A stretch of 64,000 bases of DNA from Gammaproteobacteria bacterium (GTDB taxonomy: Bacteria > Pseudomonadota > Gammaproteobacteria > Nevskiales > Nevskiaceae), in assembly GCA_026398815.1 (NCBI GenBank), contig JAPLSA010000014.1, forward strand, positions 1 through 64,000. The letters run 5' to 3'. Shown here in pieces: positions 1 to 64,000 of this stretch. The notes below the pieces were generated by a model that ran no database searches, was not told the origin of the DNA, and saw only the letters and a program-made list of their open reading frames with translations. A program made the position numbers and the translations under genes. Positions within the stretch are counted from its first letter, which is position 1, and each line of letters opens with the position of its first letter.

Positions 1-2
1 GC

Positions 3-1304
3 CGCGAGGCCATCGCCGATGTGGGCGGCCCAGGTCGCATCGCCGCCGTCGGCATCACCAACCAGCGCGAGACCACCACCCTGTGGGAACGCGAGGGCGG
101 GCAGCCGCTTCACCGGTCGATCGTCTGGCAGGACCGGCGCACGGCTGACCGCTGCGCCGCACTTGGCGCCCAGGGGCTGGCTCCCCTCATCCAGGCGAAG
201 ACCGGCCTGGTGCTGGACCCCTATTTCTCGGCCACCAAGATCGCCTGGATCCTCGACCACGTGCCCGGCGCCCGGGCACGCGCCGAAGCCGGCGAGCTGG
301 CCTTCGGCACCATCGACAGCTGGCTGCTGTGGCAGCTGACCTGCGGCAAGGTGCACGCCACCGACGCCACCAATGCTTCGCGCACCCTGCTCTACAACCT
401 GCACACGGCCGACTGGGACGACGCGCTGCTGGCCTTCTTCAAGCTGCCGCGCGCCCTGCTGCCGAAGGTGCTCGACTCCGCCGCCGACTACGGCCACACC
501 GATCCGTCGCTGCTGGGCCACGCGGTGCCGATCGGCGCGCTGGTCGGCGACCAGCAGGCGGCGACGGTCGGCCAGGCCTGTTTCCAGCCCGGCATGATCA
601 AGAGCACCTACGGCACCGGCTGCTTCGTGGTGCTGAACACCGGCGCCCAGGCCGTGCAGTCCCAGCACCGGCTGCTCGGCACCGTCGGCTACCGGCTCGC
701 CGGGCAGACCACGCACGCGCTGGAAGGCTCGATCTTCGTCGCCGGCGCCGCCGTGCAATGGCTGCGCGATGCCGTGCACCTGATCGGCTCGGCGGCCGAG
801 ACCGAAGCACTGGCGCGCACCATCCCCGACACCGAGGGCGTCTACCTGGTGCCGGCCTTCACCGGCCTCGGCGCGCCGTACTGGGACCCGCGCGCGCGCG
901 GCGCGATCCTCGGCCTGACGCGGGATTCCGGCATTGCCCACATCGTCCGCGCGGCGCTGGAATCGGTCTGCTACCAGACCCGCGACCTGCTTGAAGCAAT
1001 GGCCAAGGACGCCGTCGCGCCGACCGAGCTGCGCGTCGACGGCGGCATGGCGGTCAACGATTGGCTGATGCAATTCCTGGCCGACATCGTCCGGGTCACC
1101 GTGGTGCGGCCGCAGACGGTGGAAACCACGGCACTCGGCGCCGCCCAGCTGGCCGGGCTTTCGGCCGGCGTCTACGCCTCGCTCGACGAGATCGCCACGC
1201 TGTGGCGCGCCGAGGCGCGCTTCGCGCCGCAGATGGACGCCGCACGCGCCGATGCGCTGTATGCCGGCTGGCTGGAAGCCGTCGCGCGAACCCGCTGCGC
1301 CTAG
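3..1304 (+). CDS. glpK: Glycerol kinase, 5'-truncated by the window edge
   Basis: FGGY-family kinase that phosphorylates glycerol with ATP to glycerol-3-phosphate in the cytoplasm. The reading frame is open from base 3, so the listed GTG at 21 is internal; roughly the first 65-70 residues of a normal ~500-aa enzyme lie outside the window. Visible family motifs are GITNQRETT near the start, the KSTYGTGCF phosphate-binding segment, [13 protein letters not shown] and the C-terminal [12 protein letters not shown]. No other glycerol gene is in the window. A small hairpin (GGC-cgaaaa-GCC, then TTT) follows the stop and could be a weak terminator. Identification is firm. Confidence 0.95.
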
Positions 1305-1405
1305 GCCGAAAAGCCTTTGCAATCAGCGTCGAACCAGAAGTTGCGCAGTGCAACATCCGGGCGTAACGTCGCGGCCTTGAACAGCCTGTCCCACTTTTCC
1401 CCGGC

Positions 1406-2785
1406 ATGAAGATCGTGATCCTCGGCGCAGGTCAGGTCGGTTCGACCCTGGCCGAGAACCTGGCCCGCGAGGCCAATGACATCACCGTCGTCGATGCCAG
1501 CCGCGCGGCGCTGAACCACCTCCAGGAACGGCTCGACATCCGCACCGTGCTCGGCCATGCCTCGCATCCGGACACGCTGCGCCGCGCCGGCGTCAACGAC
1601 GCCGACATGATCATCGCGGTCACCGACAGCGACGAAACCAACATGCTGGCCTGCCGGATCAGCCAGACGCTGTTCCACACGCCGACCAAGATCGCCCGCG
1701 TCCGCGCCGCCGAGTACCTCAACGAGGAAGACCGGCTGTTCCTGCCCGATGCGCTGAGCGTCGACATGCGGATCAGCCCCGAGCAGCTGGTCACCGAGGC
1801 GATCCTTCGGCTGATCGAGTACCCCGGCGCGCTGCAGGTGGTCGACTTCGCCGACGGTCGCGTGCAGCTGGTCGGCGTGCGCGCCTACTACGGCGGCCCG
1901 CTGGTCGGCCACGAGCTGAAGGAGCTGCCCAACCACCTGCCGACCGGCGTCGATGCCCGCGTCGCGGCGATCTACCGGCGCGGCAAGCCGATCATTCCCG
2001 AAGGCTCGACGGTGATCGAGGCCGATGACGAGGTGTTCTTCCTCGGCGCCCGCGAGCACATCCCGAAGATCATGGCCGAGCTGCGCAAGATCGACCGGCC
2101 GGTGAAGCGGGTGATGCTGGCCGGCGGCGGCAACATCGGCATGCGGCTGGCGCGGGCGCTGGAAAAGAAGCTGCAGGTGAAGATCATCGAGCGCAGCAGC
2201 GAGCGGGCGCGCTATCTGTCCGAGCAGCTGAACCACGTCGTGGTGCTGGCCGGCGATGCCGCCAACGAGGCGCTGCTCGAAGAGGAGAGCATCGAAGACA
2301 CCGATGTCTTCTGCGCCGTCACCAACGACGACGAGGCCAACATCCTGTCGGCGATGCTGGCCAAGCGGCTCGGCGCGCGCCGGGTGCTGTCGTTGATCAA
2401 CCGGCTGGCCTATGTCGATCTGGTCGAAGGCGGTGCGATCGACATCGCCGTGTCGCCGCAGCAGGCCACCGTGTCGGCGCTGCTGGCGCACGTGCGGCGC
2501 GGCGATGTCGCCAAGGTGCACAGCCTGCGGCGCGGCGCGGCGGAAGCCATCGAGGCGGTCGCCCACGGCGACCGCCACAACTCGAAGGTGGTCGGCCGCC
2601 GGCTCGAAGAAATCAAGTTGCCGCCGGGCACCACGATCGGCGCGATCGTCAGAGGCGACGACGTGATCATTGCCCACCACGACGTGCTGATCGAAGCCGA
2701 GGATCACGTGATCCTGTTCATCGTCGACAAGCGCCGCACCAAGGACGTCGAAAAGCTGTTCCAGGTCGGCCTGACTTTCATCTGA
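1406..2785 (+). CDS. trkA: Trk system potassium uptake protein TrkA
   Basis: Peripheral NAD(H)-binding subunit that gates the TrkH/TrkG potassium channel from the cytoplasmic face. The 459 residues match the usual ~458 and show the expected duplicated layout: an N-terminal Rossmann fold with GAGQVG (residues 7-12), a first RCK-C domain, a second Rossmann fold with GGGNIG near residue 235, and a second RCK-C domain. ATG start after a ~100-bp gap from glpK. The partner trkH lies 2.4 kb downstream on the opposite strand, separated by an S41 peptidase gene, so the two are not in one operon. Confidence 0.96.
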   Translation: MKIVILGAGQVGSTLAENLAREANDITVVDASRAALNHLQERLDIRTVLGHASHPDTLRRAGVNDADMIIAVTDSDETNMLACRISQTLFHTPTKIARVRAAEYLNEEDRLFLPDALSVDMRISPEQLVTEAILRLIEYPGALQVVDFADGRVQLVGVRAYYGGPLVGHELKELPNHLPTGVDARVAAIYRRGKPIIPEGSTVIEADDEVFFLGAREHIPKIMAELRKIDRPVKRVMLAGGGNIGMRLARALEKKLQVKIIERSSERARYLSEQLNHVVVLAGDAANEALLEEESIEDTDVFCAVTNDDEANILSAMLAKRLGARRVLSLINRLAYVDLVEGGAIDIAVSPQQATVSALLAHVRRGDVAKVHSLRRGAAEAIEAVAHGDRHNSKVVGRRLEEIKLPPGTTIGAIVRGDDVIIAHHDVLIEAEDHVILFIVDKRRTKDVEKLFQVGLTFI

Positions 2786-2856
2786 GGTCGCGGCGGCGCC
2801 ATCGGCGCCCCGGCGGCGGGCTGTCGATGCAAGGATGGGTAACGGGAGGGAACCCG

Positions 2857-5154
2857 ATGGCGCGGCATTTCCTGAAAACGGCAACCCTGTTCGCCGGCCT
2901 GGCGTTGCTGGTCGGCTGCTCGGGCCCGGCCGCGCTGACAGCGCCTGCCGACGCCGGCCCGACCGCCCGGCAGGAACCGACGATCGATCGCCTGGTCGCC
3001 TTCGCTCGGCTTTACGGCTACGTGCGCTATTTCCATCCGGCCGACGAAGCGGCCGCGACAGACTGGGATCGCTTCGCCATCCATGGCGTGGAGCAGGTGC
3101 TGGCGGTCCAGGACCCTGCGCAATTCCACGACACGATGGCCGCGCTGTTCATGCCGGTAAGCCCCGGCTTACAGCTCTACGCCCAGGGCCGCGTTCCGCC
3201 GCCGGCACCGCTCGTGCAGGCCGCCGCCGATGCGCCGGTCGTCGCCTGGCAGCACCTGGGCGCCGGCCTCGGCGAATTCGGCACTACCTACCAGAGCCTG
3301 CGAACCCACCGCGCGCCGCGCAAGCTCGCCGGAGGCGATAACGGCACCCTGAGCCGGTCGATCGATGCCACGCCCTATCGCGGTATGCGTATCCGCCTGA
3401 CTGCCGCGCTGCGGGCCGAGGTCGGCGACGGCGACAACCGCGCCCAGCTTTACGTCACGGTGGCGCGTGGCGCCGGCCGGCCCGGCGGCTTCTTCGACAA
3501 CATGAAGGATCGGCCGGTCACGGCGACCGGCTGGGTTCAGGCCCGGATCGAAGGCCCGGTAGCCGACGACGCCACCACGATCCGCTTCGGCGGCCTGCTG
3601 CATGGGCAGGGCACGGCCTGGTTCGACGACTTCCGGCTGGAAGTCGGGCCAGTGTCCGGACCGGGTGCCTGGCGCGCGCTGCCGCTGCCGGACCCCGACT
3701 TCGAAGCTGACGACAACTCCGGCGGCTGGACCCAGGCCAGCCTCGGCTACGACTACTTCCGCGACGATCAGGCACCGGCCTTCGCCGGCAAGCAGTCGAT
3801 GCGGTTGCGCTCGATCAGCACCTGGCCGCCGCTGTTCGCGGCCCGGGCGCAGCCGGGCGAGGCCATCGACGAGGCGCTCGGCGCCGGACTGTCGGCACGG
3901 ATGCCGCTGGCGCTGTACAGCGATGCCGGCGGCACCCTGCCGCGCAGCGATCGCGACGCCGCGCCGCTGATCCAGGCGCTGGCGGCGATCGATCCGAAAA
4001 GCCTGAACGCCAGCGACCAACGGCTGCGGCTGGCCAACGTGGTGATCGTCTGGAACCTGTTCCAGCACTTCTATCCGTACTTCGACGTGGTCGACATCGA
4101 TTGGCAGAACCAACTGCGCATCGCGCTGCGATCCGCACTCGCCGATGCCGATGACGATGCCGGGCAATACCTGAAGACGCTGCGCCGCCTGGTGGCGGCG
4201 GCGCAGGACGGCCACGCTGGCATCGGCTCGCCGCTGTCCGGGCCGCGCTACTGGCCGCCGATCCGGACCCAATGGATCGAGGGCGCTTTGGTCGTGACCC
4301 GTTCCCTGGACGAAGACCGCGTGAAGGCCGGCGACATCATCACCAGCATCGACGGCGTCGATGCCAAGACCCGACTGCTGGACGCCGAGGCGCTGATCTC
4401 CGGCTCGCCGCAGTGGCGGCGCACGATGGCGGCCGGTGGCCTGCTGCTCGGCGACAAGGACAGCTCGGTGGCACTGAGCCTGCTGCGAGACCGCCAGCCG
4501 TTCGACCTGACGCTGGCGCGCAGCCATTCCGGTCCAGTGCCCATGCTGTCGCGTGCGCCGATCGAAGAACTGGAGCCGGGCATCTGGTACGTCGATCTGC
4601 GCAAGCCGTCGAGCGACGCACTGCGCGGCCAGCTGCCGACCCTGGCGGAAGCGCACGGCGTGATCTTCGATATCCGCGGCTATCCCGGCGATGGCGCGTG
4701 GATCCTCAAGCACCTGCTGTCACAGGCCGAGCAGACGGACTGGATGGCAGTACCGCAGATCACCCGGCCCGACCACGTGCCGCCGCTGGCATTCAAGCCG
4801 CTCGGCGGGCACCTGGAACCCGCAGCGCCGCGGTTCGCCGGCAAGGTCACTTTCCTGACCAATGCCGACGCGATCAGCTATGCGGAGTCGATCCTCGGCT
4901 ATGTCGAGGGTCTGCACTTGGGCGAGATCGTCGGCAGCGCGACAGCCGGCGCCAACGGCAACGTCCGCGTCGTCCCGCTGCCCGGAGGCTATTCGGCGAG
5001 CTTCACCGGCATGCGCGTCCGCAAGTTCGACGGCTCGCCTCTGCACCGGACCGGTATCCAGCCGACGGTGCCGATGGAGCCGACACGCGCCGGGATCGCT
5101 GCGGGCCGCGACGAGGTGCTCGAACGCGCGTTGTCGATCGTCCGCAAGCCCTAG
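2857..5154 (+). CDS. S41-family peptidase, lipoprotein
   Basis: Predicted cell-envelope serine peptidase of the C-terminal processing/tricorn-like S41 clan, 765 aa. I start at the ATG at 2857 rather than the track's 2827 because GGGAGG lies just upstream and the product then begins with a lipoprotein signal peptide ending in the lipobox LVGC. The first ~370 residues are an uncharacterised N-terminal region. A PDZ-like segment (KAGDIITSIDG) lies near residue 495. The S41 core follows, with IFDIRGYPGDG, a putative nucleophile in ISYAES and a GSATAGANG loop. Substrate unknown. Converges on trkH with 12 bp between stop codons; a short AGCCGC/GCGGCT stem sits there. Confidence 0.85.
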   Translation: MARHFLKTATLFAGLALLVGCSGPAALTAPADAGPTARQEPTIDRLVAFARLYGYVRYFHPADEAAATDWDRFAIHGVEQVLAVQDPAQFHDTMAALFMPVSPGLQLYAQGRVPPPAPLVQAAADAPVVAWQHLGAGLGEFGTTYQSLRTHRAPRKLAGGDNGTLSRSIDATPYRGMRIRLTAALRAEVGDGDNRAQLYVTVARGAGRPGGFFDNMKDRPVTATGWVQARIEGPVADDATTIRFGGLLHGQGTAWFDDFRLEVGPVSGPGAWRALPLPDPDFEADDNSGGWTQASLGYDYFRDDQAPAFAGKQSMRLRSISTWPPLFAARAQPGEAIDEALGAGLSARMPLALYSDAGGTLPRSDRDAAPLIQALAAIDPKSLNASDQRLRLANVVIVWNLFQHFYPYFDVVDIDWQNQLRIALRSALADADDDAGQYLKTLRRLVAAAQDGHAGIGSPLSGPRYWPPIRTQWIEGALVVTRSLDEDRVKAGDIITSIDGVDAKTRLLDAEALISGSPQWRRTMAAGGLLLGDKDSSVALSLLRDRQPFDLTLARSHSGPVPMLSRAPIEELEPGIWYVDLRKPSSDALRGQLPTLAEAHGVIFDIRGYPGDGAWILKHLLSQAEQTDWMAVPQITRPDHVPPLAFKPLGGHLEPAAPRFAGKVTFLTNADAISYAESILGYVEGLHLGEIVGSATAGANGNVRVVPLPGGYSASFTGMRVRKFDGSPLHRTGIQPTVPMEPTRAGIAAGRDEVLERALSIVRKP

Positions 5155-5166
5155 AGCCGCAGGCGG

Positions 5167-6624
5167 CTAATCCTTCCAGAACGTCGGCGTCAGCAGCACC
5201 ACCAGCACGAACACTTCGAGGCGCCCGATCAGCATCGCGGCCGTGCAGGTCCAGGTCTGGAAACCGGTCAGCGTCTGGTAGGTGCCGGCCGGGCCGACCA
5301 CGCCGATGCCGGGCCCGGCATTGTTGATCGAGGCCAGCACGGCGCTGAACGAGGTCGACATGTCCAGGCCGGACAGCACCAGCAGCAAGGTCAGGCTGAC
5401 GATGCTGATCGTGTACAGATGGATGAAGCCGAACACGGACAGCACCGTGCGATCGGCAATCACCTGGCCACCGACCTTCAGCGTCGACACTGCGCTCGGA
5501 TGAACCAGGCTGGTCAGTTCACGCGCGCTCTGCTTGAACAGGATCAGCAGGCGGATCATCTTGATGCCGCCGCCGGTGGAGCCTGCAGCACTCAGCACGC
5601 AGGACAGCATCAGCATCCACAGGCTGGCGAACACCGGCCACTGGCCGTAGTCGGTGCTAGCCAGGCCGCAGGTCAGGCCGACCGATACGACGTTGAACCA
5701 GGCATGCCGCAGCGCCGTCCAGTAACTCGGATAGGAACCGAGCAGCCAGACGTACAGCGCGAGGCCCAGGCTGCTGACGACCACCAGCAGCAGCATGGTG
5801 CGGATCTCGGCATCGCGCAGGTAAGGCTGCAGGGAGCGGGCGCGCCAGCAGACGAAATGGGTGGCGAAGTTGATGCCGGCCAGCAGCATGAAAACGGCGG
5901 CGATCGCTTCGATTAGCGGTGAATCGAAGAAGCCGATGCTGGCGTCGTGGGTCGAGAAACCGCCGAGCGACAGCACCGAGAACGCATGGCAGACGGCGTC
6001 GAACCAGCGCATGCCGCCGAGGTGGAAGGCGACGATGCAGGCCAGCGTCAGGCCGAAGTAGATCAGCCAGATCGAGCGCGCGGTCTGCACGAAGCGCGGC
6101 GTCAGCTTGGAATCCTTGATCGGCCCGGTGGCTTCGGCGCGATACACCTGCATGCCGCCGACGCCGAGCAGCGGCAGCACCACCATCGCCAGACCGATGA
6201 TGCCGAGGCCACCGAGCCAGGTCAGCTCGTGCCGCCACAGGTTGTGGGCGTGGGGAATGTGATCGAGCCCGGTGATCACCGTGGCGCCGGTGGTGGTGAC
6301 GCCGGACATGGTCTCGAAATAGGCGTCGGTGAACGACATGCCGAGCCCGAGGATCATCGGCACCGTGGCGGTGGCGGCCACCAGCATCCAGATCAGCGCC
6401 ACCAGCAGGAAGCCGTCTCGCGATTTCAGCTCCCGCCGATGCCAGCGGCCAGCGAGCCACATCAGGAAGCCGACCGCGAAATTGACGCCGGCGCCGGCCA
6501 CGAAGGCCGGCAGCGCGCCTTCGTCGAAATACAGCGACACCCCGATCGGCGGCAGGAACGCCACCGAAAATGCCATCAGCAGGATGCCGAGCGGCCGGAT
6601 GACGTGGATCAGATCCTTCAGCAA
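5167..6624 (-). CDS. trkH: Trk potassium transporter, membrane subunit TrkH
   Basis: Polytopic inner-membrane K+ translocating subunit that works with TrkA. The selectivity-filter repeats are visible (SGVTTTGATV, SLGGFSTHD, GLTCGLASTD, NNAGPGIG), as is AAGSTGGGIKM. The track ORF begins at 6768, but its first ~48 residues are charged and unlike the family, and they overlap thrB. An in-frame TTG at 6624 begins LKDLIHVIRPLG, the usual TrkH N-terminus, and gives 485 aa, the family length. A weak ribosome site makes the start uncertain. Divergent from thrB. Confidence 0.92.
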   Translation of the reverse strand: MLKDLIHVIRPLGILLMAFSVAFLPPIGVSLYFDEGALPAFVAGAGVNFAVGFLMWLAGRWHRRELKSRDGFLLVALIWMLVAATATVPMILGLGMSFTDAYFETMSGVTTTGATVITGLDHIPHAHNLWRHELTWLGGLGIIGLAMVVLPLLGVGGMQVYRAEATGPIKDSKLTPRFVQTARSIWLIYFGLTLACIVAFHLGGMRWFDAVCHAFSVLSLGGFSTHDASIGFFDSPLIEAIAAVFMLLAGINFATHFVCWRARSLQPYLRDAEIRTMLLLVVVSSLGLALYVWLLGSYPSYWTALRHAWFNVVSVGLTCGLASTDYGQWPVFASLWMLMLSCVLSAAGSTGGGIKMIRLLILFKQSARELTSLVHPSAVSTLKVGGQVIADRTVLSVFGFIHLYTISIVSLTLLLVLSGLDMSTSFSAVLASINNAGPGIGVVGPAGTYQTLTGFQTWTCTAAMLIGRLEVFVLVVLLTPTFWKD

Positions 6625-6751
6625 GGCAGGCGGTCGGCAGCGGGGGTACCGCAGTTTACAACGGCCGCCGGACGGCTCCGCCGGCAATCCCTGCGGCGAC
6701 GGCATTCCGTAAACTGCGCGGCGATCGTCCGATCGAAAGCCACTGCCGCTC

Positions 6752-7690
6752 ATGTCCGTCTTCACCAAAGTCAGCCACGCCGAACTCGAAGCCTTCCTGC
6801 GGCACTACGATCTCGGCACGCTGATCGGCTACACCGGCATCGGCGAAGGCATCGAGAACACCAACTACTTCGTCGACACCAGCCGCGGTCGCTGGGTGCT
6901 GACCCTGTTCGAGCGGCTGAACTACGACGACCTGCCGTTCTTCCTCGGCCTGATGGAGCACCTCGCGCGCCACGGCTACGTCAGCGCGCTGCCGGTGGCC
7001 GACAACGACGGCCGCACGCTGTCGAGCCTGAACGGCAAGCCGGCGGCGCTGGTTGCCCGGCTGACCGGCCAGAGCGTGCTGTTTCCGTCGCTGGCGCAGT
7101 GCGCGGCGGTTGGCCATGCACTCGGCGAGTTGCACAAGCTGACCGCCAGCTACAGCGGCACCTGCGAAAACAGCCGCGGCGTCGAATGGCGGCGCACCAC
7201 CGGCGAAACGCTGCTGCCGAAGGTGCCGAAGGACGCGCGCGCGCTGATCGCCGACGAGCTGGCCGCGCAGGCGCAACTCGATCTGGCCGGCCTGCCGCAG
7301 GGCGTGATCCACGCCGACCTGTTCAAGGACAACGTGCTGTTCGTCGACGAGCGCCTGACCGGCGTCATCGACTTCTACTACGCCTGCAACGATGCGCTGC
7401 TCTACGACCTGGCGGTGACGCTGAACGACTGGTGCGCCGAAGCCGACGGCAGCCTGAACAAGGCGCACTCGGCGGCGCTGCTGTCCGCCTATCGCGCCTG
7501 CCGGCCGCCGAATGCAGCGGAGCAGGCCGCGTGGCCGCTGGTGCTGCGCGCCGCCGCGTTCCGCTTCTATCTGTCGCGGCTGTACGACTGGACCTTCCCG
7601 CGCGAAGGCGATCTGGTGCACATCAAGGACCCGGAGCCGTACCGGCGGATCCTGGTTCATCACCGCACGCAGGTGGCGCCGGGCTTGTGA
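6752..7690 (+). CDS. thrB: Homoserine kinase (ThrB, aminoglycoside-phosphotransferase-like type)
   Basis: Phosphorylates L-homoserine in threonine biosynthesis. The 312-aa protein is of the choline/aminoglycoside kinase fold used by Pseudomonas and alphaproteobacteria, not the GHMP type of E. coli. Motifs seen: the N-terminal GIGEGIENTNYFV, the catalytic loop GVIHADLFKDNVLF (Brenner HxDxxxxN) near residue 187, and the metal-binding GVIDFYYAC. thrC and hom are not in this window, so the gene stands alone. A palindrome, CGATCG-tc-CGATCG, lies about 17 bp upstream of the ATG. Confidence 0.95.
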   Translation: MSVFTKVSHAELEAFLRHYDLGTLIGYTGIGEGIENTNYFVDTSRGRWVLTLFERLNYDDLPFFLGLMEHLARHGYVSALPVADNDGRTLSSLNGKPAALVARLTGQSVLFPSLAQCAAVGHALGELHKLTASYSGTCENSRGVEWRRTTGETLLPKVPKDARALIADELAAQAQLDLAGLPQGVIHADLFKDNVLFVDERLTGVIDFYYACNDALLYDLAVTLNDWCAEADGSLNKAHSAALLSAYRACRPPNAAEQAAWPLVLRAAAFRFYLSRLYDWTFPREGDLVHIKDPEPYRRILVHHRTQVAPGL

Positions 7691-7733
7691 CGACGCTGCT
7701 GGCACTGCTCAAAGATGAGAGTGCTAAAGTTGC

Positions 7734-7749
7734 AAGACGTCAAGACGTT
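7734..7749. promoter_or_regulatory. Tandem 8-bp repeat upstream of the toxin-antitoxin pair, possible operator
   Basis: The sequence AAGACGTC is followed directly by AAGACGTT, ending 11 bp before the antitoxin ATG. Ribbon-helix-helix antitoxins often repress their own operon through short repeats in this position. The repeat is seen directly; its operator role is inferred. Confidence 0.35.
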
Positions 7750-7760
7750 ATGGTGAAACC

Positions 7761-7994
7761 ATGGAAAGCCAGCCGATCCGCGCGACGATCTATCTCGATC
7801 CGTCGATTCACCAGGCCTTGCGCCTGAAGGCAGCCACGACGCGGCGTCCGATGTCTGAAATCGTTTCTGATGCGCTGCGCCAGGCGCTGCGCGAGGATCA
7901 CGACGATCTGCGCGCCTTCTCCGAGCGCGGCTCCGAAACCACCCTGAGCTACGACGATTTGCTGAAAACGCTCGTGGCCAATGGCGACCTATGA
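7761..7994 (+). CDS. Ribbon-helix-helix antitoxin, CopG-like
   Basis: A 77-aa protein with an N-terminal ribbon-helix-helix pattern (RATIYLDPSIHQALRLKA, then a second helix with SEIVSDALRQAL). This is followed by an acidic tail with LSYDDLLKTL, the type of segment that wraps around RelE-like toxins. It overlaps the downstream toxin gene by 14 bp, the usual antitoxin-first arrangement. It probably neutralises the toxin and represses the operon. The exact subfamily (CopG versus RelB-type) is not certain. Confidence 0.88.
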   Translation: MESQPIRATIYLDPSIHQALRLKAATTRRPMSEIVSDALRQALREDHDDLRAFSERGSETTLSYDDLLKTLVANGDL

Positions 7995-8238
7995 GCTGAG
8001 GTTCAAGGCGTCGGTCGCCAAGGATCTGCGCGGCGTTCCGAAACCCGACACCCAGCGCATCCTCGCCAGGATCGAACTGCTACGCGAAAACCCGCGCCCG
8101 CAGGGCTCGGAAAAACTCAGCGGCGAGGAGAAGTATCGAATCCGGCAGGGCGACTACCGGATTCTCTATTCGATCGACGAACAAACCGTCGTCGTCGAAG
8201 TCGTCAGGATCGGTCATCGTCGCGAGGTCTACCGCTGA
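7981..8238 (+). CDS. RelE/ParE-family toxin
   Basis: An 85-aa basic protein with the RelE-type pattern: YELRFKASVAKDL at the N-terminus, a helix pair with ILARIELLRENPRP, then KLSGEEKYRIRQGDYRILYSID and the closing strand VVEVVRIGHRREVY. Proteins of this fold are usually mRNA interferases acting at the ribosome. Translationally coupled to the antitoxin by overlapping ends. Toxicity is inferred from the family only. Confidence 0.9.
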   Translation: MATYELRFKASVAKDLRGVPKPDTQRILARIELLRENPRPQGSEKLSGEEKYRIRQGDYRILYSIDEQTVVVEVVRIGHRREVYR

Positions 8239-8254
8239 ATCCCCGCTGCAAGCC

Positions 8255-8488
8255 TCAGCAGCAGCGCGGATTGGCCGCCGAGCCGTAGCGCGCGTCCTGG
8301 CGCTCGCGGAAGAACTCGGCGTAGCTCATCACCGGCTCGTCCGGATGCGCGGCGCGCCGGTGGCGGACGTAGGTGTCGTAGTCCGGCATGCCGACCGCGA
8401 GGTTGGCGGTCTGCGCAGCCTTCTTCCACGCGGCGTGCAGCCGCGCGATCAGGCTGGCATCCGGGGCCTCAGGCAGCGGCCGGCGCAT
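8255..8488 (-). CDS. YbdD/YjiX-family small protein
   Basis: A 77-aa protein of the YbdD/YjiX (DUF466) family, recognisable from the MPDYDTYVRH core, the YAEFFRERQDARYG segment and the terminal Cys-Cys. In E. coli the homologues are encoded directly after the CstA/YjiY pyruvate transporters and are needed for their activity. Here the start overlaps the end of cstA by 20 bp, so the two are coupled and the protein is probably the CstA partner. Confidence 0.9.
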   Translation of the reverse strand: MRRPLPEAPDASLIARLHAAWKKAAQTANLAVGMPDYDTYVRHRRAAHPDEPVMSYAEFFRERQDARYGSAANPRCC

Positions 8489-10538
8489 CGTCCACGGCCA
8501 CGTACGGTGCTTCGCGGGCGGTGATCTCGCGGGACCGCAGGCTGGCCCAGGCGGTGCGCACGGCCAGCAGGAAGACGATCACCACGACGCTGATGAACAG
8601 CAATGCCAGCGTCGCGTCGATGCGGTCGTTGAGCACGATTCGGCTCATCTGCGCCAGCGACTTGGCCGGCGCCAGCACTTCACCGTGGGCCAGTGCGGTG
8701 CCGAACTTGTCGGCGTGGGCGAGAAAGCCGATGCGCGGATTGGCCGAGAACACTTTCAGCCAGCCGGCGTACAAGGTGCAGGTCAGCAGCCAGGTCATCG
8801 GCACGGCGGTGATCCACGCATAGCGCGCCCGCTTCATCTTGATCAGCACCACGGTGGCGAAGATCAGCGCGATGCCGGCCAGCATCTGGTTGGCGATGCC
8901 GAACAGCGGCCACAGCGTGTTGATGCCGCCGAGCGGATCGGTGACGCCCTGCATCAGGAACCAGCCCCAGCCGGCCACGCACAGCGTGGTCGCCACCGCG
9001 TTTGCTGCCCAGTTGCCGGTGTTCTTCATCGGCGCATAGAGGCTGCCGATGAAGTCCTGGATCATGAACCGGCCGATGCGGGTGCCGGCGTCGATCGTGG
9101 TCAGGATGAACAGCGCTTCGAACAGGATCGCGTAGTGGTACCAGAAGGCCATCGAGGCCACGCTCGGCACCACCTGGTGCAGGATCATCGCCATGCCGAC
9201 CGCCAGGGTCGGCGCACCGCCGGCCCGGCTCAGGATGGTGGTTTCGCCGATGTCCTTCGCGGTTTGGGTCAGCAGTTCCGGCGTCACCACGAAGCCCCAC
9301 TGGGCGATCGCCGCAGCGGCGGTTTCGGCGCTGGTGCCGATCACCGCGGCCGGCGCGTTCATCGCGAAATAGATGCCGGGTTCGAGGATGCAGGCGGCGG
9401 TCAGCGCCATGATCGCCACGCTGGCCTCCATCAGCATTGAGCCGTAGCCGATCGGCCGGGCATGGGCCTCGTTGGCCAGCATCTTCGGCGTGGTGCCGCT
9501 CGACACCATTGCGTGGAAGCCGCTGACCGCGCCGCAGGCGATGGTGATGAACAGGAACGGGAACAGCGGCCCGGCCCAGACCGGCCCGCTGCCGTCGATG
9601 AACGGCGTCACCGCCGGCATCTTCAGATCTGGCGCGGCGATCAGGATGGCGATCGCCAGCACGGCGATGGTGCCGATCTTCATGAACGTCGACAGATAAT
9701 CGCGCGGCGCCAGCAGCAGCCACACCGGCAGCACCGAAGCGGCGAAGCCGTAGGCGATCAGCATCCAGGTCAGGGTCGGCGCATCGAAGGTGAATGCCGC
9801 CGCCCAGCGCGGATCGGCGGCCACCGCGCCACCGGCGATCACCGAGGCGATCAGCAGCAGTACGCCGATCGCCGACACTTCGCCGACGCGGCCCGGCCGC
9901 AGGTAGCGGGCGTAGACGCCCATGAACAGCGCGATCGGGATGGTCGCGGCGACCGTGAACAGCCCCCAGGGGCTTTCCGCCAGCGCCTTGATGACGATCA
10001 GCGCCAGCACCGCGATCAGCATGATGGTGATCGCCAGGATGCCACCCATCGCCACCATTCCGGCGACCGGGCCCAGTTCGCTCTTGATCATCTCGCCCAT
10101 GCCGCGGGCATCGCGCCGGGTCGACAGAAACAGCACCACGTAGTCCTGCACGGCGCCGGCGAACACCACGCCGACCAGGATCCACAAGGTGCCGGGCAGG
10201 TAGCCCATCTGCGCGGCCAGCACCGGGCCGACCAGCGGGCCGGCGCCGGCGATGGCGGCGAAGTGGTGGCCGAACAGCACGGTGCGGTCGGTCGGCACGT
10301 AGTCGAGGCCGTCGTTGCGCAGCGCCGCCGGCGTGGCGCGGCGCGGGTCCACCTGCAGCGCCACGTCGGCGATGTAGCGGCTGTAGAAGCGGTAGCCGAT
10401 CAGGAACACCGATGCGCTGGCCGCGATCAGCCACATCGCGCTGATGGTTTCGCCGCGCCGCAGCGCGACGGTAGCGAGGCAGGCGGCGCCGAAGATCGAC
10501 AGCGCCAGCCACAGGGCGCGGCTCAACAGGGTGTTCAT
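8469..10538 (-). CDS. cstA: Carbon starvation protein CstA (pyruvate/peptide transporter)
   Basis: A 689-aa inner-membrane protein with many transmembrane helices. The family hallmarks are present: DYVPTDRTVLFGHHFAAIAGAGP-type text after the second helix, SGTTPKMLANE, and repeated hydrophobic segments throughout. CstA proteins import pyruvate and, by genetic evidence, peptides during carbon limitation. It is followed by the overlapping ybdD-like gene. No CRP-like site was identified in the 109-bp upstream gap. Confidence 0.95.
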   Translation of the reverse strand: MNTLLSRALWLALSIFGAACLATVALRRGETISAMWLIAASASVFLIGYRFYSRYIADVALQVDPRRATPAALRNDGLDYVPTDRTVLFGHHFAAIAGAGPLVGPVLAAQMGYLPGTLWILVGVVFAGAVQDYVVLFLSTRRDARGMGEMIKSELGPVAGMVAMGGILAITIMLIAVLALIVIKALAESPWGLFTVAATIPIALFMGVYARYLRPGRVGEVSAIGVLLLIASVIAGGAVAADPRWAAAFTFDAPTLTWMLIAYGFAASVLPVWLLLAPRDYLSTFMKIGTIAVLAIAILIAAPDLKMPAVTPFIDGSGPVWAGPLFPFLFITIACGAVSGFHAMVSSGTTPKMLANEAHARPIGYGSMLMEASVAIMALTAACILEPGIYFAMNAPAAVIGTSAETAAAAIAQWGFVVTPELLTQTAKDIGETTILSRAGGAPTLAVGMAMILHQVVPSVASMAFWYHYAILFEALFILTTIDAGTRIGRFMIQDFIGSLYAPMKNTGNWAANAVATTLCVAGWGWFLMQGVTDPLGGINTLWPLFGIANQMLAGIALIFATVVLIKMKRARYAWITAVPMTWLLTCTLYAGWLKVFSANPRIGFLAHADKFGTALAHGEVLAPAKSLAQMSRIVLNDRIDATLALLFISVVVIVFLLAVRTAWASLRSREITAREAPYVAVDDAPAAA

Positions 10539-10647
10539 CGGATTCGGACAGACCTTGCGGGATCGAGGCAGCGTCCCGGACGGCGCTGCTGGCCGGCAAG
10601 ATTCCGTGCTGCGCGCGGCCCGGTCAAGGCGGCGCGCCGGCAGTTCC

Positions 10648-11094
10648 TTATGCCGGAAGCGCGTAGCTGCCGGTGGCGTGGGCGACCAGCGTGTCGTCGC
10701 CTTCGCTGTACATCAGCACCTCGACCATCGCCAGCCGCCGGCCGAGCTTCAGGATGCGACCTTCGGCGATCACCGCCGCCGGCTTCGGGCGGCTCAGGAA
10801 GTTGATGTTGATGTTGGCGGTCACCGCCATCACCTGGTCGCCGATATGGGCCAGCACCACCGCGAACATCGCGGTGTCGGTGGCCAGCATCAGCACCGGC
10901 CCGGCCACGGTGCCGCCAGGACGAACCATCCAGGCCTCGTACGGCAGCCGCACCCGCGCCAGTCCCGGCGCAATGTCCAGCACGCTGAAGCGGGCGAAGT
11001 TCGACATCGGCAGCGCGTCGTAGATGATCTTCTCGACCGCGGCGGCATCGAGCACCGGCAGCAGCGGCCGGGCCGCAGGACGGGTGGCGCTCAC
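10648..11094 (-). CDS. PaaI/hotdog-fold thioesterase
   Basis: A hotdog-fold acyl-CoA thioesterase-like protein of ~148 aa. The core pattern VRPGGTVAGPVLMLATDTAM is the 4HBT/PaaI helix region, followed by the strands TANININFLSRP and GRILKLGRRLAMVEV. The track start is a GTG at 11100. A second GTG at 11094 forms a GTGA 4-bp overlap with the stop of the upstream TadG-like gene, so I prefer it. Substrate cannot be assigned from sequence. Its coupling to a pilus-type membrane protein is unusual and may be fortuitous. Confidence 0.85.
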   Translation of the reverse strand: MSATRPAARPLLPVLDAAAVEKIIYDALPMSNFARFSVLDIAPGLARVRLPYEAWMVRPGGTVAGPVLMLATDTAMFAVVLAHIGDQVMAVTANININFLSRPKPAAVIAEGRILKLGRRLAMVEVLMYSEGDDTLVAHATGSYALPA

Positions 11095-13112
11095 GGGCAC
11101 AGCGCCGTGCCCGGCAGGCAGGTGGAGATCAGCTGCGGCTGGCCGGTCTGCACCGCGTTCATGGTCACCGTGGCCGTGCCGAGCTGAATACCGAGCAGCG
11201 ACAGCAGCGGGTCGATCAGCGAGGTGGTCAGGCCATTGACCAGGCTCAGCAGCGGATTCAGCAGGTTGACGATGCCGGTCAGCAGGTTCGACACCAGACC
11301 GGTCAGCACGCCGACCAGACCGGTACCGGTCTGCTTGTTGGTGACATTGAGGCTGATGTTGACCGTGGTCGGCGCCGAGATGGTCTGCGGATTAGCAGCC
11401 ACCGGCGACTGCGGCGGCACGCCATCGGCGATGAACACCGGTTGCAGACGTGATTCGGCAAGCGTCACCGGTGTGAAGGACGTGACCGGAGCCAGCGCCG
11501 CCGGGGACGTGGCGCCTACGCCGATGCCGGTCAGGCCGAGGCCGACGCTGACGTTCGTGGTGCCGAGGTTGAGACCTAGGCACAGCGAACCGAGCTTGAC
11601 GCCGACGCAGCTGGCGTCGATGCCGATGGCCGCGATCGGGAAGCTGTTGGTCGCCGTGTTCAGCGTTGGCGCGCTGCTGGCCGCGCCGCTGAAGGTGCCG
11701 ACCGCCACCGTCGCCGTTGCAGTACGGGCGTTCAGGTGCGCGATCGGATCAGCGCGCCCGGAGGTCGGGCACTGCAGGCGTTCGAGGGTGGCGGCACCGC
11801 CGGCCACCTGCACGTCGATGCCCAGGTTCAGCGGTGGCGGCACCACGCTTACCGTGGTCTTCAGGCCCACCAGGCTGCCAAGTACGCTAAGCAGGCCGTT
11901 GAGCAGGCTGTTGATCGCCCCGAGCAGACCGTTGAGGATGCCGCCGGCTTCGATGCGGACCAGCAGCCGGATCTGGGCCGTCTTCGCCTCGGCCTGCCCA
12001 GGACGGCCGATGCCGAACTGCGGCGGCTCCAGCACGTTGATGAAGGTCGCCACGTTGGCCACCCCCGGCACGTTCAGATTGATCGGCAGGTTGATCGGCG
12101 TGACGCCGGTCGGATCGGCCACCGTGGCCTGGCCGGCGGCGATCAGCAGATCGAACAGGTTAATGATCGGGGTATCGCCGCCAAGGCCGTCGACGACGCC
12201 GAGCAGCCGGCCCAGCGGCACCTCGCGTGGGTTCGACGCGGCATTGGCCAGCCCCTGCACAAGCCCGACCACCGAACTGCTGGCGGTATCGCCCAGCGCA
12301 CCGACCAGGCCGCCGAGCAGTTCCGACAGGATCGGCGTCTGCGCCGCCAGGGTCACCGGATCGGACAGGTCCTCGACCGACACGCCGAGCGCCGTCGCCA
12401 GCTGGCCGAGCGAGATCTGCGTATTGACCAAACCCTGCGTGCCGCTGACCACATTCAGCGACACGATCTTGTTCTGGCAGGTGACATCGCCCGGCGCGCA
12501 CAGCAGGCCGCCGAGCAGGCCGTTGACGATGCCGCCATTCAGCGACAGCAAGCCGGAACCGACGTTGAAGGTGCCGATCGCCGCCTGCTGCGCCGTGGCC
12601 GAGGCGTACAGGTTGCCGGTGCCGAACACGGAGCCGAGCGGCCGCAGGAACGGCGCCGGCTGCGGCCGGGTCAGATTGATCCGCACCGCGTTGATCGTCG
12701 GATTGCCGTCCACCAGCGGCACGAAGCGGCGCAGGCCGCCGACCACGTCGATGCGACCCAGTTCGACGCCGGGGGAATCGTTGATTCCGGATGCCAGCAG
12801 CGCCGCCGCGCCGGCAGCGTCCCCGCGGTTGTTGGCGGCGATGATGCGAAGGACTTCAGCGGTGACGGCGGCCAGCCGGCCGGGCACGCCATCATTGGCG
12901 CAGCCGCTGGCGACCTGGGTCGCCGACAGCGCCGCCAGCGTGGCCTGCTTCTCGAGGTCGCGCTGGGCGTAGTAGAGCTGGCCGATGTTCAGCGCCAGCG
13001 CCAGGATCGGCACCAGCAGGAGCAGCGAGATGATCAGGAAAACGCCGGCTGCGCCGCGCTGCCGCGATCGCGGCGACGCTCGGCGCTGGGCGCGTTCGGA
13101 CGAGGTCTGCAC
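11091..13112 (-). CDS. TadG-like pilus-assembly-related membrane protein (orphan)
   Basis: A 673-aa protein. The track ORF (937 aa) begins inside the antisense of the GST gene. I use the GTG at 13112, which has GGAG 10 nt upstream and gives a natural N-terminus: a short basic stretch, RQRGAAGVFL, then one transmembrane helix and the LYYAQRDLEKQATLAALSAT segment typical of TadE/TadG-like proteins. The remaining ~600 residues are Gly/Leu/Val/Asn-rich, with repeated LLGGLV, NGLLG and LLNPLLSLVNGL runs. Cysteines are sparse. No tad/flp cluster gene adjoins it. Probably an envelope or secreted structural protein; function unknown. Confidence 0.8.
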   Translation of the reverse strand: MQTSSERAQRRASPRSRQRGAAGVFLIISLLLLVPILALALNIGQLYYAQRDLEKQATLAALSATQVASGCANDGVPGRLAAVTAEVLRIIAANNRGDAAGAAALLASGINDSPGVELGRIDVVGGLRRFVPLVDGNPTINAVRINLTRPQPAPFLRPLGSVFGTGNLYASATAQQAAIGTFNVGSGLLSLNGGIVNGLLGGLLCAPGDVTCQNKIVSLNVVSGTQGLVNTQISLGQLATALGVSVEDLSDPVTLAAQTPILSELLGGLVGALGDTASSSVVGLVQGLANAASNPREVPLGRLLGVVDGLGGDTPIINLFDLLIAAGQATVADPTGVTPINLPINLNVPGVANVATFINVLEPPQFGIGRPGQAEAKTAQIRLLVRIEAGGILNGLLGAINSLLNGLLSVLGSLVGLKTTVSVVPPPLNLGIDVQVAGGAATLERLQCPTSGRADPIAHLNARTATATVAVGTFSGAASSAPTLNTATNSFPIAAIGIDASCVGVKLGSLCLGLNLGTTNVSVGLGLTGIGVGATSPAALAPVTSFTPVTLAESRLQPVFIADGVPPQSPVAANPQTISAPTTVNISLNVTNKQTGTGLVGVLTGLVSNLLTGIVNLLNPLLSLVNGLTTSLIDPLLSLLGIQLGTATVTMNAVQTGQPQLISTCLPGTALCP

Positions 13113-13319
13113 GGGATCGTGACTCCGGAAGGTCGGGAAGCGGGCCGCTGGAACCGCCGGCCGCAGCAAATTAGAACCTAGTCGCCGCAGCCGTGAAAGG
13201 CGCCGCGCGGACGCCTTGAGCCGGTGGCGGATGGACGGCGGATTTGCAGCGCTGAGCGGCGACCGCTGTCGCGGGCCGGCTGCGGCGGCGATACTGCCTG
13301 CCCACGACACGCGCCCGCC
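13113..13319. promoter_or_regulatory. Divergent intergenic region between the TadG-like gene and the GST gene
   Basis: About 207 bp between two divergent starts, which must hold both promoters. It contains the GGAG ribosome site of the TadG-like gene at its left end. A GATACT hexamer about 22 bp before the GST ATG could be a -10 element, but no convincing -35 accompanies it. No further gene is seen. Confidence 0.3.
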
Positions 13320-13934
13320 ATGATCGTCCTGCACGGCTACACCGGCTCCGGAAACTGCTACAAGCCCGCGCTGGCGATGCGCCAGCTCGGCGTCGACTAT
13401 CAATGGCGAGAGGTCGACATCCTGAAAGGCGAATCCCGGACCCCGGCATTCCTGGCCAAGAACGCCAACGGCCGGATTCCGCTGCTGGAAGTCGAGCCGG
13501 GCCGCTATCTCGCCGAATCGAACGCCATGCTGGTCTACCTCGCCGAAGACTCGGCCCTGCTGCCAGCCGACCGCTGGGCGCGCGCCAAGGTCTTCGAATG
13601 GCTGTTCTTCGAGCAGTACAGCCATGAACCGTTCATCGCCACGATCCGCTTCTGGGTGGCAATCCAGAAATCGGCAGACGCCCAGGCCGCGAAGATCGCC
13701 GAGATGCGGCCGAAAGGTTATGCCGCGCTCGGCGTGATGGAAGCCCAGCTGGCAAGGACACCGTTTCTGGCTGGCGACCGCTACACCATTGCCGACATCG
13801 CGCTGTATGCCTACAGCCATGTCGCCGATGAAGGCGGCTTCGATCTGGCCGCTTTTCCGGCAGTAAGCGGCTGGCTGGCGCGGGTCGCCGCCCTGCCGGG
13901 CCATGTGACGATGGCCGAGGCGGCGGCGCGCTGA
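13320..13934 (+). CDS. Glutathione S-transferase family protein
   Basis: A 204-aa cytosolic GST-like protein. The start is the ATG at 13320 (MIVLHGYTGSGNCYK), the normal thioredoxin-fold N-terminus; the longer track ORF adds an unrelated leader. The thioredoxin-like domain (residues 1-80) carries the cis-proline segment NGRIPLLEVE and the glutathione-contacting ESNAMLVYLAE. The helical C-terminal domain ends with the conserved FLAGDRYTIADIALYAY. Its substrate is not predictable. It converges on def with a 7-bp gap. Confidence 0.92.
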   Translation: MIVLHGYTGSGNCYKPALAMRQLGVDYQWREVDILKGESRTPAFLAKNANGRIPLLEVEPGRYLAESNAMLVYLAEDSALLPADRWARAKVFEWLFFEQYSHEPFIATIRFWVAIQKSADAQAAKIAEMRPKGYAALGVMEAQLARTPFLAGDRYTIADIALYAYSHVADEGGFDLAAFPAVSGWLARVAALPGHVTMAEAAAR

Positions 13935-13941
13935 ACCGGCA

Positions 13942-14448
13942 TCAGCCCCCGGTCGCGACCTTGAGCTTGAGCATCTTCTTCTTGATCCGCTCGCGCTTCA
14001 GCGACGACAGGTAGTCGATGTAGAGCTTGCCGTCGAGGTGGTCGATCTCGTGCTGCACGCACTGCGCCATCAGCCCTTCGCAATCCAGCTCGAACGGCAC
14101 GCCGTGGCGGTCCAGCGCCCGCACCCGCAGCCGGTTGAAGCGCTCGATGGTGTCGCGGATATCCGGTACCGACAGGCAGCCCTCTTCCATTTCCTGCCGC
14201 TCATCGGTCGACAGGATTTCCGGGTTGATCAGCACCATAGGCTCGGTCTTCGCTTCCGAGCAGTCCATCACCGACAGCCGCAGCAGCACGCCGCACTGGT
14301 TGGCGGCAAGGCCGACGCCGGGGGCGTCGTACATGGTGTCGAACAGGTCGTCGATCAGCTTCTGCAGCTTGTCGTCGAACACGGTGACCGGCTTGGTCTT
14401 CTGGCGAAGACGCGGATCGGGATGGGTGAGGATCGGGAGAAGAGCCAT
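13942..14448 (-). CDS. def: Peptide deformylase
   Basis: Removes the N-formyl group from nascent proteins. The 168-aa product starts at the ATG at 14448 (MALLPILTHPDPRLR), the classical Def N-terminus; the 370-aa track ORF is a spurious extension. All three metal-site motifs are present: GVGLAANQCG, EEGCLSVP and QHEIDHLDGKL (metal ligands Cys, His, His plus catalytic Glu). fmt, its usual neighbour, is not next to it here. The divergent LysM gene upstream is the usual gammaproteobacterial arrangement. Confidence 0.96.
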   Translation of the reverse strand: MALLPILTHPDPRLRQKTKPVTVFDDKLQKLIDDLFDTMYDAPGVGLAANQCGVLLRLSVMDCSEAKTEPMVLINPEILSTDERQEMEEGCLSVPDIRDTIERFNRLRVRALDRHGVPFELDCEGLMAQCVQHEIDHLDGKLYIDYLSSLKRERIKKKMLKLKVATGG

Positions 14449-14574
14449 GATGGACGACCTGCAGCATTGACGTGAGAGATCGACGACAACCAGGTGTCCC
14501 GACAGGTTTGAGCGTCGGCATTCATGCCAGAATCCGGCGTCCGTCGAAGGGGCCGCACGAGAGTACTCGCCGCC
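14449..14574. promoter_or_regulatory. Divergent promoter region def / LysM lipoprotein gene
   Basis: 126 bp between the start codons of two divergent genes. An upstream in-frame ATG at 14524 would extend the LysM protein by 17 residues that do not resemble a signal peptide, so I leave this stretch as intergenic. No clear -35/-10 pair was found. Confidence 0.3.
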
Positions 14575-15786
14575 ATGTGGAAGTATAGCGCCTCGCCATT
14601 TCGGCTCTCGCGCCGCCGCCCGGCCCTGCTGACCGCGTTCGCGCTGGCCACTGGCGCCCTCGCCGGCTGCGCGGCGACGCCACCCGCCGTAGACGGCGCG
14701 CCGGTGGCACCCAGCGCGGTGCCGGCATCGACCGCCGCCACCCGGCCCGCGCCGGCCGTCGTCGCGCCGCTGGCCGACCTGCAGGCCGCGACTGCGGCGG
14801 CCGGCACCGTGGCGCTGCGCGAGGACGCGCCGCTGCGCTACGTCGTCAAGCGCGGCGACACGCTGTGGGACATCGCCGGCCATTTCCTGCGCGATCCCTG
14901 GCAGTGGCCGGAGCTGTGGTACGGCAATTCCCAGGTCCGCAATCCGCACCGGATCTACCCCGGCGACGTGCTGACGCTGGTCAGCATCGACGGCCGCACC
15001 CGGCTGGTCAGCGACGGGCCGCTGGAACGGCTGTCGCCGCAGGTCCGCGAGCAAGCGCTCGACACGGCGCTACCGGCGATCCCGATCGAGGCGATCCGCA
15101 ATTTCCTGCGCGGCCCGCGGCTGGTGACGCTGGAGGAAACCGAACGCGCGCCGTATGTCGTCGCCTTCGTCGACGAGCGTCTCGCGGTCGGCGCCAACAG
15201 CGACATCTATGTGCGGAACCTGGCCGCACCGGCGGCCGACCGCTACGCCGTGGTGCGGGTCGGCGAGCCGTACCGCGATCCGGACACCCGCAAGCTGATC
15301 GGCTACGAGGCGATTCCGGCCGGCGAGGCGGAACTGCGCGCCCCCGACGCGCCGCCCGGCAACCCGGCAGTGATGCGGGTCACCCAGTCGAGCCGCGAAG
15401 TGCTGATCGCCGACCGCCTGCTGCCGATCGAGGCGGAAAGTTTCGAGGCCAATTTCTATCCGCACGCGCCGCAGTCTGCGGTCAACGGCCGGATCATCTC
15501 GGTGTTCGACGGGCTGTCGCAGATCTCGCAATACCAGATCGTCGCGCTCAACCGGGGCACCGAGCACGGCATCGATCCGGGCACCGTGCTCGACATCCTG
15601 CAGGCCGGCCGGCTGGTCGCCGACCCCTACACCAAGGAAGCCGTGCTGCTGCCGGATCAGTACGCCGGCGTGCTGATGGTGTTCAAGGTCACGCCCCGGC
15701 TCAGCTACGCGCTGGTGATGAATGCGACCCGGCCGCTGCATGTGCTCGACAAGGTCGCCCGGCCGTCGCCGTCGGCCCGGCGCTGA
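14575..15786 (+). CDS. LysM-domain lipoprotein
   Basis: Probable periplasmic, outer-membrane-anchored peptidoglycan-binding protein of 403 aa. It begins with an Arg-rich signal peptide whose hydrophobic core ends at the lipobox LAGC. A Pro/Ala linker follows, then one LysM domain near residues 85-140 (YVVKRGDTLWDIAGHF, NPHRIYPGDVLTL). The remaining ~260 residues are of a family commonly encoded divergently from def, ahead of dprA. Such proteins are presumed to take part in cell-wall maintenance. The start at 14575 is chosen over 14524 because it directly precedes the signal peptide. Confidence 0.88.
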   Translation: MWKYSASPFRLSRRRPALLTAFALATGALAGCAATPPAVDGAPVAPSAVPASTAATRPAPAVVAPLADLQAATAAAGTVALREDAPLRYVVKRGDTLWDIAGHFLRDPWQWPELWYGNSQVRNPHRIYPGDVLTLVSIDGRTRLVSDGPLERLSPQVREQALDTALPAIPIEAIRNFLRGPRLVTLEETERAPYVVAFVDERLAVGANSDIYVRNLAAPAADRYAVVRVGEPYRDPDTRKLIGYEAIPAGEAELRAPDAPPGNPAVMRVTQSSREVLIADRLLPIEAESFEANFYPHAPQSAVNGRIISVFDGLSQISQYQIVALNRGTEHGIDPGTVLDILQAGRLVADPYTKEAVLLPDQYAGVLMVFKVTPRLSYALVMNATRPLHVLDKVARPSPSARR

Positions 15787-15822
15787 TGCGAACCTGAAAC
15801 CCCTGCGGCAAGGACGCCGCCC

Positions 15823-16947
15823 ATGACCGACCACCCGCTTCCCACGCTTGCCCGCCTCTGCCTGCTCCGGGTGCAGGGGCTCGGGCCGGCGCGGCAACGT
15901 GCCCTGCTGCGCCGTTTCGGCAGCGCCGAAACGATCCTCGCCGCCGGGCCGAAGGCCTGGGCCGACGCCGGCTGCAGCGAGCCGCTGATCGCCGGGCTGT
16001 CGGCCCCGGACCGGGCCGCCGCCGAGTGCGACCTGCAGTGGCTCGGCCGTTCGCCGCAGCACCATTTCATCACCGACGACGATGCCCGCTATCCGGCCCG
16101 GCTGCGGACCATCGCCGGCGCGCCGGTGGCGCTGTTCGCGGTCGGCGATCCGCGCCTGCTCGACGAGCCGCAGCTGGCCATCGTCGGCGCCCGGGGTGCC
16201 TCGAGCCAGGGGCGTGAAAACGCCCGCGCCTTCGCCGATGCCGCCAGCCGCATCGGCCTGCTGGTGACCTCGGGGCTGGCGCTCGGCATCGACGCGGCCG
16301 CCCATGCCGGCGCACTCGACAGCGGCGCCGCCACGGTCGCGGTCTGCGGCAACGGGCTCGATCGCATCTATCCACCACGGAATCAGGCGCTGGGCGAGCG
16401 CATCGCCGCGTGCGGCGTACTGCTGTCCGAGTATCCGCCCGGGACAGTGCCCCGGCCGCAGCATTTCCCGCAGCGCAACCGGATCATTTCCGGCCTGAGC
16501 CTCGGCGTGCTGGTGGTCGAGGCGCAGCTCGGCTCCGGCTCGCTGATCACCGCACGGCTGGCCGCCGAGCAGGGCCGCGAGGTGTTCGCCCTGCCCGGCT
16601 CGATCCACAACCCGCTGGCCCGCGGCTGCCACGCGCTGATCCGCGACGGCGCCGCGCTGGTCGAAAGCCTCGACGACATCGTCGCGGCGCTGGCGCCGCA
16701 GCTGCGTCCGCTGCTGCCGGCGCCGGCGAGTGCGACGGCAGCGACGGTCGAGTTGCCGGTCGATGACCCGCTGCAGCGACAGCTGCTGGCGCTGCTCGGC
16801 GACACCCCGGCCAGCCTCGACCAGCTGGCCGCGCAGCTGTCTTCCGGGGTCGCGGAACTCGGCGCGGCGCTGCTGGGTCTGGAGCTGGAAGGCCGCATCG
16901 AGGCCCTGCCCGGCGATCGTTTCGTCCGCCTGCATCGCCGCGTTTGA
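15823..16947 (+). CDS. dprA: DNA-processing protein DprA (Smf)
   Basis: Loads RecA on incoming single-stranded DNA during natural transformation. The 374-aa protein has an N-terminal helical region with helix-hairpin-helix character, the Rossmann-like core (IVGARGASSQG, TSGLALGIDAAAH, VAVCGNGLDRIYPPRN, SEYPPG, PQRNRIISGLS, GSLITARLAAEQGREVFALPG) and a C-terminal winged-helix domain (residues ~310-374). It lies just downstream of the LysM gene and upstream of smg. No com genes are in the window. Confidence 0.95.
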   Translation: MTDHPLPTLARLCLLRVQGLGPARQRALLRRFGSAETILAAGPKAWADAGCSEPLIAGLSAPDRAAAECDLQWLGRSPQHHFITDDDARYPARLRTIAGAPVALFAVGDPRLLDEPQLAIVGARGASSQGRENARAFADAASRIGLLVTSGLALGIDAAAHAGALDSGAATVAVCGNGLDRIYPPRNQALGERIAACGVLLSEYPPGTVPRPQHFPQRNRIISGLSLGVLVVEAQLGSGSLITARLAAEQGREVFALPGSIHNPLARGCHALIRDGAALVESLDDIVAALAPQLRPLLPAPASATAATVELPVDDPLQRQLLALLGDTPASLDQLAAQLSSGVAELGAALLGLELEGRIEALPGDRFVRLHRRV

Positions 16948-17017
16948 GGCGCTACACTGAGCCGGAGGCAGTTCGTCAACAACTGCACGCGCCTGGTCCC
17001 GGCGCATGTGAGAGCGC

Positions 17018-17485
17018 ATGAAAGAGACCCTGCTCGATGTACTGATGTACCTCTTCGAGAACTACCAGGACGGCGAGTTCTCCGACTCCGACAACCAGGA
17101 AAACCTGCGGGTGGAGCTGTCCGCCGCCGGCTTCCCCGATGAAGAAGTGGCGCACGCATTCGCCTGGCTCGATGGCCTTGCGAACCAGCGCAATGCGCCG
17201 AGCCTCCGAGGTCGCACCGACACGCTGCGGCTGTACGCGCCGCAGGAACAGGAACGGCTGTCGGCCGAGTGTCGCGGCTTTCTCCTTTATCTGGAGCAGC
17301 TCGGCATCCTCAACAGCGAGAGCCGCGAACTGGTCATCGAACGCCTGCTGGCCTTCGAGGACGAGATCGACATCGAGCGCGTCAAATGGGTCTGTCTGCT
17401 GGTGCTGATCAACCAGCCGGGCTCCGAGGAAGCGGCCGTCCACCTCGAAGACATGGTCTATTACCACGGCGAATTCCTGCACTGA
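17018..17485 (+). CDS. smg: Smg-family protein (DUF494)
   Basis: A 155-aa acidic protein of the Smg/DUF494 family, recognised by the N-terminal MKETLLDVLMYLFENY and by RLYAPQEQERLS in the middle. Its molecular function is unknown. The gene sits between dprA and topA, a conserved gammaproteobacterial neighbourhood. A candidate -10 hexamer TACACT lies about 60 bp upstream of the ATG. An 8-bp GC stem follows the stop. Confidence 0.92.
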   Translation: MKETLLDVLMYLFENYQDGEFSDSDNQENLRVELSAAGFPDEEVAHAFAWLDGLANQRNAPSLRGRTDTLRLYAPQEQERLSAECRGFLLYLEQLGILNSESRELVIERLLAFEDEIDIERVKWVCLLVLINQPGSEEAAVHLEDMVYYHGEFLH

Positions 17486-17490
17486 CACGC

Positions 17491-17512
17491 CGCCGGGCGC
17501 ACCTGCCCGGCG
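17491..17512 (+). terminator. GC hairpin after smg
   Basis: CGCCGGGC and GCCCGGCG pair perfectly around a 6-nt loop just after the smg stop codon. There is no T tract, so termination is uncertain; it could be a structured spacer between smg and topA. Confidence 0.35.
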
Positions 17513-17619
17513 CCGCTGCACGACAGCCGCCGTACTAGCCACTGGCAAGCTCTTTGCCGTATAAGCTGCCGCTCCACGCGTCACCGGGACGCGGGACAGG
17601 TGTGGGACACGCGGCGTCA

Positions 17620-20115
<2,496 letters not shown>

Positions 20116-20129
20116 AGGGTTTCGCCACC

Positions 20130-20687
20130 ATGCTGAACGCAAGCAAGCTGGCGCTGGCCGGTCGCCTGATGCGCACCGGCGGCGTCGTCGTCTACCCGAC
20201 CGAAGCGGTCTGGGGCATCGGCTGCGACCCGCAGAACCGTCGGGCGGTCGAGCGGCTGCTGAAGATCAAGAACCGCGAATGGCAGAAGGGCCTGATCCTG
20301 ATCGGCTCGACCCTGGAGATGATCGAGCCGTACATCGAAGTGCCGTCGCGGATGGCCTGGCGACGCGCCACGGCGACCTGGCCCGGTGCTTCGACCTGGG
20401 TGTTTCCGGCCAGCGAGCACTGCCCGCTGTGGATCAGCGGCGATCGCGACACCGTGGCCGTGCGGGTCACCGCGCATCCGGTCGCGGCAAGGCTCTGCGA
20501 TGCGTTTGGTGGGGCCATCGTGTCGACCAGCGCCAACCGCGCCGGTGATCCGCCGGCAGCGAGTCCGGGCGCGGCGCGCATCCACCTGCGCAACCAGTTC
20601 GACCTGCTGGTGCCCGGCGCCCTCGGCGGGCTCGACCGGCCGACGATCATCCGCGACGCCACCAACGGCAACATCCTGCGGCGCTGA
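20130..20687 (+). CDS. tsaC: L-threonylcarbamoyladenylate synthase TsaC (Sua5/YciO/YrdC)
   Basis: Makes threonylcarbamoyl-AMP from threonine, bicarbonate and ATP for the t6A37 tRNA modification. The 185-aa protein is the short TsaC type. Motifs: GGVVVYPTEAVWGIGCDP (nucleotide-binding start), LLKIKNREWQKGLILIGS (the KR-K type substrate lysines), TWVFPAS, VAVRVTAHPVA and STSANRAGDPPA. It follows topA by 14 bp and precedes hemF, a common gammaproteobacterial order. Confidence 0.95.
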   Translation: MLNASKLALAGRLMRTGGVVVYPTEAVWGIGCDPQNRRAVERLLKIKNREWQKGLILIGSTLEMIEPYIEVPSRMAWRRATATWPGASTWVFPASEHCPLWISGDRDTVAVRVTAHPVAARLCDAFGGAIVSTSANRAGDPPAASPGAARIHLRNQFDLLVPGALGGLDRPTIIRDATNGNILRR

Positions 20688-20740
20688 GCCGGCAGCGCGT
20701 CTGGCGCGCGCCGCGCCCCGCCGACCTGCGCTCGCCGCAC

Positions 20741-20746
20741 TACACT
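20741..20746 (+). promoter_or_regulatory. Candidate -10 element (TACACT) of hemF
   Basis: TACACT fits the TAnAnT pattern and ends 7 nt before the hemF ATG, with no Shine-Dalgarno sequence between. If used, the transcript would start at or beside the ATG (leaderless). No good -35 is visible at the expected spacing, so this remains weak. Confidence 0.25.
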
Positions 20747-20753
20747 TCGGCGC

Positions 20754-21683
20754 ATGACCACGACCGAAACGCCCCGTCCGAAGGACGTCGAAACCTATCT
20801 CCGCAGCCTGCAGGACCGCATCTGCGCCGAAGTCGAGCGCATCGACGGCCGCGCGAAGTTCCTTCGCGATGCCTGGCAGCGCGACGCCAGTGAAGGGGGC
20901 GGCGGCGGCGAATCCCGGGTACTGGCCGATGGCGCGGTGTTCGAGCGCGCCGGCGTCAATTTCTCCGACATCCGCGGCACCAGATTGCCGCCGGCGGCGA
21001 CCGCCGCGCGGCCGGAACTGGTCGGCCGCGGCTTCCGGGCGATGGGCGTGTCGCTGGTCTTCCATCCGCGCAATCCCTATGCGCCGACCGTGCACGCCAA
21101 CGTCCGCTTCCTGATCGCGGAGAAGGAGGGCGAGGAACCGGTCTGGTGGTTCGGCGGCGGCTTCGACCTGACGCCGTACTACGGCTTTACGGAAGACGCC
21201 GTGCACTGGCACTCGACCGCCCGCGACGCCTGCGCGCCGTTCGGCCCGGAGGTGTTCGGCAAGCTGAAGGCGCAGTGCGACGACTACTTCTTCCTCAAGC
21301 ACCGCAACGAGCCGCGCGGCATCGGCGGCCTGTTCTACGACGACTGGACAGTCGGCGGCTTCGAGGCCAGCTTCGCGCTGATGCAGAGCGTCGGCGATCA
21401 CTTCCTGCCGGCCTATGTGCCGATCGTCGAGCGCCGGCTCGGCATGCCGTACACGCAGCGCGAGCGCGACTGGCAGCTGTACCGGCGCGGCCGTTACGTC
21501 GAGTTCAACCTGGTCTGGGATCGCGGCACCCTGTTCGGCCTGCAGAGCAAGGGCCGGATCGAATCGATCCTGATGTCGATGCCGCCGCTGGTGGCCTGGC
21601 ACTACAACCACCAGCCCGAACCCGGCAGCCTGGAAGCGGCGTTCCTGGCCGACTTCCTGCGGCCGCGCGACTGGCTGGCCTGA
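20754..21683 (+). CDS. hemF: Oxygen-dependent coproporphyrinogen III oxidase
   Basis: Converts coproporphyrinogen III to protoporphyrinogen IX with O2 in haem synthesis. The 309 aa match the family length. The signature segments are present in order: [50 protein letters not shown] and [28 protein letters not shown]-type text near the C-terminus. It lies 66 bp after tsaC, and the lack of a Shine-Dalgarno before its ATG is discussed under findings. Confidence 0.97.
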
Positions 21684-21702
21684 CATCGCATCGCCACGCG
21701 CC

Positions 21703-21933
21703 CTGCGCCGGCAGCGTCCCGCCGCCGCGCCACCCGCCGGCAGGCGGCTGATCCCGGCCTCGGTCTGCTTCGGCCTGGCCGGCTTCGGCGGCCTGTCCGG
21801 CTTTGCCGCGGCCGCCAGCGGCCAGCATGGGCTGGCGCTGATCGCCTACGGCATCACCGCGCTCGGCGTGCTGGCCTGCCTGCTGTCGATCGTCCATGCC
21901 GTCGTGCAGCGGCTGCGGCAGCTGCTCGGCTGA
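21703..21933 (+). CDS. Possible small membrane protein with no canonical start codon
   Basis: The 338 bp between hemF and oxyR contain an open frame ending at 21933. It reads as a basic N-terminus followed by two hydrophobic helices (SVCFGLAGFGGLSGFAAA and LIAYGITALGVLACLLSIV) and a basic tail RLRQLLG. The pattern looks like a real small inner-membrane protein. However, the frame has no ATG, GTG or TTG before the first helix; CTG codons at 21703 or 21748 are the only candidates. It may be a CTG-started gene, a remnant, or chance. The rest of the gap carries the oxyR promoter region. Confidence 0.3.
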   Translation: MRRQRPAAAPPAGRRLIPASVCFGLAGFGGLSGFAAAASGQHGLALIAYGITALGVLACLLSIVHAVVQRLRQLLG

Positions 21934-22021
21934 TCGACGGCAGCCTGCGACGGTCTAGAATCCGGCCCATCCGGCAGACGCCCGCAGCGGCGTCCGGCGC
22001 CCGCTCCCGTACCGATCGCCC

Positions 22022-22960
22022 ATGACGCTGACCGAACTCCGCTATCTCGTGAACCTCGACAAGGAGCGCCATTTCTCGCGCGCCGCCGAGCGTTCGTTCG
22101 TCTCCCAGCCCACCTTGTCGGTGGCGCTGAAGAAGCTCGAGGACGAACTCGGCGTGACCCTGTTCGAGCGCATTCGCGGCGAAGCCAAGCCGACGCCGGT
22201 CGGCGCGCGGATCATCGAGCAGGCGCGCAAGGTGCTGGCCGAGGCCAAGCGCGTCGAAGACATCGCTCGCGAAGGCAAGGACGAGCTGGTCGGAAGCTTG
22301 CGGCTCGGCGCCATCTACACGGTCGGCCCGTACGTGCTGCCGACGCTGGTGCCGCTGATGCGCGACGCCGCGCCGCTGATGCCGCTGATGATCGAGGAGA
22401 ACTTCACCGGCGTGCTGCTCGAACAGCTGCGCGACAACGAGCTGGACGTAGCGCTGCTGGCGCTGCCGATCGACCTGCAGGGCCTGTCAGCCTGGCCGAT
22501 CTACGACGAGGAGTTTGTGGTGATGCTGCCGCCCGGCCACCGCTGGGCGGCGCTGCCGAACATCCCGGCCAAGAAGCTGGCCGAGGAACACCTGCTGCTG
22601 CTCGGCCCCGGTCACTGCTTCCGCGAACAGGTGATCGCCGCCTGCCCGAAGTGCGTGACCGCCGAAGGCGACGGGCCGCGGCCGGTGACCGGCAGCTCGA
22701 TCGAGACGATCCGCTACATGGTCGGCTCCGGGCTCGGCATCACGGTGATGCCGAACGGCTCGATCGCCAACCGGCCGCCGGAGCCGAATCCGCTGCCGAC
22801 CGTGCCGTTCGCGGCGCCGGCGCCGGGCCGCACCATCGGCATGGTCTGGCGGCGCAGCTTCCCGCGCCTGGCCGCGATCCGCGCGCTGCGCGACGGCATC
22901 CTCGCGTCCGGCATCAAGGGCGTGAAGCCGCTGCCGGATGCCGAACCGCAGCATCCCTGA
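22022..22960 (+). CDS. oxyR: LysR-type hydrogen peroxide sensor OxyR
   Basis: Transcription factor that senses H2O2 by a disulphide switch. The 312-aa protein has the LysR winged helix (residues 1-60; FSRAAERSFVSQPTLSVALKKLE) and a periplasmic-binding-like effector domain. The redox pair is visible in GHCFREQVIAAC: the two cysteines are nine positions apart, as for Cys199/Cys208 of E. coli OxyR. GTVMPNG-like text and the RRSFPR segment near the C-terminus also fit. No catalase or ahp gene adjoins it. A TAGAAT hexamer ~65 bp upstream could be the -10. Confidence 0.93.
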   Translation: MTLTELRYLVNLDKERHFSRAAERSFVSQPTLSVALKKLEDELGVTLFERIRGEAKPTPVGARIIEQARKVLAEAKRVEDIAREGKDELVGSLRLGAIYTVGPYVLPTLVPLMRDAAPLMPLMIEENFTGVLLEQLRDNELDVALLALPIDLQGLSAWPIYDEEFVVMLPPGHRWAALPNIPAKKLAEEHLLLLGPGHCFREQVIAACPKCVTAEGDGPRPVTGSSIETIRYMVGSGLGITVMPNGSIANRPPEPNPLPTVPFAAPAPGRTIGMVWRRSFPRLAAIRALRDGILASGIKGVKPLPDAEPQHP

Positions 22961-22972
22961 CGAGACCGCCCC

Positions 22973-23710
22973 ATGTTCCAGGCCCTGATCGACGCCACCC
23001 GCAGCCAGTTCCAGGGCCGCATGCTCGGCCTGGTGCTGTGGCCGCTGGTCGGCTCCCTGCTGGTGTGGACGGTGCTGCTGATCCTGTTCTGGTCGCAGGG
23101 CATGGCGGCGCTGCGCAGCTTCGCGGAGTACCAGCCGGTCGATGCCTTCCTGAACGAATGGGGCATCTCGTGGATCGTCGGCGCACTGACACTGATCGTG
23201 ATCTTCCTGTTCCTGCCGACCTTGGTGGCGGCGACGGCGATCTTCATCACCTCGGTGTTCGCGATGCCGATTATGGTCGAGCACATCGCCCGCACCGAGT
23301 ATCCCGAGCTGGCGCGCGGCCGCTTCGGCAGCACCTGGGGCAGCGTCGCCAACAGCCTCGGCGCGCTGCTGGTCTATCTCGTGCTGTGGGTGATCGCGCT
23401 GCCGCTGTGGCTGATCGTGCCGTTCGCCTTCCTGATCCCGATCGCGCTGGCCGGCTACCTCAACGACCGCGTGTTCCGCTACGACGCGCTGGCCGAACAC
23501 GCCACCGCCGAGGAATACCAGGAAATTCTTCGCCGCCACGGCAGCCCGCTGTTCGGGCTCGGCGTGGTGGCGGCGCTGATCCAGCTGATTCCGATCGTCA
23601 ACCTGATCTCGCCGGTCTATTCCGGCCTTGGCTTCATCCATTTCGCACTTGGCGAACTGCGCCGGCTGCGGGCCGAGCGGCCCGGCGTGCTGCTGATGCC
23701 GCGCGGCTGA
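22973..23710 (+). CDS. CysZ/EI24-family inner-membrane protein
   Basis: A 245-aa membrane protein with about five hydrophobic segments, the pattern of the EI24/CysZ family, whose characterised member CysZ transports sulphate. Identifying features are the N-terminal soluble stretch, LPTLVAATAIFITSVFAMPIMVEHIARTEYP, and the conserved re-entrant-like segment ending GYLNDRVFRYDALAEHA. It follows oxyR by 12 bp and so is likely co-transcribed. No cys gene is nearby, so sulphate transport is only a possibility. Confidence 0.8.
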   Translation: MFQALIDATRSQFQGRMLGLVLWPLVGSLLVWTVLLILFWSQGMAALRSFAEYQPVDAFLNEWGISWIVGALTLIVIFLFLPTLVAATAIFITSVFAMPIMVEHIARTEYPELARGRFGSTWGSVANSLGALLVYLVLWVIALPLWLIVPFAFLIPIALAGYLNDRVFRYDALAEHATAEEYQEILRRHGSPLFGLGVVAALIQLIPIVNLISPVYSGLGFIHFALGELRRLRAERPGVLLMPRG

Positions 23711-23731
23711 TTCCGGCGCAGTCCGGCCGGC

Positions 23732-24631
23732 TTACAGCCCCATCCGCCTGGCGACCGCGCGCGCCAGCGCCACCATGTTGCGCACCGTCGCCGATTCATC
23801 GCCGCGCCGGTAGACCAGGCTCATGCGCGCTTTTGGTGCATCGCCGACGATCCGCCGGTAGGCCACGCCGTCGGAATGGATCTGCTGCATCGAGGCCGGC
23901 ACCAGCGACACACCGAGGCCGGCGGCGACCAGGTTGACGATCGACGTCACCTGCGAGGCTTCCTGGCCGATGCGCGGGCTGAAGCCGGCGCGCCGGCAGG
24001 CGGCGAGGATGTCGTCATACAGCCCGGCGCCGACCGGCCGCGAAAACAGCACGAAGGCTTCCGCCTTCAGCTGCTCGACGCGCAGCTCCGGCTCGGCGGC
24101 CAGCCGGTGCGCCTGTGGCAGCGCAATCAGCACGTCCTCGTCGAACAGCGCTTCGCTGACCAGGTCGGGCTCGTCGCCCAGCAGCGGCCGGACGAAGGCG
24201 ACGTCGAGCTGATCCGCCAGCACGGCGGCGGCCAGCAGCGGGGTCGAGTTCTCGTCCAGCGACAGCGCCACCTCCGGATACTGCTGGCCGTACTCGCGCA
24301 GCACGCGCGGCACGAACGGGTGGAACGGCGCCGAATTGATCATGCCGACGCCGATGCGGCCGAGATCGCCACGGGCGACTCTGCGGGCGTGGTCGGTGGC
24401 GCGCTGGACGTGGGCCAGGATCGCCCGCGCGTCATCGAGAAAGCCGCGTCCGGCATCGGTCAGGGTCACGGTGCGCGCCTTGCGCTCGAACAGCGGCGTG
24501 CCGATTTCCGTTTCCAGCGCGCGGATCTGCTGGCTCAGCGGCGGCTGCTCCATGCCCAGCCGCTTGGCGGCACGGGTGAAGTGCAGCTCGTCGGCCACGG
24601 TGACGAAGTAGCGCAGGTGTCGCAGCTCCAT
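23732..24631 (-). CDS. LysR-family transcriptional regulator
   Basis: A 299-aa LysR regulator with a canonical winged helix (MELRHLRYFVTVADELHFTRAAKRLGMEQPPLSQQIRALE) and an effector-binding domain. The N-terminal wording resembles the BenM/CatM/AlsR group, which often respond to small carboxylic acids. It is transcribed divergently from aceE, so control of pyruvate dehydrogenase is a fair guess, though not shown. An inverted repeat in the intergenic region is a candidate autoregulatory site. Confidence 0.93.
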   Translation of the reverse strand: MELRHLRYFVTVADELHFTRAAKRLGMEQPPLSQQIRALETEIGTPLFERKARTVTLTDAGRGFLDDARAILAHVQRATDHARRVARGDLGRIGVGMINSAPFHPFVPRVLREYGQQYPEVALSLDENSTPLLAAAVLADQLDVAFVRPLLGDEPDLVSEALFDEDVLIALPQAHRLAAEPELRVEQLKAEAFVLFSRPVGAGLYDDILAACRRAGFSPRIGQEASQVTSIVNLVAAGLGVSLVPASMQQIHSDGVAYRRIVGDAPKARMSLVYRRGDESATVRNMVALARAVARRMGL

Positions 24632-24637
24632 GATAGG

Positions 24638-24650
24638 TACTCAAAAAGTA
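24638..24650. promoter_or_regulatory. Inverted repeat, possible LysR-type operator
   Basis: TACT-caaaa-AGTA sits 6 bp upstream of the LysR ATG in the AT-rich 173-bp divergent region before aceE. Its spacing fits the T-N11-A LysR box class. The rest of the region, up to 24804, is unusually AT-rich for this window (TTGTTACATATATTGG) and should contain the aceE promoter, although no near-consensus -35/-10 pair stands out. Confidence 0.3.
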
Positions 24651-24804
24651 TTGAAAGTGCTTGTTACATATATTGGACGTATCGAATAGCCCGGTCTAAT
24701 GTCCGCGCCTCAGGTCGGCTGCTGGCCGACATCGTTGGGCGGACGGTATCGGCGCATCATCGGGATGCCGATGGAACGCCCGCCCTCACAGGATTGCGAC
24801 TGCC

Positions 24805-27498
24805 ATGACCGGACCCACAAGCTCTCCCCCGCCCGTCGTCGCCGACCGGGACCCGCAGGAAACCCGCGAATGGCTGGAAGCGCTCGCGGCCGTGCTGGAA
24901 CGCGAAGGCCCGGAGCGCGCGCACTTCCTGCTCGAAGCGCTGCAGGAGAAGGCGCGCCTGAGCGGCGCCTACATCCCGTTCTCGCCGAACACCGCCTACG
25001 TCAACACCATTCCGCCGCACCTGGAGGAGCGTTCGCCGGGCGACCACGCGCTGGAATGGAAGATCCGCTCGATCATCCGCTGGAACGCGATGGCGATGGT
25101 CATCAACGCCAACCGCGAGCACTCCGGCATCGGCGGCCACATCGCCAGCTTCGCGTCGGCGGCCACGCTGTACGACGTCGGCTTCAACCATTTCTGGAAA
25201 GGCCCGGACCACGCCGACGGCGCCGATCTCGTCTACTTCCAGGGTCATTGCACGCCGGGCATCTATGCCCGCGCCTTCCTTGAAGGCCGCCTGAGCGAAG
25301 ACCAGGTCCGCCATTTCCGCATGGAAACCGAGGGCAAGGGCCTGCCGTCGTATCCGCATCCGTGGCTGGCGCCGGAGCTGTGGCAGTTCGCCACCGTCAG
25401 CATGGGCCTCGGCCCGATCCAGGCGATCTACCAGGCACGCCTGATGAAGTACCTGGAGAACCGCGGCCTGATGAAGCCGAGCGGCCGCAAGGTCTGGTGC
25501 TTCTGCGGCGACGGCGAGATGGACGAGCCGGAAAGCCTGGGTGCGATCGACATCGCCGCGCGCGAGAAGCTCGACAACCTGGTGTTCGTCGTCAACTGCA
25601 ATCTGCAGCGCCTAGACGGCCCGGTGCGCGGCAACGGCAAGATCATCCAGGAGCTCGAAGGCGTGTTCCGGGGCGGCGGCTGGAATGTCATCAAGGTGAT
25701 CTGGGGCGGCCTCTGGGACGGCCTGCTGGCGGCCGACCGTTCCGGCCAGCTGGTCAAGGTCATGAACGAGACGGTCGACGGCGAGTACCAGAACTACAAG
25801 GCTAAGGGCGGCAAGTACACGCGCGACAACTTCTTCGCCAAGCATCCGGAAACGCTGAAGCTGGTGTCGACGATGTCCGACGAGGACATCGGCCAGCTGA
25901 ACCGCGGCGGCCACGATCCGCACAAGATTTACGCCGCCTACGCCGCCGCCTCGAAGCACGTCGGCACGCCGACGGTGATCCTCGCCAAGACCGTCAAGGG
26001 CTATGGCATGGGCGAAGCCGGCGAAGGCCAGAACATCACCCACCAGCAGAAGAAGATGGGCGAGGACGCGCTCCGCGCCTTCCGCGACCGCTTCCGGCTG
26101 CCGATCTCCGACGACCAGATCAAGGACACGCCGTTCTACCGGCCGGCCGATGACTCCCCGGAGATCCAGTACCTGAAGGCGCGCCGCGCCGAACTGGGCG
26201 GCCATCTGCCGAGCCGCAAGCCGGTCGGCGAAGCGCTGGAGATTCCCGGCCTGGCGATCTTCGACCGCCTGCTCGGCACCACCGGCGAGCGCGAGATCTC
26301 CACCACCATGGCCTTCGTGCAGGCGCTGCAGATGCTCTTGCGCGACAAGAAGATCGGCCCGCGCATCGTGCCGATCGTGCCGGACGAGGCGCGTACCTTC
26401 GGCATGGAAGGCATGTTCCGCCAGCTCGGCATCTATTCGGTGGTCGGCCAGAAGTACAAGCCGGAAGACGCCGACCAGCTCGCCTTCTACAAGGAAGACG
26501 TCAAGGGCCAGGTGCTGGAAGAAGGCATCACCGAATCGGGCGCGATGAGCTCCTGGATCGCGGCCGCCACCAGCTACTCGAACCACGGCGTGTCGCTGCT
26601 GCCGTTCTACATCTTCTATTCGATGTTCGGCTTCCAGCGCGTCGCCGATCTCTGCTACGCGGCGGGCGACATGCGGGCGCGCGGCTTCCTGCTCGGCGGC
26701 ACGGCGGGGCGCACCACGCTGAACGGCGAAGGCCTGCAGCACGAGGACGGCCATAGCCATCTGGCCGCCGCCACCATCCCGAACTGCCGCGCCTACGATC
26801 CGGCCTACGCCTACGAAGTGGCGGTGATACTGTCCGAAGGCATGCGCCGCATGTACCCGTCCGACGGCAGCCCGCAGAAGGACGAGTACTACTACCTGAC
26901 CCTGCACAACGAGAACTACGCGCATCCGGCGATGCCGGCCGGCGTCGAAGCCGGGATCATGAAGGGCCTGTACCTGCTCAGCGCCTGCGAAAAGCCGGCG
27001 AAGCTGCATGTGCAGCTGCTCGGTTCCGGCTCGATCCTGCGCGAGGTGATCGCCGCCGCCGCGCTGCTGAAGGCCGACTGGAGCGTGACCAGCGACGTCT
27101 GGAGCGCGCCGAGCTTCAACGAGCTGGCCCGCGACGGCCGCGATGCCGAACGCTGGAACCTGCTGCATCCGAACGAGGACGCGCGCGTGCCGTACGTCAC
27201 CGAGGTGCTGACCGGCATGAGCGGCCCGGCGATCGTCGCCACCGACTACATGAAGGCCTATCCGGAGCAGATCCGCCCGTTCGTGCCGATGCCGTTCCAT
27301 GTGCTCGGCACCGATGGCTACGGCCGCAGCGATTCGCGCGAGGCGCTGCGCAATTTCTTCGAAGTCGACCGCCGCTGGATCACCGTCAAGGCGCTCAGCG
27401 CGCTGGCCGACCTGAACCAGTTGCCGCGCGCGAAGGTCGCCGCCGCCATCAAGAAGTACGGCCTCGATCCGTCCAAGCCCAACCCGGTCACCGTCTGA
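24805..27498 (+). CDS. aceE: Pyruvate dehydrogenase E1 component (homodimeric)
   Basis: Thiamine-diphosphate enzyme that decarboxylates pyruvate and acetylates the lipoyl groups of AceF. The 897 aa match the E. coli type of ~887. Recognisable elements: YVNTIPPHLEE near the start, GHIASFASAATLYDVGFNHF, the ThDP-binding GDGEMDEPESLGAI through NCNLQRLDGPVRGNGKIIQEL, IPDEARTFGMEGMF-like text (VPDEARTFGMEGMFRQ), and GRTTLNGEGLQHEDGHS. It is followed by aceF after 4 bp. An lpd gene is not in view. Confidence 0.98.
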   Translation: MTGPTSSPPPVVADRDPQETREWLEALAAVLEREGPERAHFLLEALQEKARLSGAYIPFSPNTAYVNTIPPHLEERSPGDHALEWKIRSIIRWNAMAMVINANREHSGIGGHIASFASAATLYDVGFNHFWKGPDHADGADLVYFQGHCTPGIYARAFLEGRLSEDQVRHFRMETEGKGLPSYPHPWLAPELWQFATVSMGLGPIQAIYQARLMKYLENRGLMKPSGRKVWCFCGDGEMDEPESLGAIDIAAREKLDNLVFVVNCNLQRLDGPVRGNGKIIQELEGVFRGGGWNVIKVIWGGLWDGLLAADRSGQLVKVMNETVDGEYQNYKAKGGKYTRDNFFAKHPETLKLVSTMSDEDIGQLNRGGHDPHKIYAAYAAASKHVGTPTVILAKTVKGYGMGEAGEGQNITHQQKKMGEDALRAFRDRFRLPISDDQIKDTPFYRPADDSPEIQYLKARRAELGGHLPSRKPVGEALEIPGLAIFDRLLGTTGEREISTTMAFVQALQMLLRDKKIGPRIVPIVPDEARTFGMEGMFRQLGIYSVVGQKYKPEDADQLAFYKEDVKGQVLEEGITESGAMSSWIAAATSYSNHGVSLLPFYIFYSMFGFQRVADLCYAAGDMRARGFLLGGTAGRTTLNGEGLQHEDGHSHLAAATIPNCRAYDPAYAYEVAVILSEGMRRMYPSDGSPQKDEYYYLTLHNENYAHPAMPAGVEAGIMKGLYLLSACEKPAKLHVQLLGSGSILREVIAAAALLKADWSVTSDVWSAPSFNELARDGRDAERWNLLHPNEDARVPYVTEVLTGMSGPAIVATDYMKAYPEQIRPFVPMPFHVLGTDGYGRSDSREALRNFFEVDRRWITVKALSALADLNQLPRAKVAAAIKKYGLDPSKPNPVTV

Positions 27499-27502
27499 AG
27501 CC

Positions 27503-29197
27503 ATGGCAAGCGAACTGAAAGTCACGGTCCCCGACATCGGGGATTACAAGGACGTGCCGGTCATCGAAGTGCTGGTCGCCGTCGGCGATACCGTCGAGAA
27601 GGACCAGGCGATCGCCACGCTGGAATCGGACAAGGCCACGCTCGACGTGCCGGCGCCGGAAGCGGGTGTGGTGAAGTCGATCGCGATCAAGGTCGGCGAC
27701 CGCGTGTCGATGAGCCACGCCGTGCTGGTGCTGGAAACTGCCAGCGCCGACGCCGCGCCGGCAGCAGCAGCACCGGCCGCCGCGCCGGCGGCACCGGCGA
27801 AGCAAGCCGCACCGGCAAGCGCTGCCGCTGCACCGGCGCCTGCGCCAGCAGCGGCCGAAGCGCCGCCCGCAGCAGCAGCGGCGCCGATCGTGGTCACCAT
27901 CCCGGACATCGGCGATTACAAGGACGTGCCGGTGATCGAGGTGCTGGTCGCCGATGGCGATACGGTCGAGAAGGACCAGACGCTGGTGGTGCTGGAGTCG
28001 GACAAGGCGACGCTCGACGTGCCGGCCCCGGCGGCCGGCGTCGTCAGCGGCCTGGTCATCAAGGTCGGCGACAAGGTGACGATGGGCAGCGCGGTCTGCA
28101 CGCTGACCGGCGCCGGCGCGGCCGCTGCCGCTGCCGCACCCGCCGCGAAGGCTGAAGCCCCGGCACCGGCCGCGAAGGCCGAAGCGCCAGCCGCCGCACC
28201 GGCGCCGGCGGCGCCCGCCGCCAAGCCGGCAACCGCCACGGCCGAACCGCCCGCTCCGGCGACGACCGACGGCAATGCCGTGGTGCCCTACGCCAGCCCG
28301 TCGATCCGCAAGTTCGCCCGCGAGCTTGGCGTCGATCTGGCCAGGGTCAGCGGCAGCGGGCCGAAAGGCCGGATCACCCAGGAAGACGTGCAGGGCTACG
28401 TCAAGAAGGCGCTGAGCAGCCCGCCGCCGGCAGCAGCGGCGACGACATCCGGCGGCGCCGGCATCCCGCCGATTCCGGCGGTCGACTTCGCGCAGTTCGG
28501 GCCGATCGACACCAAGCCGCTGGCGCGCATCCGCAAGATTTCGGCGGCGCACCTGCACCGCGCCTGGCTGAACATTCCGCACGTCACCCAGACCGACGAA
28601 GCCGACATCACCGAGCTGGAAGCCTTCCGCAAGGAGATGTCCGACGAAAGCGCGAAAGGCGGCGGCCCGAAGCTGACCCTGCTGCCGTTCATGATGAAGG
28701 CGGTGGCCAAGGTGCTGGACGCCTATCCGGAGTTCCGCGCCTCGCTGTCGCCAGACGGCGAAAGCCTGATCCAGAAGCACTACACGCACATCGGCTTCGC
28801 GGCCGATACCCCGAACGGGCTGGTGGTGCCGGTGGTGCGCGATGTCGACAAGAAGACCATCACCCAGCTGGCGATCGAAACCGGCGAGCTGGCCAAGAAG
28901 GCGCGCGACGGCAAGCTGACCGGCGCCGACATGAAGGGCGGCGTGTTCTCGATCTCAAGCCTGGGCGGCATCGGCGGCAGCCATTTCACGCCGATCGTCA
29001 ACGCGCCGGAAGTCGGCATCCTCGGCGTGTCGAAGGCGGTCGTGAAGCCGGTCTGGGACGGCAAGGCCTTCCAGCCCCGGCTGATGGTGCCGCTGTCGCT
29101 CAGCTACGACCACCGGGTGATCGACGGCGCCTATGCAGCCCGCACCATCGTGCTGCTCGGCAAGCTGCTCGGCGATATCCGGCGGCTGGCGCTCTGA
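27503..29197 (+). CDS. aceF: Dihydrolipoamide acetyltransferase, pyruvate dehydrogenase E2
   Basis: Core E2 subunit, 564 aa. Two lipoyl domains (about residues 4-80 and 132-208) each contain the lipoylated ESDKATLDVP motif. They are joined by Ala/Pro-rich flexible linkers. A peripheral subunit-binding domain follows near residue 258 (ASPSIRKFARELGVDLARVSGSGPKGRITQEDV), then the acetyltransferase domain with the catalytic SYDHRVIDGAYA near the C-terminus. It sits 4 bp after aceE and is clearly co-transcribed with it. Confidence 0.97.
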   Translation: MASELKVTVPDIGDYKDVPVIEVLVAVGDTVEKDQAIATLESDKATLDVPAPEAGVVKSIAIKVGDRVSMSHAVLVLETASADAAPAAAAPAAAPAAPAKQAAPASAAAAPAPAPAAAEAPPAAAAAPIVVTIPDIGDYKDVPVIEVLVADGDTVEKDQTLVVLESDKATLDVPAPAAGVVSGLVIKVGDKVTMGSAVCTLTGAGAAAAAAAPAAKAEAPAPAAKAEAPAAAPAPAAPAAKPATATAEPPAPATTDGNAVVPYASPSIRKFARELGVDLARVSGSGPKGRITQEDVQGYVKKALSSPPPAAAATTSGGAGIPPIPAVDFAQFGPIDTKPLARIRKISAAHLHRAWLNIPHVTQTDEADITELEAFRKEMSDESAKGGGPKLTLLPFMMKAVAKVLDAYPEFRASLSPDGESLIQKHYTHIGFAADTPNGLVVPVVRDVDKKTITQLAIETGELAKKARDGKLTGADMKGGVFSISSLGGIGGSHFTPIVNAPEVGILGVSKAVVKPVWDGKAFQPRLMVPLSLSYDHRVIDGAYAARTIVLLGKLLGDIRRLAL

Positions 29198-29247
29198 GGT
29201 CAGGATCTCGGACGGGCCCCGGCGTCTCGAGCTCTGGCGCGCAGCGG

Positions 29248-29253
29248 TAAACT
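29248..29253 (+). promoter_or_regulatory. Candidate -10 element (TAAACT) before the 57-aa gene
   Basis: TAAACT ends 7 nt before the ATG at 29261 with no Shine-Dalgarno between, the same geometry as at hemF. It could drive a leaderless transcript. No recognisable -35 is present. Confidence 0.25.
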
Positions 29254-29260
29254 GCGCGCC

Positions 29261-29434
29261 ATGAGCAACGAACCGCCGAAGAAGAAATCCGCCGCCGAGA
29301 TCCTCAAGGATGCGCTGGCGGCGAAGAAAGCCGCTGGCCCCAATGGCGGCGGCAAGCTGCGTCCGGTGATGGATACCGGCAAGGGCAACAAGGACGCCGA
29401 GCGGCTGAAGGGCATGTCGCGCAAGGTGCATTAA
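29261..29434 (+). CDS. Small basic hypothetical protein (57 aa)
   Basis: Too short for the ORF track. It reads MSNEPPKKKSAAEILKDALA at the start, then a Gly-rich turn and KLRPVMDTGKGNKDAERLKG, ending SRKVH. Lys-rich and apparently intrinsically flexible, it has no membrane helix or known domain that I recognise. Codon use has the normal GC-rich third positions. It lies 63 bp after aceF and 14 bp before the convergent membrane-protein gene. Function unknown. Confidence 0.65.
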   Translation: MSNEPPKKKSAAEILKDALAAKKAAGPNGGGKLRPVMDTGKGNKDAERLKGMSRKVH

Positions 29435-29448
29435 GCCTGGCGCGGAAT

Positions 29449-29757
29449 TCAGCGCGACTTCCTGAAGCGGTCGCTGCCGATCAGAACCCAGAGACCGACG
29501 ACCAGCCCGGTCAGCGCAGCAGCACCGACGCCGGCCAGACCGAGAACCGGACGTTCGAGCGACAACAGCCCGAACGTGGCCGTCGTCACCGGCAACAGGA
29601 ACAGGCGGTTGCCGGCCCAGCGATTCAGGGCCGCGAGATCGCCGATGTCAGTCGGGTCGACACCGTTGAGCACTCGCCGTGGTCCGGCGAATCGCACCGC
29701 GATGGCAAGCATCGCCAGCAGCGGGGTGACCAGCAGCAGGACTCCGAAAACCGCCAT
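29449..29757 (-). CDS. Small integral membrane protein (hypothetical)
   Basis: A 102-aa protein starting at the ATG at 29757 (MAVFGVLLLVTPLLAMLAIAVRF), giving three predicted transmembrane segments with a polar loop (NGVDPTDIGDLAALNRWAGNR) between the first and second. The longer track ORF would extend back into the end of the M1 peptidase gene and reads as non-protein. It begins 11 bp after the M1 peptidase stop, so it is probably the second gene of that transcript. I do not recognise the family. Confidence 0.7.
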   Translation of the reverse strand: MAVFGVLLLVTPLLAMLAIAVRFAGPRRVLNGVDPTDIGDLAALNRWAGNRLFLLPVTTATFGLLSLERPVLGLAGVGAAALTGLVVGLWVLIGSDRFRKSR

Positions 29758-29767
29758 CGCGCGCGCC

Positions 29768-31642
29768 TCAATTGCCCTTGAGAATCCGCTCCACCGCCTG
29801 CTGCGCGATCGGGTGATAGCCCGAGCCCAGCTTCGCGAAGAGCGCCCGCGCCTGGACACGGCCGGCATCGGTGGTGGCCAGCGCCCGGTAGATCGGGCTG
29901 ATCAGTTTCATGCGGCCGACCCGGCCGAGGTACTCGGTCATCGCCGGCTGCACCATCGCCACCTGGCCGCTGCCGACGGCCAGCGCATACCAGTGGCTGG
30001 CGATGATCGCGTTGCCGCTGCCGGTCAGCTTGAAGGCAGCATCCAGTTCCTTGAGCTGCGCAGCGGTGACGGTCTTCGGGAAGCCTTCGAAGAAGTGCTC
30101 CCACTGATGCACGGTCCACTGGCCGGCGCCCATCGCGGTGATCGGCGTCTGGCCGGCCAGCCAGCGATCGCGCGCGGCATCGACCTCGGTCAGTCCGTCG
30201 GACACCGCATAGACGGCATCGGCCGGCAGTGCCGGCTGCGACACCCAGGCGTCGATCTGCGCCGGAGTCACCACGCCCGGCCTGGTCTTGAGCAGCCGCT
30301 CGTCGAGATAGGCCAGGAACTGCTCGCTGGTCGCGCTCTGGAACGCGTGGCTGTCAAACCAGCCGCGCAGGAAGGCATCGAAGGCTTCGCGACCGAATTT
30401 CGATTCCAGATAGACGAGGAACAGCGCGCCGCGCTGGTAGGGAATGCTGCTGAATACTTCGTCGGGATCGCGTGACGGAAAGCCGCGCTTGAGCTTGCGA
30501 TCTTCATCGGAGGCCGCCTGCGCCAGCGCCTCGCGCAGCTCGGCCACGCCGATCACCCGCTCCATGTCGCCGCGCGCCTTGCCGAACTGCGCTTCGGTCA
30601 GCCGGAAGGTCAGGTACTCGGTGAAGCCCTCGTTGAGCCAGAAGTCTTCCCAGGTGGCATTGGTGACGAGATTTCCCGACCAGCTGTGGGCCAGCTCGTG
30701 GGCGATCAGCGACACCAGCTGACGATCGCCGGTGATGATGGTTGGCGTGACGAAGGTCAGCCGCGGGTTTTCCATGCCGCCGTACGGGAAGCTCGGCGGC
30801 AGCACCAGCAGGTCGTAGCGGCCCCAGCGGTACGGGCCAAACAGCTTTTCGCACAGCGCGACGGTGGTTTCGGTGTCGGCGAATTCCCAGGCGGCGGCCT
30901 TCAAGGTCGCCGGCTCGGCGTAGACGCCGGTACGCGGCCCGGTGCTCTGGAAGGCGAGATCGCCGACCGCGATCGCGATCAGGTAGCTCGGGATCGGCTG
31001 CGGCATCTTGAACGTCCAGTAGCCGGCGGCGTCCGGCGCGTCCGACATCTCCGCGCTCATCACCGCGCGCAGGCCTTTCGGCGTCTTCACCCGCGCCTCG
31101 TAGGTGGTGCGCACGGCCGGCGAATCCTGCAGCGGAATCCAGCTGCGGGCGTGGATTGCCTCCGACTGCGAGAACAGGAACGGCTGTTTCTTGCCGGCGG
31201 TCTGCGCGCCTTTCAGCCATTGCAGGCCGAACGCTTCCGGCCGCGTCGCGTAGCGGATGCGGACGCGGGTGGCCTGCGGCGGCAAGGTCACCGTCAGCGC
31301 CTGGCCAAGCACGGCATCGTTGTCGCCCAGCACGAAGCGCGTGGCGGTCCAGACCTTGCCATCGACGCTGGCCTCGGCGGCCTGCACGTCCAGCGCGCGG
31401 CTGTCGAGCACCAGACGATCGGCATCGGCCTTCAGCCGCTCGAAGCGGATTTCCACGCGCCCCTTCAGCCGCGAGGTCGCGAAGTCGACGTCGAGATCGA
31501 GCGCCAGATGGGTGCTGCGCACCTCGTTGCTGTTGGCGTGGGAATGCGGGTCGACGACCTCGCCGGCCAGTACGGGATTCAGCATCGTCGAGACACCCAG
31601 GGTCAGGGCTGCGCCGGCAGCACGAAGGAAGGCGATGGACAT
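29768..31642 (-). CDS. M1-family zinc metallopeptidase (aminopeptidase), secreted
   Basis: A 624-aa peptidase with an N-terminal signal peptide (MSIAFLRAAGAALTLGVSTM, cleavage probably after VLAG). The catalytic zinc site is HELAHSWSGN followed by NEGFTEY, the standard HExxH-x18-E pattern. The exopeptidase region resembles the GAMEN motif in the form GGMENPRL. The C-terminal ~150 residues form a helical domain like that of leukotriene-A4-hydrolase-type members. Probably periplasmic protein or peptide degradation. Divergent from the DUF885-like lipoprotein gene. Confidence 0.93.
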   Translation of the reverse strand: MSIAFLRAAGAALTLGVSTMLNPVLAGEVVDPHSHANSNEVRSTHLALDLDVDFATSRLKGRVEIRFERLKADADRLVLDSRALDVQAAEASVDGKVWTATRFVLGDNDAVLGQALTVTLPPQATRVRIRYATRPEAFGLQWLKGAQTAGKKQPFLFSQSEAIHARSWIPLQDSPAVRTTYEARVKTPKGLRAVMSAEMSDAPDAAGYWTFKMPQPIPSYLIAIAVGDLAFQSTGPRTGVYAEPATLKAAAWEFADTETTVALCEKLFGPYRWGRYDLLVLPPSFPYGGMENPRLTFVTPTIITGDRQLVSLIAHELAHSWSGNLVTNATWEDFWLNEGFTEYLTFRLTEAQFGKARGDMERVIGVAELREALAQAASDEDRKLKRGFPSRDPDEVFSSIPYQRGALFLVYLESKFGREAFDAFLRGWFDSHAFQSATSEQFLAYLDERLLKTRPGVVTPAQIDAWVSQPALPADAVYAVSDGLTEVDAARDRWLAGQTPITAMGAGQWTVHQWEHFFEGFPKTVTAAQLKELDAAFKLTGSGNAIIASHWYALAVGSGQVAMVQPAMTEYLGRVGRMKLISPIYRALATTDAGRVQARALFAKLGSGYHPIAQQAVERILKGN

Positions 31643-31711
31643 GAGGGTTTACGCGGATTCGGGGACCGGACGATGATACGAAAGTCCCCGCCTGACCCTT
31701 TCCATCGCCCG

Positions 31712-33337
31712 ATGCGTCCTGCCATCCGAACGCTGCTGCTGTGCAGCGCCCTGCTGGCCGCCAGTGCCTGCAGCCATCTTCCCTTTCGCGGCGCGGACAG
31801 CGCCGCCGCCCGGTCGGACACCCGCGTGATGACGCTCAACGAGATTGGCGAGCAGTACCTGCGGCTGGTGCTGGCGCTGGGCGAGCACGATGCCGACCTG
31901 GTCGACGCCTATTACGGCCCGGCCACGCTGCGCGACGAGGTGCGCCGGCAGGCGCTGAGCCCGGCGCAGATCGAGCAGGCCGCGCAAAAGCTGCTGGCGG
32001 CCGTGGACGGTGCCGACAGCCCGCAGTTCCAGACCCGGCCGGAAAAGGTCGGCCTGCGGCGCAGCTATCTGGTCAAGCAACTGGCGGCACTCGTGGCCCG
32101 CGCGCAGATGCTGCAGGGCACGCGCTTCAGCTTCGACGACGAGGCCCGCGCGCTGTACGACAGCGTGGCGCCGCACTACCAGGAAGCCGACTTCGCGCCG
32201 ATCCTGGCGCGGATCGAAAAGCGGCTGCCGATCGAGAAAGGCGACGCCGGGCGCACGCTGGCCGAGCGCTACAACCGCTATCTCGACCGCTACGCGGTGC
32301 CGGCGGCGAAGCTCGAAAAGGTCATGGAACTGGCGCTGGACGAGGCCCGCACGCGCAGCTATCAGCACCTGCCGATGCCGATCGGCGAGCACGTCGAACT
32401 GGCTCTGGTCAGCGGCAAACCGTGGAGCGCCTACAACTGGTACCAGGGCCGGCTGCAGAGCCGCATCGAGATCAATACCGAGCTGCCGATTCCGGTGGCG
32501 CGCGTCATCGAACTGGCCGCGCACGAGGGCTATCCGGGCCACCACGTCTACAACGCGCTGCTGGAGAATGGCCTGGTGATCGGCGAGCAATGGCCGGAGT
32601 TCACCGTCTACGCGCTGTTCTCGCCGCAATCCCTGATCGCCGAAGGCACGGCCGATTTCGGTGTCGGCCTCGCCTTCCCCGGCAAGGAGCTGCTGGCCTT
32701 CACCCGCCAGCTGTTCAAGGCCGCTGGGTTCAAGCCGGCCGAGGCGGCGCGCTATCTGGAAATCGTCGAAGCCGCGCAGGCGCTGAAGCCGGCCGGCATC
32801 GAAGCCGCACGGCGCTATCTGGACGGCGCCACCAACGCCGAGGACACCGTGGCCTGGATGCAGCGCTTCCTGCTGTATTCCCCGGAGCGCGCCGCGCAGC
32901 GCCTGAAGTTCATCGAGAAGTACCGCGCCTACATCATCAACTACAGCTGGGGCGAGGCGCTGGTGCGCGGCCATGTCGAACGGCACGGCAATGCCAGGGC
33001 CGGATCGCCGGAACAATGGCAGCAGTTCTTCCAGCTGATCTCGATGCCGCGCACGCCGTCGATGCTGCTGGCGGAACCGCTGGCCAACGCGGCCACGGCC
33101 GGCCAGCCGCAACCGAAGTCGAAGCCGAAACCCAAGGCGGCCGACGTCAACGACCTCGCCGACTTCGATCGCTACATCGCCACCCGGCCGACCGTGGCCG
33201 CGTTCCAGCAGCGCTATCCCAAGGTATTCGTGGTGCTGCCCGGCTCCATCGCCACCCGCGAGTTCCGCCACGACCGCAGCCGCTATTTCGTGGAACTGGA
33301 CCCACAGGGACGCATCATCGCCGGCCACTTCGGCTGA
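31712..33337 (+). CDS. DUF885-related peptidase-like lipoprotein
   Basis: A 541-aa envelope protein. The track ORF (883 aa) runs back antisense through the M1 gene. The ATG at 31712 gives a lipoprotein signal peptide with lipobox ASAC. An alternative ATG at 31673 would precede it by 13 residues. The motif HEGYPGHH near residue 270 matches the HEAxPGHH zinc-site pattern of the DUF885 family, thought to be metallopeptidases. A second acidic motif, EGTADFG, follows about 40 residues later. The C-terminus ends with a ~70-residue segment after a Lys/Pro linker. Substrate unknown. Confidence 0.82.
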   Translation: MRPAIRTLLLCSALLAASACSHLPFRGADSAAARSDTRVMTLNEIGEQYLRLVLALGEHDADLVDAYYGPATLRDEVRRQALSPAQIEQAAQKLLAAVDGADSPQFQTRPEKVGLRRSYLVKQLAALVARAQMLQGTRFSFDDEARALYDSVAPHYQEADFAPILARIEKRLPIEKGDAGRTLAERYNRYLDRYAVPAAKLEKVMELALDEARTRSYQHLPMPIGEHVELALVSGKPWSAYNWYQGRLQSRIEINTELPIPVARVIELAAHEGYPGHHVYNALLENGLVIGEQWPEFTVYALFSPQSLIAEGTADFGVGLAFPGKELLAFTRQLFKAAGFKPAEAARYLEIVEAAQALKPAGIEAARRYLDGATNAEDTVAWMQRFLLYSPERAAQRLKFIEKYRAYIINYSWGEALVRGHVERHGNARAGSPEQWQQFFQLISMPRTPSMLLAEPLANAATAGQPQPKSKPKPKAADVNDLADFDRYIATRPTVAAFQQRYPKVFVVLPGSIATREFRHDRSRYFVELDPQGRIIAGHFG

Positions 33338-33343
33338 CGCCGC

Positions 33344-33874
33344 GTGGCCTCACCGGTCACCAGCCTGCCGCCACGCGAACCGCCGGCCGGGCACGCCCGC
33401 ATCCTGATCCTGGGCTCGATGCCCGGCGTCGCCTCGCTGACCGCGCAGCAGTACTACGCCCACCCGCGCAACCGCTTCTGGCCATTGATGCACGCGCTAT
33501 TCGGCGTGCCGCTAGATGTCGGTTACGACACCCGCGTGACCGCGCTGAATATGGCCGGCGTCGCGCTATGGGACGTGCTGCACCGCTGCGAACGCCCCGG
33601 CAGCCTCGACAGCCGCATCGTGCGCGGCACCGAAGTGCCGAACGACATCGCCGGCCTGCTGGCGCGGCACCCAGCGCTGGAGGTCATTGCGCTGAATGGC
33701 GGCGCGGCGCGGGACGCGTTCCGGCAATCGGTGGCACCGGCACTCGGCGCCCGGCTCGACGCTATCCGCGTGCTGGCGATGCCGTCGACCAGTCCGGCGA
33801 ATGCGGCGGTGGGGTTGGCGGTGCTTCAGAGTCGCTGGGCTGGGTTGCTAGGCCCGTGCGTGGGTGGCGGGTGA
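33344..33874 (+). CDS. DNA-deoxyinosine glycosylase / uracil-DNA glycosylase superfamily protein
   Basis: A 176-aa protein of the hypoxanthine-DNA glycosylase branch (family 6) of the UDG superfamily, which removes deaminated bases. It shows the family start ILILGSMPGVASL, the PRNRFWPLM segment, GVALWDVLHRCERPGSLD, and the closing MPSTSPANAA loop. It begins with GTG, 6 bp after the preceding gene. The identification is by motif pattern and the exact base specificity is inferred. Confidence 0.88.
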   Translation: MASPVTSLPPREPPAGHARILILGSMPGVASLTAQQYYAHPRNRFWPLMHALFGVPLDVGYDTRVTALNMAGVALWDVLHRCERPGSLDSRIVRGTEVPNDIAGLLARHPALEVIALNGGAARDAFRQSVAPALGARLDAIRVLAMPSTSPANAAVGLAVLQSRWAGLLGPCVGGG

Positions 33875-34104
33875 GCTGCGAGCGTGGAGCTGCGCCATTC
33901 AACGACGTGCTCGGGCGATTGAATGCACGGGCATCGCGGGCTTATCGTGCGTGCGTGAAGCCGGGCGGCTTCTTTTCCGAATCCGAGCTCGTCCGTGCCG
34001 GACCACGTTATCCAGCAGTGTTATCGGGCGCCTTTGCTCAATAACACTCCGTTTTATTCGGCGATTTTGATAGCTAATTCAAGTTAGGCCTCACGAAATT
34101 ACCC
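33875..34104. other. Lower-GC intergenic stretch ending in an integron-type core site
   Basis: 230 bp without a credible gene. GC content falls sharply towards its right end. It contains TGTTAT...ATAACA around 34018-34045, a CCG-ttttatt-CGG mini-hairpin, and ends with GTTAGGC at 34083-34089, which fits the GTTRRRY attC/attI core consensus. A GCTCAAT about 50 bp upstream is only a poor match for the partner RYYYAAC. Promoter elements for the next ORF are likely here but not identified. Confidence 0.4.
34084..34094 (+). repeat. Left arm of an 11-bp inverted repeat flanking the nuclease-like ORF
   Basis: TTAGGCCTCAC, the exact reverse complement of GTGAGGCCTAA at 34950-34960. Together with the preceding G it includes GTTAGGC. 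The arms bracket a single ORF with unusual base composition, as the ends of an integron gene cassette would. Confidence 0.5.
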
Positions 34105-34953
34105 ATGAGTACCGCCACCATCTCCGAGCCTATCTCCGGTCTAAAGCTATATCAGCAGCGAGCCCGCAAGGCGCTTCCCTTGCTTGTACGTCAGGCGGAA
34201 GCGGGCAACACGATCTACTACTCTGAGCTGGCTGCCGAACTCGGGATGCCGAATCCTAGGAATCTGAATTTCGTCCTCGGAAGCATCGGTCAAACTCTTG
34301 AGAACCTCTCGAAGGCTTGGAAGGCCCCCATACCTCCAATTCAATGCGTTGTAGTCAATAGAGCCACCGGCCTCCCTGGCGAGGGTATTGGTTGGTTCCT
34401 CGTCAAAAAAGAAGACTTCGTGGCACTGCCGCGCGAACAGCAGGAGGCCGTCGTCAGCGCGCATCTTGAAAGGATCTTCGCCTACCCGTTCTGGGCAAAG
34501 GTCCTTAGCTCTCTATCGCTTGTCCCCTCCCCGGCGCTCATCACCAAGGTCGAAATGCCAAATTTCGGTGGCTCTGGTGAAGGCCCTGAGCACAAGAAGC
34601 TCAAAGAGTACGTGGCCAAGCACCCCGAGTTGGTTGGACTTCAACCAACGGCTACTCCAGGTCGAACTGAAGATCCGCTGCTATCAGGAGACTCGCTGGA
34701 TGTCTCGTTCTGCCAGGGAAGGCGCTGGATAGCAGTTGAGGTGAAGTCACGTATCTCCAAGCAGTTGGATGTCCAACGCGGACTCTTTCAATGCGTCAAA
34801 TATCGTGCAGTTATGAAAGCCCAGACCCGAGCTCTCGGCACGAATCTGCACGTTCGAGCTGTCCTCATCCTCGGGGGTAATTTCCCCAAGGGCCTGCTGC
34901 CACTCAAGAACATGCTCGGAGTAGAAGTCATCGACCGAGTTGTCGCGCAGTGA
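34105..34953 (+). CDS. PD-(D/E)XK nuclease-like protein on a cassette-like segment
   Basis: A 282-aa protein of unknown specific function. The N-terminal ~110 residues look like a DNA-binding region (ARKALPLLVRQAEAGNTIYY, then a helical segment, then IQCVVVNRATGLPGEG). The C-terminal half carries the likely nuclease core: Asp199 in SLDVSF, then Glu212-Val-Lys214 in WIAVEVKS, the D-x12-ExK spacing of the restriction-endonuclease fold. The last strand-helix elements are RAVLILGGN and GVEVIDRV. Base and codon use are less GC-rich than its neighbours, with frequent T/A third positions, suggesting transfer. It stands alone, with no methylase or toxin partner. A defence or mobile-cassette role is inference. 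Confidence 0.7.
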   Translation: MSTATISEPISGLKLYQQRARKALPLLVRQAEAGNTIYYSELAAELGMPNPRNLNFVLGSIGQTLENLSKAWKAPIPPIQCVVVNRATGLPGEGIGWFLVKKEDFVALPREQQEAVVSAHLERIFAYPFWAKVLSSLSLVPSPALITKVEMPNFGGSGEGPEHKKLKEYVAKHPELVGLQPTATPGRTEDPLLSGDSLDVSFCQGRRWIAVEVKSRISKQLDVQRGLFQCVKYRAVMKAQTRALGTNLHVRAVLILGGNFPKGLLPLKNMLGVEVIDRVVAQ

Positions 34954-34974
34954 GGCCTAATCCTTCGCTCAAAG
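34950..34974 (+). repeat. Right arm of the inverted repeat with attC-like left half
   Basis: GTGAGGCCTAA overlaps the stop codon of the nuclease-like ORF. It continues as GCCTAAT-cc-TTCGCTCAAAG, which resembles the start of an attC site (RYYYAAC followed by TTCGTTCAAGC in classical cassettes), with T for C at the last core position. No GTTRRRY partner is found before the phzF-like gene, so a complete attC is not present. Confidence 0.4.
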
Positions 34975-35045
34975 CGCCCTCAAAGGCATATCACTTGGGC
35001 CGCTGCGGTCAGTGACGTAGCGTGCGCTACCACCCGCCCCCGCCC

Positions 35046-35930
35046 ATGCTCGCCTTCCACACCCTCGACGTCTTCACCGAAACCCGCTTCGGCGGCAATC
35101 CGCTGGCCGTGGTGCTGGATGCCGATGGCCTGAACACGCGGCAGATGCAGACCATCGCGCGCGAATTCAATTTGTCGGAAACGGTGTTCGTGCTGCGGCC
35201 GACGCGGGCGGAAGCGCTCTGCCGGCTGCGCATCTTCACGCCGGATGTGGAGTTGCCGTTTGCCGGGCATCCGACCGTCGGCACGGCCTGCCTGCTGGCC
35301 AAACTGGGGCTGGCGCCGCAGGGTGAGGATGTACGCTTCGTGCTGGAGGAGAACGTCGGCCCGGTGCCGGTGCGGGTGCAGCGCGAGGCGGGTCGTGCGC
35401 CTTACGCGGAGCTGACCACGGCGGTGCTGCCGCAGCGCGGGCAGGAACCGTGGCCGTCGAACGCGGTGATCGCGGCGATGCTGGGGCTGAGCGAGGCGGA
35501 CATTGGCGAGGTGGCCACGGTGAGCTGCGGCGTGCCGTACCTGCTGGTACCGCTGCGGACGCCGGAACTGCTGGCGGGCATCGAAATGAACGTGGCGCTG
35601 TGGCGCGAGCATCTGCACGGCCGCTGGGCGCATCACGTCTATGTGACGGCGCAGGGTTACGAGGGCGAGATCCGCGCGCGGATGTTCGCGCCGGGCTCCG
35701 GGGTGATCGAGGACCCGGCGACCGGCTCGGCGGCGGTGGCGCTGGCCGGGCGGATGGCGCTGGAGTCGACGATCGAGAACGGCACGCTGCGCGCGGTGAT
35801 CCACCAGGGGCTGGAGATGGGTCGGCCGAGCGTGCTGCACATCGAGGCCGATCGCGTGGGCGGGGCGGTGAGCGCCGTCCGGGTCGGTGGCCACAGCGTG
35901 GCGGTGCTGTCGGGCAGCCTGCGGGTCTGA
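35046..35930 (+). CDS. PhzF-family isomerase/epimerase-like protein
   Basis: A 294-aa protein of the diaminopimelate-epimerase-like PhzF fold. The start at 35046 (MLAFHTLDVFTETRFGGNPLAV) matches the family N-terminus. The catalytic Glu is in NLSETVFV (about residue 45). Conserved segments FTPDVELPFAGHPTVGTA, and FAPGSGVIEDPATGSAAVALA near the C-terminus, are intact. There are no other phenazine genes, so this is one of the many stand-alone PhzF homologues whose substrate is unknown. Confidence 0.9.
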   Translation: MLAFHTLDVFTETRFGGNPLAVVLDADGLNTRQMQTIAREFNLSETVFVLRPTRAEALCRLRIFTPDVELPFAGHPTVGTACLLAKLGLAPQGEDVRFVLEENVGPVPVRVQREAGRAPYAELTTAVLPQRGQEPWPSNAVIAAMLGLSEADIGEVATVSCGVPYLLVPLRTPELLAGIEMNVALWREHLHGRWAHHVYVTAQGYEGEIRARMFAPGSGVIEDPATGSAAVALAGRMALESTIENGTLRAVIHQGLEMGRPSVLHIEADRVGGAVSAVRVGGHSVAVLSGSLRV

Positions 35931-36027
35931 GCGCGGCCGCTGTCACCAAGGCGCGCATAGGCCGCCGCTATACTCCGGCGACACCCGAGCATCAGGCGTC
36001 GGGACCCCGCTCACGGAGATGCACGCG

Positions 36028-36546
36028 ATGACCGATTCATTCCGCCGCCTTGCCCGGCTGGACGAGGAGTTCCCCGGCCTGCTGGCAGCGTTCAAGCCAG
36101 CACTGAAGGGCTTGATTCCGGACGACATCAACTTCACCGAGGATTCCTACGACGAGCTGTTCATCATCCTCGCGATCGCTGCGTACTACGCGCGCGATCC
36201 GAAGCTGCGCAAGCAATCAGCGAACCGCACCGGCGGCAATCCGAAGCTGGTCAGCGTGGTGATGGACGAAGGCCCGCAGGACAAGGATCTGGCGCTGGTC
36301 GACCGCATTCTCGACCGCATTGCGCCGTATGTGCCGGTGGGCGTGCTGCTGGACTCGCTGAAGACCATGCGCGCCAACCAGGACGAGTTGTTCAAGGCTT
36401 ACCACCAGGGCATCGAGCGGATCACGTCCGACCTGTTCCGGATCGCCGCCGGCTTCGCGCCGAACACCGCCTGCCCGGCGGCGCTGGTCAAGTGGGCGTC
36501 GGGCCCTCTGCGCGCCGAGATCTACGAGCAGCTGCACAAGAACTGA
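36028..36546 (+). CDS. Conserved-looking hypothetical protein (172 aa)
   Basis: The start at 36028 (MTDSFRRLARLDEEFPGLLAAFKPALKG) has GGAG about 9 nt upstream; ATG 36019 is the alternative. The track's longer ORF enters the 3' end of the phzF-like gene. The protein is soluble, mostly helical and acidic, with a central VVMDEGPQDKDLALVDRILDRIA and two cysteines only near residue 150. No domain recognised. A TATACT hexamer at 35969 may be its -10. A strong terminator follows. Confidence 0.7.
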   Translation: MTDSFRRLARLDEEFPGLLAAFKPALKGLIPDDINFTEDSYDELFIILAIAAYYARDPKLRKQSANRTGGNPKLVSVVMDEGPQDKDLALVDRILDRIAPYVPVGVLLDSLKTMRANQDELFKAYHQGIERITSDLFRIAAGFAPNTACPAALVKWASGPLRAEIYEQLHKN

Positions 36547-36563
36547 TCGCGGCAGCCGACACG

Positions 36564-36604
36564 AAAAAGCGGCTGGTCATCTGGAATGACCAGCCGCTTT
36601 TTTT
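36564..36604. terminator. Bidirectional Rho-independent terminator
   Basis: AAAAAGCGGCTGGTCAT and ATGACCAGCCGCTTTTT form a 17-bp stem around a 5-nt loop, followed by more T residues. It lies between two convergent genes (172-aa hypothetical and alanine-rich protein) and can serve both. Confidence 0.9.
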
Positions 36605-36652
36605 GGCGCGGGTCGCCGCCCGAAGCAGCGCCCGCGCAGTTCCGCTAGTAGC

Positions 36653-37300
36653 TTACTGACCGCCCTTGGCGCCGGCTTCGACGTTGACGGAGGCATCGAC
36701 CTTGGCGTTGGCGGCGTTCGCCGCCGCGCCGGTGGCGGCGTGGACGCCAGCACCCGCCGCACCGCCAGCCGCGTGAACCGTCGACCCGACCGCCGCCTTG
36801 GTGCCGACCGCCGCATCCTTCGCGACACCGGCGCCGGCCTTCGCCGTGTTGCCCACCGCACCAGCAGTGCCCTTGACGGCATCGCCGGCAACGCCAGCCG
36901 TACCCTTCACGGCGCCGCCGACAGCACCTGCGGTGCCCTTCACGGCCTTGCCGAGACCCAGGCCGAGACCAACGCCGGCCTTCGCGCCCGCCTTGCCCGC
37001 TTCGACGCCGGCAGCGGCATCAGCCTTGGCGTCGACAGCCGCCTGGCTGGCTGCGGCGGCATCCGCCTGCCCGGCGGCAGCGGCCTTGCCTGCGGCGGCG
37101 TCAGCCTTGAGCCTGGCATCGGCGGCAGCGGCGCCTTCGGCATCCAGCTTGGCCCGGGCGGCAGCATCGACATTGGTATTCAGTGCGCCGGCATTGACGC
37201 CCACGCCGGCACCGACATCGAGACCGCGCGCCAGCGACGGGCCGGCAGCGGCAGTGAGCAGGGTGGCGAGGATCGCGGCGGGGATCAGTTTGCGGTTCAT
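36653..37300 (-). CDS. Secreted alanine/glycine-rich protein with 11-residue repeats
   Basis: A 215-aa protein with a clear signal peptide (MNRKLIPAAILATLLTAAAG, cleavage near LARG). The mature part is almost entirely Ala, Gly, Lys, Val, Asp and Thr. Residues 119-151 contain three 11-residue copies of AVKGTAGxxGx, and related AAVGTKAAVGST text continues after. The period and hydrophilic bias recall LEA-like or hydrophilin proteins, but the units are richer in Gly. No enzyme motif. Likely a secreted or periplasmic disordered/stress-related protein; that is inference. The 177-bp gap to the divergent SnoaL gene should hold its promoter. Confidence 0.75.
   Translation of the reverse strand: MNRKLIPAAILATLLTAAAGPSLARGLDVGAGVGVNAGALNTNVDAAARAKLDAEGAAAADARLKADAAAGKAAAAGQADAAAASQAAVDAKADAAAGVEAGKAGAKAGVGLGLGLGKAVKGTAGAVGGAVKGTAGVAGDAVKGTAGAVGNTAKAGAGVAKDAAVGTKAAVGSTVHAAGGAAGAGVHAATGAAANAANAKVDASVNVEAGAKGGQ
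36848..36946 (-). repeat. Three tandem 33-bp coding repeats
   Basis: Codes for AVKGTAG-based 11-residue units at residues 119-129, 130-140 and 141-151 of the alanine-rich protein. Copies of the DNA word for KGTAG recur at 33-bp spacing, so expansion by slippage or unequal recombination is likely. Confidence 0.7.
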
Positions 37301-37477
37301 CGGATGACTCCAAACGTGGGACCAACTGCTGAAGAGAGCGTCGGCATGGCCTTGCTGGCCTGAATTCGACCCGCGCAGAATGCATCAGCTTGTCTGAACG
37401 CGTCATGAATGCGGCGTCAGGCCTGAGTGGCCGTCCGACGTCCGATTTCCCTGCCCTCCTCCTCTCTCCTCCCGACC

Positions 37478-37876
37478 ATGCCGCCGATCCCGGAAATGCC
37501 CGTGAATCCCGACAGCGCCCGACGCTGGGCCGAGCACTGGATCGCCGCGTGGAATGCGCGCGACGTTGAGGCCGTGCTGGCGCTGTTCGCCGACGAGTGC
37601 CGGTTTCGCAGCCCCAAGGCAGCGACCCTCACCGGCCGCGGAACGGTGTCGGGAAAGGCGGCATTGCGCGATTACTGGACGCGTGCGGTCGCTGCGATCA
37701 GCCATCTTCACTTCGAGCTCGAGTCGGCGCACTGGGATGGTCACAGCCGGACACTGCTGATCCGTTATCTCGCGCGCCTGGGCGGACCAGCCGTGATCGC
37801 CGCAGAGGTATTCGACTTCGCTCCGGACGGCCGCGTGCTGCGCGGCACGGCACTGTATGGCGCGGCGGCCGACTGA
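37478..37876 (+). CDS. SnoaL/NTF2-like protein
   Basis: A 132-aa protein of the NTF2-like alpha+beta barrel superfamily: RRWAEHWIAAWNARDVEAVLALFADECRF at the start, then TVSGKAALRDYWTRAV, and three closing strands. This is the pattern of the nuclear-transport-factor-2/SnoaL-like family. Starts at 37478 (MPPIPEM) and 37496 (MPVNPD) are both possible; neither has a strong ribosome site. No ligand can be assigned. It overlaps the next gene by 20 bp. Confidence 0.82.
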   Translation: MPPIPEMPVNPDSARRWAEHWIAAWNARDVEAVLALFADECRFRSPKAATLTGRGTVSGKAALRDYWTRAVAAISHLHFELESAHWDGHSRTLLIRYLARLGGPAVIAAEVFDFAPDGRVLRGTALYGAAAD

Positions 37877-38279
37877 GGCTCCGGTGCGGCGCCGGCAAGC
37901 CGCGGGCGAGGCGCCGCGCAAACCGGCCGCCGATCTGGATGCGGCCGAAGCGGCCCGCCGAGCCATCCTGTCGACCATCGAGCGAATTCCGGCCGGCCGG
38001 GTCAGCACCTACGGCCAGATCGCTTGGATCGCCGGCTATCCCGGCCGCGCCCGTCTGGTCGGCCGGGTGCTGGGCGGCATGCTCGACGCAGGTTCGACGA
38101 CGCCGTGGCATCGGGTGATCAATGCCGGCGGGCAGATTTCCTTGCCCGCCTTCAGCGACGCCCACCGTGAACAGAAACGACGCCTGCGCGCCGAAGGCGT
38201 GGTGTTCGAGAACGATCGGATCAGCCTGCGTCGTTTCGGCTGGCAGGCCGCTGGCGGCGAATCGCCGCTGATCGATTGA
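37857..38279 (+). CDS. Alkyltransferase-like (ATL) DNA repair protein, MGMT family
   Basis: A 140-aa protein with the MGMT DNA-binding domain: TIERIPAGRVSTYGQIAWIAGYPGRARLVGRVLGG, then the active-site region PWHRVINAGGQIS. In methyltransferases the motif is PCHRV; here Trp replaces the alkyl-accepting Cys, which defines the ATL group. Such proteins bind O6-alkylguanine and pass the lesion to nucleotide excision repair. It begins as GTG/ATG-type start within the end of the SnoaL gene, so the two are coupled. The first ~25 residues are an Arg/Pro-rich extension. Confidence 0.92.
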   Translation: MARRPTEAPVRRRQAAGEAPRKPAADLDAAEAARRAILSTIERIPAGRVSTYGQIAWIAGYPGRARLVGRVLGGMLDAGSTTPWHRVINAGGQISLPAFSDAHREQKRRLRAEGVVFENDRISLRRFGWQAAGGESPLID

Positions 38280-38303
38280 GCGGCGATTCGCCGCGCCGCC
38301 AGC
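38250..38303. terminator. Long inverted repeat spanning the ATL stop codon
   Basis: GCTGGCGGCGAATCGCCGCT and its near-complement AGCGGCGATTCGCCGC-gcc-GCCAGC pair over 16 bp without mismatch, with a further paired block after a 3-nt bulge, around a 9-nt loop. It overlaps the end of the ATL gene. There is no T tract, so it may be a U-less terminator or an mRNA-stabilising hairpin. Confidence 0.45.
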
Positions 38304-38619
38304 GCCGGGTCACGGCCTCGCCGGACGCCGGCAGCCGGCATTCGGCCCGCTCTTCGGCGATCGGCCGCGACGCCCAGAGAGCACGCGCGGTCCTGGCGGC
38401 AGCCGGAACCGGCCTGGTTCGGCGCCCACACGGCAGCAGCCCAAGCGCCGAATTCCGACAAGTTTTCCGGTCGACATCGGCGGCGCGGCGGGCCGTGAAA
38501 GCGAAATGACGGCAGTGGCCCCGGCTCGGCAGAATGACAGCGCAGCACGGCTCGAACCGCCGGGTGACTGAGGGTCGAGCGTTCGACATCACCCTTCGAG
38601 CGTCGCCTGACGATCCGGA

Positions 38620-38646
38620 TAACTTGCCAAAGTGTTGGTTTTGTGA
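38620..38646 (+). promoter_or_regulatory. Candidate sigma-E/AlgU-type promoter of the alginate operon
   Basis: TAACTT, a 16-bp spacer, then TGTGA, compared with the RpoE/AlgU consensus GAACTT-N16/17-TCTGA (5/6 and 4/5 matches). It lies about 335 bp before the algD start codon. In Pseudomonas the algD promoter is AlgU-dependent with a leader of similar size. The match is read from the sequence; use by an AlgU-like sigma factor is inferred. Confidence 0.4.
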
Positions 38647-38687
38647 CGCTGTCGGCGATCGCGGCGCGCTAGTGCACTTTTGTTCCT

Positions 38688-38715
38688 GTGACAGCCTGCA
38701 GCGACTCCGTATACT
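38688..38715 (+). promoter_or_regulatory. Candidate sigma-70-type promoter in the algD leader
   Basis: GTGACA, a 16-bp spacer and TATACT, each differing from consensus at one position. It would start transcription near 38722, about 260 bp before algD. A direct repeat CTGCAGCGAC (38696-38705 and 38723-38732) brackets the -10 element and could bind a regulator. Confidence 0.4.
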
Positions 38716-38982
38716 TGTTGCGCTGCAGCGACCACGCGGCCGCCGTCCGACGCTGCCCTCGCCCTGACGTGGCTGAAGGCGTGTCGGAAATTCTCATCCC
38801 TACCAAAGCCTTGCGCCTCGGAATAAGGGGTGTGGCGCGAAACGTGCAATCGGCAGAGGACCTGCGGAGCTTGCATCGAGCGGCGCAAGCGGCATCGCTG
38901 GCCACATCGTCAACGTCGTAATTTGATTATTTTTCGAGCGCTCCGTCGAGCGCGATCGATCCGGACAACCAGGGAGTCAACT

Positions 38983-40293
38983 GTGCAAATCAGCATTTTC
39001 GGAATGGGCTACGTCGGTGCCGTCTGCGCGGCGTGCCTGTCGGACTACGGCCATGATGTCATCGGCGTCGACGTGTCCGCGCTGAAGGTCAAGCTGATCA
39101 ATTCCGGCCAGTCGCCGATCGTCGAGCCGGGCCTCGGCGAACTGCTGGCCAAGGGTGTGGCCACCGGCAAGCTCAAGGCCACCACCGACACCGAGGAAGC
39201 GATCCTCGGGTCCTCGCTGACGATGATCTGCGTCGGCACGCCGAGCAAGCGCAACGGCGACCTCGACCTGCGCTATGTCGACCAGGTGTGCCGCGAAATC
39301 GGCGCCGTGCTGAAGACCAAGGCCGCGCGCCACACGGTGGTGGTGCGCAGCACCGTGCTGCCGGGCACGGTCAAGAACGTCGTCATCCCGGCGCTCGAGC
39401 AGTCGTCCGGCAAGAAGGCCGGCGTCGACTTCGGCGTGGCGGTGAATCCTGAATTCCTCCGTGAAAGCACCGCGATCGCCGACTACCGCGAACCGCCGAT
39501 GACGGTCATCGGCGAACTCGACGCGGCTTCGGGCGAAGGCCTGGCCGAGATCTACTCGGTGCTGCCGGCGCCGGTGTTCCGCCGCCCGATCGAAGTGGCG
39601 GAAATGGTCAAGTACACCTGCAACGTCTGGCATGCCACCAAGGTCACGTTCGCCAACGAGATCGGCAACATCGCCAAGGCTTGCGGTGTTGACGGCCGCG
39701 AAGTGATGAAGCTGATCTGCGAAGACGACAAGCTGAATCTGTCGGCCTACTACATGAAGCCGGGCTTCGCCTTCGGCGGGTCCTGCCTGCCGAAGGACCT
39801 GCGTGCGCTGAACTATCGCTCGACCCAGGTCGAATCGGACAACCCGATGCTGGCCTCGATCATGCGCAGCAACGCCACCCAGGTTGATCGCGCGTACAAC
39901 CTGATTGCCGGCTTCGGCAAGCGCAACGTCGCCCTGCTGGGCCTGGCATTCAAGTCCGGCACGGACGATCTCCGCGAAAGCCCGCTGGTCGACCTCGCCG
40001 AAATGCTGATCGGCAAGGGCTACTCGCTGAAGATCTTCGACCGCAACGTCGACCACGCACGGGTGATGGGCACCAACAAGGACTACATCGACTCGAAGAT
40101 CCCGCACGTCTCGAAGCTGCTGACCTCGAGCCTCGCGGACGTTGTCGACAGCGCCGAGATCATCGTGCTGGGCAACAAGGACCCGGAATTCGCCGATGTG
40201 GTGGCCAAGCTGAAGCCCGGCGTGAAGCTGGTCGACCTCGTCGGCTTCATGCAGACGACGTCGACGGCCGAAGCCCAGGGCATCTGCTGGTAA
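38983..40293 (+). CDS. algD: GDP-mannose 6-dehydrogenase
   Basis: Oxidises GDP-mannose to GDP-mannuronic acid with two NAD+, the committed step of alginate synthesis. A GTG start at 38983 with AGGGA upstream gives 436 aa, the length of Pseudomonas AlgD; the track's 487-aa start adds a nonsense leader. Motifs: the NAD-binding ISIFGMGYVGAVCA, SPIVEPGL, the GTPSKRNGDLDL segment, NPEFLRESTAI, the catalytic-Cys loop FGGSCLPKDLRAL and the C-terminal FKSGTDDLRESP, ending in GICW as in known AlgD. The GTPSK and GGSCLPKD context and termination in GICW favour AlgD over UDP-glucose dehydrogenase. First gene of the alginate operon. Confidence 0.96.
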   Translation: MQISIFGMGYVGAVCAACLSDYGHDVIGVDVSALKVKLINSGQSPIVEPGLGELLAKGVATGKLKATTDTEEAILGSSLTMICVGTPSKRNGDLDLRYVDQVCREIGAVLKTKAARHTVVVRSTVLPGTVKNVVIPALEQSSGKKAGVDFGVAVNPEFLRESTAIADYREPPMTVIGELDAASGEGLAEIYSVLPAPVFRRPIEVAEMVKYTCNVWHATKVTFANEIGNIAKACGVDGREVMKLICEDDKLNLSAYYMKPGFAFGGSCLPKDLRALNYRSTQVESDNPMLASIMRSNATQVDRAYNLIAGFGKRNVALLGLAFKSGTDDLRESPLVDLAEMLIGKGYSLKIFDRNVDHARVMGTNKDYIDSKIPHVSKLLTSSLADVVDSAEIIVLGNKDPEFADVVAKLKPGVKLVDLVGFMQTTSTAEAQGICW

Positions 40294-40324
40294 GTTCGTC
40301 CCCCGCCGTTCCCGCGAGCCCGTC

Positions 40325-41863
40325 ATGAGTGAATCCAGCCCGGTTGATGCACCGCAATCCGATTCTTCGTGGCAGTCGTTGCTCGACGATGCCGCGGGCT
40401 GGCTCCTGCTGCTCGCAGTCGTCGGCGGGCTGGCGCTGCTGCTGCCCGGCTTCACGTTCGATCCGGCCGAGTCGCACTTCCTGATCGCGGTCGGCGTCGT
40501 CGGGCTGTGGCGGTACGCACTCCGCGCACTACACTTCGTACGGGCAATGTGGTTCCTGTACGTGGCTTATCCGCGGATGCGCGAACGGGCGGTAAAGGCC
40601 GGCGCAGCCTCGGATCCGTCGCACGCCTACTTCATGGTCACCAGCTTCCGGATCGACGTCGAGACGACGGCCCGGGTGTATCGGGCGATCCTGGAGCAGG
40701 CCATCGAGTGCGGCTATCGCAGCACCATCGTTGCTTCCATCGTCGAATACGGCGATGAGCTGCTGTTGCGCGCGCTGTGGGAAACCTACCAGCCCCCAGA
40801 GCGCATCTCGCTGAAGATCGTCCGCATCCCCGGTACCGGCAAGCGCGATGGCCTGGCGCACGGCTTCCGCGCCATCGCCCGTGATTGTCCGGATCACCGT
40901 GCGCTCGTCGCAGTGATCGACGGCGACTCCGTCCTCGTTCCCGGCATGATGCGCAAGTGCGCGCAGATGTTTCACCAGCTGCCGGACGTCGGCGCGATGA
41001 CCACCAACGAGTTCTGCACAGTGCTCGGCTCGAAACTGATGAGCGAGTGGCACAAGCTGCGCTTCGCGGAACGTCATTTGAACATGTGCTCGATGGCACT
41101 GAGCCGCCGGGTGCTGACGCTGACCGGCCGCATGTCGGTATTCCGCGCCCAGATCGTCACTCAGCACTCGTTCATCTCGGATGTCGAGAATGACTCGATC
41201 CTGCATTGGCGCCTCGGCCGCGTGAAGTTCCTGACCGGTGACGACAAGTCGTCGTGGTACAGCGTCGTCAAACACGGCTGGCGCACGTTCTATTTGCCGG
41301 ATGCGGCCATCCAGACCATCGAGCATCCGCCCAGCCCTAGCCTGTGGAAGAGCAGTCGCACGCTGATGTTCCGTTGGTACGGCAATTCGCTGCGCCAGAA
41401 TGGTCGCGCCCGCGAACTCGGGCCGACTCGGCTGGGCTGGTTCACCTACTACGTGCTGCAGGACCAGCGAGTACAGATGTGGACCGGCCTGCTCGGCTTG
41501 CTCGCCTCACTGTTGGCCAGCATCCACTTCAACTTCAATTACCTGATTGCCTTCTTGGTCTGGATCGCGATTACCCGCTGCCTGATGTGCGTCATGTTGA
41601 TGGTGGCAGGGCACCGGGTCGGACCGATGTACCCGCCGCTGATGTACTACAACCAGATTCTCGGATCGGTCATCAAGATCATCGTGTTCTTCTTCCCCGA
41701 TCGGCAATCCTGGACGCGGCAGAAGACCACGCTGACCAAGCACCTTGACCCGTTTCACGCCCGCTTCAACACGCTGTCGTCCCGGATCATGCTGTTCTCT
41801 GCCTGCAGCGTGTTCGCGGCAGCAGTGATCACGATCGCGACTTTCAAATCATCATTCGGCTGA
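40325..41863 (+). CDS. alg8: Alginate polymerase glycosyltransferase Alg8
   Basis: Inner-membrane family-2 glycosyltransferase that polymerises GDP-mannuronate into polymannuronate. The 512-aa protein has two N-terminal membrane helices, a cytosolic GT-A domain with VAVIDGDSVLVPGMM (the DxD-type donor site) near residue 200, the acceptor-side segment FRWYGNSLRQNGRARELGP, and C-terminal helices. It is slightly longer than Pseudomonas Alg8 because of the polar N-terminus. It lies 31 bp after algD and needs Alg44 as partner. Confidence 0.95.
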   Translation: MSESSPVDAPQSDSSWQSLLDDAAGWLLLLAVVGGLALLLPGFTFDPAESHFLIAVGVVGLWRYALRALHFVRAMWFLYVAYPRMRERAVKAGAASDPSHAYFMVTSFRIDVETTARVYRAILEQAIECGYRSTIVASIVEYGDELLLRALWETYQPPERISLKIVRIPGTGKRDGLAHGFRAIARDCPDHRALVAVIDGDSVLVPGMMRKCAQMFHQLPDVGAMTTNEFCTVLGSKLMSEWHKLRFAERHLNMCSMALSRRVLTLTGRMSVFRAQIVTQHSFISDVENDSILHWRLGRVKFLTGDDKSSWYSVVKHGWRTFYLPDAAIQTIEHPPSPSLWKSSRTLMFRWYGNSLRQNGRARELGPTRLGWFTYYVLQDQRVQMWTGLLGLLASLLASIHFNFNYLIAFLVWIAITRCLMCVMLMVAGHRVGPMYPPLMYYNQILGSVIKIIVFFFPDRQSWTRQKTTLTKHLDPFHARFNTLSSRIMLFSACSVFAAAVITIATFKSSFG

Positions 41864-41897
41864 TCAGTCCCCACTCTCACGTCACGGAAACACTTGC

Positions 41898-43073
41898 ATG
41901 GCTCAATCCAGCCCCTCCCGGATCGTCCACGAATCCGAAGCGCAACGTCAGTTCGTCAGAGTCAAACTGCCGGCGACGATCCAGTTCACCTCCGATGGCA
42001 CTCGCAAGCAGTTTTCGCTGCACGACATTTCGGCCGGGGGCTTCAGCTTTGATCCCGGCCAGACCACATTCAAGGTCGGCTCGGTGTTCACCGGCCACGT
42101 GGTGCTGAATGTTGATTCGGTCGGCTTCACGATTCCGGTGACCTTCGAAGTCCGTACGGTGGATGCGCAGACCGGCCGCGTCGGCTGCTTCTTCCAAGAA
42201 CTGGGAATCAAGGAAGTCTCCGCGTTGCGGCAGATCATCACCTCGTTCCTCGGTGGCGAACTGGTCAGCACCGGCGAAATGCTGACCACGCTGTCGCGCG
42301 AAAACTTCGTGCGTGCACGCAACGCTGGCGGCGGTCTCAGCGCTGGCGGCAAAGTTCGCGCGGTTCTCGGCACCGCTGTAGCGCTGGCCGTCGGCGTGAT
42401 CGCCTTCGGTTACGCCTCTTTCAAACTGTACGACCTGGTCTTCGTAACCCACGCCACGGCAGCGAAGGTTGCAGCAACGACATTCACCATCTCGATGCCT
42501 CGCGATGGAACCTTCTTTCCTCTGGTCGAGGAAGGTGGATCCATCAAGAAGGGTCAAGCCACCGGTCAGTTCGAAACTGCCCTTCTCCAGGTGGTCGAGG
42601 GAATCTCCGGCTCGTTCAAGCTTACTGCCCAGCAGCTTACGGAACTGGTGGGGCAGCAGTTGCGCGGCTCCATTGCCAGCCCATGTGATTGCATTGTCCA
42701 GAAATCATATGCAGTCGGTGGCCAGTACGTGCTTCGCAACCAGGCCGTGATGGAACTCGTGCCGGAAGGAACAAAGCCATACATCCTGGCCCGATTCCAC
42801 TACGACCAGATGAAGCGGCTTCCGATTGGCCGCGAAGTCGTGCTGAGAGTCAACGGATCTCCGGAAACCCTCACCGGCAAAGTCACCAGCCTGCGAGTGC
42901 TTCCAGCCCCGACTATCGACAGCAATGGTCTGAACGACCTGAATGGTCTCGACACCAGTGCTGCCATCACCGACATCATCGTTGTCATCACTCCAGATGT
43001 CGAACTTGAAACCAGCAGAATCGATCAGCCGGTCGAGATCTTCGCCGATCCGCTGCACAAGTATTTCTGGTGA
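41898..43073 (+). CDS. alg44: Alginate co-polymerase Alg44 with c-di-GMP-binding PilZ domain
   Basis: A 391-aa protein that binds c-di-GMP and activates Alg8. The PilZ domain (about 14-115) keeps the ligand motifs Arg17-xxx-Arg21 in RQFVR and DISAGGF near residue 43. One transmembrane helix follows near residues 155-178. The periplasmic part resembles a membrane-fusion (HlyD-like) protein, with the lipoyl/barrel segments PLVEEGGSIKKGQ and VGGQYVLRNQAVMELV. Retention of the arginines and DxSxxG indicates that polymerisation remains under c-di-GMP control. Confidence 0.95.
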   Translation: MAQSSPSRIVHESEAQRQFVRVKLPATIQFTSDGTRKQFSLHDISAGGFSFDPGQTTFKVGSVFTGHVVLNVDSVGFTIPVTFEVRTVDAQTGRVGCFFQELGIKEVSALRQIITSFLGGELVSTGEMLTTLSRENFVRARNAGGGLSAGGKVRAVLGTAVALAVGVIAFGYASFKLYDLVFVTHATAAKVAATTFTISMPRDGTFFPLVEEGGSIKKGQATGQFETALLQVVEGISGSFKLTAQQLTELVGQQLRGSIASPCDCIVQKSYAVGGQYVLRNQAVMELVPEGTKPYILARFHYDQMKRLPIGREVVLRVNGSPETLTGKVTSLRVLPAPTIDSNGLNDLNGLDTSAAITDIIVVITPDVELETSRIDQPVEIFADPLHKYFW

Positions 43074-43080
43074 TGGTGTG

Positions 43081-44856
43081 ATGCGTAAAGCCGTCATTGC
43101 CGGACTCACTCTCGCTAGTGTCGTTGGTGCCGGCTGCTCATCGGTCGGCTTCAACACAGGGCTACCGGTATTGACCAAGAATGGGCGAGGCATTCTTGTC
43201 AGCGAAACAGCCGGACCTCCCGACCTTGAGCGTGGACGACATGCACGACTAGTCGGCAAGCCGCAGGAAGCACTGCTGGATCTCAAACCCCTTGCTGAAG
43301 CAGGGTATCCAGACGCGATGACGTTGTTGGCGGCGACGTACCTGGATTTTGGTACCGTCGATTCTCGGGCTGAATCCGAAAAATGGTATCGGCGTGCGCT
43401 GCACGCGCGACCGGATGCCGGTCTGTCCCTCGCACGACTTCTGATCGGTTATGGCAAGCGTGACTATCTTCCTGAAATCAACTCGCTCATCGACGATGCG
43501 GTGCGCCGGGGAAATGAAGAAGTCGATAGCGTCAAGCTACAACGCTACATGCAGTTTCCCGATCTCGACACCCAGAACGACGGCGACCTCATCGCCCAAC
43601 GTGGGCTGAAGTCAGATTTTGTAAGCGTTCAGGTTCAGTCACTCGTCTGGCTGCGGCAGAACATCGCCAAAGGAAACAATGCTGCCCTCCTCGAAGCGAA
43701 TTGCCGGACGCTGCTAAGTGTCGAACCGGGTTGCTACATCGACCTCGCACACTTCTACAGATATCAGCACAAGCAAGATCAGCTCGAAAAGATTCTCGAC
43801 GCTGCTCTGCTCGCATTTGCTGCAGGCGCCAACGGCACCGCACAAATCGACGATTCGGCACGCCTCTATCAGCCGCCAACGCAGTATGCGTCCCTGGCTG
43901 GTCGCCTGGCGGCCGCAATGGTCGACGAGATCAACGAAACCACCGACGGCGATGTACCGGAGCAGGAGAGCGCAACTGCTACCACCGGTCAACCCGATCT
44001 GGATTTCGAGGATGACGAGTTCGAAGGTGCCAACCCGAAAGCGCCGTCTGCTGCTGACGTCTCGGTCGCCACTCCGGAACGCAAGGAGCCACCAGCGCCT
44101 GGTACTGCTCCTGCTGAAGGCAATGCGTCTTCGCAGAACGTCGAACTGGCAAACAAGGTCTTGAGGTGGATGCTTGCACGGGGCGGCGAGTTCTCCGTGG
44201 AGGCGGCCATCGTTGCCGTGCATTACCCATTCCTCCTTCCTGACATCGATCTCGAAGCAACCCTGCGTCCCGCAGCGAACGACAAGAACCCTGCAGCTGT
44301 TTCAGCCCTCGCTGATCTCCTGTTCAACAGTCAAAGAATTGCAACTCGCCGCCCCCTCGAAGCGGTCGCACTCTATAAGCAGTGTCTGGGTTACGTCGCT
44401 ACTGAAACGCGTGCGAATTCACGGCTGGGACGGGTGTATTCCATGGGAATCCTTGGCGATCCCAATCCGCAAATGGCGCTGAAGCATTACCTGAAGGCAG
44501 CTCGGGCTGGCTCGGTCGAATCGTACTCAAGCCTCGCTCGTATGTTTCTCGGCATGTCGGGAATTCAGGTCAATCGGGTCAATGGCTACGTTTTTGCGAA
44601 GCGATCTGAGGACGCCGGACGACCGATGATGATGCGAATTCGCAAGCTGAAGCGGCTGAATGAGCTAAAGCTCGACCTCGAATCCGCGGACATGTTCGAA
44701 GTGCTGCAGGTAAAGCTGCTTGATCAGATCACCAGCGAAATGACGGCAGCCGAGATTGCCGAGGCGCAACGTCTGTATCAAATGGAACGTGCCATCCAGC
44801 CGGTACTCAAGCAGCCCATACCGTCTGACATCTACACCAGAGGCCAACAACAATGA
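43081..44856 (+). CDS. algK: Alginate export lipoprotein AlgK with an acidic insertion
   Basis: Outer-membrane-anchored TPR/Sel1-like scaffold that supports the AlgE porin and contacts AlgX. The start at 43081 gives a lipoprotein signal with lipobox GAGC; the track start at 42943 lies in alg44. Helical repeats are visible (LVGKPQEALLDLKPLAEAGYPDAMTLLAATYL; AESEKWYRRALHARPDAGLSLARLL; NPQMALKHYLKAARAGSVESYSSLARMFLG). The 591 aa exceed the ~475 of Pseudomonas AlgK. Much of the excess is a disordered acidic, Pro-rich insert near residues 283-355 (DLDFEDDEFEG, PAPGTAPAEG). It overlaps algE by 4 bp (ATGA). Confidence 0.9.
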   Translation: MRKAVIAGLTLASVVGAGCSSVGFNTGLPVLTKNGRGILVSETAGPPDLERGRHARLVGKPQEALLDLKPLAEAGYPDAMTLLAATYLDFGTVDSRAESEKWYRRALHARPDAGLSLARLLIGYGKRDYLPEINSLIDDAVRRGNEEVDSVKLQRYMQFPDLDTQNDGDLIAQRGLKSDFVSVQVQSLVWLRQNIAKGNNAALLEANCRTLLSVEPGCYIDLAHFYRYQHKQDQLEKILDAALLAFAAGANGTAQIDDSARLYQPPTQYASLAGRLAAAMVDEINETTDGDVPEQESATATTGQPDLDFEDDEFEGANPKAPSAADVSVATPERKEPPAPGTAPAEGNASSQNVELANKVLRWMLARGGEFSVEAAIVAVHYPFLLPDIDLEATLRPAANDKNPAAVSALADLLFNSQRIATRRPLEAVALYKQCLGYVATETRANSRLGRVYSMGILGDPNPQMALKHYLKAARAGSVESYSSLARMFLGMSGIQVNRVNGYVFAKRSEDAGRPMMMRIRKLKRLNELKLDLESADMFEVLQVKLLDQITSEMTAAEIAEAQRLYQMERAIQPVLKQPIPSDIYTRGQQQ

Positions 44857-46253
44857 AAACAAAATTCTCTGCAGCCTTAGCTTCGGCGATTTTCCTAGCT
44901 GCGCCGCAGGCGGTCGCCCTCCAGATCAACAGCGCGCTTCGAACCGCCGTCGGCGGCCAGGCGGATGGCCCTCGGGATCTGGGTCAAAACGATCTGTCAA
45001 GCAATGAAATTGTTTACTTGAACTTTTCACCTCGGGTTTCCATCGAGTTCAGTCAGGATTGGACGATGTACCTCCGCGGGAGAGCGTTTCTCCCCTCAGG
45101 CGATGTCATTGACAATGATGAAACCCAGTCAACCCTGCAGCGCGAAACAAAAAGCTTCGTCAAGCTAGACGAGGCCTGGATCCGCTACAGCGGATTCACG
45201 AGCTACCCTGGCGAGTCGGTGAGAATCGGACACCAGTTTGTCCGCGAAAACGATCGCAGCTGGTTGGGTCGTGACGTCGATGCGATCTATTGGGTCCTCA
45301 ATACAACTCGGTTCACGTCCAGCGCCGGCGTCTTCTACCAGTTCTCCCCATATCGCTCCGACGGCATTGACCTTCCGCCAGAGCAGCGCAAGCGGATATA
45401 TGGCCACGGTAATTTTTCAACGGATTGGCTTCCGGAGCATCAGGTCGGCTTTCGAGCATTGCATGCACGCGATGTCGATGGTTCATTGCCGAGCCTCGCC
45501 GCAACAACAGCAGCAGACTCGAAGCTTGAGGCCGTCAATCTGACCTGGTTAGGCGTCTACTTCAGTAATGGTTACCTGAACGCTCGCAATCCTAATTCGA
45601 TCAAGTACTGGGCCGACGTCACCTACTTGTTCGGGAACACAGTAACAGCAGGTCTGGCAAACGATCGATCGGTCGCGCGATTCAATCGGCAAAGTATTGG
45701 GGCAGTCGCCAGCACCGTCGCCGTTCGTTGGCGTCCAGGTGTATGGCCAGTTTCGGTTGGCGCCGAGTACGCCTACAGCGGCGGCGGCGGAAAGAGTCAA
45801 TACCGCCAGAGTGGAATCCAAGGCAATTCGGTTCAGTTCACTGGTGCCTCCGCCAGTTCCTATCGATATAACGAAGCACTGAGAGCTCAGCTTGGCAATC
45901 TTCGAATTGCCACTCTTTATGCGTCTTTGAACCTGCCTTCAAACGATTTCTCCATCGTCCTTCAGAAGTTTAACAAGGACGATCGCTTTGCCCCGATTGT
46001 GACGAACAATTTGTCGGTCGGCACCGTCGGAGGCTCAACCGATGTTGGATACGGTCTCGATTTCATCGCAAGCCATTATCTGCAAATTCCTGCAGTACTA
46101 CGAAGCCTCGACGATGGCGGTGGCCTGATGACTGAAGATCCGAGGTCATCAATTCGCCTTCGTGCCTCATTGTTCAATCCAGGAAACGCCTACGCCGCCG
46201 GGTCCGACATTAATTATCGAGTCATCGTTGAGGCGACGCTATGGTGGTTCTGA
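44853..46253 (+). CDS. algE: Alginate outer-membrane export porin AlgE
   Basis: An 18-strand beta-barrel through which alginate leaves the cell in Pseudomonas. The 466-aa protein has a signal peptide (MKTKFSAALASAIFLAAPQAVA) and then alternating barrel strands. Diagnostic text includes LDEAWIRYSGFTSYPGESVRIGHQ, RSWLGRDVDAIYWVLN and the aromatic final strand ending LWWF, typical of a BAM substrate. Translationally coupled to algK by ATGA and overlapping algG by 13 bp. GC content is clearly lower than in algD or algI. Confidence 0.93.
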   Translation: MKTKFSAALASAIFLAAPQAVALQINSALRTAVGGQADGPRDLGQNDLSSNEIVYLNFSPRVSIEFSQDWTMYLRGRAFLPSGDVIDNDETQSTLQRETKSFVKLDEAWIRYSGFTSYPGESVRIGHQFVRENDRSWLGRDVDAIYWVLNTTRFTSSAGVFYQFSPYRSDGIDLPPEQRKRIYGHGNFSTDWLPEHQVGFRALHARDVDGSLPSLAATTAADSKLEAVNLTWLGVYFSNGYLNARNPNSIKYWADVTYLFGNTVTAGLANDRSVARFNRQSIGAVASTVAVRWRPGVWPVSVGAEYAYSGGGGKSQYRQSGIQGNSVQFTGASASSYRYNEALRAQLGNLRIATLYASLNLPSNDFSIVLQKFNKDDRFAPIVTNNLSVGTVGGSTDVGYGLDFIASHYLQIPAVLRSLDDGGGLMTEDPRSSIRLRASLFNPGNAYAAGSDINYRVIVEATLWWF

Positions 46254-47887
46254 GCCGCCAGATGCTGGTCAAGCTGATTGCGTTCTTATTCGCAATTGTT
46301 GCCGCCGTTCAGCCCTGCTACGTAAATGCAGCGGCTGATGACGATGTGGGTCAGGACGCTGAGGGCGCCTTGAACGACGAATCATACGGCGAGGACGGAG
46401 CCGATGATCTGGAAAGCAACTCGAACTTGCGAAAGCTGACTGACGCCGAAGTTCGAGCGGCGTATGCGCTCAAGAAAGAGGAGCCCGAGTCACTTCCCGC
46501 ATTTCAAGCACCGAAGCTCCCTGATCTCAGCGGCTACAACTACGGCGCTGTCTTGCGCAAAGTCGACAAGAGCAAGAAAGGAACGGTATCCCTCGGTTCA
46601 ATTCTTTCCGAACCGGGATTCAAGGTTCTTACCTATAACGGATCGGTTGGGCTCTCGGCATTCGCTCGACTTCAAGGTGGCGGACTCCGTGCAATTGTTA
46701 TCAGTGGCGGCTTAGTGACCCTCAAGGATATTGCGGCTGCGATATCCGGTGACTATTTCCAGGACCTTGGCCAAGGCAGGTATCTTGCACGGCTCCCCAT
46801 CCTTGTTCGCCACGGCGCTACGTTACTCGTTGACAAATCGGTCAAACAGTTTCGGCTCGGCGCGGAAAAGGGCTCACTCCTTTCAATCGAAGGGCGTTTG
46901 GTACTGAGTGATTCGGAGATTGTCGGCTGGGACGAAACTCGCAATCGAACTGCCGAACTAAAAGACCCCAAAAAATTCCGCCCGTTCATCGTGAGCTGGG
47001 GTGGATCCGATATATATCTTGCACGCAGCCGCGTAGCACATCTTGGTTATGCCGCGAAGAAGGCCTATGGCCTCTCGCTTTCTCAGTATGGCTCGCTTCA
47101 GCTTCAGTCAAAGGTATGGCCCCGTCCCACTGGATGGATTATCGAAACGGTAATCGAGGACCTTTGGTACGGTCTATACACATGGGAAGCTGACGGCGTT
47201 GTGATGCATTCAAATGTCATGAAGAACAACATACTTTATGGCTTTGACCCTCATGACCGCTCGCGACATCTGATCATCGCGAACAACGATGTTTATGGAA
47301 CGAAAATCAAGCACGGCATCATTATTTCCCGTGAAGTCAACAACAGTTGGATTTTCGGCAACAGGACTCATGACAATCACAAGGCCGGAATTGTTCTAGA
47401 TCGTCAATGCTCAAACAATGTTGTCGCAAACAATATCGCGACTCAGAACGGTTCAGATGGAATCATCATATCTGAGAGCTCTAAGAATATTGTTTGGAAC
47501 AATGTTGTTTCCGGAAACAACAACCATGGCATTCGACTCAGAAACAGTACGGATGTGCGCGTGCAGGACAACGTAGCTCTGGCAAATGGACTGACCGGGG
47601 TCTACGGTGCAGCTGTTGATCTGTCAGGAACAACTCGTGATTTCGTTCATGACTTTTACACGAAGCAACTGGGAATGACCGTTGTCGGCGGACAGTACAC
47701 TTCTAATGGAAGTGGGCCGTTCGGCTTGGATTACCCGACGAAGGCGTCGTTCTATGGAGTCGACCTCCGGACACCGCAGCGGCAGCTCGGATTCAGATTG
47801 GGCGGGATGCTTCCGCCGTTTCAAATTGAACTTCTAGATATATTGCTGAATCAAAACAAGGTTGCTGTTGTTCAGGCTAAAAAGTAA
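46241..47887 (+). CDS. algG: Poly(beta-D-mannuronate) C5-epimerase AlgG
   Basis: Periplasmic right-handed beta-helix enzyme that converts some mannuronate to guluronate during export. The 548-aa protein has a signal peptide (possible starts at 46241 or 46262), an acidic linker, then the helix coils. The catalytic DPHD motif is at about residues 336-339 (FDPHDRSRHLIIANN), followed by the expected coils KHGIIISREVNNSWIFGN and GIVLDRQCSNNVVANN. Its start lies inside algE. Local GC is low: one 60-base line beginning at 47281 contains only 24 G/C. Confidence 0.95.
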   Translation: MVVLSRQMLVKLIAFLFAIVAAVQPCYVNAAADDDVGQDAEGALNDESYGEDGADDLESNSNLRKLTDAEVRAAYALKKEEPESLPAFQAPKLPDLSGYNYGAVLRKVDKSKKGTVSLGSILSEPGFKVLTYNGSVGLSAFARLQGGGLRAIVISGGLVTLKDIAAAISGDYFQDLGQGRYLARLPILVRHGATLLVDKSVKQFRLGAEKGSLLSIEGRLVLSDSEIVGWDETRNRTAELKDPKKFRPFIVSWGGSDIYLARSRVAHLGYAAKKAYGLSLSQYGSLQLQSKVWPRPTGWIIETVIEDLWYGLYTWEADGVVMHSNVMKNNILYGFDPHDRSRHLIIANNDVYGTKIKHGIIISREVNNSWIFGNRTHDNHKAGIVLDRQCSNNVVANNIATQNGSDGIIISESSKNIVWNNVVSGNNNHGIRLRNSTDVRVQDNVALANGLTGVYGAAVDLSGTTRDFVHDFYTKQLGMTVVGGQYTSNGSGPFGLDYPTKASFYGVDLRTPQRQLGFRLGGMLPPFQIELLDILLNQNKVAVVQAKK

Positions 47888-47931
47888 CTAATCCGCACCA
47901 GTTCATTTTTGAATTTTTCGAGGAAGACATC

Positions 47932-48555
47932 ATGGTTCGACTAAAAAGTTGGTTTGGTGCTCTCATCTTTCTGATGGCAGCGGTACTCCCGATGCAATCG
48001 CAGGCGCAGCTTTATGCAAAGGGCGCGCCGCCCGGATCAGCGTTCGTCCGCGTTCTGAACGGCACAGCTGCGCAAAGCCCATCCGGCTTTATCGGAGAAA
48101 CTGCACAACCTGCGCTCCCGGCATTCACCGCAGGGCAGTTCATCTTCCTGCCACCTGGCGACTATCCCGTACAGCTCGGCAGCCGGAAAGAAACCTTCAA
48201 ACTTGAAGCCGATCGTTTTTACAGCATCGCGTACCTCCCGGATTCGATGCGGAGCTTTCAGCTCGAGGGCTTCAAGAGCCAGTTGAAAGCAATGGTCATC
48301 ATGATGAATCTCCTCCCCGATAAGACGCTGTCGTTGAAAACGGCGGATGGCAAGGTCACCGTCCTGGATGCCATTGCACCCTTCAAAGCCGGACAGCGAG
48401 AAATCAATCCTCTTTCCGTTTCCCTTGGTCTTTTTGATGGTGATAAGAAGATCATCGATGTTCCTGCAGCAACGTTCGAACGTGGCAAAGCGTCGAGCTT
48501 GATTGTCGGCGGCACCTCTACGGTCCCGATCCTTACGTGGGACGAACAGAAGTAA
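47932..48555 (+). CDS. algF: Alginate O-acetylation adaptor AlgF
   Basis: A 207-aa periplasmic protein needed for alginate O-acetylation; in Pseudomonas it is proposed to link AlgJ and AlgX in acetate transfer. It has a signal peptide (MVRLKSWFGALIFLMAAVLP, cleavage near SQAQ), then the family start LYAKGAPPGSAFVRVLNG and two beta-sandwich-like halves. The length is close to the usual ~216. In Pseudomonas algF comes after algJ near the operon end; here it lies between algG and algX. Confidence 0.92.
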   Translation: MVRLKSWFGALIFLMAAVLPMQSQAQLYAKGAPPGSAFVRVLNGTAAQSPSGFIGETAQPALPAFTAGQFIFLPPGDYPVQLGSRKETFKLEADRFYSIAYLPDSMRSFQLEGFKSQLKAMVIMMNLLPDKTLSLKTADGKVTVLDAIAPFKAGQREINPLSVSLGLFDGDKKIIDVPAATFERGKASSLIVGGTSTVPILTWDEQK

Positions 48556-48588
48556 ACGTACAGATCTGAGCTAACGCGGGAATCCACC

Positions 48589-49986
48589 ATGTATTCAGTT
48601 GGACGTAACATCGCTATCGGAATGCTGATCGCAAGCGCACAGCTTGCATCAGCTCCGGCAAATGCAGAAACGACAGATAGTGCTGGTGAGTTCAAGTACT
48701 CAGCCGAGACGTGCTGCACTGTCTGCCCGAAAGCTGCTGATCGTGATGCCTACGTCAGTGAGTACATGCGTGGATATCGCGTCGTTGTGGAAGGTAAGGA
48801 CGGCTGGTTGTTCAGAACGGAAGCAGAACTTCAGTGGCTTGAACCGAACGACCCGGAGATGTGGTCATCGTTGAAGCGCTTGATTGCTGCGCTTAACGCC
48901 AGGGGGACCCAAGTCCTGATGTTTCCTCAGCCGCCGCGCGGCCTGGTGGAAACCAGGATGTTGAAAGATGAAACACTGCAGAAATTCGATATCAATGAGT
49001 TGCAGCGTCGTTATAGCCAGCTCATCGATCAATTGAGGTCGATCGGCGTGCTGGTCGCTGACGGAACTGCATTTAGCCACAACACGGAAAGTCAGTACTT
49101 CTACAAGCGCGACGGTCACTGGAAAGCGTCTGGTTCGCAGCGCGCTGCAGAAATGATTGCATCGAAAGTTCGCGAAGCTGGCTTCGACTTTCCGGCGAAG
49201 CAATATGAAACCTTGGAAGTCGGCCTCGTTGGCTCGCGCGGCACGATGTCCCATGTTGTTTCAACCCTGTGCGGATTGATGTATCCGATGGAATATGGTC
49301 CCGCCTACCAAACCAAAGCGCCGGCGACGGATGACTTGTTCGGTGACGAGGCGGCGCCAGAGGTTGCGCTCGTGGGCACGAGCTTCAGTGCAACCCCAAC
49401 CTACAATTTTCTGGGTTTTCTTCGGAAAGCGCTGAACACCGATATTTATCAAGCCGCGATGGCCGGCGGCGGCTTTGACGGCGCCTTGTCACAGTACCTG
49501 GTGTCGGATCTTTACCAACAACATCCTCCCAAGCTCATTGTTTGGGAGTTTCCGTATCAGCAGTTGCAAAGAACCAACACCGCGGTGATGCGGCGTGTGC
49601 TTCCGCTGGTCGGCAATGGTTGTCGTGGCAAGAAGCCGATCATGAGTAATACCGTGAAGCTTTCGGGGAACAATGAGCTTGTCGAGGCTGTGGTTAACGG
49701 CGGCGAGCAGTTCAACCCCATACCAGCGAAGGATCTTTGGCTTGATTTTCAGTTCTCGGATCCGAACGTCCGCGTCATGAAAGCCGAAGTTTGGTACGCC
49801 GACGGCAAATCTCAGATTCTTAACGGCCGTTATAACTCCTACACGAAAATGGACGGTCGGTTTGCACTCGAAACAAACTACACGCCTGACGCCGAGATAC
49901 AGCCAATCGTGTCGGTGCGCGTTCAGAGCATTACTGAAACGGCGAAGAATACGACCGTGACCACAACTGTGTGCAAACGCAATTGA
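48589..49986 (+). CDS. algX: Alginate O-acetyltransferase AlgX
   Basis: Periplasmic SGNH-type acetyltransferase with a C-terminal carbohydrate-binding module that places acetyl on mannuronate. The 465-aa protein carries a signal peptide (cleaved near ANAE), the paired cysteines of CCTVCP, the catalytic Asp/His of KRDGHW and the nucleophile Ser in VALVGTSFSATP, as in known AlgX. The C-terminal module starts near residue 345 (VKLSGNNELVEAVVNGG). The export complex AlgK-AlgX-AlgG is thus fully encoded. Confidence 0.95.
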   Translation: MYSVGRNIAIGMLIASAQLASAPANAETTDSAGEFKYSAETCCTVCPKAADRDAYVSEYMRGYRVVVEGKDGWLFRTEAELQWLEPNDPEMWSSLKRLIAALNARGTQVLMFPQPPRGLVETRMLKDETLQKFDINELQRRYSQLIDQLRSIGVLVADGTAFSHNTESQYFYKRDGHWKASGSQRAAEMIASKVREAGFDFPAKQYETLEVGLVGSRGTMSHVVSTLCGLMYPMEYGPAYQTKAPATDDLFGDEAAPEVALVGTSFSATPTYNFLGFLRKALNTDIYQAAMAGGGFDGALSQYLVSDLYQQHPPKLIVWEFPYQQLQRTNTAVMRRVLPLVGNGCRGKKPIMSNTVKLSGNNELVEAVVNGGEQFNPIPAKDLWLDFQFSDPNVRVMKAEVWYADGKSQILNGRYNSYTKMDGRFALETNYTPDAEIQPIVSVRVQSITETAKNTTVTTTVCKRN

Positions 49987-49991
49987 TCGAT

Positions 49992-51092
49992 ATGTCACGC
50001 ATACGTCCCATCTTGTTGGTGCTCCTGGCGGGAACTGGAGCGCTGCTGCAGCCTCGGTGTTTTGCGGCCAACGACTCTTTAGTAGCGCCGCAGGGCTTCT
50101 CTTCGTCGATTCAGTCGAATCAACGTACATCGTCGGATTGTGAAAGTGCTCCGGAACCATTCACTGGGACGCTGAACTTCCCCAGCAAATATGAAGGCTC
50201 GGGGTCGTCACGAGACGAATTGAATGTCGATGCGGAGCGTCGATACAAGGATGCGACGTCATCAATTTCATCTTTTGAAATGGGCATCGCGTCTCTTTCT
50301 TCCCGCTATATACAGCGTGGATCCGACGCCGATGCCGGTTGTGTTCTCTCTTGGCTTGATGATTGGGCTGAACATGGCGCGCTGCTCGGCAAGGCGGAAA
50401 CGCACACCGGGAAATCTGTTCGCAAATGGGCGCTTGCCGCTATCAGCTCGTCCTATCTCAGACTGCAAAAGTCAAAGAGCGCGCCCCTTAAGAAACATGC
50501 AGGCGAGCGAAGCCGTATTGAGGCCTGGTTACGAGCCATTGCAGCCAAGGTTGCTGCAGAGTGGCCTGTGGACGCACCAATCAACAAGATCAACAACCAT
50601 TTCTATTGGGCTGCCTGGAGCCTTGTTTCTACTGGAACGGTATTGAACGATCGTGCCATGTTCAACCAAGGCCTCGAGATTTACAGAATTTTCGAACGGC
50701 AGATCACCGCCGAGGGCTTGCTTCCCAACGAGGTTGGTCGGCGGTCGAGAGCACTTGGTTATCACGCATATGCGCTTGCTCCGTTGGCAATGATTGCAAC
50801 TTTTGCGGTTGCTAACGGCGAAGTCGTTGATACAGGACCGAAGTCTCCCCTTTCTCGCCTTGCGAAAACTGTCTTTGACGGTTTTCAGGCACCGGCAGGG
50901 TTTGCCGGTCTTGTCGGCAGCAAGCAGGAAGTCAGCACGAATGTCGCCACCAACTTCAGTTGGCTGGAACCCTACTGCTCGATTGCGGCCTGCGACACCT
51001 CGATGACGGAGTTTTTGCAACGGAATCGTCCGTTCAAGTCGACGAGACTGGGGGGAGATCTCACTACGCTATTTGGAACGAAGCAGCCATGA
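49992..51092 (+). CDS. algL: Alginate lyase AlgL
   Basis: Periplasmic (alpha/alpha)-barrel polysaccharide lyase of family PL5 that clears alginate stranded in the periplasm. The start at 49992 (MSRIRPILLVLLAGTGALLQP) gives a signal peptide; the GTG at 49971 is less likely. Length is 366 aa. Diagnostic catalytic segments are INNHFYWAAWSLV and LPNEVGRRSRALGYHAYALAPLAMIA, which contain the Asn/His/Arg/Tyr active-site set. Its stop overlaps the next ATG by 4 bp. Confidence 0.93.
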   Translation: MSRIRPILLVLLAGTGALLQPRCFAANDSLVAPQGFSSSIQSNQRTSSDCESAPEPFTGTLNFPSKYEGSGSSRDELNVDAERRYKDATSSISSFEMGIASLSSRYIQRGSDADAGCVLSWLDDWAEHGALLGKAETHTGKSVRKWALAAISSSYLRLQKSKSAPLKKHAGERSRIEAWLRAIAAKVAAEWPVDAPINKINNHFYWAAWSLVSTGTVLNDRAMFNQGLEIYRIFERQITAEGLLPNEVGRRSRALGYHAYALAPLAMIATFAVANGEVVDTGPKSPLSRLAKTVFDGFQAPAGFAGLVGSKQEVSTNVATNFSWLEPYCSIAACDTSMTEFLQRNRPFKSTRLGGDLTTLFGTKQP

Positions 51093-51949
51093 CGCGCTTT
51101 CATGCAGCAGTAGGTGCTTCGTTGATGCTTTCGCTTTCAGGCGCGTACGCGAACGAGGCCGATGCACGAAAGTTCATGGCGTACTGCGAACACGAGTTGA
51201 ACGACACCAAAAATTACGACGAAGCGGGAAAGATTTGCAAACGTGTCCGGGAAGATATCAAGGTTCTTCTCGGCATTTCGCCGCTTTATCTGCAAAGCAT
51301 TGTCAACGAAGCCGATTCCAAGTGGGCCCTGGGAAACTATCCCGAGGCTTTCAATCTTTATTCCGAAGCTGCAGATGTCGCCATCAAGCTTGGCGACATA
51401 AACAAGGTTCGGGAACTGCGAATCCGGCAGGCTGAAGCCGAACTGTTTCGCGGAAAATCCTTCGAAGCTGAAATATTGCTGCGCGATGCTCTGCGACGCC
51501 TTCAAAGCTCTCGCGGAAGCAACCCGCTGCAGGAAGCTGATCTCCTGTCGCGTCATGCAGAAGTGCTCGTGACGCTAGGCCAGGCGAAGGCAGCGATGCA
51601 GGGTTATCTTGCTGCGTTCGCGAAACTTGATGCCGACTCCATCAAACATCGCCCCATCCTGCTGAAGACTCAACTGCGCTATGCAGAGCTTTTTGAGCGC
51701 CAGAGTCGATATTCAGGCGCGACGGCGAGTTATTTGAAGTTGTTGCAACTCGCCTCATCCAAACCGACGAATCCCGAGTATGTGGCTATTGCCTACGGGC
51801 GCTTGGGATGGATCTCAGAGACTTTAGACAAGCCTGCAGACGCCTTGTCCTATTACCGGCGGCAACTTGAAGTCATCGAAAAAGATCCGGCTCAAGTGGC
51901 TGCGGTTGACGAGTTGCGGAAGAAAATTATTCAGCTTGAAAAGAGTTAG
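51089..51949 (+). CDS. Periplasmic TPR protein inserted in the alginate operon
   Basis: A 286-aa protein starting at 51089 inside the algL stop (ATGA overlap, so translationally coupled). The signal peptide is MTRFHAAVGASLMLSLSGAYA. The mature protein is a helical-repeat solenoid: WALGNYPEAFNLYSEAADVA, LFRGKSFEAEILLRDALRRL, LGQAKAAMQGYLAAFAKL, FERQSRYSGATASYLKLLQLA and LDKPADALSYYRRQLEVI are TPR-like units. It is not AlgK, which is present separately, and has no counterpart in the Pseudomonas or Azotobacter operon order. A scaffold role between AlgL and the acetylation enzymes is inferred from position. Confidence 0.85.
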   Translation: MTRFHAAVGASLMLSLSGAYANEADARKFMAYCEHELNDTKNYDEAGKICKRVREDIKVLLGISPLYLQSIVNEADSKWALGNYPEAFNLYSEAADVAIKLGDINKVRELRIRQAEAELFRGKSFEAEILLRDALRRLQSSRGSNPLQEADLLSRHAEVLVTLGQAKAAMQGYLAAFAKLDADSIKHRPILLKTQLRYAELFERQSRYSGATASYLKLLQLASSKPTNPEYVAIAYGRLGWISETLDKPADALSYYRRQLEVIEKDPAQVAAVDELRKKIIQLEKS

Positions 51950-52019
51950 TGCTGAATCTTTATCAGGCATTCAGTGCAGGGCCGTTGTACGCCGACATTA
52001 TTAAAGCCAGGGAATTTTG

Positions 52020-53183
52020 ATGAGTAAGAATCACCCGTCGTCCGGGCCGGAGCTGCATAGCGCGAGCCGCAGTTATGCCCCAGTGGGCGTCGTCTTTGCA
52101 TTGACGGTTGGTGTGCTTTCGGCGCTGAGCCTTCCCTCTTTGCTGTCTTATCGTGCTCCGCCAGTCAAAGTGATCAACGGAGACTTGGTCAGGAACTTCG
52201 AGGAGCATTTCGACAAAGAGTTCCCGCTGCGTACGGCCAGCATCAATTTCTGGACCGCATTGCAGCTGGTGTTGTTCCATGAAGGCAAGACCGGTGTTCT
52301 GCTGGGTACCGACGGCTGGCTCTACACGAACGAAGAGTTTCATGTGCTTCCGCGTTGGGAGCAGATCTTCGACCAGAACCTCGAGCTGATTCGCTGGACG
52401 CAGGCCACCCTTGCCGATGCCAAGGTTCCGTTGGTCGTCGTCGTAGTGCCGGAAAAGGCGCATGTCTATCCGGAGTACATCAACGGTCATCGCCAGGCCA
52501 GCGCCCATGCCACAGTCATGGCACGGCTGCGCGCCGCCATCGGCGAACAGACCACGCTGATCACGCTCGACGACACATTTGCAGCGGCAAAAGTCCAACA
52601 GCCGCTGTTCTTCCATACCGATACCCACTGGACTCCGGCTGGCGCCAAGCTAGCCGCACAAGCGGTGACTCGCGCGATGGCCGCCAAGGGGTTGGCTACC
52701 AAGACTGGCGATGCCGACGCCTTCGAGACCACCGAACAGCCGGAAGCCACGCTGGTCGGCGACCTGCTGTCATTTCTGCCGTTGGAGCCGATGTTTCCGA
52801 GCCTGATGCCGAAGGCTGATATCTATGTTCCTGTGGTGACGAAGGCGATCGAAAAGGAAGCCAGCGCCGAATCCCTGCTCAGCGACGAGTCGATTCCGGA
52901 AGTGGCTGTGGTCGGCACCAGCTATACGGCCAACGACCGCTGGAACTTCCAGGGCTTCCTGAGCGAATTCCTCAACGAGCCGCTGGCCGACTATTCGAAG
53001 GAAGGCATCGGCCCGTTCCCGCCGATGGCGCAGTTCCTGACGAGCCAGGACTACGCCGGGCACAAGCCGCGCGTGGTGATCTGGGAAATCCCGGAGCGCT
53101 CGCTGCTCGGCAAGGCTGCCCTGAAAGGCATCGACCTGCCAGAAGCACTCACCACCAAGCTGGCGTCCATCCACCCGAGATAG
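52020..53183 (+). CDS. algJ: Alginate O-acetyltransferase AlgJ
   Basis: Membrane-anchored SGNH-like enzyme of the AlgX/AlgJ family. ATG 52020 follows an in-frame TTG at 52017; length is 387 aa against ~391 in Pseudomonas. It has an N-terminal signal anchor (VGVVFALTVGVLSALSLPSLL), GKTGVLLGTDGWLYTNEEF, the Asp/His pair in FHTDTHWTPAGAKLAAQ and the Ser motif VVGTSYTANDRWNFQGFL. It probably takes acetyl from AlgI. It is followed by algI after 3 bp. Confidence 0.92.
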   Translation: MSKNHPSSGPELHSASRSYAPVGVVFALTVGVLSALSLPSLLSYRAPPVKVINGDLVRNFEEHFDKEFPLRTASINFWTALQLVLFHEGKTGVLLGTDGWLYTNEEFHVLPRWEQIFDQNLELIRWTQATLADAKVPLVVVVVPEKAHVYPEYINGHRQASAHATVMARLRAAIGEQTTLITLDDTFAAAKVQQPLFFHTDTHWTPAGAKLAAQAVTRAMAAKGLATKTGDADAFETTEQPEATLVGDLLSFLPLEPMFPSLMPKADIYVPVVTKAIEKEASAESLLSDESIPEVAVVGTSYTANDRWNFQGFLSEFLNEPLADYSKEGIGPFPPMAQFLTSQDYAGHKPRVVIWEIPERSLLGKAALKGIDLPEALTTKLASIHPR

Positions 53184-53186
53184 AAC

Positions 53187-54617
53187 GTGGTCTTTTCCTC
53201 GAACGCGTTCCTGCTGCTGTTCCTGCCGCTGTTCCTGTTGCTGTACTACCTGACGCCGAACACCCGCCGCCTGCGCAACTATGTGGTGCTGGTGGCCAGC
53301 TATGTGTTCTACGGCTGGTGGCGTATCGATTTCCTGACGCTGCTGATATTCGTCACGCTGTTCAATTTCTGGATTGGCGGGCAGATCGGTGCAGCCGGCG
53401 CGCGCAGCGAGAAAGCACGCAGCTGGATGCGCTTCGGTGTGACCATCGATCTGGCCGTGCTTGGCTACTTCAAGTACCGCGACTTCGGCATCGACAGCTT
53501 CAATTCGATCATCACGGCGACCGGCCTCGAGCCGTTCAGCCTGTCCGAGCTGCTGCTGCCGATCGGCATCTCGTTCTACATCTTCGAATCGATCAGCTAT
53601 GTGATGGATGTCTATCGCGGCAGCGTGAAGCCGACGCGACACCTGGCCGATTTCGCGATGTTTGTCACGATGTTCCCGCACCTGATCGTCGGCCCGCTGT
53701 TCCGCTACAAGGAACTGGCGTCGCAGTTCGAGCATCGCGTCCACTCGATGGACATGTTCGGCCGCGGCGCGGTTCGCTTCATGCAGGGATTCGCCAAAAA
53801 GGTCATCATCGCCGACACGCTCGCGCCGATGGTGAACTACTGTTTCGCGCTTCCCGATCCGAGCACGGCCGATGTCTGGATCGGCGTGCTGGCATACGGT
53901 GTGCAACTGTATTTCGACTTCTCGGGATACAGCGACATGGCGATCGGTCTGGGCCTGATGATGGGATTCAAGTTCGTCGAGAACTTCAACAAGCCCTTCA
54001 TCAGCCAGAGCGTCACCGAGTTCTGGCGCCGTTGGCACATCAGCCTCAGCAACTGGCTGCGTGACTACGTGTTCTATTCGCTCGGTGGTTCGGCGCGCAA
54101 GACGCGGATGCGTCTGCACTACATGACGTTCATGACGTTCCTGATTGGCGGCATCTGGCACGGCGCGGACTGGACGTTCGTGCTTTGGGGAGCACTTCAG
54201 GGAGGATTGCTGCTGATCGAAAGGATGTTGGGCGTGAAAGGAAATCCGACCGGTTTCAAGCTGCATCACTGGGCAATAACCTTCATCGTCGCGGTGGCGA
54301 TGAGCATGGTGCTGTTCCGTGCCGATAGCGTGCCGGCCGCGGTGCAGATGTACAAATCGATGCTGTTCCTGCAGAACGTCGGCTGGATCAGCGAACCCTT
54401 CGCAGGGGCGATCAGCACGATGCAGCTTGCAACGCTTGTGCTGGCGTACGGCCTCGTCATCTTCGAGGGCCTGCGCGAATACGGACCGAAGATCCAGCTC
54501 GGCAGCGAGCGGGTAAGGGTCGTCTCATCGGTGCTGCTGCTGACGCCGCTGTTCTTTCTTGCGATCACGAAGCTGTCGGCGCAAGGGTACTCGGCGTTCC
54601 TGTACTTCCAGTTCTGA
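53187..54617 (+). CDS. algI: MBOAT O-acyltransferase AlgI, first copy (divergent)
   Basis: Inner-membrane acyltransferase (476 aa) thought to pass acetyl groups across the membrane for alginate acetylation. GTG start, MVFSSNAFLLLFLPLFLLLYY. MBOAT features: LLPIGISFYIFESISYVMDVYRG, LYFDFSGYSDMAIGLGLMMGF, EFWRRWHISLSNWLRDYV and the catalytic His in GGIWHGADWTF. The re-entrant loop after LRDY reads VFYSLGGSARKTRMRLHY, departing from the canonical PLGGNRxG...RN form seen in the second copy. It ends KLSAQGYSAFLYFQF, identical to copy 2. Confidence 0.93.
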   Translation: MVFSSNAFLLLFLPLFLLLYYLTPNTRRLRNYVVLVASYVFYGWWRIDFLTLLIFVTLFNFWIGGQIGAAGARSEKARSWMRFGVTIDLAVLGYFKYRDFGIDSFNSIITATGLEPFSLSELLLPIGISFYIFESISYVMDVYRGSVKPTRHLADFAMFVTMFPHLIVGPLFRYKELASQFEHRVHSMDMFGRGAVRFMQGFAKKVIIADTLAPMVNYCFALPDPSTADVWIGVLAYGVQLYFDFSGYSDMAIGLGLMMGFKFVENFNKPFISQSVTEFWRRWHISLSNWLRDYVFYSLGGSARKTRMRLHYMTFMTFLIGGIWHGADWTFVLWGALQGGLLLIERMLGVKGNPTGFKLHHWAITFIVAVAMSMVLFRADSVPAAVQMYKSMLFLQNVGWISEPFAGAISTMQLATLVLAYGLVIFEGLREYGPKIQLGSERVRVVSSVLLLTPLFFLAITKLSAQGYSAFLYFQF

Positions 54618-54666
54618 CGGGCCGATAGAGCTCGCACGCCGCACAATAGCCCCCTGGTGAGGCCCA

Positions 54667-56091
54667 ATGGTTTTTTCGTCGAATGTCTTTTTGCTGCTGT
54701 TCCTGCCGCTGTTCCTGTCGGTTTACTACCTGACACCGAACAAGCGCCGGATCCGCAACTACGTGATCCTGGCCGGCAGCTACTTCTTCTACGGCTGGTG
54801 GCGCATCGATTTCCTCGGCCTGTTCGCTGCGGTCACGATCTTCAACTACTTCGTCGGCTCAGCCATCGGCAATGCCGGTGTCGGGCAGCCATTGGCTCGC
54901 CGCTGGATGAAGCTCGGCGTGGTGGTCAACCTGGCGGTGCTTGGCTACTTCAAGTACGCCAACTTCGGCGTCGCCAGCTTCAACGAACTGATGACCGGGC
55001 TCGGCTTCGAGCCGTTCGTCATGGCGAGCGTGCTGCTGCCGATCGGCATCTCGTTCTACATCTTCGAATCGATCAGCTACATCGTCGACGTCTATCGCGG
55101 TGATGCCGAAGCGACCAAGCATCCGGTGGACTTCGCGACCTTCGTGTCGCTGTTCCCGCACCTGATCGCCGGCCCGATCTTTCGCTACAAGGATCTGGCC
55201 GACCAGTTCGAGCAGCGCGATCATTCCGCGCGCCTGTTCGGCCTGGGCGCGACCCGTTTCATGCAGGGCTTCGTCAAGAAGGTAATCGTTGCCGATACCG
55301 TCGCGCCGCTGGCGGACTACTGCTTCTCGCTGACCAATCCGTCGACCGCCGATGCCTGGCTCGGCGCGCTGGCTTACACGGTGCAGCTGTACTTCGACTT
55401 CTCCGGCTACAGCGACATGGCGATCGGCCTCGGCCTGATGATCGGCTTCCGCTTCATGGAGAACTTCAACGCACCGTACATCTCGCAGAGCATCACCGAG
55501 TTCTGGCGGCGCTGGCATATCAGCCTGTCGAGCTGGTTGCGTGACTACCTCTACATCCCGCTCGGCGGCAACCGCAACGGCAACGCGGCCACCCATCGCA
55601 ACGTGATCATCACGTTCTTCCTCGGTGGCGTCTGGCACGGCGCGAACTGGACCTTCCTGGCCTGGGGCGCGATGCAGGGTTTCATGATCTTCATCGAGCG
55701 CGTGCTCGGCATCAGCGGGTCGCCGAAAACCTTCCGCGTCACGCGCTGGCTGATCACCTTCATCCTGGTGATGATCAGCTGGACCGTGTTCCGCGCCGCC
55801 AGCATCAGCGAGGCCTGGCGGATGTACCAGCCGATGTTCCTGCTGAAGAACGTCGGCGGCCTCAGCGATCCGATGCTGACGATGATTTCCGGCCTGCAGG
55901 TGTCGATGCTGGTCTTCGCTGCCCTCTTCGTGCTGACCGAAGGCGTGCTGGCCTATGGCCCGAAGCGCGCACCGATATCGGGACGAACCCGCACGGCAAT
56001 GATCATCGGCCTGCTGCTGCCACTGTTCGCGATGTCGATCATGAAGCTGTCGGCGCAGGGCTACTCGGCGTTCCTGTACTTCCAGTTCTGA
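54667..56091 (+). CDS. algI: MBOAT O-acyltransferase AlgI, second copy (canonical)
   Basis: A 474-aa paralogue of the preceding gene, closer to Pseudomonas AlgI: MVFSSNVFLLLFLPLFL, YKDLADQF, ATRFMQGFVKKVIVADT, EFWRRWHISLSSWLRDYLYIPLGGNRNG and GGVWHGANWTF with the catalytic His. Long identical DNA stretches with copy 1 (for example around 53561 and 55034) point to tandem duplication or gene conversion. It follows copy 1 by 49 bp and closes the operon before a strong hairpin. algA, the usual last gene, is absent. Confidence 0.95.
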   Translation: MVFSSNVFLLLFLPLFLSVYYLTPNKRRIRNYVILAGSYFFYGWWRIDFLGLFAAVTIFNYFVGSAIGNAGVGQPLARRWMKLGVVVNLAVLGYFKYANFGVASFNELMTGLGFEPFVMASVLLPIGISFYIFESISYIVDVYRGDAEATKHPVDFATFVSLFPHLIAGPIFRYKDLADQFEQRDHSARLFGLGATRFMQGFVKKVIVADTVAPLADYCFSLTNPSTADAWLGALAYTVQLYFDFSGYSDMAIGLGLMIGFRFMENFNAPYISQSITEFWRRWHISLSSWLRDYLYIPLGGNRNGNAATHRNVIITFFLGGVWHGANWTFLAWGAMQGFMIFIERVLGISGSPKTFRVTRWLITFILVMISWTVFRAASISEAWRMYQPMFLLKNVGGLSDPMLTMISGLQVSMLVFAALFVLTEGVLAYGPKRAPISGRTRTAMIIGLLLPLFAMSIMKLSAQGYSAFLYFQF

Positions 56092-56098
56092 GGAACCG

Positions 56099-56160
56099 GG
56101 CCCCATCGCCGCGTGCGCGCGGCGATGGGGCCTTCCCGCCTGCCGCGACAATTCGCGGCA
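56099..56160 (+). terminator. Double hairpin at the end of the alginate operon
   Basis: GGCCCCATCGCCGCG and its exact complement CGCGGCGATGGGGCC form a perfect 15-bp stem with a 4-nt loop, 7 bp after the algI stop, followed by TTCCCG. A second stem, CCTGCCGCGA/TCGCGGCAGG, follows directly. The pair likely ends the 17-kb transcript although the T tract is poor. Confidence 0.8.
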
Positions 56161-56221
56161 GGCATTAAGGGACAAGCCATCGCGCGCCTGGCTTCAGTTT
56201 CGGCGCAGGTCTCGCCCGGGC

Positions 56222-56419
56222 TCAATCCGGGTCCAGGCGCCGATGCTGGCGCAAGGCATGCCAGCCGGCCGGCGTCAGCGCATAGCGCCCATCGCCCGGC
56301 ACCTTTTCCTCGATCAGCGCACAGGGCATCAGGCGCGCTGCCGTCGCCGCATCCACTGCGCAGCGGCCATGCTCGATAGCCTCGAGCGTGGCCCAGTCAT
56401 CCGCCGTCAGTCGATTCAT
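56222..56419 (-). CDS. Small winged-helix-like hypothetical protein (65 aa)
   Basis: MNRLTADDWATLEAIEHGRC begins a helix; AATAARLMPCALIEE is a possible recognition helix; and GRYALTPAGWHALRQH resembles the wing and last helix of small winged-helix proteins. It has the expected GC-rich codon pattern. It may be a truncated or minimal DNA-binding protein. No partner gene; the 127 bp to the M13 gene contain that gene's terminator. Confidence 0.6.
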   Translation of the reverse strand: MNRLTADDWATLEAIEHGRCAVDAATAARLMPCALIEEKVPGDGRYALTPAGWHALRQHRRLDPD

Positions 56420-56488
56420 CTCGTTGGCTCCTCTGCATGAATGATCGCCGGCCGGTCTGCGCCAGCCGTTCGCTGCCGATCTTCAACG

Positions 56489-56516
56489 AAAAAGGGCCGG
56501 TGTCGCCACCGGCCCC
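56489..56516 (-). terminator. Rho-independent terminator of the M13 peptidase gene
   Basis: On the minus strand GGGCCGGTG and CACCGGCCC form a 9-bp stem followed by TTTTT, about 30 bp after the peptidase stop codon. This is a textbook intrinsic terminator. Confidence 0.85.
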
Positions 56517-56546
56517 GCAGGCTTCACGCAGACAGTCCGCGCGCGC

Positions 56547-58589
56547 TCACCAGATGCTGACCCGCGCCTCCGGCGGCAGGTACATCTTGTCGCCCGGCTT
56601 GACGTTGAAAGCGTTGTAGAAGCCGTCCTGGTTGACCAGCGTGCCGTTGCCCCGGATTGCCGACGGCGAGTGCGGGTCCACAGTCAGACGGCGGATCGCT
56701 TCCGGCTCGCGATCCTTGCCGCGCCAGACCTGGGCCCAGCCGAGATAGAACCGCTGGTCGCCGGTCAGGCCGTCGATCACCGGCGCTTCCTTGCCGCCGA
56801 GCGACAGCTTGTAGGCCCGATAGGCGATGGCCAGTCCGGAGTTGTCGGCGATGTTTTCGCCCAAGGTCAGCTCACCGTTGACGTGATAGCCCTTCACCGG
56901 TTCGTAGGCCGCGTACTGGGCCACCAGCGCCGCCGTGCGCGCCTTGAAGTTCTTCAGATCCTCGTCGGTGAACCACTGGCGCAGATTGCCGTCGCCGTCG
57001 TACTGGCCGCCCTGGTCATCGAAACCGTGGCTGATCTCGTGCCCGATCACCGCGCCGATGCCGCCGTAGTTGGCCGCGTCATCAGCCGCGATGTTGAAGA
57101 ACGGCGGCTGCAGGATCGCCGCCGGGAACACGATCTCGTTCTTCTCTGGGTTGTAGTAGGCATTCACCGTCTGCGGCGTGATGCCCCACTCCTCGCGATC
57201 GATCGGCTTGCCGAGCTTGGACACTTCCATCTGGTAGCTCACCGCACGCGACCGGGCGACATTGCCGACCAGGTCATCGGCGACGATCACCAGCTTCGAA
57301 TAATCCTTCCAGCGCAGCGGATAGCCGATCTTCGGCGAGAACTTGGCCAGCTTCGCCCGCGCCTCCTTCCGGGTCGCCTCGGTCATCCACGGCAGCGTAT
57401 CGACCGAGTTCTTGTAGGCAGCCAGCAGATTGCCGACCAGCAGCTCCATCCGCGCCTTGTTCTCCGGCGGAAAATGCTGGGCGACGTACAGCTTGCCCAG
57501 CGCTTCGCCGACCGCGCTTTCCACCAGCTCCACCCCCCGCTTCCAGCGCGGCCGGTTTTCCGGAATGCCGCGCAGCACGGTGCCGTAGAACGCGAAGTTC
57601 TCGTCCACGAATGCCTTCGGCAGGTACGGCGCGTACTCGCTGATCACCCGCCACTGCAGGTAGGTCTTCCAGGTCGCCAGCGGCACGGTTTCCATCAGCC
57701 GCGCCATGCCGGTGAGATAGCTCGGCTGACTGACGATCAGATAATCCAGCTTGCCGGCAAGCCCGGCCGCTGCCAGCCAGGCCGTGAAATCGAAGCCCGG
57801 CGCCAGCGCCGCCAGCCGCGTCAGCTCGACCTTGTTGTAGGTCTTCTGCGGATCGCGGTTATCGATCTTCGTCCACTGGATCTTCGCCAGCGCCGCCTCG
57901 AACCCGTACACCGCCCGCGCCTTCGCCGCCGCCTCGGGATCGCCGGCCAGCTTCAGCATCTTCTCGATGTGCGCCTGGTACTGGCGGCGGGTCTGGACGT
58001 ACTTCTCGGTATCCGCCAGGTAATAGTCCCGATCCGGCAAGCCGAGGCCGTACTGGTACAGATCGACGATGTAGCGCGTCGAATCCTTGTTGTCCTGATG
58101 CACGAACGGCACGAACGGCGTGCCGACGCCGAGGATCGTCAGCGTCGCCATCGTCGACGCCACGCCCTTGGCATCCGGGATCGCGGCGATGCCCTTCAGC
58201 GCATCCTCCAGCCCCTTCAGCCCGCGCCCCTCGACCGTCGCCTCGTCCATGAAGCTCCGGTACAGATCACCGATCTGCTGCGTCTCGCTGCCCGGCTTTG
58301 CGCCACTCGTCGTGCTCGCCTTCTCGACGATCGCCTTCAGATTCGCCTCGGCCTCATCCGACAGCTGCTTGAATGCCCCGTAACGCGCCTTGTCGGCCGG
58401 AATCTCGTAATTGTCGAGCCACTTGCCGTTCAGGTGCCGGTACAGATCGTCCTGCGGACGAACCGCAGCGTCGATGTACTGGCCGTCGATGCCGGATGTC
58501 AGCGGCAGCGCCGGCTTCGGCGCTTCGGCGGTCTTGCCGCAAGCGGCCAGCAAGGTGACGGCCGAAGCCATCAGGATCGTGCGTTTCAC
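56547..58589 (-). CDS. M13-family (neprilysin-like) metallopeptidase, lipoprotein
   Basis: A 680-aa zinc endopeptidase of the PepO/neprilysin family that probably degrades oligopeptides in the envelope. The signal peptide ends in the lipobox LAAC. The zinc site is VIGHEISHGFDDQGGQYDGDGN, with the third ligand in LGENIADNSGLAIAY. The C-terminal segment ending in LPPEARVSIW is the usual family close. The length is normal. The 266-bp upstream gap is shared with the divergent coiled-coil lipoprotein gene. Confidence 0.95.
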   Translation of the reverse strand: MKRTILMASAVTLLAACGKTAEAPKPALPLTSGIDGQYIDAAVRPQDDLYRHLNGKWLDNYEIPADKARYGAFKQLSDEAEANLKAIVEKASTTSGAKPGSETQQIGDLYRSFMDEATVEGRGLKGLEDALKGIAAIPDAKGVASTMATLTILGVGTPFVPFVHQDNKDSTRYIVDLYQYGLGLPDRDYYLADTEKYVQTRRQYQAHIEKMLKLAGDPEAAAKARAVYGFEAALAKIQWTKIDNRDPQKTYNKVELTRLAALAPGFDFTAWLAAAGLAGKLDYLIVSQPSYLTGMARLMETVPLATWKTYLQWRVISEYAPYLPKAFVDENFAFYGTVLRGIPENRPRWKRGVELVESAVGEALGKLYVAQHFPPENKARMELLVGNLLAAYKNSVDTLPWMTEATRKEARAKLAKFSPKIGYPLRWKDYSKLVIVADDLVGNVARSRAVSYQMEVSKLGKPIDREEWGITPQTVNAYYNPEKNEIVFPAAILQPPFFNIAADDAANYGGIGAVIGHEISHGFDDQGGQYDGDGNLRQWFTDEDLKNFKARTAALVAQYAAYEPVKGYHVNGELTLGENIADNSGLAIAYRAYKLSLGGKEAPVIDGLTGDQRFYLGWAQVWRGKDREPEAIRRLTVDPHSPSAIRGNGTLVNQDGFYNAFNVKPGDKMYLPPEARVSIW

Positions 58590-58855
58590 GGAATTTCAAC
58601 CTCGTCGAAGGAATGCGGACAGCCGCGCGCCGCGCGGCCCAGATTCGTCTGATACCGGCAACGCACTAAAGGTTGCAAGCCAAGTGCACCGGAAGCCCGC
58701 TCCGAGATAGCTCCGTTGGGATTCCGTTGCACTTCTGCGAGGACTTCGGTGCGCTCATCGCCAACCCTTATCTGGCCGACCCGCATCGGCCAGCACCTCG
58801 TCCACCATCGCCAGAGCTCGCGCGTGCCGTTCTGGCGTCCTTTTGGAGACTCACC
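58590..58855. promoter_or_regulatory. Divergent region between the M13 peptidase and the coiled-coil lipoprotein
   Basis: 266 bp between divergent start codons. The track extends the right-hand ORF back to 58673, but that leader does not look like protein and would hide the signal peptide. No near-consensus promoter pair stands out. Confidence 0.3.
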
Positions 58856-60238
58856 ATGCCGAACATACTGCGCTGCGCATCCTCGCCAATCGATCCGCGC
58901 CAGACGCGACGCGCTCACCCGATATCGAGGCGTCAGCGGATCGCGCTCCTGCTGCCGCTGTTGGCCGGCCTCCAAGCGTGTTCTGCCCTCACGCATTACA
59001 ACAAGACGCAGTCAGTGGCGGCAGCGACGGAGCACGGGTCCGAGCTGATCCTGATAGATGCCAAGCAGCGTGTCGTCTTCCCGACGAATCACGAGCTTAA
59101 GGGCGCTGACGGCCAGAAAACGGCTGTCTTCCGCGCGTTCTGCGCCGAGCCGAGCCCGGATGCGCTGTCCGCACTGGCTGCGCAGTTCGGAGCATCGATA
59201 TCGATCGCGACGAAGGGCGAAGGCTCGCTCACCGGCGGACTTGCCGAAAGCGCCGCCAGCATCGGCTTGCGCACAGCGTCGATCCAGACGCTGCGGGACA
59301 GCATGTACCGCCAGTGCGAAGCCTTCGCCAATGGCGGAATGTCGAGGTTGAGCCTCGAAACGCTGCAGCGCCGCTTCCAGAGCACGATGGTGGCACTGCT
59401 CGCCATCGAACAGCTGACCGGCGCCGTTCGTGCGCCCGCCGTGATACTGAATGGTGCGACCGCAAGCAGCAGTGCCGAGTCGATCGCCAGCCTGACCCAG
59501 CAGACGGAAAGCGCCCGAACCGCGCTGGATCAGGCCAATACGGATGTCACCACCAAGGAACAGGCAGCAACCGCCGCCGCCGACAAGGCGAAGACAGCTG
59601 CTGACAAGGCCAAGGCGGATGCGGGCCAACAAGCCGTCGCCGACAAGGCCAAGACGGAGGCGGATGCCGCTGCCAAGGAGCTTGTCGCTGCACGAACAGT
59701 GGCCGATAACCGCAAGCAGGCGTTCGAAGCCATCGACGCGTCGCGTCGCGCCTCATTGACGGCCGGAGGCACGGCCGTTGCGGGCGGGGCCGCCACGTTC
59801 GCACCGACTACGGGCGGCCTGAATGCGGCTGCTGCGGCATCGGTATCGACTGCCGTCACCGAGATTGTTCGCGACACGCTGGCGTTGGGCTATGGCCGTG
59901 AGGTCTGCACCTCAATCATCGGCGAGGCCATCGAGGCAGGCGGCGCAGCCGCAAAACTTTTAAATGAGGACACAGGTGCCAAGGAGGTTCGCACTGCTTG
60001 TCTTGACCTGCTGAAGAAGGACATCAGCATGTACACCGCGCTAGAAAGACGTCTCGACGCGCATACCGGTCTGATGGCCTCGGTGTCAGGCTTGATCGAT
60101 CGCTGCGCAAAGGACCCGAAGTGCACGCTGGCTCCGGATCAGGTCACCCGCTTGGTCAAAGAGCTGGAGACGCTGCAAGCCGTTACCCCGCCGTTGGTGA
60201 TGCCAATGTCGGTATCGCCGACGCCGGCAAGCCGGTAA
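58856..60238 (+). CDS. Alanine-rich coiled-coil lipoprotein of unknown function
   Basis: A 460-aa protein. The ATG at 58856 gives a long Arg-containing signal peptide ending in the lipobox LQAC. Domain order: an N-terminal region with ELILIDAKQRVVF and AVFRAFCAEPSPDALSALA; a helical segment IGLRTASIQTLRDSMYRQCEAFANGGMS and LLAIEQLTG; an Ala/Lys/Asp coiled coil near residues 220-300 (AATAAADKAKTAADKAKADA); then a C-terminal helical region with several cysteines (RTACLDLL, DRCAKDPKCTL). I do not recognise the family. It precedes the GNAT-like gene by 15 bp, so the two are probably co-transcribed. Confidence 0.8.
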   Translation: MPNILRCASSPIDPRQTRRAHPISRRQRIALLLPLLAGLQACSALTHYNKTQSVAAATEHGSELILIDAKQRVVFPTNHELKGADGQKTAVFRAFCAEPSPDALSALAAQFGASISIATKGEGSLTGGLAESAASIGLRTASIQTLRDSMYRQCEAFANGGMSRLSLETLQRRFQSTMVALLAIEQLTGAVRAPAVILNGATASSSAESIASLTQQTESARTALDQANTDVTTKEQAATAAADKAKTAADKAKADAGQQAVADKAKTEADAAAKELVAARTVADNRKQAFEAIDASRRASLTAGGTAVAGGAATFAPTTGGLNAAAAASVSTAVTEIVRDTLALGYGREVCTSIIGEAIEAGGAAAKLLNEDTGAKEVRTACLDLLKKDISMYTALERRLDAHTGLMASVSGLIDRCAKDPKCTLAPDQVTRLVKELETLQAVTPPLVMPMSVSPTPASR

Positions 60239-60253
60239 CGGCGCATCCCAGCC

Positions 60254-61318
60254 ATGACCACTCTTCATACCGGCATCGCCGAAAGCCAGGACGACGCACA
60301 CCGCTGCTTTGCGCTGCGATACGCCGCGAACATCGCGGACGGCAAGCTCGGCCGCTATCTCGATCACGGGCGCGGCATGGTCACGGATGCGCTTGACGAG
60401 ATCGCCACCATCCACTGGATCAAGGATGGCGAGCAGGTAGTCGGCACCATGCGTTCGGTCTGGGGTGGCGCTGCGATTCCGGCGCACTACCGGCACTGGT
60501 ACGCGCTGGATCGCTTCGCCGATCTCGCGCCGACGCAGATCGCCTTCACGTCACGGTTGATCATCGCGCCGGCCTATCGCAGAACCGTTGCGCTGCAGTT
60601 ATTGCTGAACGCCTGCTACCGGCACGGCCGCGCCCGGGGCGTGTTGGTTGATTTCATGCACGCCTCGCCGGAGTTAATCGGCCTGTACGAGCGCATGGGC
60701 TACCAGTGCTTCGGGCCCGGCGTGCTGGCGACCGATGTCGGCCATCAGGTGCCGATGCTGCTGACTGCGGACGCCCACGACTGGCTGCGCGCCATCGATT
60801 CGCCCTTCGCCGCGTGCTGCGCGCCGTTCGCCGATACACGGAGCCGACGAGACTGGTTCCGCCGGCGTTGCGATGCCGACTACGCCGACGGCATGACGCC
60901 GGGCCTGCTCGGCAAGGAGGGCTTCATCGCGCGGCTGGCCCGCGAGGCGCCGCCCGAGGTGATCGAGGCGCTGCGCGCAAACCCGGAGCAGCTGCGGGGC
61001 AGCGCCCTGTTCGGCGCCCGCGCCGGCGACACGGTGGCCTGTAGCCGCGATCGCTTCGGCGCGCGTCTGGTGCTGCTGTCCGACACCGCCCACTGGCAGC
61101 TGGACGGCGTCGACGGCGCGGCGATCACGACGCCGCAGACGATCGATGCGTTCACCGTGCCGGCGGCACCCGAAAGCGAACGCCGGCTGATCGCCAGCCG
61201 CGATGCGCGGTTCCTGTGCCTGCCGGCGCAGTCGCCGGTTGCGGCGGGCCGGGCCGTGGTCGCGGCCGTCGGTGATCGCGATCCGGCAGTGGCCGCACCG
61301 CCATCACCGGCCCGCTGA
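60254..61318 (+). CDS. GNAT-fold, N-acyl amino acid synthase-like protein with extra C-terminal domain
   Basis: A 354-aa protein. Residues ~1-175 have the layout of the N-acyl-amino-acid-synthase-like (FeeM-type) GNAT fold: CFALRYAANIADGK, VVGTMRSVWGG, FTSRLIIAPAYRRTVALQLLLNACYRHG and LYERMGYQCFGPG. The rest (RRDWFRRRCDADYADG, then GDTVACSRDRFGARLVLLSDTAHW) is a separate domain that could be a degenerate cyclic-nucleotide-binding-like barrel, a pairing known in some homologues. The substrate is unknown. The tail is Ala/Pro-rich. Converges on cca with ~20 bp between stops. Confidence 0.75.
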   Translation: MTTLHTGIAESQDDAHRCFALRYAANIADGKLGRYLDHGRGMVTDALDEIATIHWIKDGEQVVGTMRSVWGGAAIPAHYRHWYALDRFADLAPTQIAFTSRLIIAPAYRRTVALQLLLNACYRHGRARGVLVDFMHASPELIGLYERMGYQCFGPGVLATDVGHQVPMLLTADAHDWLRAIDSPFAACCAPFADTRSRRDWFRRRCDADYADGMTPGLLGKEGFIARLAREAPPEVIEALRANPEQLRGSALFGARAGDTVACSRDRFGARLVLLSDTAHWQLDGVDGAAITTPQTIDAFTVPAAPESERRLIASRDARFLCLPAQSPVAAGRAVVAAVGDRDPAVAAPPSPAR

Positions 61319-61339
61319 CCGACAACAGCAGCGCCCGCG

Positions 61340-62569
61340 CTACACCGCCCAGGTTTCGCGCAGCGTCTTCAGCGCCTTGATCCGCCGGGTCCGCAGTTCG
61401 GCGCCGATGGCGGCACCGGCGTAGCCGTCGGCGGTGACCGATGCCACCTGCACCGCCTGCGCGCGCTTCAGCGCTTCGCGTAGGTACAGCGGCTGCGGAT
61501 AGTCGCGGTCCTCAAGGCCGGTGCGGCCGCGGGCATCGCATTCGCAGGCGAGCAGGAATTCCTCGAAGCGGGCCGGCCGGCGCAGCGCGTCGAGGCGTTC
61601 CAGCAGCTGCATCAGGGTGCCGGGCGTCAGCTCGCGCGCCTGATGCACCAGCAGGTGCTCGCGGCAGACGTGGAGCGCCAGTTCGCGGCAGTCGGCCGGC
61701 ACCTTCAGCCGGGCGCTGAAGGCTTCGACGCAGGGCACGCCGCTGGCTTCGTGGCCGTAGTGGCTGGGCAGGATTTCCGCCGGGGTCAGCGCCTTGCCGA
61801 AGTCATGGCACAGCGCGGCATAGCGCACGGTCAGCGGCGCGTTGCAGCGGGCCGCGCAGTCGAGCGTCAGCATCACGTGCAGGCCGGTATCGATTTCCGG
61901 ATGGTGCTTCGCCGGCTGCGGCACGCCGAACAGCGCGTCCAGTTCCGGCATCAGCCGGGCCAGCGCGCCGCATTCGCGCAGGGTCGTGAAGTACAGCGAC
62001 GGCTGCGGCTGCATCAGTGCCCGCTCGGTTTCCTTCCAGACCCGCTCGGGCGTCAGGTGGTCGACTTCGCCGGCCTCGACCATCTGGCGCATCAGCGCCA
62101 GCGTGTCGGCCGCGACGGAGAACCCGAGGTAGGCGTAGCGCGAATGGAAACGGGCCGTGCGCAGCACCCGCACCGGATCTTCGGCGAAGGCGTCCGACAC
62201 ATGGCGCAGCAGCCGGGCATTGAGGTCGGCGACGCCGCCGTAAGGGTCGATCAGCGCGCCGGTTTCGTCCTCGGCCATCGCGTTGACGGTCAGGTCGCGG
62301 CGGATCAGGTCCTGTTCAAGCGTGACATCGGGGGCCGCGTAGACGGTGAAGCCGTGATAGCCGCGGCCGGACTTGCGCTCGGTGCGTGCCAGCGCGTGCT
62401 CTTCCTTGGTCTGAGGGTGCAGGAACACCGGGAAGTCCTTGCCGACCGGCTTGTAGCCGAGCGCCACCATCTCTTCCGGCGTGGCGCCGGTGACCACCCA
62501 GTCGTGCTCCAGCACCGGGCGATCGAGCAGGCGGTCGCGCACGGCGCCGCCGACGCGGTAGCGGCGCAT
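61340..62569 (-). CDS. cca: CCA-adding tRNA nucleotidyltransferase with HD domain
   Basis: Adds or repairs the 3'-CCA end of tRNAs. ATG 62569 gives [15 protein letters not shown] and a 1-bp overlap (TGATG) with the upstream transglycosylase stop; the GTG at 62572 is the other option. The length is 409 aa. Motifs: [40 protein letters not shown], the [10 protein letters not shown] motif, [12 protein letters not shown], and the HD phosphohydrolase segment [15 protein letters not shown] with [11 protein letters not shown]. The catalytic acid pair reads EHD, where E. coli has DRD. Confidence 0.95.
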
Positions 62570-64000
62570 CACGGCAGGCCTTCGTCACCGGCCACGACCG
62601 ACGGCTGCGCGATCGGCGCCAGCCACGGCTCCACCGGCTGCGGCTTGCCGTCAGCCGCCAACCAGGCGAACACCAGCGAATGCCACAGCACCCGCTGCAC
62701 GTAGTTGCGGGTTTCGTTGAACGGAATGTTCTCGATCCAGATATCCGCCGGCAGCGGTCGCTCCGGCAGCCAGCGGGCAGCGGCGTTGGGGCCGGCGTTG
62801 TAGCCGGCGATGGCGACCGGAACCTGGCCGGCAAAACGGTCGACCAGATCGCGCAGATGGGCCGCCCCCAGCGGCACGTTGGTGGCCGGATCGAACAGCG
62901 CGTCGCGGTTCGGCACCGGCCGCGCCCATTTGCGCGCAGTGCGGGCGGCGGTCTCGATCAGCATCTGGGTCAGGCCGTAGGCGTTGGCCGATGACACGGC
63001 ATCGGCGCGGTACAGGCTTTCCTGGCGCAGCAGGCCGTAGATCAAGGTCGGCGGCAGGCCGGACAGCGCCGCGCCGGCCTTGACCGGCGCGTCGTAGGGA
63101 CGCGGATAGAGGGTGGCGTAGTCGGTGAAGATCTTCTGCCGCGATGCCGTGGCCACACCCTGCTCGTACCAGCCCCAGCGCATCGGCAGGAACACGGCCT
63201 GCGGCCGGGCGGCGGCCTCCAGCGATTCGTAGGCGACCGCGAACTCCACCGACGCCGGCGTGCGCTGCGCGACCCGGAACAGCTCGCGCGCGCGGATGAA
63301 GCCGGGCAGCGCGTCGAGCCGGGCGATCCGCGCTTCGTCGACGCCGAGCGGCTGCGGATGCGGCGCGTAGCGGGCGCCCGCCTGGGCCGCCGCCAGCGCC
63401 GGATACCAGCCGTCTTCGGCAGCCAGCGTCGCCAGCTGCGCCTTGGCGGCTTCGTCGCCGCCAGCCGCCGCCGCCCGCGCCGACCAGTAGCGCCAGCGCT
63501 GCTCGCTGCGGCTGGCCTCCGGCAGCAGCGCGATGGCCCGCGTCACCTGCGGCCAGTCGCCGCTCCACAGCGCGGCACGCGCCCACCATTCGGCGGTCAC
63601 GACATCGACATCGGCCGGCAGCGTCTTCGCGAACCAGTCGAGCGCCGCCGGCTTGCGGCTCCAGGCCAAGCCCAGCGCCAGCGCCCGGGCGTAGCGGCTG
63701 GCGGCCGCGTCGTCGAGCCGGCGCGCCTCGCGCAGCGCAGCGAAACGCGCGGCGGCAGCTTCCGGGTCCTTGCGGGCGTGGCGCTGCCAGCCATCGAGCA
63801 AGGCTTCGTCGTCGACCGGCCGGGCCGGATCGGCGATCAGCGCGTCGAGCGCCTTCTGCGGCGCGTCGATCAGCGCCGCCCACTGACTGATTCGCGCGCG
63901 CGCATCCGCCGCCAGCGGTGTCGCGATCACCTTGGCCAGGGCGCCGTAGCCGTTGCCGGCCACCCGGCGCGCGCGCGCCTCGATCAGCGCCGGCGTCAGC
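62569..64000 (-). CDS. slt: Soluble lytic murein transglycosylase (Slt70-like), partial at the window edge
   Basis: Periplasmic enzyme that cleaves peptidoglycan with formation of 1,6-anhydromuramic acid. The frame stays open through base 64000, so the N-terminus, including any signal peptide, is missing and the GTG at 63963 is internal. The visible ~475 residues are the superhelical U/L domain (many Ala-rich helices), then the catalytic domain with the Glu in [41 protein letters not shown] and [16 protein letters not shown]. It runs into cca with overlapping stop/start. Confidence 0.92.

Follow-up and report, generated by a model that had tools for sequence, protein, structure and literature searches.

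Alginate operon and its two algI genes

Alginate is a slime polymer, and AlgI is the membrane enzyme that hands acyl groups across the membrane to this polymer. The window (the whole stretch of DNA that was analysed, positions 1 to 64,000 of contig JAPLSA010000014.1) contains a complete alginate operon in the order algD, alg8, alg44, algK-like, algE, algG, algF, algX, algL, a TPR protein gene, algJ, algI1, and algI2 (Table 1). The GTG start of algI1 (copy 1) lies 3 nt past the stop codon of algJ, and the hairpin after algI2 (copy 2) is the probable end of the operon transcript. These two are the only MBOAT genes in the genome, and AlgJ and AlgX are its only two ALGX-domain (AlgX-type SGNH) proteins. 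Judged from this gene content, both AlgI copies most likely act on alginate. Homologues of the TPR protein, 31-57% identical, are present in the congeners G011, G013, G022, and G016, and none was found in the alginate operons inspected in four genomes from other genera of the family. Two minus-strand open reading frames, 52770-54269 (499 amino acids) and 54859-56175 (438 amino acids), shadow the algI genes and most likely result from the high G+C content.

Table 1. Features of the alginate locus, with positions in the window
Feature	Position	Strand	Remarks
Operon body, in order algD, alg8, alg44, algK-like, algE, algG	38830..47887	+	Order kept in congeners
algF	47932..48555	+	PF11182
algX (SGNH and C-terminal CBM)	48589..49986	+	
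algL, alginate lyase	49971..51092	+	
TPR protein gene, between algL and algJ	50960..51949	+	True start probably near 51085
algJ (SGNH acetyltransferase, ALGX domain)	52017..53183	+	DTH and GTS motifs intact
algI copy 1 (AlgI1), diverged MBOAT	53187..54617	+	476 aa, GTG start; ORF, PF03062; orthologues in G011, G013, and G022 and sister copy in G016
First conserved His, copy 1 H284 (WHISLS)	54036..54038	+	Copy 2 equivalent at 55516-55518; invariant in A1/A2
Copy 1 altered loop, putatively donor-side, and onset of next helix, residues 297-313 (YSLGGSARKTRMRLHYM)	54075..54125	+	Aligns with DltB DltC-docking region
Catalytic MBOAT His, copy 1 H325 (WHGA)	54159..54161	+	Copy 2 H324 at 55636-55638; invariant in A1/A2; role from PMC12148441
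C-terminal FxYxxF acyl-shuttle motif (FLYFQF), copy 1	54597..54614	+	Copy 2 at 56071-56088; role from PMC12148441
algI copy 2 (AlgI2), canonical MBOAT, PLGGNR loop	54667..56091	+	474 aa, ATG start; ORF, PF03062
Copy 2 canonical loop, residues 297-312 (IPLGGNRNGNAATHRN)	55555..55602	+	
Strong hairpin after algI2	56092..56136	+	-42.3 kcal/mol, z -4.1; without long T run

Both predicted proteins match the Pfam MBOAT family (PF03062) above its cut-off, with 108 bits for copy 1 and 116 bits for copy 2, and they are 61% identical end to end in a protein alignment with 2 gap positions. At the DNA level, in-register blocks of 77-83% identity lie a steady 1474-1480 nt apart, the pattern of a tandem duplication. 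A first-pass annotation of the locus had described two full-length tandem MBOAT genes that share long identical DNA and the same C-terminus, and these observations hold. The stretch that it quoted is the longest exact match between the genes (49 nt, codons 122-138), and the C-terminus SAQGYSAFLYFQF is common to both copies.

Both copies have the MBOAT domain and length (about 470-480 amino acids) of AlgI as well as its location in an alginate operon with algJ, algF, and algX. The active-site histidine pair (WHxSL and WHGA) is intact, with H284/H325 in copy 1 and H284/H324 in copy 2, and the catalytic histidine of copy 1 is retained as the annotation had noted (WHGAD, versus WHGAN in copy 2). 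The C-terminal FxYxxF motif, present in 129 of 130 AlgI-type proteins, reads FLYFQF in both. The pattern (P/S/A)LGG(N/S)R with a downstream Asn, which is not established as defining AlgI, is kept in copy 2. Compared with this pattern, copy 1 keeps LGG but has N replaced by S, one residue inserted before the Arg, and Asn313 replaced by Met.

The AF2 models had mean pLDDT values of 90.7 for copy 1 and 91.7 for copy 2. The loop sits between a helix ending at residue 296 and a helix beginning at residue 307 in copy 1 or 305 in copy 2, and in copy 1 it belongs to the parts modelled with lower confidence (pLDDT of 77 for residues 301-310, versus 88 in copy 2). The nearest solved structure to both models was DltB (Z scores of 29.4 and 30.1, rmsd of 3.0 Å, about 361 residues), and above a Z score of 8 only MBOAT folds were matched. 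Identification of either copy as DltB itself was rejected, as the scores of 169.9 and 159.1 bits lie below the NCBIfam TIGR04091 equivalog cut-off of 375 bits.

Retention of the pair in related genomes

The arrangement algJ-algI1-algI2 was found in four genomes of the genus, namely, that of the window (G000), G011, G013, and G022, among 58 genomes sampled from the family, and in the latter three algI1 begins immediately 3' of algJ, as in the window. G016, of the same genus, has the order TPR-algI-algJ-algI (G016:C20:22001-42000), and four operons from other genera carry a single algI in the order G-I-J-F-X-L. No adjacent algI pair was detected in 369 genomes sampled across the class or in other genera of the order. 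A genome from another family of the class has two distant MBOAT genes about 4 kb apart (G174:C53:124892-131210), which are 39 and 47% identical to copy 2. G020 is filed in the same genus as the window and has the operon order G-I-J-F-X-L (G020:C131:1-12000) and the AlgI type found in other genera, which suggests operon replacement or a loose genus boundary. The G+C content of the alginate region is 51-53% in G011 and G022 versus 62-67% in G013 and G016, with algI GC3 values near 0.58 versus 0.9.

The phylogenetic tree placed copy 1 of the four species in one clade (100/100) and copy 2 in another (100/99). The post-algJ copy of G016 grouped with copy 1 (bootstrap of 100/97, or 97/92 with the loop masked), and its pre-algJ copy fell outside both clades. 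Grouping of the pre-algJ copy with copy 2 was rejected by the AU test (p = 2e-9), and a sister relationship of copy 1 and copy 2 without the G016 post-algJ copy was not rejected (p = 0.08). Most simply, the ancestral order would have been algI-algJ-algI1-algI2, and the two lineages would have lost different copies. The algI pair is an old duplication retained in several related species. An ancestral algI beside algJ would have been duplicated within the alginate operon of the genus, probably more than once, and two copies kept.

The reading frame of copy 1 is intact in all four species. For G000/G013, the only pair with unsaturated dS, dN/dS was 0.106 in copy 1 versus 0.061 in copy 2. The ratios in the remaining pairs were lower, but dS was saturated there, and the strength of selection was therefore measured on one close pair only. 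Copy 1 is under purifying selection. The annotation had set beforehand, as evidence against its own proposal, the finding of copy 1 as a decaying pseudogene in sister strains; with copy 1 frames unbroken and dN/dS low across the four species, decay was rejected.

The further suggestion that gene conversion keeps the remainder of the two genes similar did not hold. Silent-site identity between the copies was 0.68 within G000 and 0.69 within G013, close to the values for copy 1 versus copy 2 across these two genomes (0.64 and 0.69), and within G011 and G022 it equalled the chance level expected from within-gene codon shuffling. For the window pair, shared codon bias accounts for much of the DNA identity (0.58 predicted, 0.68 observed), and the excess left above this expectation is also present between copies of different species. 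Because silent identity is no higher within than across genomes, conversion is not needed to explain the similarity, and clustering of orthologues by copy, rather than by genome, gives no support to concerted evolution. Continuing concerted evolution was therefore rejected as the main cause. The 49-nt identical stretch in the window pair would fit a decaying copy 1 or a recent duplication kept alike by conversion, and codons 122-138 may represent a single short conversion tract. However, given the intact frames, the low dN/dS, and the clustering by copy, either explanation of the pair is very improbable.

Divergence of copy 1 from other AlgI proteins

We compared both copies with 121 other AlgI-type proteins, in which 80 alignment columns show conservation of 90% or more. 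Copy 1 differs at 4 of these, A168V and Y296F (each conserved in 121/121), N313M (117/121), and L320I (113/121), and copy 2 differs at 1. Copy 1 thus has V, F, and M at sites 168, 296, and 313, respectively, the first of which lies outside residues 291-325. The near-invariant sites are replaced by the identical residue in copy 1 of all four species.

The loop motif itself varies among the 130 AlgI-type proteins (PLGGNR in 75, PMGGNR in 15, PLGGSR in 12, SLGGNR in 9, and ALGGNR in 5), so that a change of P to S or N to S alone means little. The annotation had stated that copy 1 lost the canonical loop, and this is correct only in part. The L-G-G core is kept and both of these substitutions occur elsewhere, but the Arg is displaced, and unusual changes reach into the next helix (N313M) as well as Y296F. 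As a second finding that would speak against its proposal, the annotation had named such loop variation being common among functional AlgI proteins. This was not borne out, and the inserted residue, which displaces the conserved Arg, and N313M proved peculiar to copy 1.

Under a stricter reference of 201 sites invariant in copy 2 and 13 AlgI proteins of the family, every copy 1 differed at 24 sites, including the start residue encoded by GTG, which is an artefact. The reciprocal test for copy 2 gave 4. The copy 1 changes were enriched at residues 291-325 (7/19 sites, P = 0.003), and helix 1 and the C-terminal part had none at 30 conserved sites (P = 0.019, in a test chosen post hoc); both P values for clustering are modest. 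Between the two copies of the window, identity over residues 291-325 is 43%, among the lowest of any stretch of the pair, and the proportion of invariant positions in this region is 89% among the four copy 1 orthologues and 91% among the four copy 2 orthologues. The copy 1 loop contains 4-5 Lys/Arg residues, versus 2 in copy 2. Copy 1 is also altered outside this region, indicating that general acceleration contributes to its divergence. The post-algJ copy of G016 has 9 of the 23 copy 1 changes (start residue set aside), as expected if the remodelling was stepwise. It carries an intermediate loop, ALGGSRGSESRTYVN, and has A168V and Y296F in common with copy 1.

A second algI might simply increase acetyl flux, with the differences in copy 1 attributable to drift under relaxed constraint. 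This would agree with the longer tree branch of copy 1 and with a duplication that probably happened more than once. However, the loop is nearly constant among copy 1 orthologues while differing strongly from that of copy 2, and drift would not fix and maintain an identical replacement at near-invariant sites in four species. A dosage effect of this kind is unlikely.

Putative donor-side specialisation and its alternatives

By sequence alignment, the copy 1 loop falls on the intracellular DltC-binding segment of DltB, with residues M302, V305, I306, and M309 (PMC11035591). The loop, which the annotation had called catalytic, instead matches this donor-docking element, and the catalytic residues are intact. 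In PatA, the C-terminal Tyr accepts an acetyl group from acetyl-CoA and donates it to PatB, an SGNH protein. The PatAB model has the SGNH partner in contact with helix 1 and the C-terminal part, and the authors extend the Tyr-shuttle model to alginate (PMC12148441). From its alignment to the DltC-binding segment and its additional Lys/Arg residues, the copy 1 loop most likely alters docking of the acyl donor and leaves the hand-over to AlgJ/AlgX unchanged.

We propose that copy 2 is a standard AlgI and that copy 1 is a functional MBOAT in which the cytoplasmic region facing the donor changed step by step before becoming fixed. In both copies, the C-terminal tyrosine of FxYxxF would be acylated by a thioester donor in the cytoplasm and would then pass the acyl group to the periplasmic SGNH proteins AlgJ and AlgX. 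Copy 1, translated beside AlgJ, has a longer and more basic docking loop and would for this reason either accept another acyl donor or bind acetyl-CoA with altered affinity. We infer the activity of copy 1, the topology of its loop, and any shift in donor or kinetics. Among the operon genes, none was recognised as encoding an alternative acyl donor. Overall, we assign a probability of about 0.5 to copy 1 being a functional, donor-side-specialised AlgI paralogue. That copy 1 is specialised at all had been suggested in the first-pass annotation, and this is supported by its conservation in four species, low dN/dS, and a loop that is frozen within orthologues and unlike that of copy 2. Among the specialisations offered there, the distribution of changes (clustered at residues 291-325 and absent from the helices that face the partner in PatAB) favours the donor.

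Partner specialisation, in which AlgJ is supplied by copy 1 and AlgX by copy 2 (or vice versa) and each SGNH protein has its own membrane donor, is unlikely. The two MBOATs are matched by two ALGX-domain proteins in the genome, and algI1 adjoins algJ in the window and in the other three species that bear the block. However, the unchanged helix 1 and C-terminal part are the regions that contact the SGNH protein in the PatAB model (PMC12148441), and AlgX has been described as the final transferase in Pseudomonas and AlgJ as an intermediate (PMC4148444), leaving little need for two donors. A mainly structural or modulatory role of copy 1, as the partner of copy 2 in a mixed MBOAT oligomer, is quite unlikely. 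DltB forms homotetramers (PMC11035591), which makes mixed AlgI oligomers conceivable, and the change in copy 1 falls at a gating and docking element, but the catalytic and shuttle residues are all kept under purifying selection and would be superfluous in a noncatalytic subunit. It is likewise improbable, under the donor-side reading that we prefer, that the acyl group on AlgI1 is of another kind or is supplied by an acyl carrier protein in place of acetyl-CoA, which would yield two acyl decorations via one SGNH machinery.

Both copies resemble AlgI of the Pseudomonas aeruginosa AlgI-AlgJ-AlgF-AlgX system in being MBOAT proteins encoded in an alginate operon beside algJ, algF, algX, and algL and in having both catalytic histidines and the FxYxxF C-terminus. 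In contrast to P. aeruginosa, there are two algI genes instead of one, the order is G-F-X-L-TPR-J-I-I, and copy 1 has a changed, putatively donor-side loop and V/F/M at near-invariant sites. PatA-PatB shares the logic of an MBOAT with a separate SGNH protein and a C-terminal Tyr shuttle but acts on peptidoglycan, a different polymer, and no diverged pair is described for PatA in that work (PMC12148441). DltB, of Dlt D-alanylation, is the closest solved fold, and the copy 1 loop aligns with its DltC-binding helix HC. However, DltB is without C-terminal shuttle helices, which DltX supplies, whereas both AlgI copies carry FxYxxF themselves, and DltB uses a carrier protein, not acyl-CoA; none of the operon genes here was recognised as dltC-like.

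AlgI, the alginate operon, and the AlgI mechanism are already known. Among the open-access papers searched, none described an algI tandem or a fixed pair with one donor-side-diverged copy. To our knowledge, the choice of acyl donor by MBOAT proteins in polymer acylation is poorly known. Should the two copies prove interchangeable, the pair would amount to no more than a gene duplication specific to this lineage. As a natural pair within one operon, with equal catalytic and partner-facing parts and different regions for putative donor docking, the two genes offer a ready comparison, and their loop of about 17 residues would make them a natural loop-swap system for whether that element sets donor choice.
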